Source of the DNA: Diabrotica undecimpunctata
Taxonomy: Eukaryota > Arthropoda > Insecta > Coleoptera > Chrysomelidae
Length of the DNA: 64,000 nucleotides
Direction of reading: 5' to 3'
Assembly: GCF_040954645.1 (NCBI RefSeq)
Contig: NC_092805.1
Location: 75,982,564 to 76,046,563 of the forward strand
Shown: positions 1 to 64,000 of the stretch, one piece after another
Layout of the letters: each line of letters opens with the position of its first letter
How positions within the stretch are numbered: position 1 is the stretch's first letter
Translations under genes and position numbers: made by a program
The notes under the pieces: model-generated
Seen by the model: only the letters and a program-made list of their open reading frames with translations
Databases searched by the model: none
Told to the model about the DNA's origin: nothing

Positions 1-616
1 TTTTATACATATTAAATGAATCATGTTTTCCCTGTAATTCTTCAATTTCTGAACATTTGTTTTCGAAGTATGTTTGTTTTGCAGATTTTATTTTAGTCCT
101 TATCTCTTTATTAATTACTTTATACGTTTCTACGTTTTGGTTCTTAAAATTGCGTCTTTTTTCGATCAAATTCAAAATCTCATCGTTCATCCACTGTTGC
201 TTTTTTTGACTGCTCTCTTTTAAGTTTGGAGTTGAGTTGCTTATAATCGTTTTGATTTGGTTCCAATGATCCTCGATGGATTCTTGTTGTTCATAATTAT
301 CAAAATTGCTCTCTAAATTGTTTGCAATCATCTGGCTATTGTTTCTAATAAAATCCATATACAGTTTGTTATAGGATCGTTGTTGCTTTATCCGTTTAAG
401 TTTTAATTTTATTTCTGCTAACAACAGATTGTGATCCGATGGAACATCGGCACCAGGAAGAGTTTTTACAGACTTTACTGCATTTCTGTAACGCTCACTG
501 ATAGTTATGTAGTCAATTTGATTTCTGACGATATTACGGGGAGTGTTTGCTGGAGATTTCCATGTAAATAATCTCCGTTTAGGTAGTTTGAAAAATGTGT
601 TCTTTATACAAAGGTT
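1..616 (-). pseudogene. LINE ORF2 fragment, end of endonuclease and linker before RT (distal half of a split element)
   Basis: The minus strand reads through an almost open frame. It holds the end of an exonuclease-endonuclease-phosphatase (EEP) nuclease domain (NQIDYITIS, then DVPSDHNLLLAEIKLKL, where SDH is the typical catalytic motif) and a charged linker that normally precedes reverse transcriptase. It continues the minus-strand LINE found at 2375-2990; an inserted RTE-like element separates the halves. The wording resembles LINE proteins often annotated as craniofacial development protein 2-like. The RT domain should lie left of the window edge. No intact start exists, so this is a relic. 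Confidence 0.75.
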
Positions 617-627
617 ATGTTCTTTGC
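617..627. repeat. Left target-site duplication of the nested RTE-like LINE
   Basis: The 11-mer atgttctttgc occurs here and again at 2364-2374, directly flanking the inserted element. Removing 628-2374 rejoins the two halves of the minus-strand LINE. Because the insert ends in GAT triplets, the exact boundary is ambiguous by a few bases. Confidence 0.8.
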
Positions 628-1018
628 GGAGCACAGAGCCACCTTCTTTGTCGCTCACGTGGGTAACTTAAATCTGGCGCGTCCATGTCGCGGGGATTGG
701 CATCTATCATTTCAGTAGGCCGGAGTGAATACATGGCCAAGTCCAGATCGGGACCCAGTTCTGTGGGGTATAACACTGACCTAGGGATACAGGTGAAGAC
801 CACAACGGTAGGCACGGCGGAGAAGAAGATCTTCGGTGCGACGTGGATGGCGGAAGTGGCATCCCTGGATTTTAGGGATGGTATAAAATCAAACCGATAG
901 CGTCTGACCCATATTGGGCGGTTGTCGATAGCGTCTGTACCCATAATGGGCGACTGAACTAAAAACTCGTCAACACGCAAAGCAAGCGTGACGTTTTAAT
1001 TGCTATTACCCCTTTATT

Positions 1019-1855
1019 ATGTCAGATACAAATACAAAAACGGATTTACCCCAGGTGAGTAGAAAGAAAAATTCAGAATCTCACACTGATAGACTATCAG
1101 TCAGTCCCACGAATTCTGAGGGGGACAAAATTCTGACATATTTTAGAAAACCATCTAACAGATATATATTTCTAAAAATTGCAACTGTCAATGCAAGAAC
1201 CCTGCTATCAGAAGAAAAATTCATAGAAATGTAATCTGAACTTAATAAAATCAATTGGGACATTGTTGGAGTCGCTGAGGTCAGAAGGAAAGGAGAAAGC
1301 CTAACCACTTTAAAATCCGGTCACATTTTCTATTATGTCGAAGAAAACGATGGGAATGGAGGTATTGGGCTCTTTATTATTAAAAAACTAGCTGGGAATA
1401 TTATATCAGTAAAACCAGTTTCCACAAGAGTTATACTTGCAAAATTACAACTAAACACCCGTTACTCCATAAAGATCATTCAAGTCTATGCACCAACATC
1501 GAGTCACGCTGACGAAGAAATAGAACAGTTCTATGATGACTTGTACACAGCTGTTTCAGAAGACCAAGAACATTTTACGGTAATATGTGGCGACTTTAAT
1601 GCCAAAATAGGAATAAGCACTGATCCAGCTGAAAATGCCCTCGGAAATTTTGGCACACCAGATAGAAATGAAAGGGGCACAATACTCTTAAATTTCCTAT
1701 TAGAAAACAATCCATATTTAATGAATAGCTTGTTCTATAAGGAAATCCATAGAAGATGGACTTGAAAGAGCCCCGATGGTAAGACAAAAAATGAGATCGA
1801 CTTCATCATCACTGACAAAAAACATATAGTCAAAGATGTTACAGTCTTAAACTGC
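1019..1855 (+). pseudogene. LINE EEP endonuclease domain, interrupted by stops
   Basis: The frame starts at ATG 1019 and, after a stop at 1232-1234, continues with GVAEVRRKGE, then IIQVYAPTS, VICGDFNAKIG and NEIDFIITD. These match EEP nuclease signatures of LINEs: the catalytic Glu in the AEVR stretch, the N-A-K Mg-site region and the late D-F-I block. Stops at 1232 and 1763 break it. The C-terminal SDH motif and most of RT are missing because of the internal deletion. It lies in the nested RTE-like element and is non-functional. Confidence 0.75.
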
Positions 1856-2340
1856 ATTCGGAAAAATGAGAGACGTATTTAAAACAAATATACCGATCCA
1901 TTTAAAAAGAAAAGCTTTTAACCAGTGCGTTCTACCAGTCCTCACATACGGAGCAGAAACCTTAACTCTCACAAAAACATCAGCCGAAAAATTGAGAAGG
2001 ACACAACGAAAGATGAAGAGATCAATGCTTGGAATAAGCTTAAGAAATAGAATAAGAAACGAGGAAGTTCGTAGACGAACCGGAGTGGAAAACATTATCG
2101 AACATATTACAAGGCAAAAATGGAGATGTGCAGGACATGTTGCAAGAATGAAAGACGACAGTTGGACAAAAAAATTGCTTGAGTGAAGACCACGGACTGA
2201 CAAGCAAAGCCGAGGAAGACCTCCAACGCGATGGACCGACGACCTCAAAAGAATCGTGACCAATTGGATAGCAGAGGTGCAGAACAGAAGCAGATGGAAA
2301 AGGCTAGAGGAGGCCTATGTTCAACAATGGACAACTCAGG
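1856..2340 (+). pseudogene. LINE reverse transcriptase C-terminal end
   Basis: The frame carries the characteristic LINE post-RT text: QCVLPVLTYGAETLTLT, then RTQRKMKRSMLGISL, RNEEVRRRTG, and KWRCAGHVARM, followed after a stop by RGRPPTRWTDDL. These segments follow the RT palm and thumb in RTE and related clades. The catalytic F-A-D-D region is absent because of the upstream deletion. The 3' untranslated end runs into the GAT microsatellite tail. Confidence 0.8.
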
Positions 2341-2363
2341 GCCGATTGATGATGATGATGATG

Positions 2364-2374
2364 ATGTTCTTTGC
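2364..2374. repeat. Right target-site duplication of the nested RTE-like LINE
   Basis: Second copy of atgttctttgc, directly after the GAT tail, matching 617-627. Confidence 0.8.
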
Positions 2375-2990
2375 AAAATCTGAGAAATAATCTCCTCTTT
2401 CATTTCTATCGCCCAGTCCATAACATTAAATAATGTTACTTTGTCTGCCTTTTCCTATCTTAGCATTAAGGTCACCCATCAGAATAGTAAGATCTCTAGT
2501 TTTGAGTTGGTCAGTGACGGTCTTTACATCGGCGTAGAACTTTTCAAGTTCTTCCAGTTCACTTTCCGCTGTCGGTGCATACACTTGTATTAAATTTATA
2601 TTTCTGGGTTTCGCGTTCAACTGAATCATTATGACCCGTTCAGATACCTTGCATATCGCCCTGTCACATTTGCTAACATCCTTTGTGACTATGAATCCTA
2701 CAGCATTACGATGATAATTACTATCTTCTCCTGCATAATACACTTCATGATCATCCACATGGCAAATGCCAGATCGGGGCCATCGCATTTCACTAATACC
2801 CAGAATTGATATTTGCAGTCTTCTCATCTCATTTATGGCATTCTGTGTTTTTCCGGGTTCATATAAACTCCGCACATTCCATGTGCCTATTCTACAGCTT
2901 TTTTCGATATCAAATTTGGCCCAGCCGGACCCATTCTTCGCACCCCTACCTTATTTAAGAGGCGCCCGTACTCGGGGCCATCGTTTAATT
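2375..2990 (-). pseudogene. LINE ORF2 endonuclease N-terminal half (proximal half of the split element)
   Basis: On the minus strand the frame carries IGTWNVRSLYEPGKT, LGISEMRWP, GFIVTKDV, LIQVYAPT and ILMGDLNAKIGKG, which are the ordered EEP-endonuclease blocks of a LINE. Reading continues past an in-frame TAA at 2426-2428 into LGDRNERGD, then needs a small frameshift near 2390 to match the continuation at 1-616. The classic opening W-N-V-R-S-L lies upstream of the first ATG at 2875, so the true start is further 5' or was lost. No RT remains here. Confidence 0.75.
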
Positions 2991-3420
2991 CCTCAGCTAT
3001 ATTGATAAACCTGGGAAAAATAGTGTAGTAGTCATTCCCTTGGATTTCTAAACCGCTGTGTACATGCTGTTTAAGTGGTTACTACCGCACCGGGTACTGT
3101 TATGTTTTGACCGTTCTGGCCTACATGACTTCCGCTTAATACAAATACTGAAAGACCAGCTACTGCTTTCCAGGTTTGATTTTATATAAACCCTAAAACC
3201 ATTGGGCTGCCACCTTCGCCCTCCAGACCGTTGTAAAGACCTTCTTCTCCGCTCTGGATGCCGTTGTGGTCTTCATCCATAACCCTGGAGAAGGGACCCT
3301 TAACAGGTACTAGTTTCCCGGGCCAGGAAACACCTGGAATCTGCGGAAGGCAGGGATTGATTCACTTTCCCTGATAGGACTGTCCAAAAAGTAGTTCCTA
3401 CCCGCTGTCCGCGAATCTCT
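2991..3420 (-). other. Probable 5' region of the minus-strand LINE, non-coding
   Basis: The stretch is GC-richer than its surroundings and directly precedes the endonuclease frame on the minus strand. I see no long open frame or recognisable motif. The composition drop near 3420 probably marks the element's 5' end, but no second TSD copy could be identified. Confidence 0.35.
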
Positions 3421-4354
3421 ATATACAGCAGTTTTAATATATTAAAATGAGTGAGTTTATTATCTAAGGGGATGTCATATAGTTTTTAGAAAAATTCTCT
3501 TTAATTTAAGGTGTCGTAAGCGGTATTTATATTTACAAATACCACCCCTGATGCCTGATATCTTTCGTACTCGTTGTTACTTTTTGCACTCACGATGACC
3601 TCTATTAACATAAGTGACCAATTTAAAAAGTGATTTATAAATTATTGTAATTTAAATTTTATTAATTTATGAAACAAATATTGCACGTCATAAACTGTAG
3701 CAATCAGAAAGTTACTAAGATCTCCCTGCTGTACAGAGTTTTCTATAATTTTATGTGGTAACAAATATTAGAGTACTACTACTTTCTTAAACTGTTACAC
3801 GAAAACTCCACTCGATATACGTACATTTATATGATAAATGTTTCAGTCCGATGCATTAAAAGGAAATACTAATGCATAAAAATGGAAACTTTCCAAGTTT
3901 ATAATAGACGCTTACTTAAGTTTAAAAATAATTAAAGCAAGTAATATAAATTACTAGCTTGCCTATTAAACATAAAAGTAATATAAATTTATATGTCGGT
4001 TAACAATTTATATTATAAAAATTTTAACTACGTTAGCCAAGTATCTATGAAATTCCTCGATGCCTAAATTGATGAATATTAATATAAATTTCAAGTCCCA
4101 CAATATACCTGCTGTAAAATTTCAAAATCTACGACTAATAAAATTATTGGCAACATTGCAGGAGCTTAGTTTTGTACCAGACAAGGTGTATACGGATCCC
4201 AAAAATGTTTTAACGTATTACGGAGCCTACTTGATCCTATGCGTTGGTCGGAGTCTACATAAAGCGCTACTTAGATAATAATATACTCGGTGTATATTCT
4301 CCTAGAGTTCGTATAACACCGTTTTAGTACGGAGCCCACATTAACCGCTAGATC
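3421..4354. other. AT-rich stretch with no recognisable feature
   Basis: Only short open frames are present, including an unrecognised 72-codon ORF at 4060-4278. No protein motif, tandem repeat or clear inverted repeat was seen. Confidence 0.4.
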
Positions 4355-4393
4355 TATATATATATAATATATAATATATAATATATATATATA
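4355..4393. repeat. Imperfect (TA)n tract bounding repeat E1 copy 1
   Basis: An interrupted TA dinucleotide run immediately left of the E1 terminus catcatactatc. Confidence 0.9.
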
Positions 4394-4818
4394 CATCATA
4401 CTATCATTTTCGCATCGATACATTATGCTTTTACCATCAATTTAGCATCGACTTGCAAAGTAGCATCTGTATATCGACGCTACTTTACAAGACCTTAATA
4501 ACTTTTTTCCTGAACTTGTTACAAGAATTTTAACCATCTCATTGATTAGAGTGTTGATACCGTGTTGGTATTTTAAAATATCCGCTTTCTCTTTTTATCC
4601 CTTACTGAGTTATACAAGTTTATTCCAGAAAATGTTTGAGTCTAAAATGATGGTACAGTGAAAATATTATATATATTTAGTTCAGGGTTTTACCGTTTAC
4701 TCGCTGCCATTATATACATGAAAATGTATATCCCACTTTCATTATCAATCATTTTAGCATCAGAAATTTGGCATCGCTGTTGAATATAATATTACCCACA
4801 ATGAAATAGTAAATTTAA

Positions 4819-4819
<1 letters not shown>

Positions 4820-4892
<73 letters not shown>
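4820..4892. repeat. (TA)n tract internal to E1 copy 1
   Basis: Uninterrupted TA dinucleotides. The equivalent tract in E1 copy 2 is at 26944-27062 and is longer. Confidence 0.95.
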
Positions 4893-4894
<2 letters not shown>

Positions 4895-4939
4895 TTTTCA
4901 TCCACAAATCATTCTGGCATCATGGTTGGTTAAAAGTAA

Positions 4940-5880
4940 CGGGATATGATATATTGCAACTACCTATGGTATCTTCGCTCCAATTGGTCCAGTCGCGACG
5001 TACAGCCCCTCAAATGATAGGATTTAACCAATAAAATACAATAAGACAGAAAAATCAAATATAGCAGCATGTCAAAAAGGCCTTAATTATATATCTTCGT
5101 TTCTATAAGTCCAATCGTGACGTACAGTATCTCAAATGACAGGATTTAACGAATTGAAAACAATGAAATAAAAAAATTAAATACAGCAACATGTCAAAAG
5201 GGCCGTAGTCACGTATCTTCGGTTCTATTAGTCCAATCGTGACGTATAGTACCTATAATGATAGGATTTAACATAGAGAATACAATGGGATACAAAAATC
5301 AAATACAGAACAATGTCAAAAGGGCCTTAGTTGTGTATCTTTAGTTCTATTAGTCCAATCATGACGTACAGTACCTCAAATGAAAGGATTTAACAAATAA
5401 AATACAATGAGGTATAAAAATTAAATAAAGTAGCATGTCAAAATGGCCTTAGTTATGTATCTTCGGTCCTATTAGTCCAATCATGACGAACGATACCTCA
5501 AATGATAGAATTTAACTAATAGAATACAATGAGATAGAAATCAAATACAGCAAAATATTAAAAGGGCCTTAGCTACGTATCTTCGTTTTTATTAGCCCAA
5601 TCGTGACGTACAGTACCTCAAATGATAGGATTTAACCAATCGAATACAATAAGATAGAAAAATAAAATACATCAGTTTATCAAAAGGGCCTTAGTTATGT
5701 ATCTGCGGTCCTATTAGTCCAATCGTGACGTACAGTACCTCAAATGGTAACATTTAACCAATAGAATACTACGACGTAGAAATCAAATACATCAACACGT
5801 CAAAAGGACCTTAGGTATATATCTTTGCTCCTATATATGTTATGTCTTAGTTGCGTATCTCAGGTCCTATAGGTCTAATC
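4940..5880 (+). repeat. 122-bp tandem satellite array, about 7.5 monomers
   Basis: The landmark ccaatcgtgacgtacag and its variants recur at 4989, 5111, 5233, 5354, 5477, 5597 and 5719, a spacing of 120-123 bp. Other monomer landmarks are aaagggccttag and aggatttaac. Monomers are diverged from each other but keep their length, which suggests an old array. It lies inside transposon-like unit E1 and recurs with one extra monomer in copy 2. Confidence 0.92.
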
Positions 5881-6109
5881 AGGATATATGGAGCCTAAAA
5901 TGATAGGATTTAAAGAAGATAATACGATAGTGGAGAGAAATTCAACATGGCTGCATCTAATAACACCTTAAACTGGCAGCAATAAAACGAATTTACGCAC
6001 AGAGGTATGTGGCATATTACGTGACAGAATTTATCAAATACCGTACGATTACTTCATACATCTCTTTGCATACGTCCACTTTTGGTTAACTACTTAGTAT
6101 GTATTCAGT

Positions 6110-6470
6110 ACTTAGCTTTACGGTGTTGAGGCATGGACTCTTAAACAGAAGAATGTTACAAATCTTGAAAGCTTTGAGATGTGGTGCTACTGCCGTATAC
6201 TAAAAATAAGTTGAGTGGATAAAATTACAAATGAAGGGGTAATACGTAGAATACATAACGATCCAGAAGTTATACTGAATATAAAAAAGAGAAAACTTAA
6301 ACACTTTGGCCACCTGATGAGTTAGTGATGAGTGAATTATTCAAAACAGCAGTAAATAAAATTAAAATCGCCCTAAGGATATCCAATCTCCGATAGGAGA
6401 GGCACTCAAAGAAGAAAATATGAAAGACTCGAAAAATCTCCAACGTTCACTGTTAAACATATTCCTCCCG
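6110..6470 (+). pseudogene. LINE RT C-terminal remnant in E1 copy 1
   Basis: Broken frames resemble the post-RT region of LINEs (VEAWTLKQKNV, then MWCYCRILKIS and VIRRIHNDPEV). A short deletion relative to copy 2 follows the G-H-L-M segment near 6320. No catalytic part of RT is present. The remnant is shared with copy 2, so it was captured before E1 duplicated. Confidence 0.65.
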
Positions 6471-6899
6471 TTCACTGCACACATTTACTGCTCCTTGACG
6501 CTGTGACGAGAATGAGATAGGATTTAACAAATAAAATGACAGAAAACTAAACAAGACAGTGTGTCAAACGTGGAATGCGTCGTAGAACGTGAAATAGCGT
6601 CAAATTATATGATGGCCATAGACGTTTCTTTAATACCCAGCAAACGACTCGCTTTGTAAAGTTACATAGGCGGGATCTGTGCGAGAAAAAGTCGATCATT
6701 TGTTTTATAATCCAAAGGGGACCATAAAATATTCAACGTTAAAATGTGACATAATGTAACGTTATGACAAATCTTTTTTCTCCCGCACGGGTGCATGCCT
6801 ATGTACCTATGCAAGGGGAGTCGTGCATAACCTTTAAGTTGATCGTAATACGAGAATACAAGAAGAGTTGCAGTAAAAGATTTTTCTAAATATAGAGTG
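6471..6899. other. E1 non-coding spacer
   Basis: Also present in copy 2 (28850-29250). No coding motif recognised; the short minus-strand ORF at 6662-6907 is unsupported. Confidence 0.4.
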
Positions 6900-7699
6900 T
6901 AAACCATATTTCCAATGCTTTATGAAAGAGAACCAGTTTATAATATTCTGGACGACGTAATAACACCTTATTTTAGAATATTGGTCGATGAATTGAAATC
7001 ATTGTTCAAGAAACGAATTATTCATGTACAGATGTTTTACTCTAAAAACATGTAAAATTAAAATCTCGATTAAAAAAGTTGCAACCAGTTACTCTCGATG
7101 AAATTTAACCCCATTATTGATTTTACGAGTGATAAAATGGGTCGACAAAAGACCAGTTTTAATCCTTGCAACATTTAAACATAATAGTTGTATCTTGGTT
7201 TAATCAAATAAAAAGAAAAATTATACACAAGTACTAAAACCACAAATTATTCTCGATTATAACTTGGTGAAAAAGAGTGTTGATTTTAGTGATCAAGTGG
7301 CTTCTTACCAAAGCCCAATACGCAAAATTCTGAAGTGGTACCGGAAAGTGGCAATGGAATTAATATTTAATACCGCAGTAGTCAATGCTTAGTTGCTAAA
7401 TAATAGAAAACGTAAAAAAAGCGACAACCTATCCTTGAGTTCAGACTGGAGTTCGCGAAGGCGTTTACAAATAAAGAAATGTTGTAACCCTCATGACCAG
7501 TTACACCCAAAAATACCATCTAAGGCAAAGCGATGTAGATAATACAAAGAGAAGAAAGTGTACAAGATGTTACAAAGTTTTAAGAAGAAGCATGACTAGT
7601 AGAAAGGCCGATAGAAAAGTTAAAAAAGTTAAAACATACTCTGAAGAATGTGATGGCAAAACTGAAATATATCTAGTGTGCTTCAATGAAGCACATTAA
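6900..7699 (+). pseudogene. piggyBac-like transposase C-terminal region, decayed
   Basis: Frames with several stops contain a W-V-D-K-R-P-V-L-I segment, then KPQIILDYNLVKKSVDFSDQ and SYQSPIRKILKWYRKVAMEL. These match the late catalytic region of piggyBac-family transposases, where the D-Y-N and D-x-S-D-Q blocks are conserved. The 68-codon ORF at 7493-7699 has C-x2-C, a later E-E-C and the ending LVCFNEAH, like the cysteine-rich C-terminal domain of the family. It lies upstream of the N-terminal piece on the same strand, an inverted domain order. Confidence 0.75.
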
Positions 7700-7856
7700 A
7701 AAACAATTTTACTTATACAGGAACTATTATTGAGTAAAAACGTATTGTGGCTCAAGTGGCCTTATAGTATTGGAAGTCGTAAGTTGATAGTTTCCAGTAG
7801 AACGTTTTTATTGTTAATTACCTCCGTAAAAGTGAGTTATAGTATTTATAAAGAAA

Positions 7857-8203
7857 TGGATGTAAATAATATGCCTTCGACATCTAAAAAAGGTAGATGT
7901 GAACATAAACGTAGATTGACCACTGCTGAATTACAATCATTGTTAGAAGCATCGGGCGAGGACGATGTGGATTAAATGAATGGTGGAAGTGACTGACAAA
8001 ATACTTGCACAAAGTCGTTCAGAAAAATCGAGGATTGCGTTTTGGAAAGAGACAACACAAACAGAATTTAAGACTTTTCTCGAGCTTAAGTTCCATATGG
8101 GGACAATTAAAATGAACCGTCTGCATGACTACTGGAAAAGTATAGGTAACTATAATAGTGTTGACTTGACTAGACAATTGTTCATAGCCCATATGAAGAA
8201 ATA
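7857..8203 (+). pseudogene. piggyBac-like transposase N-terminal region, decayed
   Basis: The sequence reads NNMPSTSKKGRCEHKRRLT, then a stop, then SRIAFWKETTQTEFKTFLEL and KMNRLHDYWKS. The W-K-x-T-T-x-x-E-F-x-x-F-L block followed by D-Y-W is typical of the start of the DDE_Tnp_1_7 (piggyBac) domain. The frame then ends, so the catalytic core is missing. It probably belongs to a second piggyBac copy placed after the end of a first. Confidence 0.72.
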
Positions 8204-9510
8204 ACCTAATCCTCACTTGTCAAAGAAACTAAAAAAACGTTAAGTGGTCTAAAAACTAAAAAGTCCCCTATTCAAACTGGTTTTTAATAAAAAATTTAAT
8301 AATATGTTAAAAGTTTTTTTAATATACCCTAAAACTGAAAGCGCAAATAATCGATTGCAAGTTACATAATACTTATAGTCATACGAGTTTGGACAAGTAC
8401 AGTTGTTTAAATAATTGCTTTCTGTGATAAACAAATTGAATAAATTGTAAAATATTTTTTGATCTGCTTGATATTTAGCACACTTTAATAACTCATCAAT
8501 TGCCATGATTTCAAGTAGCTATATTATCTGTCGTTAGTCACAAAACAAAGTTATTAACATTTATAAATTACTACAAACATATAATATCTTAGAGTTTATG
8601 GTTTTTTGGAATTATCTCAATTATTTATGTATTTAAATTTGGTATTTCTCTACATAGAAAACTTTTTATGGTCTACAACTTTTATTTAAATTATTTTTCT
8701 TTAGAATGTATACAAAACGTTTTATAAGCAAAATTTTTTATTTTGCCTTTTAAGATTGTTTAAGAAAACAAAGCAAAATCAACTGTACGTCTTTTTCAAA
8801 ATTACATTTTTAATTAACTAATATTTAACGATACGATTTCCAATATTTAACCTTGTTTATTGTACAAATTATGTAAAAATGTGTATACACATTTTGTACA
8901 AAAAACGTTTTTTGAGAACGATTTCCTGAATTGAAATCAAAATGTTAAACATTAAATAATTAAAAATGTGATTCTCATCCCAATCACAACCAATATTTTT
9001 GACCTAATCCCATTAAAATCTAATATTTATCTTAAACTATTCACTGATAGCTTCGATTAAACAGCTTGGAAATATGTAAAATATTCCTCTACACAACTCT
9101 CTGGGAAAAAATATCTAAATTGAATAAATATAACAACTGAACATTGATATAAAAAAACTAGTTGGTTGACCCCAGCCGGTCGGCAGGTAGTTTCAATGCC
9201 TGCATTTGAACTTGACCCAAAACCGATCGATATTTTTATGTTTTCAAATATTATTTAAGTATTAACACTGGCAACATCTATTGGCTTTAAAATGATACCA
9301 AATACAGTAATTTTACCTCCCAATATTAAAATGATGGTTTGATGTAAAAAATTTAATTTATAAAAAAATCGGATTATTGAAAAACCGACAACGGTGCCAA
9401 GCCTACAAAGGTGCACTAAACGAACATACACGACTTATAAATAGAAAATGATAGCATTTCTTGGTGATGCTAAATGACTGCAACGTGAAAAGAGCTTAAA
9501 ACGATAGTGG

Positions 9511-9514
<4 letters not shown>
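8204..9514. other. AT-rich 3' part of E1 copy 1
   Basis: No gene seen. The stretch is shared with copy 2 (31700-33178) and ends in the right terminus gatagtgggatg against the TA tract. Confidence 0.5.

Positions 9515-9608
<94 letters not shown>
9515..9608. repeat. (TA)n tract between E1 copy 1 and gypsy-1
   Basis: A long TA run with two small interruptions. E1 ends exactly on its left, and a truncated gypsy-1 gag piece starts on its right. Confidence 0.95.
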
Positions 9609-9609
<1 letters not shown>

Positions 9610-9817
9610 GGTTTTCTTCTATTTCCTCTGGGTTTTGGCCTTTTTGAGTTGGTGCCTTGATGATCGCAACTAATCTCGCTCTTAGCTCGCTGAAATTCCC
9701 TTCCGTCGGCTGTTCTCTGTTTGTTAATTCGGCTATAAGTTCGTCTTTCTTTAATAGGTACACCCAACTAACCTTCGACGTTTCCGGAGCGTCTGTCATT
9801 TTTGAACTGTGAATCAC
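9609..9817 (-). pseudogene. Truncated gag N-terminus of a second gypsy-1 unit
   Basis: About 70 codons, nearly identical to the start of the full gag at 15356 (the V-Y-L-L versus V-H-L-L difference is visible). It contains the LLKKDELIAELTNRE segment and stops at the TA tract. With the LTR beside it, this is the start of another copy of the same element. Confidence 0.88.
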
Positions 9818-9907
9818 CCTGTATTTGATTAAAATTTGAAATGTAGTACTGTCTCATGAAAATAAAATTCGGAATTCGGTCGGTATTATTGTTTAAAACG
9901 TATTTTT

Positions 9908-9921
9908 CTGCTCGGGCGCCA
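9908..9921 (-). promoter_or_regulatory. Primer binding site of the truncated gypsy-1 unit
   Basis: The minus strand reads tggcgcccgagcag, two bases after the LTR end. The opening TGGCGCCC matches the lysine-tRNA type primer sites known in gypsy elements and retroviruses. Confidence 0.7.
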
Positions 9922-9923
9922 TT

Positions 9924-10557
9924 TGTGATGTCCTCTCGTGGGAGTCACTATCCGGGTAGCTTTTAGACAGTCAGAGACAGAGTTCAAAATAAAAATAAAA
10001 CTTTATTATCTTCCTTAAATTAAATTGACAAAAATCTTATGTACATATTTACAATTTGGTTTAGTCTTCTCAGTACCTGGCCTATTTATTCAAATTAAGT
10101 TTGACCTTGTCATATGAAATTAGTCTTATCGGCAAGCGAGTCTGTATTTGAAATTTTACGGGAACGTTGTATCGATTCAATAACAGCGGACGATAGGTAC
10201 AAAGAAAGGAAAGGAACTCAACACGTCCCTTAAGTGATTCGGGTTAATAGGACACTCCTCGACAGTCTCAACACGACTGCTTCAGAGTACGGGTAGTGAA
10301 GAGCTCAACACGCTCTTCGGGTAACGGCGGTATGGGACGGAACAACTTGTGAACTCAACACGTCCACAAGCCGGGGAAGGGAAGAAGAGAACCTTCAGTC
10401 AACACCTGTCGATTCTCTCTCTATGAGGAAATGTTGCGGTTTATATAGCGGAGCTTGGTAATTAGTTTTGCCCTTTCTACTGTCGATACATTCCTACTTC
10501 ATGGGTTGGTTCGCGCGCAAGCTGGTTTAACGGTGATGGCGTGGACTCATCGTTACA
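9924..10557 (-). repeat. gypsy-1 LTR (3' LTR of the complete unit), 634 bp
   Basis: On the minus strand it opens with TGTAACGATGAG and ends in ACATCACA, the usual TG...CA ends. It is flanked by a purine-rich tract before and a primer site after. It matches 15463-16094 except for about eight substitutions. Confidence 0.92.
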
Positions 10558-10575
10558 CCCCCTCTTCCTGGAAAG
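10558..10575 (-). promoter_or_regulatory. Polypurine tract of gypsy-1
   Basis: The minus strand reads aggaagaggggg directly before the LTR start TGTAAC, the expected position for plus-strand DNA priming. Confidence 0.75.
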
Positions 10576-10756
10576 AAAAAAATTTTGGAACAAATTTTTT
10601 TTATTTTTATTCCTTGCCAGGTACTTGGTTACCCTAAAAAAAATTTACAATACATCGAAATAAAAAATGTCCGCCCTAAAAAAAAATAAATATCGTCTTC
10701 TTAAAAAAAAATCGTCTTCCTCTCTCTTAAAAAAAAACGTCTTCCTTCGTGGGGCT

Positions 10757-11086
10757 TCAATTATTGGTTTTTATCCTCAGCACCCGGTTCGGGAGTCTCA
10801 GTCTGTATTTTTTTCCTTTATGCTGCGGCGGAATTAGTGAGAGCAGCGGGATTGACACTGGAATTGACTGGACTTTCTGAATTTTTGTGATGCCCATGGT
10901 TGGTTCATCGAAAAGGTTTTTAAATTTGGAAATAGCCTTTATCAGGGGCTCGCAGCCTTTGCCCGGGGTGTTAGGTTTTGGTGTGTTCCCCAATGGTGAT
11001 ATTAATTCTGGAACGGTGTATGGTGGCGGCGTAACTGTGCCGTCCATTTCTATGTCACTGTAATATATTTCTAACGTGTCTGACAT
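10757..11086 (-). CDS. gypsy-1 third ORF, unknown 109-aa proline-rich protein
   Basis: An intact ORF sits 77 bp downstream of pol and upstream of the polypurine tract, where env or accessory genes lie in some gypsy elements. It opens MSDTLEIYYSDIEMDG, is acidic then proline-rich (TPPPYTVPEL), and ends basic (KYRLRLPNRVLRIK). It has no signal peptide, membrane segment or Cys pattern, so it does not look like an envelope protein. It is followed by a purine-rich, low-complexity stretch up to the LTR. I do not recognise it. Its openness beside an intact pol suggests it is expressed. Confidence 0.5.
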   Translation of the reverse strand: MSDTLEIYYSDIEMDGTVTPPPYTVPELISPLGNTPKPNTPGKGCEPLIKAISKFKNLFDEPTMGITKIQKVQSIPVSIPLLSLIPPQHKGKKYRLRLPNRVLRIKTNN

Positions 11087-11163
11087 TATATTTGAAGGTT
11101 ACTGGTAAACTGTATTAAAATATACTGTCACTACTTGGTGTTGACTGTAAGTGCTTGGACTGA

Positions 11164-13779
11164 TTAAGGAGTAGGGAAATCGGTAAATGCGGGTTTTAGG
11201 TCTTCGATATGAGCTGTTATTGTACGGTTTTTATCGTCGTGTTTTAATTTGAATATTACATTAGAACACACTTTTGTTATAGTATATGGGCCTGAAAATT
11301 TCGGTGCTAATTTGGCGTTAAAATTTTTGGCGGCATTTGAGAGTTGGTATTCCCTTTTCATGACTTTGTCGTTTATTGTGGGTTTCCACTCTCTTCGTCG
11401 TAAGTTGTAGTAATGGCTTTGAGTTGTAAAAGCTTTTGCCAGGTTTGTACGTACTAGTTCGAATGTTTCTCGTAGTTTATGCCATTTTATGTTTTGATCG
11501 GTATGTTGTGTGTCGTTTGGGGTTTTTACGACTTTACTTGGAATTTCTAGTTCGTGTCCAAAGTTCAGGAAGGCTGGGGAGAAACCCGTTGAATCGTGTT
11601 TAGCTGTATTATATGCGAATAGTAGTTCTGGAAGGCTCTTGTCCCATTTCTTATGGTTATTATCGCAGAACTGAGCTATCATTGTTTTGATTACTCTGTT
11701 TGTTCTTTCTACTGGATTATTCTGGGGTGAATATGGCGGAATGTTTCTTTTAGAAATCTGGAATTCGTCTAGCAACTTTCGTACTTCCCTGTTATCGTAT
11801 GTTCTTGCGTTGTCTGATATTAGCTCTTTGGGTGATCCGAATCTCATAATGATTTTATCTTTTAAGTTCTGACAGACTGATTTTGCCGTTGCTGTTCTGA
11901 TCGGTATGGCTTCGACCCATTTTGAAAAGGTGTCCTGGAATGTCATTATATATTTGTTTCCTTTGCTGGATGTTGGAAGGGGTCCTATGATGTCGGTTGA
12001 AACGGTGTGCAATGGATGTGGCGGAATTTGTGTAGATTGCATGCGGCCTGGAGTTAAGCTTTGTTGCGGCTTAAATTTCTGACAGTTCTTACAGTTCCTG
12101 ACGAACTTTGCGGCGTCTTTAAACATCCCTGGCCAGTAGTATTTTCTAGCTAGGCGGGTTATTGTTTTGGCTATTCCTAGATGTCGTGCGGTCGGTTGCT
12201 CGTGGTTTTCTGCCAGAAGTTGTCTCTTGTGGTTTGGGATGCATAGTTTCCAGGGGTTGGATACCTCTGTCTCTTTTAAATCGTATTTGTCCCAGAAGTG
12301 TCGATAGAGAAGTCCATCTTTGATAGAGTAGTCTGGAAATAGTTGCGGATTTGTCTGGATTTTATTTAAAGCTTTATTGTACCATTCGTCGGGTTCTACA
12401 CCTTCTACGTTTATTATGCAAACCAGATCTACTGGTTCTCTAGAGAGCGCGTCGGCCAGGACATTCTGGGAGCCCTTTCTGTAAATGACATCGAAGTCAA
12501 ATTGTTGCAGCAGCATTGCCCATCTAGCTATTCTACCTGTAGGGTTTTCCATTGTTTGTAAGTATCGTAGACTTTGATGATCTGTGATAATTGAAAATGG
12601 GTATCCTTCGATGTAGGGTTTCATCTTTTCTACACCGAAGATGATCGCTAGTAGTTCTTTTTCTGTCACGCTGTAATTTTTTTCGGCATTTGTTAGGGTT
12701 CGACTTGCGTAAGCGATGACTTGTTCCTGTCCTTCGTCGTTTGTTTGTACTAAAGCTACTCCTAAACCGTGGTTCGAAGCGTCCGATTGTAAAAAAAATC
12801 TTTTCTGGAAGTCCGGGCAGATCAGTATTGGAGCTTGTGTCAGTAGTAATTTTATTTTGTTAAATGCTTCCTCTTGGTCTCTGTCCCAAGTCCAATGTTG
12901 TTTTTTCTTTAGTAGCTTTGTTAAAGGGGCTGTAGTTCGTGAAAAATCTTTTATAAATCTCCTATACCATGAGATGATGCCCAAAAATCGGCGTAGTTGT
13001 TTAACGGTTTTTGGCGCGGGATATTCGACTATAGCTTTTTTCTTGTTGTCGTCCACTTTTATTCCCGTTTTGATTACTACATGGCCTAAATAATTTATCT
13101 CTTCTTTGCAGAATTTACATTTGTCTATATTAATTCGTAGTTTGGCCTGCTGTAGTCTGTGAAGTACTTCTTTTAAGTTTTCCATATGTTCCTCGAACGT
13201 TTTCCCCAGTACTATTATGTCGTCTAAATAGGCGAATGCATGTGGTTCCATTTCTGGGCCGATTATTGTATCTAGTAATCGTTGAAAAGTAGCGGAGGCG
13301 GCGTGTAATCCAAATGGAAGTACTTTGAACTGGAATAGTCCTTTTCCTGGTGCTATGAAAGCGGTCAAGGGTTTGCTTGCTTCGGAAAGTGGTACTTGCC
13401 AATATCCATTTTTTAGATCTAACGTGGTAAAATATTTTGCAGATTTTAACTTTTCTAGGATATGATTGATGTACGGTAATGGGTAGGCATCTTTTTCTGA
13501 GATGTCGTTGATTTTCCTAAAATCGATGCAAAATCTGTATCCGTTGTTATCCTTCTTTTTTACTAGGACGATGGGGGAACTGTACGGGCTATTAGATTTT
13601 TCTATCAAGTTCTCTTCTAGCATCTTATCTATCTCATCGTTTATGATCCTCTGCATTGCCGGATTTCGGGGCCTGTATCTTTGTTTGATCGGTGTATTAT
13701 GTTTGAGTTTTATTGTATGTTCGGTTAGATGTGTTGTTCCTTTAATTTGTTTAAATTTCTCCAATTCTGTTAGTAACAA
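11164..13779 (-). CDS. pol: gypsy-1 pol: reverse transcriptase, RNase H, integrase
   Basis: An uninterrupted frame of 871 codons. RT motifs appear in order: SPIVLVKKKDNNGYRFCIDF, FTTLDLKNGYWQVPL, FQFKVLPFGL and the catalytic YLDDIIVLG. RNase H follows (LQSDASNHGLGVALVQ and ITDHQSLRYL), then an HHCC integrase zinc finger ending NCQKF, and the integrase core with D in STDIIGPLP, D in ISDNARTYDN, and E in NNPVERTNRVIK. A C-terminal SH3-like end (KFSGPYTITKV) completes it. The protease lies in the preceding, differently framed segment, and an A-rich run near 13790-13800 separates the two. It looks enzymatically complete. Confidence 0.95.
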   Translation of the reverse strand: MLLTELEKFKQIKGTTHLTEHTIKLKHNTPIKQRYRPRNPAMQRIINDEIDKMLEENLIEKSNSPYSSPIVLVKKKDNNGYRFCIDFRKINDISEKDAYPLPYINHILEKLKSAKYFTTLDLKNGYWQVPLSEASKPLTAFIAPGKGLFQFKVLPFGLHAASATFQRLLDTIIGPEMEPHAFAYLDDIIVLGKTFEEHMENLKEVLHRLQQAKLRINIDKCKFCKEEINYLGHVVIKTGIKVDDNKKKAIVEYPAPKTVKQLRRFLGIISWYRRFIKDFSRTTAPLTKLLKKKQHWTWDRDQEEAFNKIKLLLTQAPILICPDFQKRFFLQSDASNHGLGVALVQTNDEGQEQVIAYASRTLTNAEKNYSVTEKELLAIIFGVEKMKPYIEGYPFSIITDHQSLRYLQTMENPTGRIARWAMLLQQFDFDVIYRKGSQNVLADALSREPVDLVCIINVEGVEPDEWYNKALNKIQTNPQLFPDYSIKDGLLYRHFWDKYDLKETEVSNPWKLCIPNHKRQLLAENHEQPTARHLGIAKTITRLARKYYWPGMFKDAAKFVRNCKNCQKFKPQQSLTPGRMQSTQIPPHPLHTVSTDIIGPLPTSSKGNKYIMTFQDTFSKWVEAIPIRTATAKSVCQNLKDKIIMRFGSPKELISDNARTYDNREVRKLLDEFQISKRNIPPYSPQNNPVERTNRVIKTMIAQFCDNNHKKWDKSLPELLFAYNTAKHDSTGFSPAFLNFGHELEIPSKVVKTPNDTQHTDQNIKWHKLRETFELVRTNLAKAFTTQSHYYNLRRREWKPTINDKVMKREYQLSNAAKNFNAKLAPKFSGPYTITKVCSNVIFKLKHDDKNRTITAHIEDLKPAFTDFPTP

Positions 13780-14520
13780 TTCCTGTAATTGTTTTTTTTT
13801 TCGGTATTGTTTAGTGTAGTACTGATGTCGAGCTGCTCTCGTTTCGGACTGTTCGTGAATTCCGGTATGTATGACGGAATATCTTCGGTCTGGTCGTCGG
13901 CCGCGGTATCGGTCGGTAGTTCGGTATATCTTCGGTCTGGTTGTCGACCACGGTATCGGTCGGTAGTCGGTATATTTTCGGTCTGGTCTTCGACCGCGGT
14001 ATCGGTCGGTAGTCGGTAGGTCGTTTTGTTATATATTTTGCTTCTCTGTTGGAGCGGATATCTTGCGGTTGGTGTTTCGTTGACCCTGGAATTGGTCGGT
14101 ATTCGGTTATTATCTGCATTGTACGATCTGGATCCGTGTTCTGTCCTGGTTGGGTATTGTTCTCTCCTTCTTACGCGATTTCTATTTAAGATGTTTGATA
14201 AATCAAGGCCCCATCTTGTTATTTCATGCATTCCCAGTACTACTTCTGAAACCAATTTTTGGTAAAAAATGTAGCTTGGCTTTTCTCCAAACGTTGTCTA
14301 TGGAACATTTTGCTGTAAAACAGATTTCTATGTTGCTGGTTTTTCCATCTGCCAGCGTGATCTTTAAAGCTTTTCTGTCGCTTTTTGTTCCACATTGTTC
14401 CAATATTTTTTTACCTTTTTGTCCTATAAACGAATTTTGGGCTCCTGTGTCTATTAGTGCTCTTAACTTTTTACCGTTGCTGAACGTTATCGTTGTGTGG
14501 GGTCGTTGATGTGTATAGTG
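13780..14520 (-). CDS. gypsy-1 protease region and repetitive linker
   Basis: Near 14430-14465 on the minus strand the frame reads LRALIDTGAQNSFIG, the retroviral aspartic protease active site. Downstream, an ORF (to 13770) holds a degenerate linker of Arg/Asp/Pro/Thr repeats (DRYRGRQPDRRYTELPTD and similar). It corresponds to about three 50-55 bp DNA repeats at 13870-14020 containing tatcggtcggtagt. The frame meets pol near an A run at 13790-13800, suggesting programmed or accidental slippage there. The link to gag upstream also needs a frame change, so the exact protein limits are uncertain. Confidence 0.6.
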
Positions 14521-14549
14521 TGCGTAGCTGGAGGTTGTTAGGGAGAACT

Positions 14550-15356
14550 CTAAATGAAAGTCTGTCTGTCGAAATTCTGTATTTTGTTATTACGACTATT
14601 TGCCTGTGTCCAGTCACACCTTGTATTGTTTCTGTTATATATTTCTTTTTGGACCATATCATATTCTTCCGCTAGTCTGATGATGTCCTGTGTTGACGAT
14701 ACGTCTTGCCTCTTTATATACAACTTGTATTTCGGGTTCATATTGGTGTATATCCTGTTTAGTTCTTCTTGGTGATTGAATTCACCATGTCTTCTGATCA
14801 TTGTTTGAATATCAATGATGTAGTCTTTTACACCTTCGTTGTTTCGTTGGAGTCGGTTCCGGATTTGAGCTTCCAGAGATTGCGTGAGAACGGAGGAAAC
14901 GAAGAAATTGCGGAAATCTTGTTCGAAGTCTTTTAATTCGTTCCAATATTTATTATTGTTTCTGTACCATAGTAATGCTTTCCCGTTTAATGTTTCTGGT
15001 AGAGCTTGTAAAACGTGAGTGTCTTGTAGGCCGTAAGCTGTCTGGAGTTCTTTCAACCGTTCTATGAATTCTATTGGGTCTCTTGAACCGTCAAAGTGTA
15101 ACCCCCATTTGCGTACTATTTCCATCTTTCTTTGTCTGTCTTCCATCTGGTATTCTTCTATTTCCTCTGGGTTTTGGCCTTTTTGAGTTGGTGCCTTGAT
15201 GATCGCAACTAATCTCGCTCTTAGCTCGCTGAAATTCCCTTCCGTCGGCTGTTCTCTGTTTGTTAATTCGGCTATAAGTTCGTCTTTCTTTAATAGGTGC
15301 ACCCAACTAACCTTCGACGTTTCCGGAGCGTCTGTCATTTTTGAACTGTGAATCAC
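14550..15356 (-). CDS. gag: gypsy-1 gag
   Basis: An intact 268-codon ORF follows the primer site. The N-terminal segment SWVHLLKKDELIAELTNRE...NFSELRARLV resembles a SAP-like helix-turn-helix fold. The middle has the retrotransposon gag signature (RKWGLHFDGSRDPIEFIERL, LPETLNGKALLWYRN, YWNELKDFEQDFRNFF, EGVKDYIIDI). I see no CCHC zinc knuckle; the C-terminus is Asn/Arg-rich. It forms the capsid of the element's particles. The start at 15356 is supported by the repeat of the same start at 9817. Confidence 0.9.
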   Translation of the reverse strand: MIHSSKMTDAPETSKVSWVHLLKKDELIAELTNREQPTEGNFSELRARLVAIIKAPTQKGQNPEEIEEYQMEDRQRKMEIVRKWGLHFDGSRDPIEFIERLKELQTAYGLQDTHVLQALPETLNGKALLWYRNNNKYWNELKDFEQDFRNFFVSSVLTQSLEAQIRNRLQRNNEGVKDYIIDIQTMIRRHGEFNHQEELNRIYTNMNPKYKLYIKRQDVSSTQDIIRLAEEYDMVQKEIYNRNNTRCDWTQANSRNNKIQNFDRQTFI

Positions 15357-15446
15357 TCTGTATTTGATTAAAATTTGAAATGTAGTACTGTCTCATGAAA
15401 ATAAAATTCGGAATTCGGTCGGTATTATTGTTTAAAACGTATTTTT

Positions 15447-15460
15447 CTGCTCGGGCGCCA
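15447..15460 (-). promoter_or_regulatory. Primer binding site of gypsy-1
   Basis: Minus-strand tggcgcccgagcag two bases after the LTR end, as for the other unit. Confidence 0.75.
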
Positions 15461-15462
15461 TT

Positions 15463-16091
15463 TGTGATGTCCTCTCGTGGGTGTCACTATCCGGGTAGCT
15501 TTTAGACAGTCAGAGACAGAGTTCAAAATAAAAATAAAACTTTATTGTCTTCCTTAAATTAAATTGACAAAAATCTTATGTACATATTTACAATTTGGTT
15601 TAGTCTTCTCAGTACCTGGCCTATTTATTCAAATTAAGTTTGACCTTGTCATATGAAATTAGTCTTATCGGCAAGCGAGTGTGTATTTGAAATTTTACGG
15701 GAACGTTGTATCGATTCAATAACAGCGGACGATAGGTACAAAGAAAGGAAAGGAACTCAACACGCCCCTTAAGTGATTCGGGTTAATAGGACACTCCTCG
15801 ACAGTCTCAACACGACTGCTTCAGAGTACGGGTAGTGAAGAGCTCAACACGCTCTTCGGGTAACGGCGGTATGGGACGGAACAACTTGTGAACTCAACAC
15901 ATCCACAAGCCGGGGCAGGGAAGAAGAGAACCTTCAGTCAACACCTGTCGATTCTCTCTCTATGAGGAAATGTTGCGGTTTATATAGCGGAGCTTGGTAA
16001 TTAGTTTTGCCCTTTCTACTGTCGATACATTCCTACTTCATGGGTTGGTTCGCGCGCACGCTGGTTTAACGGTGATGGCTTGGACTCATCG

Positions 16092-16094
<3 letters not shown>
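15463..16094 (-). repeat. gypsy-1 LTR (5' LTR), outer end cut at the TA tract
   Basis: It aligns along its whole length with 9924-10557, but its outer end reads cgtta then TA repeats instead of cgttaca. The terminal TG of the LTR on the minus strand is therefore lost or replaced by TA sequence. Confidence 0.9.

Positions 16095-16164
<70 letters not shown>
16093..16164. repeat. (TA)n tract between gypsy-1 and the P-like element
   Basis: A perfect TA run. The P-like left terminus TTGTTGTG begins directly after it. Confidence 0.95.
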
Positions 16165-16171
<7 letters not shown>

Positions 16172-17278
16172 GATCTGCTTTATGATGTTTTATTATTGAT
16201 TAACACTAATTTAATTAATCCAATTATTTAATTAATTAATTCACTAATTTATGCAGAGTCATACAATTCAATTACTATTAAAAATTCTCAGGGTGCCTTT
16301 TTAATTTTACTTTAATCAGTTTACTTTATATATCTCTTCTAGTGGGTTCAGTATCTCCTAGTTGCTCATAATCGGGATAGAACAGGAAACGGAACTAACA
16401 TTAAAACAACATAAATATGCACACAAATTATTATTTATTTTCAATAAGCAATACTGTGAATGTTAATAAATAACTTTTTGTGGGCAATTATCTTTTCCAA
16501 CAAACTCCTATACTCTAAATTTAATTTTAATTAACAAACTATCTATAAAATATAATTTATTCACAAAAAAATAACTCTTTAAAACTTGGAATCTTAGTTC
16601 GTATGCTTATATTTGATTTTATCTTTAGAATATCTTAAAGTTTTCTTTCATTCAAATTATTTGACTGACCTTTATTTTTTTACACCAATGATGTCTCCTC
16701 TCGATCAAACCACAGTTCCTTCCTTGATTGATTATGTCCGGCTACCATCAAATCTTTCCCGTTCTCAGCATTGATCCAAACCGCATACCAGCAAACTACT
16801 CCTCCGAAAACACAAGCCCAAGCCTCTTTTGACCGGTACTCTTTATTCACAAATTCTCCTTTCTTTCTCAATTATATCTCGTGGACTATGCAGACTCAAA
16901 AGAGGTATTAATCTTCTCGTTTTTGATCTGCTCTCAGCTTCCACCTTTTTCACTAACAAACGAAAACACTGGTACTCCGATTGACTACACGAAAACAAGT
17001 CTTCTCTTCTGATCTGCCTGTAACCAATGACGTATAATATATAGACTCGGTGAACGCTTTAAAAAGTGTCCGCAACATGAAATACCTTTGTTATTGTTTA
17101 TTGTTTTGATACGAAGTTGCACGAAGTTCATGATTTCTTACGAAGCATTACGAAGTTGATCTTGTTGTGTTTGAAAATATTTTCATTTTCGCCATTTTGT
17201 GTGTTTAGATAATATTTTATGTGACAAGCAAATTTTATTTTAAATTTTTAAGAGTCATTTACCTACTATTTTAGTAAA
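16165..17278. other. 5' non-coding and subterminal region of the P-like element
   Basis: AT-rich, without a supported ORF. It includes blocks shared with the non-autonomous relative at 33243-34712, such as cgggatag near 16373 and ttgactgacctt near 16661. The promoter should lie here, but no clear TATA box could be assigned. Confidence 0.45.
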
Positions 17279-18686
17279 ATGCCATTTAAGTGTCTTGTCT
17301 GTGGTCGCGGAAGTTCGAAGAGCGAAACGTTATCACTTTTCAAGTAAGTTATTTTTTATATGTATGTTTTATAAATATTAGGTTATGTGGTGATAGCCAG
17401 TGGAGGCGTTATAGTTGTTATTTATTTAATAAATAAATAAATTATTATGCATTATACTGAATACTAACAATTTCCATTAAATTTTTTGTTTTTTTTTTAT
17501 TAAAATCGTTGCATAGAATTTTTCTTACTAATTTTTTTTTCATAGATTTCCTTTTGGGGAAGAAAAAAAAGAAATTTGGATAGACATATTACAATTAAAT
17601 AAAAACAAGCTTTCCAGATGGTCACGTATTTGTTGTGATCATTTTGATCCAAATGATCTTATCACGAAATCTGGCTTTGTTCGTCTAAAAGAAAATGCAA
17701 AACCATTAGCTATACCAAGGTGGGTAATACTTTTATTAAATTTTTACATTGGTATTTAATATTTATATAAATTTTCTGTTTATTGTTTCTTCTATATTGT
17801 TTTCTCTTTGCATACAGGTCTTCTAAAGATGTTAAAGAGGTGGTAGGAACTAAAGCTTGTCCTAGTCCATCAGACAGCCACAATTTAAATTTCAAAACTA
17901 GAGAATTTCTTACTGGAAGGTATGTAATAATTCTAAACCAACTGTATACAGGTTAATCATATTTTAAGCTTATTCAAATTCAAATTTATATTTGCAATGT
18001 GTTACATTCAAAGTGTATTAAATATTTTTTCAGACAAATATCCAGCAGCTCAACAACACAAACTGCTAGCAGTGAACGAACTTTGTCTGCCTCAGAAACT
18101 GATGAATTCTTGGGCAAGGAAAATATCGAAGGGCATGCTGCAGATAGAGAATTAGTAGCTAAAAAAATTAACAAGAGGTAAAATTCATTTAATTTTTCGT
18201 TTGCATTATTATAAACTTGAATAAGCAATTTTTCTTTCATTAATCATTTTATTTTTAGGAAGCATTATGTGGGGGATTTTTCCATGTCGGACTTGGACTG
18301 CTCAAGAAAAAGAAAAAGGTACATGGAATCAGTAGACATGTATATAACAAAAAAAAATACACAAATTGACACCCTAAGAAAATCTACCAAAAGATGGAAA
18401 CAACGAGCAACAACATTAAACGCATTGGTGAAATCATTAAAAGAAAAACTGTATGTTACAGAAAATGCTGAATCTGTGTTGTTGGTAAGTTTTCTTTCAC
18501 ATATTCCATAAAGAACAAAATTAAATTAAAAAATTAATGGGAAACTCCCAGTAGTTGGCTGTATACCATTGTTTAAAAAACTTATACAGAAGCAAAACAC
18601 TTCACATTTGTATGTAGGTATAAAACATTTAATTTAAAACATTTTTAAAAAGTGTCATCAAAATTTACACAGGTGCATAATGTGAT

Positions 18687-18715
18687 GTTTTCAATCTCGT
18701 TCAGATCATCCTCAG
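18687..18715 (-). ncRNA. Hammerhead-like core, left arm of the intron foldback
   Basis: On the minus strand: CTGAGGA, a helix II hairpin (gatct / gagatt around gaac), then GAAAAC. The order CUGANGA, hairpin, GAAA is the conserved hammerhead core. Short helix III forms are known in PLEs. Confidence 0.6.
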
Positions 18716-18986
18716 TGCCTTCTTTTGTAATTGAAGCTAACACTGTGAAGATATAATTCTTCTTGAATTATATTTCCTGTCACCTCAGCCAGTTGGTATT
18801 TGTCGTTTTAACTGACAAGAATCACATGTTTAAGTCGAGCAAAGAAACATGTTGCTCTTTAAGTATTAAATCTTTATCCAATGTCATCGACATATGGTCA
18901 CATTAGAATTTAAATTTTGAAACATGTAAAACCATATATTGATGTCACAGCTATTTTTTTAGTGTTTTCAATTACAAAAGCAGGCA

Positions 18987-19015
18987 CTGAGGATTATCTG
19001 AATGAGATCGAAAAC
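18987..19015 (+). ncRNA. Hammerhead-like core, right arm of the intron foldback
   Basis: CTGAGGA, hairpin atctGAATgagat, GAAAACGTC. The flanking caggca upstream can pair with tgcacctg downstream as helix I, placing a GUC cleavage site at about 19018. Confidence 0.65.
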
Positions 19016-21230
19016 GTCATGTAATGCACCTGTGTCAATTTTGATACAACACTTTTTAAAAAAGTTTTAAATTAAATGTTTTATACCTACATACAAATGT
19101 TAAGTGTTTTACTTCTGTATAAAATTAAATTATTATTATATTTTATTTTTATAATTATTTTTTTATTTTTTATTGTTTTAGGCCTCTTTACCAGAATCAG
19201 CCAAAGCATTGTTTCAACGATTTTTAAAGGGTTCCAAATGTGCCAAATATTCTCCAGAATTAAGGTCATTTGCACTGACTTTAAATTTTTATTCAGCAAA
19301 AGCCTATGATTTTGTAAGAAGAGCTTTTAATAATTCATTACCACACCCATCAACCATAACAAAATGGTACCAAACTGTTGATGGTGCACCTGGATTTTCC
19401 AAAGAAGCTTTAAATGCTTTGAAAAACAAAGTTGAAGAAGCAGGGAAGCAAAATAAAACACTTGTGTGTAATTTAGTGCTGGATGAAATGTCTATTCGTA
19501 AGCAAGTGGAATGGGATGGAAAAAAATTTACTGGCTATGTAGATTTTGGTACAGATATAGAATCTGATAATGTACCAGAAGCAAAAGAGGCACTGGTGTT
19601 TATGTTAGTAGCCTTAAATGACAATTTTAAAGTGCCAGTTGCATATTTTTTAATTGACAGTTTTTGTGGATCAGAAAAAGCATCCTTAGTAAATCTTTGT
19701 TTAAATTTTATTTATGATTCAGGCATAAAAGTCTATTCATTAACTTTTGATGGTGCTGCCAACAATTTATCAATGGCCAATGCTTTAGGTGCTAAAATAT
19801 CTGCAACAAATATTGAGCCTTTTTTTCTACATCCAATAACTAAGGAGAAAGTTTTTATATTTTTAGATGCGTGCCACATGATTAAGTTGGTTCGTAATTG
19901 TATGGGTACATTTGTTTTGAGTAACGTAAAAAATGAAAAAATTGAATGGCAGTATTTAAAAAATCTTGTTGACTAGCAATATGATGAAAAATTACATTCT
20001 GCCAATAAATTGAGGTATCGCCATTTGAGATGGGGACAGGAAAAGATGAGGGTAAACTTAGCTGTTCAAACCCTAAGTAAAAGTGTGGCAGACGCTTTGA
20101 CATATTGTAACAAAGAAAAAAACTTTAGTCAATTTAAAAATTCAGAAGCTACTTCGGAATTTATCATGATTTTTAATAATTTATTTGATATATTTAATAG
20201 CATGACATATTATTCTAAATACTCGTTTAAAAATTCTTTAAATATTAATAATGAGAAGGAAACTTTTGAATATTTAAAAATGGCTGAGAGGTATATATGT
20301 GATTTAAAATTAAATGATATAAGTATCATATCTTCACAAAGAAAAGTGGGTTTTTTGGGTTTCATTTCAAATATCGCAAGTTTGAAAGGATTATTTAATC
20401 TTTTGGTTAAAGAAAAAAAATATTTAAAATATTTACTTTCTTACAAACTGTCGCAAGACCATTTAGAATTATTTTTTGGGGCTGTAAGGGGTAAAGGGGG
20501 TTATAACAATAATCCAACTGCTCGACAATTTGAGGCAGCTTTTAAAAGATTGCTTATTCACACAGAAATATCAGGACCTAATACAGGGAATGTTAAAAAT
20601 ATAAATAATGTTGGCATTTTAACCGCAACATCTGCACGACCTATTACTAGTTTAGTAAACATAGAAGAAAATTTAGAAGATTTTACACAAAAGACAACAA
20701 TTTTTTATGAGCATGACTATTTTCAAAAAGATGTTTTAAATTTAAGTGTTTATGTAGAAGATGTAATTGGATATATTTCTGGCTTTATAGTTAGAAATTT
20801 AAAAAAAATCATTAAATGTACAAAATGCATAATAATATTAGAAAGTGAAGAAACATTTTCAAAATTACAGTTAGTAAAACAATATAAAAATTTAACTAAT
20901 GCTTCGAATTTAGTTATAAAAATATGCAAGGAGGCAGAGAAAAATTTTAGAATGTATATAAACAAAATTGAAAGTAGTTCAAAAAATTTATTAAATAAAT
21001 TAATAAACGCCACAATGAATAATTTGCCTCGTGACATCATGGATAGTTTTGGTGATCACATTTATGACAGTGAACTACTCAACAATCATTGCATTCAATT
21101 ATTAAATTTAATTTTAAAAAAGTATTTCACGCTAAGACTTCATCATGAAGCCAAAAAAAAATTAGATGTAGATAGGCAGAATCGTATGAGAAGTTTGTTG
21201 ACTAAAAGGATACTGTTTAGACATGAATAG

Positions 21231-21430
21231 AAAAGATCATTCCACACAAGGTAAAATCACTATTGATTTTACCTTGTTTATTTTTATGCCCACCTTATTT
21301 AAAGCTCTATTCCGTATCGTTACACTTCTTTGTTGTATCTGTTTTTTTAGGTTTCAGTAACCTATATGTAGTTGATGTATGTAGTTGTAGTTTCTTTTAT
21401 AACTATTTTTTTACTTTTTACCTTTAATTT
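21231..21430. other. 3' flank of the THAP-like transposase
   Basis: It contains a perfect short hairpin (aaggtaaaatc / gattttacctt, about 21248-21274) just after the stop codon. No clear poly(A) signal could be chosen. Confidence 0.4.
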
Positions 21431-22080
21431 ATTACTTGCGGAATCTCAAGTTAGTAGGCAAACTCCCGTACGAAATTTCGGATGTAGAAATATTTTACTT
21501 CGGGTAGGGACTTATTGTTAAAAACAGTTTTATTTGTATTTAAAGACAGACGTGGCAACCGCCCATGCGAAGTTTGTACGTCCGCCTAATTCATAACAGT
21601 CGTTGAAACATGGTATTGTAAATCCGAAAGTCAAACAAAAAACACATGTTATATCCTAGTTGTCAATTCAATTCTACGAAAGTCGATAGTAAAATCCCAT
21701 AGCGGGAAGTTAATCAACACTGATGATTCCCAGTTAGTAATTCAATTGCGTCGGCATTTTGCCGTATAATTTTAATACTTTTAAGTATGTTTTCTTCAAT
21801 GTAAACCCATCTACTGTTTTTGTTTTGCGTTTAGTTACGCAAGTACTCCACAAGTAAGTAATCTAAACCACATTTTTGCATTTGACAGATATAATTTTAC
21901 CTTAACGTTTTTCTTAACTGAGTGGAATTACTTGCTTTTTAGCTTCACTGAAGATGGACTGATTAGTCCGAAAACGTTCTGAACTTTATTATAATTCATT
22001 TGGATTTTTAATTTAATTTTTTAATTAAATATACCACTTACAACAGAAGTTTTTTACTTCGATGTTCGAGTTTTTAAATT
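21431..22080 (+). mobile_element. Probable PLE terminal-repeat fragment
   Basis: Non-coding sequence that carries a hammerhead-like core at 21948-21975 and no ORF. Assignment to a PLE rests on the ribozyme alone; the limits are approximate. Confidence 0.4.
21948..21975 (+). ncRNA. Hammerhead-like core
   Basis: CTGAAGA, helix II ggactGATTagtcc, then GAAAAC. Helix I can form between ttca just before and tgaa just after the core. Confidence 0.6.
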
Positions 22081-22439
22081 TATTTATTGAATATATGTTT
22101 TATTAATTATTTATTTTTAACCACATATAAATACAAACATGTACAACTATAGCTTGTACCATCCCTAATGAACGGGACAAGCGGAATAGTACATTATAAA
22201 ATGTTAAAAGCGCATTTATAAAATGGCAAGAATTTTAAAATTTCGCTTATAATTAAAGCCTGGACAAAAATTTTCAAACTTGCGATATATATTTTAAAAT
22301 CTAAAAATCCTTTTTATCTCTCAGAATTTAAAATTGAATTACCAGTTATATGTAGTTTTAAATTACTTATAGTGATTGGCTGTTTTTAAAAGTCTTTATT
22401 TCTAAAATTATTTAAACCCAATGGTTTTTTGTTTCCTAG

Positions 22440-23330
22440 TTGCAATAGGTTTTATAGGATTTTTTTTTATTTCGAAATATGTGTCTCGACTGCTATGTGT
22501 CTCAATTGTACATTGACACATGTACTGTCAAATGCAGTTGAAACATTTTTACTAAATAATTGAGAAGCAAAGTTTAATTTCATTTTTTGTTTATGAAAAT
22601 GAATATGTTGGCTTCGCAATTTATTAGCTAAATGAAAACGTTCATTCTCTTGCAAGTTGTTTAATTCTTTAAAATATATCCATGCTAAAATGTCATTATT
22701 ACTATCCACATGATCATACTTCTCACCTATAGTATTCCCAAACAATTTAATCAAATGGATATCAGAATTATTACGATGCTGGACAATGTTGGTATTTGTA
22801 CAAGGGTGTTTAAATGTAGTTTTTAAGGTATTATGGTTCAAATTACAACCTAACCGTTAGTTAACCCATTTTCAAATTCACTGGAGCACCATCAAAAGTT
22901 AAACTTACAACCTTAATAACATTAACAAAATTTAGCAAAAAAGCCAGCGCTGTTTTCCTTAATGTTTATACAGTTGATCCTGTGCCAAAATCAATGTATC
23001 CGTAACATTTGTTTCTTTCGGGAACCCACTCTTGTTGATGGATGTGCATTTCATTCATAATTCTACTACATACAAATGGTGCTTCAAAGTTCATAGATTT
23101 TAAACGAAGAACATCAAATTCTTTATTGAATCCAGGTTCACCATCAACACTCTGAAACCACCTACTGAGTGTTCTAGTATGAGGAAAGCATTTATTAAAA
23201 TGTCCTTCTAACATAATTATATGCAGAAGGCGAATAAAAATGGAGTGTAAGAGCAAATGCTTTGAATTCTACAAAATATTTTATTGTTAAGCCTTCTTTT
23301 TGTTCTTATAATACCGCCTTATAAAAAGTT
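22440..23330 (-). pseudogene. Second, diverged THAP9/P-like transposase remnant, antisense
   Basis: Minus-strand frames match the plus-strand transposase block by block: PHTRTLSRWFQSVDGEPGF (cf. PHPSTITKWYQTVDGAPGF), RIMNEMHIHQQEW, KCYGYIDFGTG, VVSLTFDGAPVNL, DIHLIKLFGNTIGEK and FHLANKLRSQHIHFH. Several frameshifts and stops separate them. Divergence is much higher than allele-like, so it represents an older related family, inserted or inverted within the newer element. The THAP domain and C-terminal part were not found. Confidence 0.75.
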
Positions 23331-23454
23331 CAGTTGGTCCACCCATTTTTTCAAGGATGTCTAATGTTTCTTCATGAACAAGATTTAGTAATATAGTTAG
23401 TTAGTATAGATAGTTAATAAGTATATCAAAACAACCAATACACTGAAATCTATC

Positions 23455-23570
23455 CTGTCAAAACCAAACCTAACAAGGTACAAGGGAGATCAAAGAACTG
23501 CATTTATAAAATACCCTGTGAATGCAACAATTTCTATGTGGGAGAAATCGCAAGACCACTGTCAGGATAA
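23455..23570 (+). pseudogene. PLE GIY-YIG endonuclease fragment
   Basis: One frame reads CIYKIPCECNNFYVGEIARP, matching the opening of the GIY-YIG nuclease in Penelope-like proteins, including the Cys-x-Cys insertion. Nothing else of the PLE remains around it. Confidence 0.72.
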
Positions 23571-23639
23571 AGCCGTCTGTATACCAGCATTGATCTGCCA
23601 TTATGAGATTTGTTTTATTTAAATCCCTTTTGTACCTCC

Positions 23640-24770
23640 CTATAAAGAGGATGGTAAACGACTTTTAGAAATTATATTTAGGTTGCATTGTATCTGGTAC
23701 TATTTCCAAATCTAGGTAATTTTTAATTATCTCTCCAGATTTGATCCAGGTATCCTTTTGCCCTGCTTCCTGACATCTTATCCACCTTATCTTCGCATCC
23801 TTCTCCATCCATATACCTATGTAATGAAGAGAGATCAAGCATGACCTCCATGAGGCAGTTGGGGTAGTCAACATGGCTCGTGTTATGATTAAGCATGCTT
23901 GTCGTTGAAGCTTATTCAGCTTCTATTTGGTGGTCTTTTGTTTTTATTTAAACTACCATATAAGTGCGTCATACGTAATCATAAGTCTGGCTGTAGTCAT
24001 ATATAGCCAGTACATCGGTTTGGGTTTCAAACCCCATGTTTTCCCACATATTCTTTGACATGTGGAAAGTGAAACCTTTGCCTTGTTGGTTATTCTTTCC
24101 AACTGGGCGTTACATGTAAGCTGCACATCTAATATTACTCCTAGATGTTGTACTAAGATTGATAGAGAATTTTTCCATGTCGTGCTACCTACTAAGGATA
24201 TTTAATGTTCTTTGGAGTGTGCTGGATAGAAAATTACCATATTTTCCTCTTACCATAATTACTAGATCATCCCTCTAGGCATGTACTTCTTCCTCCGTGT
24301 GCGTCAAGAAGCGACATCAAGTGATCCACCAGGAGTGACCAGAAGAGGGGAGAAAACACTCCCCCTGTGGGCACCCCTTAGCTGTTTTGAACAAAATCTC
24401 TCCTTGCACCTCTGTGAGAATCTTCTATTCAACAATATATTTTCCAGCATAGCTGTGATCCAGTTACACACAGTGATAGTGGATCTATTTGACAGGGCAT
24501 TATTAAATGTGCCTTCTGTATCTTCTCTCCATTATTAATTGAGTGACCGATTTTCTGAACTACTTCGTCGACTGATGTTTCTGTTGATTTCCTTCTATAT
24601 ATGCATGCTGGTTGCCATTGAGAAAATGATTCCCCAAGTGTCTTTCCTTAATATGCCTATCAAGAATTTTTTCTATTCCCTTCAACAAAAATGATGTAAG
24701 ACTGATCGGCCTGTGCGATTTAGGCAGGACATTATCTTGTCCTATTTTGTATATGCACTCCACCATTACA
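23640..24770 (-). pseudogene. Decayed LINE RT (R1/Jockey-type)
   Basis: The minus strand holds SHRPISLTSFLLKGIEKILD, a broken palm region and, at 23665-23874, a segment resembling the post-RT region of R1/Jockey LINEs (LTTPTASWRSCLISLHYIG). Stops and frameshifts are frequent. The missing start and the absent RNase H and 3' tail mark it as a fragment. Confidence 0.6.
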
Positions 24771-25060
24771 GTTATCCATGCCTTTGGTATACAACTTATT
24801 TATAACATATTGTATCTTAGAAAATAAATGAAACAGTATTTATTAAGTTATGCATTAATGCCTTAATTAAACTACTAATTATTTTGCAAAATGTTTTATG
24901 ATTATTTCTTTTGTATGGTTTTTGTTAAAAATTTATAATCGATTTGATGTTTTTTTGTTTGTATTTAATTCATTACAACAAAATACAAAATAAGAATTCA
25001 AAAGTTTGTTGTTTGTTTGCACTCAAGTAACCTATTAATTTCCTTCCTAATTCCCTAATA
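24771..25060. other. AT-rich spacer, nothing recognised
   Basis: No ORF or repeat that I can support. Confidence 0.4.
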
Positions 25061-25555
25061 TAAACTTCAAAATTTGCTACATACAAAGAAATTATTGCAA
25101 CAGTGAAAAACACCAGGAACGGATGAAACATGAATTAAATGAGATATGAATTAATAAAAAATGGAGGAGACGAACTGATGCACCGGATTCTTAAACTAGT
25201 AAGAATATAGGGAACTCAAAAAATATACCGATGGAGTGGAGAAAGGGTCATCTAATAAGGATATTAAAAACAGGAGACAGAAAGATATAAGTAACTACAG
25301 AGGAATCATGTTACTGAACACCACATAGACCATATACAATATGTTGTCAAGCATATTGGGAAATAGATAAATTACCGAAAATACATTAGAGCAATATCAA
25401 CCCGGCTTTAGAAAAAGAAAATCACCCATAGATGCCATTCACTTCCTAATACAGCTGATTTAAAAGTGATATAATTTTTCCTTACTATTTATAGATTTCC
25501 AGCCATCTTTCGACTCTCTAAATAGACTCCAACTCTTAATGGAAATGCAAAACTG
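25061..25555 (+). pseudogene. LINE RT fragment, palm N-terminal part
   Basis: Readable pieces are EWRKGHLIRILKTGDRKDIS, NYRGIMLLNTT, LEQYQPGFRKRKSPIDAIHF and, after a frameshift, LLFIDFQPSFDSLNRLQLL (RT motif A with its catalytic Asp). It ends before motif C. Confidence 0.65.
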
Positions 25556-26429
25556 ATTAGATTTATATATCAAAATTTCCTTCACACTAAATAATAATTA
25601 ATAGTCCTTAATACAATTTAAAAAATTAGAATTTTTAATCTTTACGCAAAACTTCAATATTTCCTATTGGTAAAATGATTAAAATTCAGGTAATGTACTT
25701 TACAAACATTATAAAAATAATTTTTTCTCTTATAGACGAGAACAAAAAAAAATTATAAATATTTAATTTTAATTAAAAAAATAATTATTGTCATTAAAAT
25801 ATAAATGAGCACGCCGCTGTTCTGGTAAACATACCTTCAACCTTGAGCGGAGATCTTTCGGACACCCGATTATATAGCGAGAATACGGGACCGCTTAGTC
25901 TATATATTATACGTCATTGCCTGTAACATAATAATACTTTTCAATCTCCCCAGACAAACTTCTCAACTCTCTCATTCCCCATCATTCCTTTTTAACCAAT
26001 CATAAGCATTCATCTTTCCCACTTATTTTAGATTTAGAAAATTTCCAACATAATATTTAAAACAAATAAACTACTTTCACTCAAATTACTTTTCAGAAAC
26101 CATTAACAATTTTGCCTTTTACAACAGAAATAAGTTTCCAAATTCTTGTTATCTCATATCTAAATCTAATTCTTATTTACTTTCGAAAAATGCCCACCGC
26201 AAAATACAATTACAGTTTATTCTTAAATCTATAAAATTATACGGGTTCCATTGTCCTTTCACTATTCACTCAGTCTTTCAAGGAAAAACTGTTCCGTCAC
26301 GGAACAATGTCTTCTCTTATTCTAACTATTACAAATAAGTACAGGGTTGTATTTTAACTTATATGCCCGCGGTATATTAAAATAATAATAAAACTCTTTA
26401 TTTTATTTCTGATTGATAAACTGATCCAT

Positions 26430-26434
<5 letters not shown>
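25556..26434. other. 3' subterminal region of the P-like element
   Basis: Non-coding. On the opposite strand it shares blocks with the end of the element at 33243-34712: cgggcatataa near the terminus and tttgcggtgg further in. This ties the two elements to one family. Confidence 0.55.
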
Positions 26435-26471
<37 letters not shown>

Positions 26472-26477
26472 ATATAT

Positions 26478-26551
<74 letters not shown>
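26435..26551. repeat. (TA)n tract between the P-like element and E1 copy 2
   Basis: A long TA run with a few interruptions in its first third. It shares its left flank pattern ATAACAA with other P-like ends. Confidence 0.95.
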
Positions 26552-26555
<4 letters not shown>

Positions 26556-26942
26556 CTACTATCATTTTCGCATCGATACATTATGCTTTTACCATCACTT
26601 TAGCATCGTCTTGCAAAGTAGCATCTGTATATCGACGCTACTTTACAAGAATTTTAACCATCTCATTGATTAGAGTTTTGATACCGTGTTGGTATTTTAA
26701 AATATCCGCTTTCTCTTTTTATCCCTTACTGAGTTATATAAGTTTATTCCAGAAAATGTTTGAGTCTAAAATGATGGTACAGTGAAAATATTATATATAT
26801 TTAGTTCAGGGTTTTACCGTTTACTCGCTGCCATTATATACATGAAAATGTATATCCCACTTTCATTATCAATCATTTTAGCATCAGAAATTTGGCATCG
26901 CTGTTGAATATAATATTACCCACAACGAAATAGTAAATTTAA

Positions 26943-27062
<120 letters not shown>

Positions 27063-27114
27063 TATTTTTTTTTTTTTCATCCACAAATCATTTTGGCATC
27101 ATGTTTGGTTAAAA

Positions 27115-28190
27115 GTAACGGGGAACCTATTGTATCTTCGCTCCAATTCGTTTAGTCGCGACGTACAGCCCCTCAAATGATAGGATGTAACCAATAAAAT
27201 ACAATAAGACAGAAAAATCAAATATAGCAGCATGACAAAAAGGCCCTAATTATATATATTCGTTTCTATAAGTCCAATCGTGACGTACAGTATCTCAAAT
27301 GACAGGATTTAACCAATTGAAAACAATGAAATAAAAAAATAAATACAGCAACATGTCCAAAGGGCCGTAGTCACGTATCTTCGGTCCTATTAGTCCAATC
27401 GTGGCGTATAGTACCTCTAATGATAGGATTTAACATAAATAATACAATGGGATAGAAAAATCAAATGCAGAAAAATGTCAAAAGGGCCTTAGTTGTGTAT
27501 CTTTAGTTCTATTAGTCCAATCATGACGTGCAGTACCTCAAATGAAAGGATTTGACAAATATAATACAATGAGGTATAAAAATTAAATGGAATAGCATGT
27601 CAAAATGGCCTTAGTTATGTATCTTCGGTCCTATTAGTCCAATCGTGATGTACGATACCTCAAATGATAGCACTTAACCAATAGAATACAATGACATAGA
27701 AATCAAATACAGCATCACGTCAAAAGGGCCTTAGTTACGTATCTTCGTTTCTAGTGACCCAATCGTGACGTACAGTACCTCAAATAATAGGATTTAATCA
27801 ATCGAATACAATAAGATAGAAAAATAAAATACATCAGCTTGTCAAAAGGGCTTTAGTTATGTATCTATGGTCCTGTTAGTCCAATCGTGACGTTTCGTAC
27901 CTCAAATGATAGAATTTAACTAATAGAATACAATGAGATATAAAAATTAAATAGAGTAGCCTGGCAAAAGGGCCTTAGTTATCTATCTTCGATCCTATTA
28001 GTCCAATCATGACGTACAGTACCTCAAATGGTACAATTTAACCAATAGAATACTACGACGTAGAAATCAAATACATCAACACCAAAAGGACCTTAGGTAT
28101 ATATCTTTGCTCCTATATATGTTATGTCAAAAGAGCCTTAGTTGCGTATCTCCGGTCCTGTAGGTCTAATCATGACATATGGATCCTAAA
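27115..28190 (+). repeat. 122-bp tandem satellite array, about 8.5 monomers
   Basis: The landmark ccaatc recurs at 27273, 27394, 27516, 27639, 27759, 27881 and 28003, a spacing of 120-123 bp. The monomer sequence is that of the array at 4940-5880. Confidence 0.92.
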
Positions 28191-28399
28191 ATGATAGGAT
28201 TTAATGGAGATAATACGATAATACGATGGTGGAGAGAAATTAAACATGGCGGCGTCTAATAACACCTTAAACTGGCGGCAATAAAACGAATTAACGCACA
28301 GAAGTGTGTGGCATATTACGTGACAGAATTATTAGCGAATACCATACGATTACGTCATACATCTCTTTGCATACGTCCACTTTTAGTTAACTACTTACT

Positions 28400-28800
28400 A
28401 TGTATTCAGTACTTTGCTTTACGGTTGTTGAGGCATGGACTCTTAAACAGAAGAATGTTAAAAATCTTTCAAGCTTTGAGATATGGTGCTACCGCCGTAT
28501 ACTAAAAATAAGTTGGGTGGATAAAATTACAAATGAAGAGGTAATACGAAGAATAAATAACGATCCAGAAGTTATACTGAATATAAAAAAGAGAAAACTT
28601 GAATAGTTTGGCCACCTGATGAGAGGACAAAAGTACACATTCCTACAAAATATGATGCAAGGAAAAATCCAAGGACGCAGAAATCCAGGCCGTATAAGAA
28701 ATTTAAGAGAGTGGTTTGGCTGTACCACTAACGAATTATTCAAAACAGCAGTAAATAAAATTAGAATCGCCCTAATGATATCCAATCTCCGATAGGAGAG
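28400..28800 (+). pseudogene. LINE RT C-terminal remnant in E1 copy 2
   Basis: A cleaner copy of the piece at 6110-6470: VVEAWTLKQKNVKNL, MWCYRRILKIS-like text, TNEEVIRRINND, then after a stop FGHLMRGQKYTFLQNMMQG and RNPGRIRNLREWFG. These match the post-RT region of LINEs, with no catalytic motif. Confidence 0.72.
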
Positions 28801-29251
28801 GCACTCAAAGAAGAAGATATGATAAACTCGAAAAATCTCCAACGTTCACTGTTAGACATATGCCTCCCGTTTAGTGCACACATTTACTGCTCCTTGACGC
28901 TGTGACGAGAATGAGATAGGATTTAACAAATAGAATGACAAAAAACTAAACAAGACAGTGTGTCAAACGTGGAATGCGTCGCAGGACGTGAAATATTAGC
29001 GTAAAATTATATGATGGCCATAGACGGTTCTTTAATACCCAGCAAACGACTCGCTTTGTAAAGTTACATAGCAGGGATCTGTGCGAGAAAAAGTCGATCA
29101 TTCCTTTTATAACCCAAAGGGGACCATAAAATATTGAACGTTAAAATATGACATAATGTAACGGTATGACAAATCTTTTTTCTCCGGCATGTGCATGCCT
29201 GTGTACCTATACAACGGAAGTCGTGCATAACCTTTAAGTTGATCGTAATAC

Positions 29252-30345
29252 ATAACTACAACAACAAGTATGTTGACGACTTGGGTTAGTAAAAATAGTG
29301 CATTCCGTACGTTTTTTAAACGTGATTAGGAATTTGTTGACTGGAGGCTATTAAAGAAGTTCTTAAAATTTTTGCGGGTCACCGCCTTTTCTGTAAATGG
29401 AGTGAATATTGTTATCCATTTAATTTTTTTTCTCAGTTGAATAATTCCTGCTGGTATTTGGTCTAAGCTTACTACTTTTCCCCATTTAAGCTGTTTCATA
29501 GCTAATTCTACTTCCTCTTTATAGTGCCCTGTTCACCTGTTTTGGTAATTTCGGACTATTTCATCTCCTATAACATAAAACAGTTGTTTCAGATATCTTT
29601 ATCGCGTTTCCTTTTTTTATGGATGAATATGCTGTCGTTTTCATCTTCTACTATTTCATATGGAGCTACACGATTAACAATTCCAAATCAAGAAAACACA
29701 AATAACACTCCGAATTATATTATACAACTAATAGTCGAAAAATGAAGAGCAAGAGGTAGATAATCAGACAATAAAGATCAGCGCTATATGATGCACGCAA
29801 TGCCACATTTGAACACTACATTAGTATATTGTCTAAAGAAGATCATTCACTATGGATAGCAACAAAAACACTTAAAGATACCTGAACAGTACAACCCACC
29901 AATTAAGAAAGATGACGTTAGTTGAGGAAGATCAGACCAGGAAAAAATGTCAACATTTTCAGAATACCAGATAATAATAATCAAGCAATAGAACACTGAA
30001 AACTTTTGTTTTTAACTGTACGCCCGTAAATGACTTATTATTTTTTAAATAACACTTAATATTGCACTTTTTTATTGTATTTTTTCATCTTTCAAGATAA
30101 TTCTTATAGGAATATATTTATTTATAACATACGGTCTTATGGTCTTATTACGGCTTTAAGATTATACGACCTAAATGTATCTTGTACCGCACTGCTAATT
30201 GAGAATTATGTTTGTAATGCGATAAGAGGTCCGGATATACGAGACACCAGTGACTCATGCCGCACTGATAAAAATCCAACAGGAATCTGCATTTCTATAA
30301 AAAAATAGATTAATTTGTTTTGTGTATTAATTTAGTTTAGTTTAG
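29252..30345. mobile_element. Insertion specific to E1 copy 2, containing LINE scraps
   Basis: The copies match up to gatcgtaata and resume at agagttgcagtaaaag, so this block is an insertion here or a deletion in copy 1. On the minus strand at about 29340-29540 it shows EEVELAMKQLKWGKV...DQIPAGII, an RT palm entry motif. On the plus strand at about 29680-29980 it reads ISALYDARNATFEHYISIL...HSLWIATKTLK, like the Jockey-type linker before RT. Both are decayed. No TSD was found. Confidence 0.55.
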
Positions 30346-30379
30346 TCGAACAAGAGTTGCAGTAAAAGATTTTTCTAAA

Positions 30380-31175
30380 TATAGAATGTAAACCATATTT
30401 CCAATGCTTTGTGAAAGAGAACCAGTTTGTAATATTCCGGACGACGTAATAAAACCTTATTTTAGAATATTGGTCGATGAATTGAAATCATTGTTCAAGA
30501 AACGAATTATTCATGTGCAGATGTTTTACTCTAAAAACATGTAAAACCAAAATCTCGATTAAAAAAGTTGCAACCAGCTACTCACGATGAAACTTAACCC
30601 CATTATTGATTTTACAAGTGATAAAATGGTTCGACAAAAGACCAGTTTTAATCCTTACATTTAAACATAATAGTTGTATCTTGGTTTAATCAAATGAAAA
30701 GAAAAATTATATACAAGTACTAAAACCACAAACTATTCTCGATTATAACTTGGTGAAAAAGAGTGTTGATTTTAGTGATCAAGTGGCTTCTTACCAACGC
30801 CCAATACGCAAAATTCTGAAGTGGTACCGGAAAGTGGCAGTGGAATTAATATTTAATACCGCATTTAATACCGCAGTAGTCAATGCTTAGTTGCTAAATA
30901 ATAGAAAACGTAAAAAAAGCGACAACCTATCCTTGAGTTCAGACTGGAGTTCACGAAGGCATTTGCAATTAAAGAAATGTTGTAACCGTCACGACCAGTT
31001 ACACCCAAAAATACCATCTCAGGCAAAGCGGTGTAGATAATACAAAGAGAAGAAAGTGTACAAGATGTTACAACATTTTAAGAAGAAGCATGACTAGTAG
31101 AAAGCTAAAACATACTCTGAAGAATGTGATGGCAATACTGCAATATGTCTAGTGTGCTTAAATGAAGCACATTAA
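30380..31175 (+). pseudogene. piggyBac-like transposase C-terminal region (E1 copy 2)
   Basis: Same blocks as at 6900-7699, including ILDYNLVKKSVDFSDQ and RKILKWYRKVAVEL, with a small duplication near 30860 and more decay in the Cys-rich tail. Non-functional. Confidence 0.72.
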
Positions 31176-31330
31176 AAAATAATTTTACTTATACAGGAAC
31201 TATTATTGAGTAAAAACGTATTGTGCTTCAAGTGGCCTATAGTATTGGAAGTCGTAAGTTGATAGTTTCTTGTAGAACGTTTTTATTGTTAATTACCTCC
31301 GTAAAAGTGAGTTATAGTAATTATAAAAAG

Positions 31331-31700
31331 ATGGATGTAAATAATATGCCTTCGACATCTAAAAAAGCTAGATGTGAACATAAACGTAGATTGACTACTG
31401 CTGAATTACAATCATTGTTAGAAGCATCTGGCGAGGACGATGTAGATTAAATGAATGGTGGAAGTGACTCTGATTGACTCTGACGAAATATTTGCACAAA
31501 GTCGTTCAGAAAAATCGAGGATTGCGTTTTGGAAAGAGACAACACAAACAGAATTTAAGACTTTTCTCGGACTTATGTTCCATATTGGGACAATTAAGAT
31601 GAACCGTCTGAATGACTACTGGAAAAGTATGGGTAACTTCTATAATAGTGTTGACTTGACTAGATAATTGCTCATAGCCCATATTAAGAAATAAGCGAAT
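31331..31700 (+). pseudogene. piggyBac-like transposase N-terminal region (E1 copy 2)
   Basis: MDVNNMPSTSKKARCEHKRR, a stop at 31448, then SRIAFWKETTQTEFKTFLGL, MFHIGTIKMNRLNDYWKS and NSVDLTR. This keeps the piggyBac N-terminal catalytic-domain signature better than copy 1 and again follows the C-terminal piece. Confidence 0.75.
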
Positions 31701-33174
31701 AGACAATCCTCACTTGTCAAAGACACTGAAAAAACGTGAAGCGGTCTAAAAACTAAAAAGTCCCCTATTCAAACTGGTTTTTAATAAAAAATTTAATAAT
31801 ATGTTAAAGTTTTTTTAATATACCCTAAAACTGAAAGCGCAAACAATTGATTGCAAGTTACAAAATACTTGTACAGTCATACTGTTTGGACAAGTAAAGT
31901 TGTTTAAATAATCGCTTTCTGTCATAAACAAATTGAATAAATTGTAAAATATTTTTTGATCTGCTTGATATTTAGCACACTTTAATAACTCATCAATTGC
32001 CATAAGTTCAAGTAGCTATATTACCTGCCGTTAGGCAAAAAACAAAGTTATTAACATTTATAAATTACTACAAACATAATATCTTAGAGTTTACGGTTTT
32101 TTGGAATTATATCAATTATTTATGTATGTAAATTTGGTATTTTTGTACATAAAAAACTTTTTATTGTCTACAACTTTTATTTGAATTATTTTTCTTTAGA
32201 ATGTATACAAAACGTTTTATACGCAAAAAATTATTTTTTTTTGTCTTTAGAGATTGTTTAAAAAAACAAAGCAAAATCAACTGTACGTCTTTACGAATTT
32301 TTCGTCAGCTACCCCTCATACTATTTAGAATTTAAATTTCTGTATAAGATTTTTTTAAACTATTTAGCGAGGTTCCGTGAACTACTTTCTTATGGCATGG
32401 TCAAAGTCAAATATTATTTTTTTATGTGATTAAGCCACAATTATTGGTCGTTATTGAGATGAAAATTACATTTTTAATTAACTAATATTTAACGTTTTGA
32501 TTTCCACTATTATTTTGCAATAACTTTGTTTATTGTACTAATTATGTAAACATATACACATAATGTGTATACACATTTTGTACAGAAAAACGTTTTTTGA
32601 GAACGATTTCCGGAATGAAAATCAAAATTTTAAACATTAACACAATCACAACCAATAATTAAGGCCTTAATTCCATAAAACCATAATATTTATCTCAAAC
32701 TATTCATCGATAGCTTCGACTAAACAGGTTGTAAATTGAAATTTATGTAAAATATTCCCCTACACGATTCTCTGGGCAAAAATATCTAGGTTGATTAAAT
32801 ATAACATCTAAACGAAGAAAAAAACCTGTCGAGACTGCAACTTGTGAGCAGATAGTTTCAATGTCGTTATTCGAACTTGAACCAAACCGATCGATATTTA
32901 GGTATCTAAAATATTATTTTAAGGAGTAATACCGGCAACATCTGTTGGCTCTTAAATGATGCCAAATACAGTGATTTTAATGCTCGATGTTAAAACGTAG
33001 GTTTGATGTAAAAAAATAAATATATAAAAAAATCGGAATATTGAAAAACCGACAACAGTGCCAAGCCTACAAAGGTGCCCTAAACGAACATACACAATTT
33101 ATAAATAGAAAATGATAGCAATTCTTGGTGATGCTAAATTACTGCAACGTGAAAAGAGTTCAAATGGATAGTGG

Positions 33175-33178
<4 letters not shown>
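31701..33178. other. AT-rich 3' part of E1 copy 2
   Basis: No gene seen. It is shared with 8204-9514 apart from a 165-bp extra block at about 32296-32462 that I do not recognise. Confidence 0.5.

Positions 33179-33242
<64 letters not shown>
33179..33242. repeat. (TA)n tract between E1 copy 2 and the P-like non-autonomous element
   Basis: A perfect TA run. E1 ends gggatg on its left; TTGTTATG starts on its right. Confidence 0.95.
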
Positions 33243-33247
<5 letters not shown>

Positions 33248-34705
33248 ATGCTATTTCAATTGTATTATATTGCTTACTTAGGAAAAATCCTGTCTATATT
33301 TATTAAATGATCTAATCTCCAATTAATCACAATAAATCAGCATTAATTAATTACAATCTCAGGCTATTTAAATTGTACTATTTACCTTTGATCGTGGATT
33401 CAAAATATTTTCCAATTGGCTTCCTAATCGGGATAGGTAATATGACCTGAATAAAATACATAGAATTTCAACTGAACTATATGTGAGATGTCCTTTATTT
33501 TAATGAAATTTTATATAACAATCAATCCTGTAATATTTGCAATATACTAACTTTAAATATATGAGAAGTTGTTTTCTATCATGGACCCAAATGTTATTTT
33601 ACATTGATTTTTAATATGTGTTATAACTAAGCTCTTTTTATAATTCTTTTTTTTTTTTAAGTGATCGCAAAATTAACTGTCTCTATTATTTATTCAATTT
33701 ATTTAATTAATAAATGAAAATCACACTCCGGCTCTAATGAAAATTGACTGACCTTTCCTTCTCTGCCGTTGCAATTCTATGGCCACGCCACAACAAAAAA
33801 ATCCTTTCTCTGCTTCTGCTCCTATTGTGGTCCAGATGACGTACACCTTTCTCCTATCTGTCACTGTATCTGCAACCTAACAACTCGTGTTAGTCTATGC
33901 AGCCTCCCTTTGAGCCAATCTCCGCGCCTGTTTACAACTCCAAATGTTTCCGGCTTCGTCTGCTATTAAAATTCTTATACCCTTTGGTTTTCTATCTCTC
34001 TGTACCCCGTTCCTCACACTGGTCAGCTTTTACACAGCAAATAAACACACCCGGTAAATTTCGTCTTCGGAACTTCAAACAAACACAAATCACAAAGCTC
34101 CTTCCTTCTTGGACGACTAAAACTGACTAACTAACCTTTTTTCTCTCTCCTATCTCATAGCCAAAACCAACCTGCTTGCATTCAAAAATTGACCAATAAA
34201 AATCATCCACCTCTGTGACGTATATCATTACCAAACAACTCTCTCTATAAAACGTCATTCGGGTAATTCCAGAAAACAACCTTCTTTAATTATTCTAACT
34301 AAATCTATCTGCTTTACAAATATTTCTTACTAATAGCTACAAACGATACCTGTTTCTCAATTCAATGTCTTTTGTTAATAAACTTTTACCGATATAATCT
34401 TTCGGGGAGAAAACCACCGCAAATCCCGCTCTATTGTTCAACACTTTCTATATACACTTTTATTCCGGGTAAATCCATTCCACAATAACCGACTTATTTA
34501 AATTTCTTATCGATAATATTTGAAAGTCTTGTCTCTGAGGCCTAATGAACAATTCTTCGAACAACTTAAAATACATATTTTGTCTTATACAGGATGTTTG
34601 AAAATTTATATGCCCGTGTCTTTATGAAATATCAATAATTTTAATTATTATTTAAGTAATAAAATTTGTATATCGGTTTTTTATTGCTTATGGACATTCA
34701 AAAGT

Positions 34706-34712
<7 letters not shown>
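33243..34712. mobile_element. Non-autonomous relative of the P-like transposon
   Basis: About 1.47 kb without a supported ORF. Ends are TTGTTATGCTATT (left) and, on the opposite strand, TTGTTGTACTTTTG (right). Internal blocks match the 10.3-kb P-like element: cgggatag near 33435, attgactgacctt near 33744, and on the opposite strand cgggcatataa and tttgcggtgg. This suggests a deletion derivative mobilised by the same transposase. Both sides abut TA tracts. Confidence 0.6.

Positions 34713-34783
<71 letters not shown>
34713..34783. repeat. (TA)n tract, breakpoint of gypsy-2
   Basis: A perfect TA run; gypsy-2 begins inside gag directly after it. Confidence 0.95.
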
Positions 34784-34785
<2 letters not shown>

Positions 34786-35220
34786 GTTTTGGATGGGTTG
34801 GAGTCAATAAAAGGGCTATTGGTTAACTATTGAAGCAGTTTGAAGCAGATGTTGCTCGTATAGTGCGGTTGACTTATCCGGAGGTACCAGACAACATTTT
34901 GGTAGAAATTGCTGTAGATACCTTCGTCAATGGGTTAAAAGAAAGTGAATTACAGAGTGCTTTACGACTAGCAAGACCGACAGTTCTAGATGAAGCGCTC
35001 GCTATTGCCTTGGAACATGAAACAGCTAGTCAAACTTCAGGGAGCCATCGAGTAAGAACCATCTAAGAAGGCGACGAACCAAACGATGAACGTCTGGAAG
35101 AAATGGTACGAAAAATAGTTCGTAACACGATGCCAAAGAGACGCGAGCCCAGATGTTGGAATTGTGGTGACGTAGGTCACATTCGCGCTAATTGCAAGAA
35201 AATTATACAACAGTCGGAAA
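34784..35220 (+). pseudogene. gypsy-2 gag C-terminal part with CCHC zinc knuckle
   Basis: The frame reads LKQFEADVARIVRLTYPEVP, then TFVNGLKESELQSALRLARP, the end of a retrotransposon gag capsid domain. A stop at 35064 interrupts it; beyond this is the nucleocapsid knuckle CWNCGDVGHIRANC (C-x2-C-x4-H-x4-C, 35154-35195). The N-terminal half is lost at the TA tract. Confidence 0.8.
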
Positions 35221-35370
35221 ACTAGAACGGGTCGACATCAAGGGGCAACTGCCGACCTCGAGAAATACAGCCCCCATAGTAACTGTGAACATTACGTCCT
35301 CCGGTGGAATTCATAGCTTGTACATCGAGGGTCGTATCAATAATAAATGTAGATCGTTTTTGGTAGATAC

Positions 35371-36333
35371 TACTACTAAGGATTTCCACAGTTTTCACTG
35401 TCTTCCTTCACTCAACCGTTTTCTCCAATTTTCCCTGTCATTCCAGTCACCATCTCGCAGGGTTCTTTTCTCCATAGCCTCGTTGATTTCATCTCTGAAT
35501 GACCTTCGGGGTCTTCCTCTCTTTCTTCTTCCAATCGGGCTCCATTCTGTGATTTTGTTTATCCAGCGTCCTCTGTCCGCTCTTCTGACGTGGCCGTACC
35601 AGGATAGTCTCTTCTCCTCTATATAGTCAATTATGTCTGATTGCACTCCCATTCTCCGCTTAATCTCTGCGTTTTCAATTCTGTCTCTTTTTGTAAGTCT
35701 ACAGCTTCTCCTCAGGAACTCCATTTCTACTGCTCTTATTCTACCTCTATTTCTCTTGTTTGTTGTCCAGTTTTCGGACCCATATGTCAGGATACTTCTT
35801 GTCAGGGTATTATATATTCTCTTTTTTGTCTTTATCGTAATGTTCTTATCCCACAACACTGAGTTTAGTTGTCTTATACAGTTTCTTGTTTGTCTCAGTG
35901 TGTTGTTTATATCTTCTTCTGTTGTTCCCTGGTTCGATATTATGGTTCCTAAATACTTGAATTTATCTGTTCCATTTACTTGTCTTCCCTCGTCTATCTC
36001 TAGGTTTCTCATATCCTTGTTTTCTGTTGTTAGGTATTCGGTTTTCTCTAAGTTTATTTCCATTCCGTTGGTTTTATATTCTTCTTTTAGTTTTCTGAGC
36101 ATAAAGCTGAGATCTTCTTCATCTTATGCGATGACTACTTGATCGTCGGCAAAACTTAAGGTGTATAGGTATTCGTCTCTTACTGGTATGCCCATTCCTT
36201 CGCACTTTCTCCTCCATGGTTTGAGTGTCTTTTCCAAGAATATTTTAAACAGAGTAGGGGACGTAGCACAGCCTTGTAGAAGTCCTTTTGTCGTCTTAAA
36301 TGGATTGTAGGCTTTATTTCCACATTTAATAGC
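35371..36333 (-). mobile_element. 5'-truncated LINE inserted in the gypsy-2 protease
   Basis: A perfect 13-bp TSD ttttggtagatac flanks it (35358-35370 and 36334-36346). The minus strand encodes the end of an RT: LLQGCATSPTLFKIFLEKTL, then LSFADDQVVIA (motif C, F-A-D-D), KYLGTIISNQGTTEEDIN, LTYGSENWTTNKRN and LSWYGHVRRADRGRW. The 3' end is a short TAGTAGTA tail with no poly(A). One stop after the motif C segment splits the frame. The insert is a typical 5'-truncated copy. Confidence 0.88.
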
Positions 36334-36346
36334 TTTTGGTAGATAC

Positions 36347-36576
36347 AGGTGCAAAAAGAACTATTGCACGGCCAGAAGTAGTACGAGGCCATCTTAAATT
36401 ATCGCCTGCAACAGTAAAGCTTAGAACAGCAACTGGTGAGATGATTAATACATATGACAAGGCTAATATGTCAGTATCCATTGGCCAGACCACAGTGAAA
36501 CATAGAGTATTAATTGCAGAGATCTCCGACGAGTTCATATTGGGGATGGATTTACTAGGGAAAGTTGGGCTGTATT
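36347..36576 (+). pseudogene. gypsy-2 aspartic protease (main part)
   Basis: The frame continues the LVDT of the left flank with GAKRTIARPEVV, then MSVSIGQTTVKHRVLIAEIS and FILGMDLLGKVGLY. D-T-G-A is the active site and I-L-G-M-D-L-L the flap-side block of gypsy proteases. The LINE entered at the active-site codons, so the gene is broken. Confidence 0.82.
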
Positions 36577-36900
36577 GAATGTCAAAGATGGAGTTCTCGA
36601 GATCTGTGGTGAAGAGTTGCCGTTCCATAAATACAAAGAAGATGTTATCAGCTTAATAACTACTTTTGACGTAACGATACCTGGTAATAGTGAGAAAATT
36701 TTGATGACCAGACCTGATGGTTACTGGGAAGTTTAAGGATGGTGGAAGATGTGAATAATGCCGAGTTCCTAACGGCAAAAGCTTTGGTGAGAATTCGAGA
36801 TGTCGTTCCTGTAAGAGTTAAGAATTTAAAGGGAACTGCTATTAAGTTAAGTAAAAGAACTTTAATCGGACAGTGTGTTCCCGTGGCTTAGATTTGTTTA

Positions 36901-38625
36901 ATGAATACTAATGAGAAACCGTCGAAATCTAAGTATCCAAAGGAGCTTGTTGAAACGATGATTAAAACGTGCCAAGATCTTGATGATGAACGAACTAAAA
37001 AAGTGAAGTCTATGCTGATAGAATTTCAAAATGTTTTTGCCATGGATAAGAATGATAATGGCAAAACAAGCATAGTAAAGCATAAAATTAATACCGGAGA
37101 CGCTCAGCCAATCAGACAACAACCTAGACGACTTCCATTTGCGAAAAGAGATGAAGCCGAAGACATCATCAAAGATATGAACAAACAAGGGGTAATTGAA
37201 CCATCAAACAGTCCATGGACATCACCAGTAGTGCTAGTAAAGAAGAAAGATGGTTCAACACGTTTTTGTATTGACTACCGACAGCTCAATCCGGTAACTA
37301 AAAAAGATAGTTATCCTTTGCCCAGAATAGACGATACTTTGGATACACTTTCTGGTTCTCGTTGGTTCTCTACACTCGATCTGAAAAGTGGATATTGGCA
37401 AGTAGACATGGAGCCAGCTGATCGTGAAAAAACCGCATTCTCGATAGGATCAGGGCTTTGGCAGTTCACAGTTATGCCCTTTGGTTTATGTATGGTTATG
37501 AATTTGAAGTTAAGTCCAAAGAAATGTCACTTGTTTCGACGAGAAGTGAAGTACTTGAAACATATTGTAGCAAGTAATGGTGTAACAGCTGATCCTGAAA
37601 AACTTGCAGCAATTAAGGATTAGCCAGTACCAAGAGATAAACACGATATTAGAAGCTTTCTTGGCCTATGTACATATTACCGACGTTTTGTCAAAGGATT
37701 TGCCAACATCTCCAAGCCATTAACAAAGTTGCCAGAAGAAGGCAAAGAATATACATGGAGCGAAGAGTATCAAATAGCTTTCGAACACTTACAAATGGCT
37801 CTGACCACCGTACCGATTTTAAGGTACCCTAGACAGGCAGGAAAATTTGTGTTGGACACCGATGCAAGCAACAGTGCAATAGGAGCTGTTCTCTCCCAAA
37901 TCCAAGATGGACAGGAGAAAGTTATCGCTTACTTGAGCAAAGTCTTGTCGAAACCAGAAAGAAACTATTGCGTTACCAGGAGAGAATTGCTAGGCGTAGT
38001 ATAGGCTTGCGAGCATTTCCATAAATACTTGTTTGACAAAAAGTTTCTTCTTCGCATGAATCACGCTGCTCTAAAATGGCTCCTACAATGCCGTAATCCA
38101 GAGGGCCAGATGGTAAGATGGTTAAAACGATTACAAGAATATGATTACGAGATCGAACACAGGGCTGGCAGAGTTCATTCAAATGCTGATGCTCTTTCGA
38201 GACGGCCGTGTAGTGCAAATTGTAATCACTGTCTTAAATTAGAAGAACGACTTTGCCCCGTGAGACGAACCACCGTCATTAATGATCAATGGCAGCCTCA
38301 ACAGCTACAAGACGCTCAAGCAGATGATCCATGTATAAAAAGAGTATTGGATTGGATGCGTCGAAGTGAAAGACCTTCTTGGCAAGACATTAGTGCATGT
38401 AGTCCAGAAGTCAAGTGTTACTGGAGCCAATGGAATTGCCTAGTGCTGAAAGATGATCTTCTGTATAGAACCTTTGAGACCGATGATGGTACAGAAACTA
38501 AGCTTCAGTTGATTGTACCTAAAAGTAAAGTGTCAAAAGTTTTGCGTCAGTTGCATGACGGTGCATCAGGTGGACACTTTGGTATTACGAAGACTTTGCA
38601 AAAGGTTCGAGAACGGTTCTATTAG
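36901..38625 (+). pseudogene. gypsy-2 reverse transcriptase and RNase H, catalytic motif deleted
   Basis: Motifs run SPVVLVKKKDGSTRFCIDYR, WFSTLDLKSGYWQV and WQFTVMPFGL, then jump directly to NLKLSPKKCHLFRREVKYL. The roughly 80-residue stretch that should hold the catalytic Y-L-D-D is missing, although the frame stays open. A connection domain (SFLGLCTYYRRFVKGF) and RNase H (LDTDASNSAIGAVLSQ, NHAALKWLL) follow. Stops occur at 37621, 38002 and 38623. The RT cannot be active. Confidence 0.88.
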
Positions 38626-39303
38626 GTGAACTGTAAAGATGATGTAAGAAGATGGTGCCGGAAATGTGAACTGTGTGCAACCAGTAATGGTCCAGTTGGT
38701 AAAAAGAGGGCACCCATGAAACAGTACAATGTTGGTAGTCAAATGGAAAGAGTAGCAATCGACATTGCAGGTCCACTTCCAGAGACGAATGATGGAAATA
38801 AATATATCCTGGTAGCTATGCATTATTTTATAAAGAGGCCTACGCGATACCAAATCAAGAAGCTGCTACCGTTGCAGAGGTACTTGTTAAAGAATTCTTC
38901 AGCCGATTTGGTGTTCCTTTGGAGATCCACTCCGACCAAGGGCGAAATTGCGAGTCAACCCTTTTCCAAAACGTTTGTAAATTGATTGGTGTCAATAAGA
39001 CCAGAACGACACCCCTGCATCCTCAATCAGATGGAATGGTCGAGAGGATGAACCGAACGATGGGTAAACACCTGTTCAAAGTTGTATAAGAACATCAAAG
39101 AGATTGGGACCAGCACATTCATTTATTCCTAATGGCCTACCGCTCGGCCGTGAATGAAACTACAAGCCAGACTTCAACCTGCCTGATGTTAGGTCGTGAA
39201 GGTCGTTTGCCCTGCAACCAAGAGTTCGGCTGCAGACCTTCCGAAGAACATGTTGCAAGCGAAGATTATGTCGACCGCCTGAAGTTAAGAATGAATAACA
39301 TTC
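38515..39303 (+). pseudogene. gypsy-2 integrase zinc finger and core, frameshifted
   Basis: The HHCC finger spans LHDGASGGHFGITKTLQKV (H/H) and CRKCELC (C/C), with a stop at 38623 between. The core has D in AIDIAGPLPE, then, after a frameshift near 38838, D in HSDQGRN and E in VERMNR, the D-D-E triad. A stop near 39087 follows, then FLMAYRSAVNETTSQTSTCL and LGREGRLP. The enzyme was a normal gypsy integrase before decay. Confidence 0.85.
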
Positions 39304-40227
39304 ATGAACTTAGCCAGTGACAGAATGAAAGATCAATATGATTCTCGATGCAAGAATGAAAGCTATGAAGTAGGTGATCTTGTTTGGCTTTATAATCCAC
39401 AACGTCGCCGAGGATTGTCTCCCAAATTGCAAAGACAAAGGAAAGGTCCGTATGAAATTAAAAAGAGAATAAATGACGTAATATACCGAATTAAGAAGTT
39501 GCCGAAAGGTAAACCAAAAGTAGTTCACATAAATCGTCTTGCACCATATGCTGGCTCCAATGAAACAGAAGAAGCACGAACCCTTCAACATGAGATCAAA
39601 GATGACCGGCGACCAAGCTTTAATGAATTTATGTCAAATTACGCAGACAGAAAGAGTGCTAGATTCGGCGTGACGACAGAAGTTCAGCAGGATCTTTTAA
39701 GTGTTCCGCATAACGTCTCTCTAGCCCACTGTGTTGCCCAAGATCTTAAGATGACTAAAGGAATCTCATCTGTATTTTATAAAAAGTTCGGTCATTTTAA
39801 CGAGTTGAAAAATCAACAGCCTAAAGTTGGAAGAGTACTGAGATTAGAAGATGGCCCTCGATCTTTGCTGTATATGATGACCAGGAAGTCGTATACAGAC
39901 AGGGCAAGCTACGAGGATATATTGCGTGCTCTAACTAATTTGAAGAAAATCGTGTGTAATTATGACATCAAGAATTTGGCCTTACCCAAGATAGGCCATG
40001 CACTAGATAATCTGGATTGGAAGATTGTCAGAAGCATGCTTGAAGTGATCTTCCGAGAAACCGGCGTAATAATTACTGTGTGTTGCATTAATCCGAAGAG
40101 ATCGTGTCCTCCAAAGACAGTGGACTGTTATTTCTTTCTGAGAGGTTCATGCAGAGCTGGAGAGTCCTGTAGATTCCGCCATCCTGGGCCTACATATAGA
40201 GTTACTGATCGGGACGCTCAGATTTAA
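39304..40227 (+). CDS. Integrase C-terminus fused to a TARG1/OARD1-like macrodomain and a CCCH zinc finger
   Basis: An open 307-codon ORF at the end of gypsy-2 pol. Residues about 24-62 (GDLVWLYNP, GPYEIKKRINDVIYRI) form the SH3-like integrase tail. Residues about 120-260 match the TARG1/OARD1 class of ADP-ribose-binding macrodomains: SLAHCVAQDLKMTKGISSVF, ELKNQQPKVGRVLRL, LALPKIGHALDNLDW and ITVCC. The Asp of G-x-x-L-D (residue 235) fits the catalytic Asp of TARG1. By-eye alignment puts Arg194 (MMTRKS) where human TARG1 has catalytic Lys84. Residues 275-293 form a C-x7-C-x5-C-x3-H finger. The stop is 11 bp before the LTR, so these domains are inside the element. The upstream frame is broken, so expression from this copy is doubtful. 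Confidence 0.85.
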   Translation: MNLASDRMKDQYDSRCKNESYEVGDLVWLYNPQRRRGLSPKLQRQRKGPYEIKKRINDVIYRIKKLPKGKPKVVHINRLAPYAGSNETEEARTLQHEIKDDRRPSFNEFMSNYADRKSARFGVTTEVQQDLLSVPHNVSLAHCVAQDLKMTKGISSVFYKKFGHFNELKNQQPKVGRVLRLEDGPRSLLYMMTRKSYTDRASYEDILRALTNLKKIVCNYDIKNLALPKIGHALDNLDWKIVRSMLEVIFRETGVIITVCCINPKRSCPPKTVDCYFFLRGSCRAGESCRFRHPGPTYRVTDRDAQI

Positions 40228-40238
40228 GAGGAGAGCAG
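40227..40238 (+). promoter_or_regulatory. Polypurine tract of gypsy-2
   Basis: The purine-rich agaggagagcag lies between the stop of the macrodomain ORF and the LTR start TGTTAC. Confidence 0.7.
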
Positions 40239-40518
40239 TGTTACAAACATGCTTTCGGCATGGCCCATATAACGGTTGGAACTCTAAAAAGGCATTAAGA
40301 ACATTCGCGATGTATCGAGTGCGAGGTAGAACAACACGTCACGTAGGCGAATTAGAGGTGGGACTACTCCAGTATATTCTCGAACATAATAGTTTTGGTA
40401 TATATATGTAACGATGTTAGGAGTAAGTTTTAGTTGATAAGAGAGTACCGAACTGTAAACTTATAAATAAATATATTTATATAAATTCGAACCGCTCGTT
40501 TTATTTAATCTCGCTACA
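40239..40518 (+). repeat. gypsy-2 3' LTR, 280 bp
   Basis: It starts TGTTACAAACATGC after a polypurine tract and ends CTCGCTACA, that is TG...CA. A TA-rich core-promoter-like stretch (tggtatatatatgtaacg) and an aataaa-containing stretch near its end fit LTR layout. No 5' partner is in the window. Confidence 0.82.
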
Positions 40519-41812
40519 ATACTTAAAATTAAAATGAGGAATATTTTTTGGTAAGCATGGATGAATAGAAAAGTCATGGTTTCTTGAAATCTTCTGAACC
40601 TCTTTATATTTTGACATCCATCTTTCCCTGCCAATACTCCTGATAATAGAAAAAAGGTCTTTAAAGTAGTATAAATTTGTAATTTCGGATATCTCAGATG
40701 TATTTTTTGCCATACCATCCACTAATTCGTTTCCAATTACTCCATCGTGTCCTTTAACCCAGAGTAAAGTAACTGTTTTTTTTTTTGTGAATTTTAGATC
40801 ATGTAATAATTTTTTGATATCAAGTATAATGGGGTTTTGAAAACTATCCAATGGATGGCTACGAATAGCTTGTAATACTGCCTGAGAATCTGATACTATT
40901 ACGATGTTCTCACAATAATTAGTGACACACCAAGTTAGTGCTTATGTATAGCAGCAGCCTCGGCTGTAAAAATAGAACAACATTCAGGAATTCGATATTT
41001 CTCAACATAATTGCTGTTTGAAACAAAAAAAAACGAAACCAGTACTTTCAACAGTTTTTGATCCATCTGTATAAATTATTGTTAAATCTTCCCCTAATTT
41101 GCTTAGTATGGATTTGAATATCAGATTAGTTAAAATTGGCAACTCTATATAAGAGGGCATTATAATGGTTGGTTTGTCTATCAGAACTTCAAAGTCTTGT
41201 ATGTAAAAAGGAAATTTTGGTAGCTGTAATATATAAGATTGAAATGAATTCGTATCGATAAACAATTTTGCAAGAGGAGGAGAATTTTTTATTCTCCAGT
41301 AAGAATTTGTTAAATTTTCTGTCAAAAATAAACCTATTTTGTGAACCATAGTTGTATTAAACGATCTGTATGTTATTAGACGTTTGTTGGCTAACATTTG
41401 CCTACGTATGTGTAAAGGTGGTTCCTGGGCTTCTGCTAGAACTGCTTGGTTTGGTGAAGACATCATAGCTCCTAGACAAATTTTTATTGATTTAAATTGT
41501 ATTCTGTCAAGAGTTAATAGATTTGTTTTGCATGTTGAACCGTAAAGAATACAACCGTAATCCAGAATGGATCGTATGTAGGATCTATAAAACATTAAAG
41601 AGATATTTTGATCTGCACCCCATCTTTTTTTAGAAACGAAACGTATACGTACTTTATATGGCTGGACCACAAGAGTTTTTTATCTAGGATCATGCCTAGA
41701 TACTTATACTCTTCTGCTAAGGGGAAATTATAATCACCTATCTGGCATTTGCCTGTGACTTTTTGTCTACGTCTAGTGAAACATACAATCGAAGATTTTT
41801 CTTGTGATATAC
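40519..41812 (-). pseudogene. I-clade LINE ORF2, post-RT region and RNase H
   Basis: The minus strand continues the RT interrupted by the PLE: MGFSISQEKSSIVCFTRRRQ, EEYKYLGMILDKKLLWSSHI, YIRSILDYGCILYGSTCKTN and EAQEPPLHIRRQMLANKRL. An RNase H domain follows: IIYTDGSKT, then IVSDSQAVLQAI and LLWVKGHDGVIGNELVDGMA, containing its D, D and H/E-D sites. Frameshifts occur near 41650 and 40950-41000. The 3' end is replaced by the gypsy-2 LTR at 40518. RNase H after RT points to the I superfamily. Confidence 0.85.
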
Positions 41813-41825
41813 TAAAACCCATTTG
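41813..41825. repeat. Left TSD of the PLE insertion
   Basis: taaaacccatttg, repeated at 47735-47747. It lies in the LINE RT and marks the insertion point of the PLE pair. Confidence 0.88.
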
Positions 41826-41927
41826 AAATCGTAGGCTTCCACGGCCAGAGTCAGAATTATAGTTTATTCGTCTTCCGGGTTTGGACCGTGTCATTTGTGA
41901 GTGACCCAAAAGTGGGTTCATCTCGAC

Positions 41928-41958
41928 GTTTCGCTACAATTGTATGTAGCTTCTTCAG
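41928..41958 (-). ncRNA. Hammerhead-like ribozyme, PLE left end
   Basis: Minus strand: CTGAAGA, helix II agctac / gtagc, GAAAC, then GTC. The preceding gttctc can pair with the following gag..gaac as helix I, predicting cleavage after GUC. Helix III is almost absent, as described for PLE hammerheads. Confidence 0.75.
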
Positions 41959-42288
41959 GAGAACAAAAAAGAAAGAAAAAAAAAGAAGAAGAAGAAAAAG
42001 AAACAAAAGACAAGAAGATGGGTAGTTAGCAACGGTAACTCAGTTACTCAACGCAACCAGAGGCGAATACTAACTACCAAGATGGGCATTTGGTCACAGT
42101 AACTCAACTACTCAACGCAGCCAGAGGTGAAAACCAAATGCCAGGACAGGGATTCACGTCCAACAGCTCAGAACACTAACGCGTCGAGAGGCAGGGAGTG
42201 AATCCGACGATTACTCCGCTACCGCTCTATTTATAGTCGCGGTGACCTGTCGTGTCGGGACGTATCGGCACACTCCGTGGCGCGAACG

Positions 42289-44786
42289 TCAAGAAGCGCG
42301 CGCTGGCCAATCATGTGGCTGCATCGTGGTAGCGGGACCGGACGGCGGCTCTAGACTGGGATTCCAGATGGGAGACAAGTAGTATCCTTCCTCTCGATTG
42401 ATATTATGTGGATTTTTTCGGATCTCTAGAGATTCGCGGATTTTCCTGGAATAAAAGAAGGGGCTCTTAGAAATGATATGAGTTTTTTCGAACAATATGG
42501 AATGACCGGTTTCTTGGCAGTGTTCTGCAACTGCAGAATGGGAGAAAAGACCTGATCGAATGCATCTTTGATGCTCTTGAATCCGAGTTTTGACGGAACG
42601 ACCAGTTTCGCCAATATACACTTGTCCACATGAACAAGGAATAGAATAGACACCACAGGAAGATAGGGGCGGTAATGGGTCCTTAGGAGAGGGTAGATAT
42701 TGTGAGATTTTCTTGGGTGGTCGAAAAGTAGTCCTGATACCTTCCTTGCGAAGAATTTTGCCAATCCTATCAGTGACACTTCGAATATACGGAAGAAAAG
42801 CCACCGGAGTATTACCCGAAGATTCTGAATTTGTCGTCCTAGGGTGTAAAGGGGGATGTAGATGTCGGTGTGTAATATTTTGAATTGTGGACTTGGAGTA
42901 ACCGTTGGCGACAAGGGTTTTTTGCAGATGGCCAAGTTCTTCTCTAAGGTTGTCAGGTTCAGAAATCGAAATGGCCCGATGGATGAGAGAGTTGATCACA
43001 GAATTCTTTTGGGCAGGATGGTGGTGTGATGAAGCATGTAGGTAACGATTCGTGTGAGTCTTTTTTCTATAAACAGAGTGACCCAATCGGCCATTGGGCT
43101 TGGAGGTGACTAACACATCGAGAAAGGGAAGGGACCGATTATTTTCTACTTCCATTGTGAATTTTATACTCGGATGTTGTGAGTTAAGATGATCTAGGAA
43201 GGGAGAAAGGGTATGTTGACCATGGGGCCAGATGATAAATGTATCATCAACGTAGCGGAACCAGACTTTTGGTTTTAAGGGGTAAGATTCTAGGGCTAAA
43301 GACTCAAAGGCTTCCATGAAAATGTCAGCAATGACAGGGGAAGGGGAGAACCCATTGGTGTTCCAGATATTTGTTTGTAGAAATTGCCTCTAAAAGAAAA
43401 ATATGTTGAAAGGAGGCATTTTTCCGCAAGATCTGCCAAAACCAAAGACTTGTTATCATTGGTCAAGTGATCTCGCAGAACAACTAGAGAGTCATGAATG
43501 GGGATATTAGTAAATAGGGATGATACATCGAAACTGACGAGGATGTCTTGGGGATCGACCGTGAGGGAGGAGATTAAGGTGATGAAATGTGTGGAATTTC
43601 GGACATAAGAAGAGGTACGACCAGTATAGGTCTTAAACTGATTCGACAAGTACTTTGCGAGTTTGTAGGTAGGAGAGTTAATCGTAGTCACAATGGGACG
43701 AAGAGGTATGTTGTCTTTATGGATTTTGGGAAGACCGTAAATTCTGGGGCAGATGGAGTTTTTCGGAACTATGGACTTCTTAACATCATCGGAAAGATCG
43801 GATTGTTTGATGGCATGGGAAATTTCGCGTTCGACTCTAGGAGTGGGGTCTCGAGAAATTGTGTTATAACAGGATGTATCCCTAAGTAAGTCGTTTACTT
43901 TCTCTATGTAGGAAGGAGTATCCAGGATGACTGTGGCATTACCTTTGTCTGCAGGAAGGATTATTATCTCAGAAAGAGAACGGAGATTTTTGAGAGCTAT
44001 GAATTCCTCACGAGATATATTGGAAGTAGGGATTTTGGCTGTATCAAGACATTTAGCGACGTCAAAGCGGATACGGTCGGCTGGAATTTTAGGAATTGTG
44101 CGGAGTGCCGCTTCCACATTTGAAACTATTTCTTCGGTAGGAATTCTGGAAGGAGTGATAGCAAAATTAAGACCTTTAGATAGAAGACTGCTTTCTGCAC
44201 TTGTTAATTGGTGAGAAGAAAGATTAACGACGGTGTTATTAAGAGGTGAAAGAGAAGTAGAAGTGGTGGAATGTGATTTTTTCTTAGATACAAGGGATTG
44301 GAATTTCTTTTTGTGAGTTTCGTTGCTTAGAAGAAGGATTTTATCGGCTTGATGATAGGAAATGCGGTCTAAAAGTGACCAATCATCGACACTAAGAATA
44401 CTGGAAAGTTCAAGATGCAGCTTAAAAAGTTTTTGGGATTGAAAATTAAGGGTTTTTCGAATATGTTGAATCCGTTCACGAAGTAGAGATAGGCTGGCTC
44501 GATGTAGAATTCGGGAAGAAGATGAAGAGGAAATGTGATGTTTTAGAACAAGAAAATTGGGAACCAAGTTATTATCACGACATCTAGAGAGGAAGGTGAG
44601 CGAAGAAAGTAGAGATGAAACTTTAGAGCGAAGATTGGAGAACTCTGAGGTTTTGCGGAATATAACCTCCCCGTAGAGGTTGGTCAAATGAAATCGTAGG
44701 CTTCCACGGCCAGAGTCAGAATTATAGTTTATTCGTCTTCCGGGTTTGGACCGTGTCATTTGTGAGTGACCCAAAAGTGGGTTCAT
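42289..44786 (-). pseudogene. PLE RT-GIY-YIG protein, minus copy, one-base frameshift
   Basis: The frame opens at ATG 44786 (MNPLLGHSQM...) and matches the plus copy from LKHHISSSSSSRIL on. Its RT has FDVSSLFTNIP (motif A) and GTPMGSPL (motif B). One T missing from a pyrimidine run at about 43347 then shifts the frame before YVDDTFIIW (motif C). The second half (43317-42289) carries motif C and the GIY-YIG domain intact. Apart from that base the two copies look almost identical. Its N-terminus is about 50 residues longer than the plus copy's, so it probably shows the native start. Confidence 0.9.
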
Positions 44787-44792
44787 CTCGAC

Positions 44793-44823
44793 GTTTCGCT
44801 ACAATTGTATGTAGCTTCTTCAG
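44793..44823 (-). ncRNA. Hammerhead-like ribozyme immediately upstream of the minus PLE ORF
   Basis: Same core as at 41928-41958. On the minus strand the predicted cleavage after GUC leaves an RNA beginning gagAUG, so the ORF start at 44786 lies three bases after the cut. Confidence 0.75.
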
Positions 44824-45005
44824 GAGAACAAAAAAGAAAGAAAAAAAAAAAAGAAGAAGAAGAAAAAGAAACAAAAGACAAGAAGATGGGTAGTTAGCAA
44901 CGGTAACTCAGTTACTCAACGCAACCAGAGGCGAATACTAACTACCAAGATGGGCATTTGGTCACAGTAACTCAACTACTCAACGCAGCCAGAGGTGAAA
45001 ACCAA

Positions 45006-47303
45006 ATGCCAGGACAGGGATTCACGTCCAACAGCTCTAAAGTTCTAAAACATCACATTTCCTCTTCATCTTCTTCCCGAATTCTACATCGAGCCAGCCT
45101 ATCTCTACTTCGTGAACGGATTCAACATATTCGAAAAACCCTTAATTTTCAATCCCAAAAACTTTTTAAGCTGCATCTTGAACTTTCCAGTATTCTTAGT
45201 GTCGATGATTGGTCACTTTTAGACCGCATTTCCTATCATCAAGCCGATAAAATCCTTCTTCTAAGCAACGAAACTCACAAAAAGAAATTCCAATCCCTTG
45301 TATCTAAGAAAAAATCACATTCCACCACTTCTACTTCTCTTTCACCTCTTAATAACACCGTCGTTAATCTTTCTTCTCACCAATTAACAAGTGCAGAAAG
45401 CAGTCTTCTATCTAAAGGTCTTAATTTTGCTATCACTCCTTCCAGAATTCCTACCGAAGAAATAGTTTCAAATGTGGAAGCGGCACTCCGCACAATTCCT
45501 AAAATTCCAGCCGACCGTATCCGCTTTGACGTCGCTAAATGTCTTGATACAGCCAAAATCCCTACTTCCAATATATCTCGTGAGGAATTCATAGCTCTCA
45601 AAAATCTCCGTTCTCTTTCTGAGATAATAATCCTTCCTGCAGACAAAGGTAATGCCACAGTCATCCTGGATACTCCTTCCTACATAGAGAAAGTAAACGA
45701 CTTACTTAGGGATACATCCTGTTATAACACAATTTCTCGAGACCCCACTCCTAGAGTCGAACGCGAAATTTCCCATGCCATCAAACAATCCGATCTTTCC
45801 GATGATGTTAAGAAGTCCATAGTTCCGAAAAACTCCATCTGCCCCAGAATTTACGGTCTTCCCAAAATCCATAAAGACAACATACCTCTTCGTCCCATTG
45901 TGACTACGATTAACTCTCCTACCTACAAACTCGCAAAGTACTTGTCGAATCAGTTTAAGACCTATACTGGTCGTACCTCTTCTTATGTCCGAAATTCCAC
46001 ACATTTCATCACCTTAATCTCCTCCCTCACGGTCGATCCCCAAGACATCCTCGTCAGTTTCGATGTATCATCCCTATTTACTAATATCCCCATTCATGAC
46101 TCTCTAGTTGTTCTGCGAGATCACTTGACCAATGATAACAAGTCTTTGGTTTTGGCAGATCTTGCGGAAAAATGCCTCCTTTCAACATATTTTTCTTTTA
46201 GAGGCAATTTCTACAAACAAATATCTGGAACACCAATGGGTTCTCCCCTTTCCCCTGTCATTGCTGACATTTTCATGGAAGCCTTTGAGTCTTTAGCCCT
46301 AGAATCTTACCCCTTAAAACCAAAAGTCTGGTTCCGCTACGTTGATGATACATTTATCATCTGGCCCCATGGTCAACATACCCTTTCTCCCTTCCTAGAT
46401 CATCTTAACTCACAACATCCGAGTATAAAATTCACAATGGAAGTAGAAAATAATCGGTCCCTTCCCTTTCTCGATGTGTTAGTCACCTCCAAGCCCAATG
46501 GCCGATTGGGTCACTCTGTTTATAGAAAAAAGACTCACACGAATCGTTACCTACATGCTTCATCACACCACCATCCTGCCCAAAAGAATTCTGTGATCAA
46601 CTCTCTCATCCATCGGGCCATTTCGATTTCTGAACCTGACAACCTTAGAGAAGAACTTGGCCATCTGCAAAAAACCCTTGTCGCCAACGGTTACTCCAAG
46701 TCCACAATTCAAAATATTACACACCGACATCTACATCCCCCTTTACACCCTAGGACGACAAATTCAGAATCTTCGGGTAATACTCCGGTGGCTTTTCTTC
46801 CGTATATTCGAAGTGTCACTGATAGGATTGGCAAAATTCTTCGCAAGGAAGGTATCAGGACTACTTTTCGACCACCCAAGAAAATCTCACAATATCTACC
46901 CTCTCCTAAGGACCCATTACCGCCCCTATCTTCCTGTGGTGTCTATTCTATTCCTTGTTCATGTGGACAAGTGTATATTGGCGAAACTGGTCGTTCCGTC
47001 AAAACTCGGATTCAAGAGCATCAAAGATGCATTCGATCAGGTCTTTTCTCCCATTCTGCAGTTGCAGAACACTGCCAAGAAACCGGTCATTCCATATTGT
47101 TCGAAAAAACTCATATCATTTCTAAGAGCCCCTTCTTTTATTCCAGGAAAATCCGCGAATCTCTAGAGATCCGAAAAAATCCACATAATATCAATCGAGA
47201 GGAAGGATACTACTTGTCTCCCATCTGGAATCCCAGTCTAGAGCCGCCGTCCGGTCCCGCTACCACGATGCAGCCACATGATTGGCCAGCGCGCGCTTCT
47301 TGA
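45006..47303 (+). CDS. PLE protein: reverse transcriptase with GIY-YIG endonuclease, plus copy
   Basis: One open frame of 765 codons from ATG 45006; the frame is open without ATG from 44958. RT motifs are FDVSSLFTNIPIHDSLVVL (A), GTPMGSPLSPVIADIF (B) and YVDDTFIIW (C), telomerase-related in style. The C-terminal nuclease reads CGVYSIPCSCGQVYIGETGR, then RIQEHQRC and HCQETGHSILF, with the PLE Cys-x-Cys insertion. Residues before LKHHIS come from the terminal repeat rather than the native N-terminus, so this copy is 5'-truncated and fused. It may still be catalytically competent. Confidence 0.92.
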   Translation: MPGQGFTSNSSKVLKHHISSSSSSRILHRASLSLLRERIQHIRKTLNFQSQKLFKLHLELSSILSVDDWSLLDRISYHQADKILLLSNETHKKKFQSLVSKKKSHSTTSTSLSPLNNTVVNLSSHQLTSAESSLLSKGLNFAITPSRIPTEEIVSNVEAALRTIPKIPADRIRFDVAKCLDTAKIPTSNISREEFIALKNLRSLSEIIILPADKGNATVILDTPSYIEKVNDLLRDTSCYNTISRDPTPRVEREISHAIKQSDLSDDVKKSIVPKNSICPRIYGLPKIHKDNIPLRPIVTTINSPTYKLAKYLSNQFKTYTGRTSSYVRNSTHFITLISSLTVDPQDILVSFDVSSLFTNIPIHDSLVVLRDHLTNDNKSLVLADLAEKCLLSTYFSFRGNFYKQISGTPMGSPLSPVIADIFMEAFESLALESYPLKPKVWFRYVDDTFIIWPHGQHTLSPFLDHLNSQHPSIKFTMEVENNRSLPFLDVLVTSKPNGRLGHSVYRKKTHTNRYLHASSHHHPAQKNSVINSLIHRAISISEPDNLREELGHLQKTLVANGYSKSTIQNITHRHLHPPLHPRTTNSESSGNTPVAFLPYIRSVTDRIGKILRKEGIRTTFRPPKKISQYLPSPKDPLPPLSSCGVYSIPCSCGQVYIGETGRSVKTRIQEHQRCIRSGLFSHSAVAEHCQETGHSILFEKTHIISKSPFFYSRKIRESLEIRKNPHNINREEGYYLSPIWNPSLEPPSGPATTMQPHDWPARAS

Positions 47304-47344
47304 CGTTCGCGCCACGGAGTGTGCCGATACGTCCCGACACGACA

Positions 47345-47370
47345 GGTCACCGCGACTATAAATAGAGCGG
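47345..47370 (+). promoter_or_regulatory. TATA box in the PLE terminal repeat
   Basis: actataaatagagcgg in a GC-rich setting downstream of the ORF, with a mirrored copy near 42225-42240. It is a strong core-promoter match. It probably drives the next tandem unit in PLE arrays. Confidence 0.6.
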
Positions 47371-47631
47371 TAGCGGAGTAATCGTCGGATTCACTCCCTG
47401 CCTCTCGACGCGTTAGTGTTCTGAGCTGTTGGACGTGAATCCCTGTCCTGGCATTTGGTTTTCACCTCTGGCTGCGTTGAGTAGTTGAGTTACTGTGACC
47501 AAATGCCCATCTTGGTAGTTAGTATTCGCCTCTGGTTGCGTTGAGTAACTGAGTTACCGTTGCTAACTACCCATCTTCTTGTCTTTTGTTTCTTTTTCTT
47601 CTTCTTCTTTTTTTTCTTTCTTTTTGTTCTC

Positions 47632-47662
47632 CTGAAGAAGCTACATACAATTGTAGCGAAAC
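47632..47662 (+). ncRNA. Hammerhead-like ribozyme, PLE right end
   Basis: CTGAAGA, helix II agctac / gtagc, GAAAC, then GTC. It mirrors the core at 41928-41958. Confidence 0.75.
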
Positions 47663-47734
47663 GTCGAGATGAACCCACTTTTGGGTCACTCACAAATGAC
47701 ACGGTCCAAACCCGGAAGACGAATAAACTATAAT

Positions 47735-47747
47735 TAAAACCCATTTG
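47735..47747. repeat. Right TSD of the PLE insertion
   Basis: taaaacccatttg, identical to 41813-41825. Confidence 0.88.
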
Positions 47748-49604
47748 TTTCACCCACTTATCTCTGTTACTAAAGCTAAGTTTTAGATTCAACATACAAT
47801 CTTCATAGGATTTATGGCTGGTATATAAATATATATCGTCTGCATATTGAATTATTTTGCATTTTTCATCCATCAAACCATGCAGATCTGCAGTATAAAC
47901 ATTAAATAATAATGGACTTTGAATTGAGCCTTGTGGGAGACCGTTATATAATATTCTTGGACCGTGTAATGCATTTCTATGGTCCCGTAAGTATATTTTT
48001 CTATTCACATAGGTACAAATTTATTATATTTACAGATAATCTTTTATCAATACCACACCCCACCATTTTTGAATATAATATATCCAAATCAACCACGTCG
48101 TATGCACCCTTTAAATCTAGAAACAAACATAGCATAAATTCGTTTTTTGAGAAAGAGAGTTGAATATCCGTAACTAAATGAGAGCATCAATGGTACCTCG
48201 ACCTCTACGAAATCCATACTGTGAGTAGGGAAAAACTGAACTACTTTCAATAAAATGTTCTAACCTAAATTAGCAAGCCTTTCAAAGTATTTTGTCACAC
48301 ATGATAATAAAGAAATGGGTTTATAAGATGATGGAAGTTCTGGATTTAAGTTAAATTTGAGTAAAGGACATATGATAATATTTTTTAAAGTATCGCAATA
48401 ATCTTGTTTCAACCACCAACTATTAAAGATTTGTAAGAGAACATCTTTGGCGTTTGACGGCAATTTGTCCAAAATCAAAATCTTATAAGTAAAACCGTCT
48501 AAACCGGGGGCTGCATTTCTACGTTTTTTAGAGCGAAATCTAGTTCTGAAGGAGTAAAAGGTTTTGACATGGAATCTATACTAGTATTCAAACGAAAAAT
48601 TTCTTTAATTCTACCAACATTACCAGAGGCAGATGAAGGTGCAAGTTGGTCTAACATCTGTTTAATGAGATTTTCAGAAAGTTGAGGTTTTTTGTTGTAC
48701 TGATAGTTATTGGGAATTGATCTGACGGTTGACCATATTTTTGAGAGGGGTGTGCTTTTGTTTAGACTATTTAAAAAATTTATCGAACTACTTTTTTTCT
48801 TTGTTTTAAATAATCGTCTGGTGTGGACTGCTATATTTTTATAGTTTATGTAATTATTATGGTTACTTTGGGTTCGATACGCTTTCAAGGCTTCTGATCG
48901 TTTTTTTATTATGAATGTACATTCCTCATCCCACCAATAAGGCCTTGGCATTGAAGGAGTAAAAGGTTTTTTTATGGGCATCGATTTGAAAGCAGCTAGA
49001 GAGATAGTCTGAAAGAGTAGGGTTGTCTTATCATCGTTCCGTCATTTAGAGAAACTAATTCGAAAAGATCCATGCTTTCTACTAATATTCTACCATTACG
49101 GTCATCCGGGATCGGCCCCCACATATAATGGTGGGCATTAAAATCACCACAAAAGACTGTTTTATTATAATCGAATTGTTCAAATAAATGTATCCAATCA
49201 GTCTTTTCTACTCTGATGTCAGATGGTTTATATATAGACACAAAAAATATATTAATTTTGTTAAGTAAGACTGCACACACTTCTATTCCGGTATTAAAAT
49301 TATAGTTAATGTTAATTATTTGATAATCAATGCCCTTTAGTATGAAAATGCCTACACCGCCATAGCCACTTTCACGACATTTTGATACAAAATTATACCC
49401 TTTTAATTTAAAATCTATTTGGTTTTTCAACCAATTTTCGGATAAAATAATAATATCTACATGAGAATTATTAATATAATTTATGAGATTATCCCTATTA
49501 CTTACTAACGATCTACAATTCCATTGTAAAATATTTGAGGAAGATTGAGTAGGTTGACTGTGCATTTGGAAATTAATAATACGAGTGAATGCTTTCATTG
49601 TCAC
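47748..49604 (-). pseudogene. I-clade LINE ORF2, endonuclease and RT
   Basis: The EEP endonuclease runs from 49604: NILQWNCRSLVSNRDNLINY, DIIILSENWL, GYGGVGIFIL and VFCGDFNAHHYMWG. The frame then breaks near 48990 with loss of the late catalytic block. A linker (PYWWDEECTFIIKKRSEALK) and the RT follow: SSYKPISLLSCVTKYFERL, YGFRRGRGTIDALI, LFLDLKGAYD (motif A), GLPQGSIQSPLLFNVYT (B) and IIQYADDIYLY (C). It is cut at 47748 by the PLE. Several frameshifts make it a relic. Confidence 0.85.
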
Positions 49605-49617
49605 TGTGTCACATGTG

Positions 49618-50927
49618 TCACATTTCTGTGTTATTACCTGTTTCTTCTAAATTATTAGAAATAAGTTTTCTTAATTCATTTTCTAAATTGCATATAGGTT
49701 GAGATTGATTATTGGTATACATAAGTTGATTAATATGAGATGTGACAAGTAATAGTTTCTCTTTATAGTCAATAAATTCGTCCCTGTAGGGATTGGGTAT
49801 TATAGGATTATATTTAGGGGTAGGTCTTTTGCTAGAAGTTGAGACAGAGGTATGGGGTAAAATTGGTGGAGAAGTTGCTTTACGTTTATTAGTTGTAGTT
49901 GTGTGATTAGTTTTCCTTACCGGTTTATTTAATGTGAAATTAGGGACATTGTTAGAGGTAGGTAAACTGGAAAAATTGGAAGTGTTATTTACAATAGAAA
50001 ATATATAATTAGTTATTATTTTTACGTAACTTGGATTGTTATGTAATTGTTCTACTTCTCTGAATGTTATATTTTCTGATGCCATTATTGCTTTGAATTT
50101 TCTTCTGTTTCTCGTATATTGGACATTTTCTAGACAACGAGGTGTGATCGTTGGTTTTACAATATATGCAATGATTATTTTGTATTACAAGTTTCTACAT
50201 TATGGGTGGTGTCTGTACATTTTTTACATCTACTGTCCTTAGATTTACATTGTTTTGAGGAGTGACCATATCTGAGACATTTATAGCATTGTACTACCGG
50301 GTGTATGTATGGATCTACTGAAAAATTGTATAAATTAATTATTATGTTTTGTGGAACCTCGTTGCCCAAAAATTCTACAATTATCATTTGTCTTGGTACT
50401 AATTGAGTTGTGCCATCGTTGTACATTATTTTCGGTTGCATCCTTTGAACATTTACCACTTGTCTCTTGGATATTATCGCACACTTTAAATAATTCTCCG
50501 AACAGAAAGTATCAACCATACGAACTATGCCCTTTCTATGTGTATAAAATTTTGGAATATAAGCTATAAGATCATTTTTATTTATTAAATCATGATTAAT
50601 TATTTTATTTGCTATAGAATAAGGTTTAAAAATGACTTTTACCCTATTAATGCCAACTGTTTTTATATCAAGTACATCATTTTTAATGGACGAATCATTT
50701 AATAAAAAATGTCCTACCTTCATTGGAAATAACCTACCGATATTTTTATTTTTGTGTTCAATATATACAAAGAATGGGGCCTTATCGCTGGGTTTATACC
50801 GGTTTTCAAAATCAATTAAAGTATTTACAGACCTGTTATCATCCATATCCATATTAGTTTTTTCAGAAGTGTTTTCAGAATGTAATTCATCGGGCGGTCT
50901 ATGACCTCCAATAGCGTCTTCTTCCAT
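49618..50927 (-). pseudogene. I-clade LINE ORF1 (gag-like, zinc knuckles), frameshifted
   Basis: The first frame (50927-50175) encodes an RNA-binding gag-like domain ending in CYKCLRYGHSSKQC and CKKCTDTTHNVETC, two CCHC knuckles. A third, CIYCKTNDHTSLSRKC, is visible in another frame at about 50100-50160. The last part (50085-49618) opens MASENITFREVEQLHNN and is Thr/Pro/Asn-rich. Two frameshifts therefore break the ORF. ORF1 proteins of this type coat LINE RNA. Confidence 0.82.
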
Positions 50928-51070
50928 AATTAGATTTTTTGGAATACCAAATTATGGACCTAATTTGCACTAAACAAATTCACAAAATAACACAATAGCG
51001 ATCACTTTCAAACTCGCACCGAAAGCAATATCAAAACAACCGTCTTCTACGGCTATCGACACGATACTGT
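50928..51070 (-). other. Probable 5' UTR of the I-clade LINE
   Basis: Non-coding sequence before the ORF1 ATG. The 5' boundary near 51070 is a guess from composition. No TSD can be checked because the 3' end of the LINE is lost. Confidence 0.35.
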
Positions 51071-51620
51071 CATTAATATTGTTATCATGGTAAATTAAAC
51101 ATATGCGTAAGTGAGTTACGTATATTGTCATTTTTAAATACTTATGAATATTGCATTTTAATTTGTATTGTATTATTATATTGAATTGTGTTGCAGTGTA
51201 TTGTATTGTATTTTTATATTAATAACAAAATTAACAATGAATTTTACTGCAGAGTATGTGTAAATTTTTTTTTTGCATTCAACTCCTTTTATACGTATAT
51301 GAAAATATAAATATATATTTTCATTAAAATATTGATTCAATCCTTCATTTACTTACTATACTTCTATTAAAGGTCAAATGTTTATATACAGCAAACGATG
51401 CACCATATACCTGTATACCTAATTCTTTTTCTCTTTCTGCTCTCTCTCTTGCCTATTGCATTACATATGTAATGATTGTGCAGATTGATTCCCATATAAA
51501 TTTGTAACGACGAACGCATGTATAGAAGTATAACTTCTACCGGCAGTCCCACTGGACTGCCACACGAATTTGTTTCTTGTTATTTTAGGATTATATCGAT
51601 TTTCATTATATCGATCAATG
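51071..51620. other. Spacer with no gene
   Basis: AT-rich; includes a 16-bp perfect palindrome cattacatatgtaatg near 51460. Nothing else was recognised. Confidence 0.4.
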
Positions 51621-51624
51621 CAGT

Positions 51625-53252
51625 ACACAACAAGAAACAAGCATATCAAAAGTGGCTACAAACAAATGATCCAGATGATAGACGAACATATGCATGATCA
51701 AACAGAGAAGTAAAAAATTGAGTAACTAAAGCAAAAAATATTTCCTGGGAAAGTAAATGCGAAGAACTCAACAAATATATAGGGTCAACAAGATCAAGAG
51801 AAGCATGGAAAACGGTAAAAAATCTGGTAAAAAACTGAAAAGAAACGAGTAGAATAGATTTAATAGAAGAAAGATCTTGGATCGAACACTACTCACAACT
51901 TTTGACTGAAACAAGACCTCAATTCACGAACATCAGTACAACAACATATGAACTGGAATTCAGTGAAGACGATGAAATAACAGTACAGGAAGTCGAAAAT
52001 GCAATACAAACTCTAAAAAATCGGAATGCGGACCACAAGGTATACCAAATGAATTATTAAAACATAGCCCACAAGTATTACGGGAATTACTGGCGTATGT
52101 CTTCACCTTATTCTATAATGGACACGACTTACCACCGGAGTGGACAAAAGCACATATTAACAACATCTACAAAAAAGGAGATAGAAAGAATTATTCAAAC
52201 TACAGGGGGCTAAGTGTCATAAATTCACTCTCAAGACTGTATGGAAAAATAATAAAAAACAAAATTGAAAAAGAGATGACAGACGTTGAAGAACAGAATG
52301 GCTTTCGTGCAGGCAGATCCTGTATGGACAGTATATTCTCTCTAAAGCAAGTTATCGAGAAAAGATTAGCCCACAACCTTTCAACTCATATAGTCTTTAT
52401 AGATCTGACAAAGGCATACGATAGTGTACCACTTTCAATGATTTGAGTAGCAATGGAAAAACAAGAAATAAGCAAAAAAAAATATACAAGCAGTACAACA
52501 GCTCTACAAAAATATGATGGCAAACATTAAAACTGGAAATAGATTAACTAGAGAAATTCCTATTAGTAAGGGCCTAAAGCAAGGCTGCTGCATAGCACCT
52601 ACACTCTTCAAAATATATCTAAATGAGGCACTCTCAGTGTGGAGAAGAAAGTGCTGCAATATGGGCATCCTAATCGGAGATGATAGATTGTACACGATAC
52701 ACTTCGCTGACGACCAAGCCATTCTAGCTGAAGACGAGAGTGATGTAGGCTACATGCTTAGAAAACTGGAAGATGAGTATACCAAATGGGGCCTCACAAT
52801 TAATATACAAAAAACTGAGTACTTAGTTGTAGGAGAAAAACCAGAAAGCCTACAAATCGAAACGGGAACTATAAATCCAAAAGACAATTTTAAATACTTG
52901 GGAGTCCAAATAACATCAAAAGCAGGAAGTAGCGAAGAAATACACTCCAGGATTGGCCAAGCAAGATCAGCCACCAGACAGCTACACGGACTATTATGGA
53001 ATAAAAAAATAACAAAAGAAAATAAAAGAAGAATTTATAAAACAATAATAGAAAGTATTGGGCTGTACGGCGCCGAACTCTGGGAAATAAAGCAAAGAAA
53101 CAAATTAAAAATTAAGGCCATGGAAATGAACTACTGGAGACGATGTTGCCAGCTCACTAGACTTGATAGGGTGAGAAACGAAGATATTAGGAGAGAAATG
53201 GAAATCGATCTAGACATAATAGACACAATCGAAGCCAAAAGACTTAACTGGT
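51625..53252 (+). pseudogene. Decayed LINE ORF2 (linker, RT and C-terminus)
   Basis: Broken frames give NKKQAYQKWLQTNDPDDRR, WESKCEELNKYIGSTRSREA, then RT pieces and a clean 52514-53252 segment: GLKQGCCIAPTLFKIYLNEA (motif B), IHFADDQAILAE (motif C), KYLGVQITSKAGSSEEI, LYGAELWEIKQRN and MEMNYWRRCCQLTRLDRVRN. Many stops lie upstream of 52500. The frame runs into unrelated hammerhead-bearing sequence at 53255, so its 3' end was lost. Confidence 0.82.
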
Positions 53253-53254
53253 AT

Positions 53255-53509
53255 GTCGGTTATAATAACCAAATACTAGACTGCATTTCATTTCAGTTGA
53301 ACTTCCACAAGTGCTCCTGATGATGAGTTGAATAACTCGAAACACGTGTAGAGCAATGATGGAGTTCCGATTGAAATGAAATGCAATCTTTTACTTTCAT
53401 TTAAACGTCTTTCTCTACGTAAAGAGCGAAAAAGATAGTAATTTTCAAAGGTGAATCGTAAATGCATGTTGAAGTAAAAGGATACTTCTAGCGTCGTTAA
53501 AAGTCTCTA

Positions 53510-53510
<1 letters not shown>
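53255..53510 (+). mobile_element. PLE-type terminal fragment with hammerhead
   Basis: Non-coding. It holds a complete hammerhead-like motif with an extended helix I and ends at a TA tract. No PLE protein is adjacent. Confidence 0.5.
53283..53381 (+). ncRNA. Type I hammerhead-like ribozyme with extended helix I
   Basis: The core at 53317-53343 is CTGATGA, helix II gagtt-GAAT-aactc, GAAAC. A minimal helix III (aca-cg-ugu) is followed by a UA cleavage site. Helix I pairs gctc with gagc next to the core, then gcatttcatttca (53283 on) with tgaaatgaaatgc (to 53381). All expected hammerhead elements are visible in order, making this the best-supported ribozyme in the window. Confidence 0.78.

Positions 53511-53584
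<74 letters not shown>
53511..53584. repeat. (TA)n tract left of a non-coding element
   Basis: A perfect TA run followed by TTGTGAC. Confidence 0.95.
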
Positions 53585-53588
<4 letters not shown>

Positions 53589-54968
53589 GACAATTGGGGT
53601 TTATAGAAAATAATTTATAAGTTATATACTACATAATATTAGATATAAAAAAGTATTTGATTATTTTAAATAAGTTATATACTAGAGAAATTTACAAAAA
53701 TATATTTATGTGAGGACATTTTAAGAAATTAGCATATAATAATTGTAAAAAGTTGTATTTTAGTAATTTTAATGTTGTAAATAGATGTAAATGAGCCATG
53801 TGCATAGGCAACCAAAAATACTCTCGGAGTGATTGACAGATAGAAATTAATCATAATTGGGAATATAAAGTGGGGTTATAATAATATATTGTTTGAATTG
53901 TGTATTTTATTAAATTAGAGTGTTAGTTACTAATTTGAATGTTTATTCTGATCTGAAAAGCCTAAATGTCAACAAAATTATCAATGGAACATTAACGAAT
54001 TCTCCAGAGTGGAGAGTGTGACCATTGTTTAGAGTCGAACATTCTCGAAATAATGATTATGGCGGTGGATCGAACAGATATTTTTTTCGAGAACATCTAT
54101 ATGAAAGTAATGGAACAAATTAGAACATGATCTCTTACCAGATGGTTCTGGAATATCCAAAAGGATATAAATACCCGTGATTTGGATTCAAGATGGCAGT
54201 TTTTAGTCAGAAGTCAGGCCAGTTTATTATGAAAGTTAGTTGGAGATAGTCCAATTGTTTAATATAGTGAGTTAAATGAAGATGAAAAATTATGCATATA
54301 TTTAATGCACATTTATAATTATACACAAATAATTATTGAAGATTATAAAAGTATATTAGAAGAATATTGGATGGACATTGGAAGGAATTAAAATTATATT
54401 ATGATTGGAGATTAGTATAAATCAACTTATAATAATTGGATATTGGTATATTGAAAAGAAGAATAAATATAAATGCTGTTTGCTGGTTTGGTTGGTGGTG
54501 TATAAATGCTGGTGAAGAAAACTATATCTTAAATTGGTAGAAGCTGATAATTGGAAAAAGTAATTTCACAAAAAACAAGGATAACTGAAGTACGAAGACA
54601 TTCAGTGGTGATTAGAATCTATATAGTGGAAAACAGTTCATTTAGGCATTCAGTGAAAGAAAGGTACAAAATTTTGTTAATATAATTTAGTTAGTGTCAT
54701 AACAATTTCAATTTTGAAGATAGTTTTGTTTAAATTTTAGATTGTCTATAGAATTTAATTAGTTTTATAAGAACATCAATTTAAAGATAGTTTATTTTAA
54801 ATTTACATTGGCTAGGTTAGATATATATGTGTGTTTCATAATAGTTATAATAAAGATAATTTAAAAAAGTACTTACAAGCTAATTCTTTGAGAACCGCGA
54901 TAAAAACCCTATATATTATATTATTAAAAATACTCATTGCTCATCATTCAAAACAAAAAACACATCAT

Positions 54969-54973
<5 letters not shown>
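53585..54973. mobile_element. Non-coding element bounded by TA tracts
   Basis: About 1.39 kb with no supported ORF. The left end is TTGTGACAATTG; the right end on the opposite strand is TTGTTATGATG. The shared TTGT ends and TA flanks resemble the P-like family. Internal homology is not convincing. A TATA-like ggatataaatac near 54168 could be a promoter, so an LTR origin is an alternative. Confidence 0.4.

Positions 54974-55023
<50 letters not shown>
54974..55023. repeat. (TA)n tract
   Basis: A perfect TA run preceded by ATAACAA. Confidence 0.95.
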
Positions 55024-55025
<2 letters not shown>

Positions 55026-55615
55026 CGGGGATCCTACAGCTTTTGCCGCTTCCCGCATTTCGATCGCCATCTTTTTCTATCTCTCCAGGTGTCTTCATCA
55101 ATGGCTCTGTCTTTCATGGTTTCCATAACACCTTGTATCCAAGACTTGGCTGGTCTTCCTCGTTTCCTTCTATTACTTGGATTGTATTCCATAGCTCTTT
55201 TTGGCCATCTGTTGTCGTCCATCCTCTGTACGTGTCCATACCATATTAACTGTCTAGTTTCTATTCTTTCAGAAGTTGTATGTACTCTATCTGTTTTTCT
55301 TCTAATTTCAGAATTAGGTATACGTTCTACTCTTGATATACGGCAAGCTCTTCTTAGGTAGTCCATTTCAACCGTGTCAACTTTTTTCTTTCCTTTTACT
55401 GTCATTTGCCAACATTCTGCTCCATATGTAAGAATGGGCTCTACAATTACTTTGTAGATAGTCATTTTAGTTCTCATAGTAGCTTTGTTGGACCAAAGTA
55501 TCGAATTCAGAATTTAAACACTCTTCCTGCCTTGTTGCACTCTATAGTCTATATCTCGTTCCGTTGTTCCTTTACTGCAGATAATACTTCCCAAATATTT
55601 GTATTCGTAGCACCT
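55024..55615 (-). pseudogene. LINE RT C-terminal part, downstream half of a gypsy-3-split LINE
   Basis: The minus strand reads YEYKYLGSIICSKGTTERDI, then MTIYKVIVEPILTYGAECWQ, VEMDYLRRACRISRVERIPN, LIWYGHVQRMDDNRWPK and RRKRGRPAKSWIQGV: the post-palm end of a LINE RT. It directly continues the frame at 62283-62405. The 3' end meets a TA tract. Confidence 0.82.
55612..55615. repeat. Left TSD of gypsy-3 (acct)
   Basis: acct precedes the 5' LTR and recurs at 62279-62282. Joining the flanks through one copy restores the LINE reading frame, which confirms the boundary. Confidence 0.88.
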
Positions 55616-56087
55616 TGTGGTATTATCCCTAAAATATTATAATTCATAAAAAGATAAAGTTTAAAAGGAACGTGTAATACATTTCGTATTTGTTTATATA
55701 AAATATGTTTAATAATTCGAATCTAGGACATCAATAAAATAGCCTCGATTAGAATTGTGTAAAGTCGGCAGAATTATGAACACACAAATTTGTCGTAGGT
55801 TAGGTATGTAAAACTTGACCCACTAATGAACGACTGCTGACGGTTGCAAGGTCTATTATAAAAAAGACAACGACTTTTATCTTTGGAGGCAGAACTAAAT
55901 TAACGTGAAGATAACAACTTGATGTAACGCGTATCATTTATTATGAAGTAGTCTCAGAAACGTCAACTAAGTACTGAATATAAGTAGAATAAGTAATGTT
56001 AAGAAATAGTGTAAAGTTGTGTTCTAAATAAATGGTTTATCAACTATAATAACCCCAGCATTTACCATAACCCCAACGTTTACCATA
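55616..56087 (+). repeat. gypsy-3 5' LTR
   Basis: Starts TGTGGTATTATCC, ends TTTACCATA just before the primer site. The end is set by the match with the 3' LTR and by the TSD. The terminal bases are TG...TA instead of TG...CA. Confidence 0.92.
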
Positions 56088-56105
56088 TGGCGATCCTGAA
56101 GTGGT
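56088..56105 (+). promoter_or_regulatory. gypsy-3 primer binding site
   Basis: tggcgatcctgaagtggt begins directly after the LTR. The TGG start fits the 3' CCA of a tRNA; I cannot name the tRNA with certainty. Confidence 0.65.
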
Positions 56106-56139
56106 AGAAACCAGGAATCTTCATCCAAAGAGGCCTAGA

Positions 56140-56376
56140 ATGGGTGGAAAATCATCCAAAGATGAGCTACAAGAGAATGGAGTCGTCAACAGCAACTTCG
56201 TAGTCAAAACCAAGGATATCAGGCCAAGCGAAGAAATAAAGGTACTATTATACGTTATTACCACAGTCCTGATACTGAAGTTAATATGGTCATTATGGAA
56301 GGCGCATAGGAGAAATATGAAGCGGAGAATACACCGGGACATAGCAGCGAGGTCGACAACAAATTTAGACGTTTAA
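56140..56376 (+). CDS. Leader ORF: 78-aa protein with possible myristoylation signal and membrane segment
   Basis: Between the primer site and gag an intact ORF starts at ATG 56140 with MGGKSSKDELQENG. Met-Gly followed by Ser at position 6 fits the N-myristoylation pattern M-G-x3-S. A hydrophobic run IKVLLYVITTVLILKLIWSL suits a transmembrane helix, followed by a strongly basic tail (KAHRRNMKRRIHRD). This implies a small membrane-anchored protein. I do not recognise a family. Codon openness next to an intact gag-pol argues it is real, but it could be chance. Confidence 0.5.
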   Translation: MGGKSSKDELQENGVVNSNFVVKTKDIRPSEEIKVLLYVITTVLILKLIWSLWKAHRRNMKRRIHRDIAARSTTNLDV

Positions 56377-56705
56377 GTGGTGAGTTTGCATATTATCTAT
56401 TTTTATTGCACCCCCTTACACGCATAATAATATGCCAGTTGATTTTTATTTATTATTTCTTTATTGAATCTATTATTATTATTATTATTTATAACATTTA
56501 TTAATTATTAATTATTATTTTATGACTTTTGATGACAATTTTGCTTATATTTGGGTATGGATAATTTTTAATTTATTAACTTATTGAATTTTAACGGATA
56601 ATTGATGATCTTATTTTTCTGAATGAATATATTTTTTGGCTAAGTAACTACTTATTGAATTTTATCGTACTATATAAGACTATCGGATTTGTGTTTTCGT
56701 TTTAA
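56377..56705. other. gypsy-3 leader before gag
   Basis: AT-rich and non-coding, with ATT/TTA-rich runs. Nothing further seen. Confidence 0.5.
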
Positions 56706-57881
56706 ATGCCTAGCAGTTGGGAAGATTTTGTTAAAATACTTGAGACCATTACGCAGGATATAACCAAACAGAGCAAAAGAGTGTTGAAAAAGGAGATACC
56801 GAAAAGCAAGGAAGTAAAGATTGAGATAACGACACAATTAATTGAATCATATAATAGATTTGTACACCTCATAACTAAAAATTGGGAAGCCTTAACTGAT
56901 ATTCAGAGAGAAACTTGTAAGAGATACTTTAGTAAAAATCGAGACAAGGTCATACGATCGTTCCAAGCCATAAATTCTAGAATATTAGTTCCTAATCTGA
57001 TAACTCAACAGATTGACAAAGATATAGAGGAAGATCAAAGCGACACAGAACAAGAAGAAACCATGGCTCTTAGTATCAACGAATTTTTAAATATTGCAAG
57101 CAAAATTTTACCGAGTGAATTCGACGGAACCACAGGAAAACTACAACCCTTCTTAGACGCACTTGAACTTTTGCAGAAAATAGCAGTAGGACATGAGGAA
57201 ACAGCGGTAAGCCTCATAAAAACAAGATTAACAAATAAAGCCAGAAATTTGATAACCGCAGAAGATACAATTTTAGATATACAAGCAACATTAAAGAGAG
57301 AACTAAAAGGTGACACGCCGAAAATGGTGATAGCTAAACTCGAAAAAAGGAAACAAGGACATAGGGATGCAGCTGTGTACGCATCTGAGGTTGAGGCACT
57401 AGCAGAACAACTAAAAGTGGCGTACATAACAGAGGGAATGCCAGGAGAGTTGGCTAAGAAGTATACAACGGAGGCGGTAGTGGCTACGATGAAACGTAAT
57501 GCCAGCACAGATAAAGCCAAGCTGATATTAGAGGCAGGCAACTTCACAACCCCACAAGAGGTAATGTCAAAATTTTTATCAATAGACACAACAGAAGACA
57601 ACGCACATGGAAGAGTGTTAAACTATAGAACGCACTTTAACAAAAGAGGAAAATTCCAGCACAAAAGAGGATATTACAATGGATATGACCAGTGGAGGAG
57701 ACCAAATTTCTCGCAACAAAACGATTTAAAAAGAGATCACCGTCCACATGAACAGAAAGGGTTCAGAAAATTCAATAATCAAACACATAGAGGAAATTCA
57801 AGAGGATTCAATGGGAATATACGATTATTAGAAATAGAAGATAGTCAACGCGAATCAGAAAACCCACAGTTGGGGTTTTGA
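56706..57881 (+). CDS. gag: gypsy-3 gag
   Basis: An intact 391-codon ORF. It starts MPSSWEDFVKILETITQDI, has an acidic linker (DIEEDQSDTEQEE), then a capsid-like helical domain (INEFLNIASKILPSEFDGTT, LQPFLDALELLQKIA, ILDIQATLKRELKGDTP, GMPGELAKKYTTEAVVATMK). The C-terminus is rich in Arg/Gly/Asn/Tyr (HKRGYYNGYDQWRRP, RGNSRGFNGN), an RNA-binding tail in place of a CCHC knuckle. The layout resembles gags of mdg1/412-like gypsy elements, from memory. It ends in the same short overlap where pol opens. Confidence 0.92.
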   Translation: MPSSWEDFVKILETITQDITKQSKRVLKKEIPKSKEVKIEITTQLIESYNRFVHLITKNWEALTDIQRETCKRYFSKNRDKVIRSFQAINSRILVPNLITQQIDKDIEEDQSDTEQEETMALSINEFLNIASKILPSEFDGTTGKLQPFLDALELLQKIAVGHEETAVSLIKTRLTNKARNLITAEDTILDIQATLKRELKGDTPKMVIAKLEKRKQGHRDAAVYASEVEALAEQLKVAYITEGMPGELAKKYTTEAVVATMKRNASTDKAKLILEAGNFTTPQEVMSKFLSIDTTEDNAHGRVLNYRTHFNKRGKFQHKRGYYNGYDQWRRPNFSQQNDLKRDHRPHEQKGFRKFNNQTHRGNSRGFNGNIRLLEIEDSQRESENPQLGF

Positions 57882-60800
57882 ATAACCAATTCTTATATAA
57901 GACGGATGAACAGATGACAAAATTAGAATACTATATCTACAACTTCGACTTAAACCTAACAAATTTCGTAAGGATAAAAACAGGAATCTTAGGACGAGTA
58001 AATACATTTATTATAGACACAGGAGCGGATATTTCAATACTTAAATGCACACAAGACTCTATGCGAGAACATGTAAGACCAAATACACAAGCGAGAATAA
58101 AAGGAGTAACCCGAGGAGAACTGCAAACAATGGGAGAAATCGAAACTACGCTAGACGTAAGTGGCAATCTTTTTGGGCATACCTTTCAATTGGTAGAAAA
58201 CAACTTTCCTATCCCAACAGACGGAATAATTGGAAGAGATTTTATCACAAATTATCAATGCATATTAGACTACGCGAATTTAAAAATACACATCAAGAAT
58301 GATAGAAACTATTACATCAGTACGAATATTTTGGATACTGTAGACGATAGCACAATTTTAATACCACCCAGATGTGAAGTTTACAGAACAGTAAAATATT
58401 TTCAAACGTTAAAGGCGGATAGACTAGTAGAACAACAGGAGATACTACCAGGAATATTCATAGCGAGAGCGATAATATCAGGAAATAACCCATATATCAA
58501 AATTTTAAATACAACTTACGAAACTGTTACGATAGAGACAGGTACAATCAAAACACTAGACATGAAATTGTTCAAAGTATACAGATTAATCAACGACAGC
58601 AAGGACAGGAAGAAAGAACTAAGGGAAACATTAAAGCTAGATATTCCAGAATACACACGAGATAAATTAGTATCGTTATGCGAAGATTTTGCAGATATAT
58701 TTGCATTAAGACATGATATGCTAACATGCAACAACTTTTATGAACAAAAATTGAGAGTAAAGGAACACACACCAGTTTACATAAAGAATTATAGGACACC
58801 ACACTCACAAACAGAAGAACTGAATAGACAAGTACAACAATTAATAGACCAGGGAATTGTCGAACCATCGACATCAGAATACAACAGTCCGGTCGTACTA
58901 GTACCGAAAAAAGCTATAGATGGAAACAAAGCATGGAGATTATGTATAGATTTCAGACAGCTAAACAAGAAACTAGTCACAGATAAATTTCCGTTACCAA
59001 GAATAGACTCAATATTAGACCAACTAGGAAGAGCAAAATGGTTCTCAGTAATAGACTTAATGTCAGGGTTTCACCAGATACCATTAGAACAATCATCAAG
59101 GAAATACACATCTTTTAGTACGGAAAAAGGAGCGTTCCAATTCACCAGACTACCTTTTGGACTAAATATAAGCCCTAATAGCTTTTCAAGAATGATGTCA
59201 ATAGCATTCACAGGTTTAACACCTGAGAAAGCATTTCTGTATATGGATGACATAGTGGTGATAGGAATAACAGAAAAACATCATTTAGACAACTTAAAAA
59301 AGACATTCGAGATATGTCGGAAATTTAATTTGAAGCTAAACCCAGCAAAATGTCAATTTTTCAGAAAAGAAGTTACATATTTGGGACACGATCTTTCGCA
59401 AGAAGGAGTATCACCGGATAAAGCAAAATATTCAACAATAGAGAAATACCCGACACCGAAGACAGCGGACGAAGCTAAAAGATTCGTAGCATTTTGTAAC
59501 TACTACAGACGTTTTATTCCGAACTTTGCAGAGATATGCATACCTATAAACAGATTGTCGAGAAAAGGAGTAGAATTTTTTTGGTCCCAAGATTGTGAAG
59601 AATCATTCAAAAAACTTAAATCAGCTTTGATAAAACCACCAATTCTCAAATACCCAGACTTCAACAAACAATTCATATTAACAACAGACGCATCAAATGC
59701 GAGCTGCTCAGCAATTTTAAGTCAGAACTACGACGGAGCAGATTTACCAATAGCTTACGCATCGCGCAGCTTCAACAAAGGAGAGCTTAACAAACCTATA
59801 ATAATTAAGGAATTACTTGCAATCCATTGGGGAATCAATCATTTCAAATGTTATTTATATGGAGCACCAACATTCTTGATAAAAACGGATCATAAACCAC
59901 TAACACACCTATTTTCGATGACAGAACCTACCTCGAAACTCACGAGAATCAGATTAGATTTAGAAGAATACGATTTTGAGATAGAGTATATAACAGGGAA
60001 AAATAATTACGCGGACAGCCTTTCGAGAATATCAACGAACCAGCTAAAAAACTTATACATAGACAACAGTCATATATTAGCTATAACCAGAGCTCAATCA
60101 AAGAAGAAAGCGGAAAGAGCAGAGCACAGGGAGACAGAAGAGGAAATTATATTACAGCATAAAACCCACAAGCAAACAGTAAGAAAGGTACTAAATAATA
60201 TGGAGGCGCATAGACTACCAATTTTGTCTTTTGGAGCAAACCGGGTCTCACCAAGACTGAGCATTCGGGTCAAAAACAAAATCAAATGCAGTAAGAGCAT
60301 GACCACAGGATTTAATCACTTTGATTTAGGTCAAATGTTGGTACAGCTTGATCAGCTAGCGGTAGAGAATGCAATAAGTAAAGCAAAAATATATGTAAAT
60401 GATATTATTTTTAAATTGTGCACAATTGATGAATTTATAAACGAAGGAAATAAGATATTGAAAAATGTAGAAATATACATATGCGAAGTACCAGAAATCA
60501 TAGAAGATGACCAAGAAAAACTGAGAATAATAGAAGAATACCATAATCACCCGATGTTTGGAGGTCACGTGGGAAATAATAGACTTGTAAAGAAACTAAA
60601 AGCGAGATTCAGATGGAAGAACATGGAAAAGGACATACGTAAATATATTAAACATTGTCATAAATGCCAAATTAATAAACCAAAAAGATTACATGTCGAA
60701 GAATTTGTGATATCGGACACTTCGTCAAAACCATGGGACATAGTGTATATAGACACGATAGGTCCATTCCCTAAAAGTAATGAAGGCAATCGATACTGTA

Positions 60801-61546
60801 TTACAATGCTTTGCGAACTGACGAAATACGCAGTAAGTATCCCAGTACCTAATAAAGAAGCCGAAACGATAGCTCGTGGAATTTTTCATAATTTCATACC
60901 AACATACGGACTCATGAAACAGATTAGAACGGATCAAGGCACGGAATACAAAAATGAAATAATGAATGAATTAACTAAAATGCTAAAGATTACACACAAT
61001 TTTTCAACGGCATACCACCCTCAGTCAATAGGGAGTTGTGAGAAGCTACATAGGACACTAAATGAATACGTAAGATCATTCATAGACGAAAACAAGGAAA
61101 ATTGGGACGAGTGTTGCAGAATGTTCACATACTGCTACAACACTACCCCTAATGCTTATCACGGCTACACACCTTTTGAATTGTTGTATGGTCGGAAAGT
61201 AAATTTACCAGAAGATCTCACAAAGGAAGTTCAACCATGCTATAACATAGATGCCTATTATAATGAGCTCCGATATAAACTACAAATTGCACATGACAGA
61301 GCTAAAACATTCTTAATAAAGCACAAAAAGGGAAGACAAGACGCAAGCAAGCAAATCGCAGCACCTCAACATTTTAAAATAGGAGATCTAGTTCTGCTCA
61401 AAAGAGAAGAAAATAATAAGTTTGATAGTCTTTATGTAGGTCCTTTTGTCATAACAGAAGTAAATAATGTTAACTGTAAAATTAGGCTAGATACGGGAAA
61501 GATTAGGGAGGTGCATAAAAACAGATTATACGCTTACAATCAGTAG
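57845..61546 (+). CDS. pol: gypsy-3 pol: protease, RT, RNase H, integrase
   Basis: One open frame overlapping the gag end in the -1 frame (open from 57845; first codon after the gag overlap at 57878), so a -1 shift between 57845 and 57881 would give Gag-Pol. Domains in order: protease (FIIDTGADISILK, GIIGRDFI); RT (NSPVVLVPKK, WFSVIDLMSGFHQIPL, FQFTRLPFGL, YMDDIVVIG); RNase H (LTTDASNASCSAILSQ, IKTDHKPLTHL); integrase finger (HPMFGGHVGNNRLV, CHKCQINK); and integrase core with D in YIDTIGPFP, D in RTDQGTEYKN and E in GSCEKLHRTL. The tail FKIGDLVLLKREENNKF closes it. It looks fully active. Confidence 0.95.
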   Translation, partial: STRIRKPTVGVLNNQFLYKTDEQMTKLEYYIYNFDLNLTNFVRIKTGILGRVNTFIIDTGADISILKCTQDSMREHVRPNTQARIKGVTRGELQTMGEIETTLDVSGNLFGHTFQLVENNFPIPTDGIIGRDFITNYQCILDYANLKIHIKNDRNYYISTNILDTVDDSTILIPPRCEVYRTVKYFQTLKADRLVEQQEILPGIFIARAIISGNNPYIKILNTTYETVTIETGTIKTLDMKLFKVYRLINDSKDRKKELRETLKLDIPEYTRDKLVSLCEDFADIFALRHDMLTCNNFYEQKLRVKEHTPVYIKNYRTPHSQTEELNRQVQQLIDQGIVEPSTSEYNSPVVLVPKKAIDGNKAWRLCIDFRQLNKKLVTDKFPLPRIDSILDQLGRAKWFSVIDLMSGFHQIPLEQSSRKYTSFSTEKGAFQFTRLPFGLNISPNSFSRMMSIAFTGLTPEKAFLYMDDIVVIGITEKHHLDNLKKTFEICRKFNLKLNPAKCQFFRKEVTYLGHDLSQEGVSPDKAKYSTIEKYPTPKTADEAKRFVAFCNYYRRFIPNFAEICIPINRLSRKGVEFFWSQDCEESFKKLKSALIKPPILKYPDFNKQFILTTDASNASCSAILSQNYDGADLPIAYASRSFNKGELNKPIIIKELLAIHWGINHFKCYLYGAPTFLIKTDHKPLTHLFSMTEPTSKLTRIRLDLEEYDFEIEYITGKNNYADSLSRISTNQLKNLYIDNSHILAITRAQSKKKAERAEHRETEEEIILQHKTHKQTVRKVLNNMEAHRLPILSFGANRVSPRLSIRVKNKIKCSKSMTTGFNHFDLGQMLVQLDQLAVENAISKAKIYVNDIIFKLCTIDEFINEGNKILKNVEIYICEVPEIIEDDQEKLRIIEEYHNHPMFGGHVGNNRLVKKLKARFRWKNMEKDIRKYIKHCHKCQINKPKRLHVEEFVISDTSSKPWDIVYIDTIGPFPKSNEGNRYCITMLCELTKYAVSIPVPNKEAETIARGIFHNFIPTYGLMKQIRTDQGTEYKNEIMNELTKMLKITHNFSTAYHPQSIGSCEKLHRTLNEYVRSFIDENKENWDECCRMFTYCYNTTPNAYHGYTPFELLYGRKVNLPEDLTKEVQPCYNIDAYYNELRYKLQIAHDRAKTFLIKHKKGRQDASKQIAAPQHFKIGDLVLLKREENNKFDSLYVGPFVITEVNNVNCKIRLDTGKIREVHKNRLYAYNQ

Positions 61547-61806
61547 ACATAAGTGAACAATATTAGTGATATCGCGGAAAAGTGACAGAGCAAATGAACA
61601 ATCGCGGCGTAAACAAATAATCGAATAGGGCAAACTAATAAACTATTTTTATCACATATGTTTTAGATTTAAGATAATGTACATGTATACAGTAGCATAG
61701 GTTAACAGTACTTATTTGAGGTTGAAAAATTTCTCTTCTTCCTAAGGGAAAGGGAGAGAGGAATGAGACAGTTGCAAGAGAGAAATTTTTTCCGTAAGAG
61801 GGATGG
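61547..61806 (+). other. gypsy-3 region between pol and the 3' LTR
   Basis: No further ORF, so no env. It ends in a purine-rich stretch (aagagggatgg) immediately before the LTR, the likely polypurine tract. Confidence 0.6.
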
Positions 61807-62278
61807 TGTGGTATTATCCCTAAAATATTATAATTCATAAAAAGATAAAGTTTAAAAGGAACGTGTAATACATTTCGTATTTGTTTATATAAAATATGTT
61901 TAATAATTCGAATCTAGGACATCAATAAAATAGCCTCGATTAGAATTGTGTAAAGTCGGCAGAATTATGAACACACAAATTTGTCGTAGGTTAGGTATGT
62001 AAAACTTGACCCACTAATGAACGACTGCTGACGGTTGCAAGGTCTATTATAAAAAAGACAACGACTTTTATCTTTGGAGGCAGAACTAAATTAACGTGAA
62101 GATAACAACTTGATGTAACGCGTATCATTTATTATGAAGTAGTCTCAGAAACGTCAACTAAGTACTGAATATAAGTAGAATAAGTAATGTTAAGAAATAG
62201 TGTAAAGTTGTGTTCTAAGTAAATGGTTTATCAACTATAATAACCCCAGCATTTACCATAACCCCAACGTTTACCATA
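61807..62278 (+). repeat. gypsy-3 3' LTR
   Basis: 472 bp, the same as 55616-56087 except for one base seen by eye. Confidence 0.92.
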
Positions 62279-62282
62279 ACCT
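62279..62282. repeat. Right TSD of gypsy-3 (acct)
   Basis: Matches 55612-55615. Confidence 0.85.
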
Positions 62283-62470
62283 TTTCATTTGTCTAATTTC
62301 CAAATCCGGGTCTTCGTCTTCACTGCCTATTCGCATATATTCTGTTTTAGACATATTCATACTCATCCCCCATTTTTCGTATTCATCTTTGAGCTTTCTC
62401 TAGTAAGAGGCTTTGAATTTGCGGTTCACCTAATTTACTATCAGAGAGAGGTCTCTGGACTTCTAGTTAC

Positions 62471-62473
<3 letters not shown>
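62283..62473 (-). pseudogene. LINE RT fragment, upstream half of the gypsy-3-split LINE
   Basis: The minus strand from about 62405 reads RKLKDEYEKWGMSMNMSKTE, then YMRIGSEDEDPDLEIRQMKR, the segment after RT motif C. The frame continues at 55615. Sequence from 62406 to the TA tract is not recognisably RT, so the LINE was 5'-truncated. Confidence 0.75.

Positions 62474-62550
<77 letters not shown>
62474..62550. repeat. (TA)n tract left of the foldback element
   Basis: A perfect TA run followed by gatgtcgtaggc. Confidence 0.95.
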
Positions 62551-62552
<2 letters not shown>

Positions 62553-63198
62553 TGTCGTAGGCAAGTATGAAATGCAGGCATTCTCGCAAAAGCCTAGTCA
62601 TTTTCGTAATGACTTGGCAGTTTGTATAACGTTTTCATTTTTACGAAATGACTTCAACCTTTTAGGCATTTGCGAAACTACCGGAAACGATAATTTCATG
62701 ATATCATGGGTAATAATTCTATTTTGAAACAGTGTTGCAAGTTAGGCACAGATCATATAATATAAAAAAGGGAAGAGAAAATGAATTAAATTATTATTAT
62801 ATACTTGTATTTTTGTATAATTATTTCTGCATTTTTATTGTTTTAGGCCTCTTTACGAAAATCACCCAAAGCATTGTTTCGATGGTTTTTAAAAGGTGCC
62901 AAATATTCTCTAGAATCAAGGACATTTGTACTGACTTTAAATTTTTATTCACCAAAAGAATATGATTTTGGAAGAGCTTTTAATAATTCATTTAGGAAAG
63001 GAAAACATTTTTTTATATTATATGATCTGTGCCTAAATTGCAACACTGTTTCAAAATAGAATTACCGTTTCCGGTAGTTTCGCAAATGCCTAAAAGGTTG
63101 AAGTCATTTCGTAAAAATGAAAACGTTATACAAACTGCCAAGTCATTACGAAAATGACTAGGCTTTTGCGAGAATGCCTGCATTTCATACTTGCCTAC

Positions 63199-63201
<3 letters not shown>
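62551..63201. mobile_element. Foldback element carrying a P-like transposase fragment
   Basis: Long inverted arms at 62551-62769 and 63008-63201, starting gatgtcgtaggcaagtatg and ending with its complement. The left arm has about 24 extra bases. Between them lies sequence homologous to intron 5 and the start of exon 6 of the transposase at 17279-21230. TA tracts lie on both sides. It is a non-autonomous hairpin-type element. Confidence 0.8.
62780..63000 (+). pseudogene. Captured P-like transposase intron-exon fragment
   Basis: The acceptor ttgttttag is followed from 62847 by a frame reading ASLRKSPKALFRWFLKGAKY, then LTLNFYSPKEYDFGRAFNNS. It parallels exon 6 at 19182 (ASLPESAKALFQRFLKGSKC). 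The upstream intron end is conserved too, so the source was genomic DNA, not spliced RNA. It ends in the right arm. Confidence 0.82.

Positions 63202-63289
<88 letters not shown>
63202..63289. repeat. (TA)n tract right of the foldback element
   Basis: A perfect TA run. Confidence 0.95.
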
Positions 63290-63293
<4 letters not shown>

Positions 63294-63958
63294 TTTCGTT
63301 TACTTTAAAATGAGTTCACAATCCTAGGTAATATTACTAAACTTTTGAATTTAGCGCCATGTATACTTCATCTAATTTACTTACCGTTACACGTCATCCG
63401 CGTCATAGCCCGTGAAGTCACATGATACTAACACGAAATATTTAGGCGGTAGGTGTGTGCTTTTTTAGAATCACTTTGCCGAATACACTGGCATTACAGC
63501 CACTAGACATATTTGATTATTTCTACGCGATTATATACGCGTAGAAATAATATTTAAAGATTTTTATTAATGTTAACTTAAAGAAATACACAATAATATG
63601 TTAAATGCATTATAAAGCGTTTTTATGAAGAACATTTGTTAGGAACACATTGTAACTGTAATCGAACGAAGGTGATATTTTGGCATAAATTGGTAACACT
63701 TATTTGACAGTTGCTGTGTTGACACTTTTTGTACTTTATTATTTTGAATTTTAAAGTGAATAACTCTTGTTTTATATTTTTACTTATTTAATAAAATCTG
63801 TTCCTTATAGAACAAAATTAAAAGTGAAACTGGAACAAAACCATGAAGTGGAAGGAGTGGCTAGTATACCTGTTGAATACAAAGCACGTGGTGTTCGTGT
63901 GTATTAAGGTATAAAAAATGCTTATTAAAAGCTTAAAATTTTTATTTTAAAGAAGATC
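63290..63958. other. Unexplained AT-rich stretch with a strong hairpin
   Basis: No supported ORF. At 63516-63551 a perfect 14-bp inverted repeat (attatttctacgcg and its complement) surrounds an 8-base loop. The stretch may be the end of a PLE whose ribozyme lies at 63959-63987. Confidence 0.4.
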
Positions 63959-63987
63959 TTTTCGGAATTGAATCATTCCATCATCAG
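63959..63987 (-). ncRNA. Hammerhead-like core at the window edge
   Basis: Minus strand: CTGATGA, helix II ggaat / attcc, GAAA, then a short helix III (aag-au-cuu) and C as the cleavage base. Helix I can form between taaa before and ttta after the core. Confidence 0.7.
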
Positions 63988-64000
63988 TTTACTAAAAGAG

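Follow-up and report, generated by a model that had tools for sequence, protein, structure and literature searches.

In chromoviruses, a chromodomain that reads histone methylation lies directly after the GPY/SH3 module of the integrase (IN), and some Ty3/gypsy integrases choose their sites via a C-terminal histone-methylation reader. We describe here a Ty3/gypsy-type element found in a stretch of 64,000 nucleotides from Diabrotica undecimpunctata (the window, meaning that whole stretch), whose integrase is followed by a macrodomain and a CCCH zinc finger. The element is like chromoviruses in having an extra C-terminal domain in the equal place, of a class able to read a chromatin mark, but the domain and the mark are different, and a chromodomain was absent among the Pfam matches of the tail, both for the window ORF and for another genomic copy (L124). 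Its LTRs, purine tract, 4-bp flank duplications, gag, PR-RT-RH-IN order and lack of room for env are those of Ty3/gypsy elements, whereas the macrodomain and CCCH finger after IN and the SAP domain at the start of gag are not.

The nearest precedent that we found is that of the epsilon-like endogenous retroviruses of fish, in some of which macro-domain ORFs occur (Basta et al. 2009, cited in the excerpts of PMC4977317). In a comparison made by description only, as those excerpts give it, the fish retroviruses also have a macrodomain in a reverse-transcribing element, but they carry it in additional ORFs, whereas the element described here has a C-terminal integrase fusion, of the TARG1 class and without the catalytic lysine. 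Retrotransposon fusions of a different domain, TRADD-N, are described in the excerpts of PMC8195603. No integrase-macrodomain fusion was found in a search that covered open-licence papers by title, opening of the abstract and selected excerpts.

The reference for the macrodomain is human TARG1/OARD1 (C6orf130), of the ALC1-type macrodomain clade. According to the excerpts of PMC6397177, K84 of TARG1 serves as the nucleophile and D125 as the residue that resolves the intermediate; the adenosine is contacted by D20, L21, F22, I44, L47, P118, Y150 and L152, the GxG loop holds the phosphates, and the distal ribose lies at H32, C33, S35, T83 and D125. The published pattern of TARG1 is TKx(30,35)Px[IL]GxGxD (PMC6397177, same excerpts). 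Human TARG1 stands alone, with K84 and GxG, whereas the domain of the element is fused to an integrase and has an arginine and GxA at these places.

Structure of the window copy

The copy of the element in the window (Table 1) is a dead fragment. Its upstream part and 5' LTR are lost, its left border, the exact position of which is uncertain, adjoins an (AT)n tract at about 34712-34784, and a second LTR is absent from the 64-kb window. The foreign insert that splits the protease is flanked by a 13-bp direct repeat (35358-35370 and 36334-36346). A minus-strand ORF at 35395-36102 of this insert is non-LTR-retroelement-like, by eye only. The RT-RH-IN region contains in-frame stops at 37621, 38002 and 38623, and the YxDD stretch of RT is missing, YLDD being present in all 28 other copies that have that piece. 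The frame of pol changes near 38829 and reverts at some point within 39215-39304. The ATG at 39304 is simply the first to follow the frameshift, and in intact copies the frame that it opens is the end of pol. Verification against other genomic copies upheld the 3' LTR call, and the distance of 11 bp between the stop of the ORF and the LTR, given in the initial annotation, is correct (the stop ends at 40227 and the LTR starts at 40239). Scans for Rfam families and for tRNAs found none in the window.

Because the open ORF in the window copy proves little alone, other copies were required. A length of 921 open bases in a decayed copy was judged unremarkable; a chance ORF is nevertheless ruled out by the domain matches and by the family-wide conservation.

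Table 1. Features of the element copy in the window (positions of the window; residues are those of the 307-codon ORF)
Feature	Position	Strand	Basis
Element 5' remnant: gag end with one CCHC knuckle and protease start	34790..35370	+	read from sequence
Foreign insert, 0.96 kb, splitting the protease	35371..36333	-	sequence
Remaining aspartic protease domain	36334..36578	+	Pfam gag-asp_proteas 1.2e-07
RT, RNase H, IN start	36901..38828	+	Pfam RVT_1 2.3e-18; tblastn with other gypsy pol of the window
IN core, different frame, stop at 39087	38829..39290	+	tblastn, stop list
ORF, 307 codons	39304..40227	+	ORF list, sequence
IN C-terminal SH3 / GPY-type module	39304..39549	+	residues 1-82; Pfam Integrase_p58_C, SH3_Tf2-1
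Linker	39550..39654	+	residues 83-117; dN/dS about 1
TARG1-like macrodomain	39655..40089	+	residues 118-262
C-terminal stretch with CCCH zinc finger	40090..40224	+	Pfam zf-CCCH
Purine-rich tract GAGGAGAGCAG between stop and LTR	40228..40238	+	sequence
3' LTR, 280 bp, TGTTACA...CTCGCTACA, then ATAC	40239..40518	+	sequence; LTR ends and flank type match those of other copies

Domains of the 307-codon ORF

The initial annotation had read this ORF as the SH3 tail of the integrase joined to a TARG1/OARD1-like macrodomain and a CCCH finger, and Pfam, phmmer against PDB sequences, BLASTP and Foldseek together bear this out. The Pfam search placed Integrase_p58_C at residues 48-81 (47.2 bits, E 2.4e-12, cut-off 27), SH3_Tf2-1 at residues 24-82 (31.9 bits, E 1.4e-07, cut-off 30) and zf-CCCH at residues 270-294 (27.4 bits, cut-off 20.5). 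The IN tail alone gave a best E of 0.049 against PDB sequences. The domain searches for the macrodomain were divided: residues 124-260 matched human TARG1/OARD1 with an E of 3.2e-26 (phmmer against PDB sequences), but the Pfam Macro model reached 15.3 bits on the window copy, under its cut-off of 22, and for the tail of copy L124 it was absent from the matches at E 0.01. That same tail matched TARG1 at 6.9e-28 among PDB sequences. The identity of the macrodomain was settled by the PDB sequence search. BLASTP gave an identity of 39% with human TARG1 over 135 residues, ungapped.

When AlphaFold2 was run on the full ORF as a single sequence, the result was uninformative (pLDDT 33.7). With an alignment of 47 prokaryotic relatives (47 of 80 GTDB loci), the macrodomain was modelled with a pLDDT of 80-98, as 10-residue block means, while the CCCH end of the same model of the window ORF had a pLDDT of about 34, so that only the macrodomain counts as modelled. 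Foldseek with this macrodomain model ranked TARG1 (4j5s) first, with an E of 1.2e-15 and a TM of 0.96 by target length, followed by DarG (7.5e-11); the fold is thus common to the element domain and TARG1. The macrodomains of DarG and of alphavirus nsP3 are structural neighbours, with 12-22% identity among the matches listed, but they belong to other fusions.

The ligands of the CCCH finger are C275, C283, C289 and H293, in the spacing C-x7-C-x5-C-x3-H that the initial annotation had given, and each of them is conserved in 54 or 55 of the 55 copies read. The best PDB match of the finger, CPSF4 / CPSF30, is weak (E 1.2e-4).

Distribution and anatomy of the family

The genome carrying the window (1.74 Gb) gave 8414 first-look candidates, of which the best 129, ranked by likeness to the window copy, were scored; these 129 places are a lower bound and a non-random sample. 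All 129 cover the ORF, starting at residue 3 or before it and ending at residue 307, with an identity of 91-93% to the window ORF (100% at its own place). The same order of domains was found at 129 of 129 scored places, which supports the fusion as a part of the element. These places rule out a chimera as well as a one-off junction, the conclusion that the initial annotation would have drawn had no other copy carried the fusion. The ORF stretch was stop-free at 121 of them, and the open frames measured 1413-1414 codons in 40, 1850-1857 codons in seven and at least 1000 codons in 69 of the 129 places. Fifty-five places were read per residue, namely the 30 best-ranked (L090-L119) and 25 picked for their long open frames among L120-L149, the remaining five of which repeat L103, L107, L108, L116 and L117. 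A stop in the tail was present in four of the 55.

Ten elements were fetched with both LTRs, all picked for long frames (1129-1857 codons), a choice that biases their youth upward. Each of the ten has an LTR pair and matching 4-bp flanks, those of L123, L126 and L128 being AT repeats and uninformative. The two LTRs were identical over 269-284 bp in nine of the ten elements, and the pair of L129 showed two mismatches and gaps. The purine tract reads AAGAGGGGAGCAG in eight of the ten long copies; for L120 and L125 the analysis returned another repeat. Among the 55 places, the middle bases of the 3' flank were TA (NTAN) in all 52 readable flanks, the first four bases being ATAT in 20, ATAC in 10, GTAT in eight, ATAA in six and others in eight.

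The order of the element in the genomic copies is LTR, gag, pol. A pol frame of 1414 codons, overlapping gag by about 30 bases in a different frame, was found in six of the ten fetched copies, and gag and pol formed one frame of 1857 codons in three; L127, which is shortened internally, has a frame of 1129 codons. The end of the pol frame is separated from the 3' LTR of the fetched copies by 14 bases, stop codon included, which leaves no room for env after pol. Pfam searches with the pieces of L124 as separate queries returned SAP and Retrotrans_gag for gag, followed by protease, RVT_1, RNase H, H2C2 and rve, and SH3 and CCCH for the tail. DTGA accompanies YLDD in 28 of 28 copies with that piece. 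Of the 53 copies with the IN piece, all have HHCC, 51 have DDE and nine carry a stop in this piece. The element is a young, high-copy Ty3/gypsy-type family with recent activity, and the arrangement of IN SH3, macrodomain and CCCH finger is shown to be a family trait, present in long open pol frames with identical LTRs.

Several other observations concern gag and the LTRs. A SAP domain, which is a DNA-binding module, stands at the start of gag in all six copies examined (L120, L121, L124, L125, L128 and L129), with Pfam scores of 26.7-29.0 bits for a cut-off of 23.9, and the match is absent from both other gypsy gags of the window; we know of no SAP domain in a gypsy Gag. The separate gag frames varied from 419 to 478 codons among six copies, and internal gag repeats were seen in L120 (2139-2569), L121 (2293-2563) and L125 (2174-2529). 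With two gag-pol arrangements in one family, the use of frameshifting may vary within the family. Two types of LTR start, TGTTACAAA and TGTAACGAA, occur among the closely related copies L120-L129, possibly by LTR exchange between subfamilies.

Selection on the macrodomain

The mean pairwise dN/dS of the macrodomain was 0.134 over 55 places. That of the enzymatic regions was 0.184 for PR/RT (24 copies), 0.095 for RT/RH (25 copies) and 0.103 for IN (53 copies), and that of the other parts of the tail, over 55 places each, was 0.144 for IN-SH3, 1.01 for the linker and 0.434 for the CCCH end. When only changes common to at least three copies were counted, the macrodomain showed 26 synonymous and six nonsynonymous changes (ratio 0.065, binomial p 1.9e-12), compared with 35 and four for IN, one and six for the linker, and seven and 13 for the CCCH end, respectively. 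As a stretch, the CCCH end showed no significant constraint over the 55 places (p 0.15).

Two groups of places with common 3' flanks are likely segmental duplicates (L093, L096 and L102; L105, L106 and L119), and four of these six were dropped in a repeat of the test. Without them (51 places), the dN/dS of the macrodomain was 0.132 with the same 26 and six changes, and the counts were 31 and two for IN and zero and four for the linker. The duplicate filter also dropped the non-duplicated L120-L123 from the RT pieces, which left 24 of 28 copies for PR/RT and 25 of 29 for RT/RH. Like the RT and IN enzymes, the macrodomain is under purifying selection, whereas the adjoining linker is not. Purifying selection across copies had been raised in the initial annotation, and the dN/dS of about 0.13 agrees with it.

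Active-site and ADP-ribose contact residues

Fourteen of the binding-site residues named in the excerpts of PMC6397177, a set that leaves L152 outside, were scored in the 55 copies. Nine of these 14 ADP-ribose contacts are kept: D20, L21, H32, C33, I44, T83 and G121 are invariant over the 55 copies, and F22 and P118 are each found in all but one. Together with the fold and the ungapped identity, they are what the domain has in common with human TARG1. Four are changed: S35A in 52 of 55, L47V and Y150C in 55 of 55, and G123 to alanine in 54 and to valine in one. The GxG loop reads GHA in 54 copies and GHV in one. Position 125 is an aspartate in 42 and a glutamate in 13 of the 55, or 42 and nine of 51 after the likely duplicates were dropped. 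G41 is replaced by a threonine in all 55. The window copy itself has R194 for K84, GHA for the GxG loop and D235 for D125.

The catalytic K84 of TARG1 is replaced by an arginine in 55 of 55 copies, with the codon AGG in 54 and AGA in one. The next residue, 85, is a lysine in 40 copies and an arginine in 15, and those 15 are without lysine at either 84 or 85. With the K84R substitution and the change of GxG to GxA, the element copies do not fit the published TARG1 pattern. Among 89 relatives from prokaryotes, plasmids and phages, position 84 is a lysine in 88 and an alignment gap in the other one; these 89 are 88 distinct sequences, L007 and L012 being one plasmid. The counts of D125 and G123 in the 80 GTDB relatives are biased, these residues being part of the search pattern; K84 lies outside the pattern. 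Arginine in all copies and lysine in nearly all relatives make the arginine at 84 a fixed trait of the sampled family. A decay of the window copy alone is thereby ruled out as the source of K84R, and a catalytic TARG1 hydrolase is rejected. The word hydrolase in the initial annotation is not supported, in view of K84R, the GHA loop and the D125E of 13 copies.

Because the nucleophilic lysine is fixed as arginine and most of the binding residues are kept, we infer that the macrodomain binds ADP-ribose without cleavage by the TARG1 route. Its affinity for ADP-ribose may also be lost, given the four changed contacts and D125E, and an arginine at 84 could in principle support other chemistry. The shared amino-acid polymorphisms of the macrodomain are six, of which five are located at or near the active site, at TARG1 positions 35, 42, 85, 90 and 125, and the sixth at position 75.

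Relatives and origin of the macrodomain

A tree was made of 87 macrodomains, including 85 of the 89 relatives (L009, L073, L077 and L089, with a stop in the matched stretch, were left out). The element groups in it with human TARG1, the sole animal TARG1 included, with a support of 0.84 and on a branch of 1.28, followed by two phage sequences and one bacterial sequence. In a tree that holds one animal TARG1, this placement would suit descent from some animal TARG1-like gene. Scans of IMG/VR with the ORF and with A1 gave no relative, and neither did a first scan of GTDB.

Stand-alone TARG1-like macrodomains with the TK motif were observed in six phages (L001-L006: LpeD, G, LC76P1, LP65, FNU3 and an uncultured phage). 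Four of the six are annotated as hypothetical or without a function name and one as O-acetyl-ADP-ribose deacetylase 1-like, and one record is unannotated.

Proposed function and alternatives

The integrase-macrodomain-CCCH fusion is, with high confidence, family-wide and selected. At the end of pol, the integrase carries two extra C-terminal modules, the TARG1-class macrodomain and the CCCH finger. We propose that the macrodomain would act as an ADP-ribose reader, much like the chromodomain of chromoviruses, to which we liken it because its position after the SH3 module of IN coincides. Such a reader would tether the integration complex to ADP-ribosylated chromatin or proteins, for example at sites of PARP activity, and the CCCH finger would contact RNA of the element or of the host. 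Guidance of integration, one of the uses suggested in the initial annotation, is thus the reading preferred here. As a whole this is the best explanation that we have, and we hold it tentatively, with slightly more doubt than belief. It is rather unlikely that a non-catalytic ex-TARG1 module steers or licenses integration at ADP-ribosylated, repair-active chromatin with the assistance of the Gag SAP and of an RNA-binding Pol finger. The NTAN preference of the flanks is neither for nor against a reader, as it says nothing of chromatin.

Another use of the domain in a mobile element would be to counter ADP-ribosylation by the host, by masking or removing the ADP-ribose that silencing or defence factors set on the RNA, protein or chromatin of the element. 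In mammals, SIRT6 mono-ADP-ribosylates KAP1 and so silences L1 (excerpts of PMC4695847); alphavirus macrodomains are among the structural neighbours in Foldseek, selection keeps the macrodomain in this element, and the position of five of the six shared polymorphisms, in the active-site loops or close to them, could be the mark of an arms race. The selection over the entire macrodomain is purifying, however, the fusion to the integrase favours a role at integration, and the loss of the catalytic lysine in 55 of 55 copies makes removal by the TARG1 mechanism unlikely, so that we consider such a countermeasure improbable. An enzyme that does without the lysine, through other chemistry or with a different substrate, for instance ADP-ribosylated nucleic acid, is very doubtful: the GxG loop is changed, G41T is found in 55 and S35A in 52 of 55 copies, and D125E alters the acid resolving the intermediate in 13, even though D or E occupies position 125 in all 55, T83, H32 and C33 are kept, and a related macrodomain subclass is active with a glutamine at the lysine position (excerpts of PMC9967889).

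The adenosine pocket, with D20, L21, F22, I44 and P118 kept in 54-55 of 55 copies, argues against the view that the macrodomain now serves the polyprotein only in structure or protein interaction and no longer has a function in ADP-ribose biology. The long branch of the macrodomain (1.28) would agree with such a role. So would the 26 columns that are invariant, or almost so, in an alignment of 11 sequences: the window copy departs at seven of them and the family at six, F22 being lost only in the window copy. The probability of this alternative is low. An accidental fusion in a single decayed copy, or an artefact of the assembly, could be imagined from the window copy alone, which is dead and without a second LTR, but with 129 places in the same order, identical LTR pairs and matching flanks its probability is next to nil.

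If the ADP-ribose reader proposed here is real, the integrase carries it where related elements have a histone reader, and a selected, catalytically altered macrodomain at this place would link transposition to ADP-ribose signalling, a main DNA-damage mark. The element also provides a naturally occurring TARG1-type domain that selection retains in the absence of the catalytic lysine, in which reader and eraser can be told apart by direct test, and it raises the question of a conflict between mobile elements and silencing or defence based on ADP-ribosylation.

Other features of the window

Three further features were noted in the window. A palindrome has inverted arms of about 2.6 kb at 41967-44549 and 45042-47625, reported as 100% complementary, around a centre of 492 bp, with an RT-like ORF in one arm; it is either an artefact of the assembly or a fold-back duplication of recent date. 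About 5 kb of sequence (4519-9519), with a 122-bp tandem array inside, recur 22-24 kb further on (26643-33183), most pieces being 85-99% identical. A remnant of a P-element-type transposase, in two ORFs with TNP-like domains in Pfam, lies at 19209-21230.
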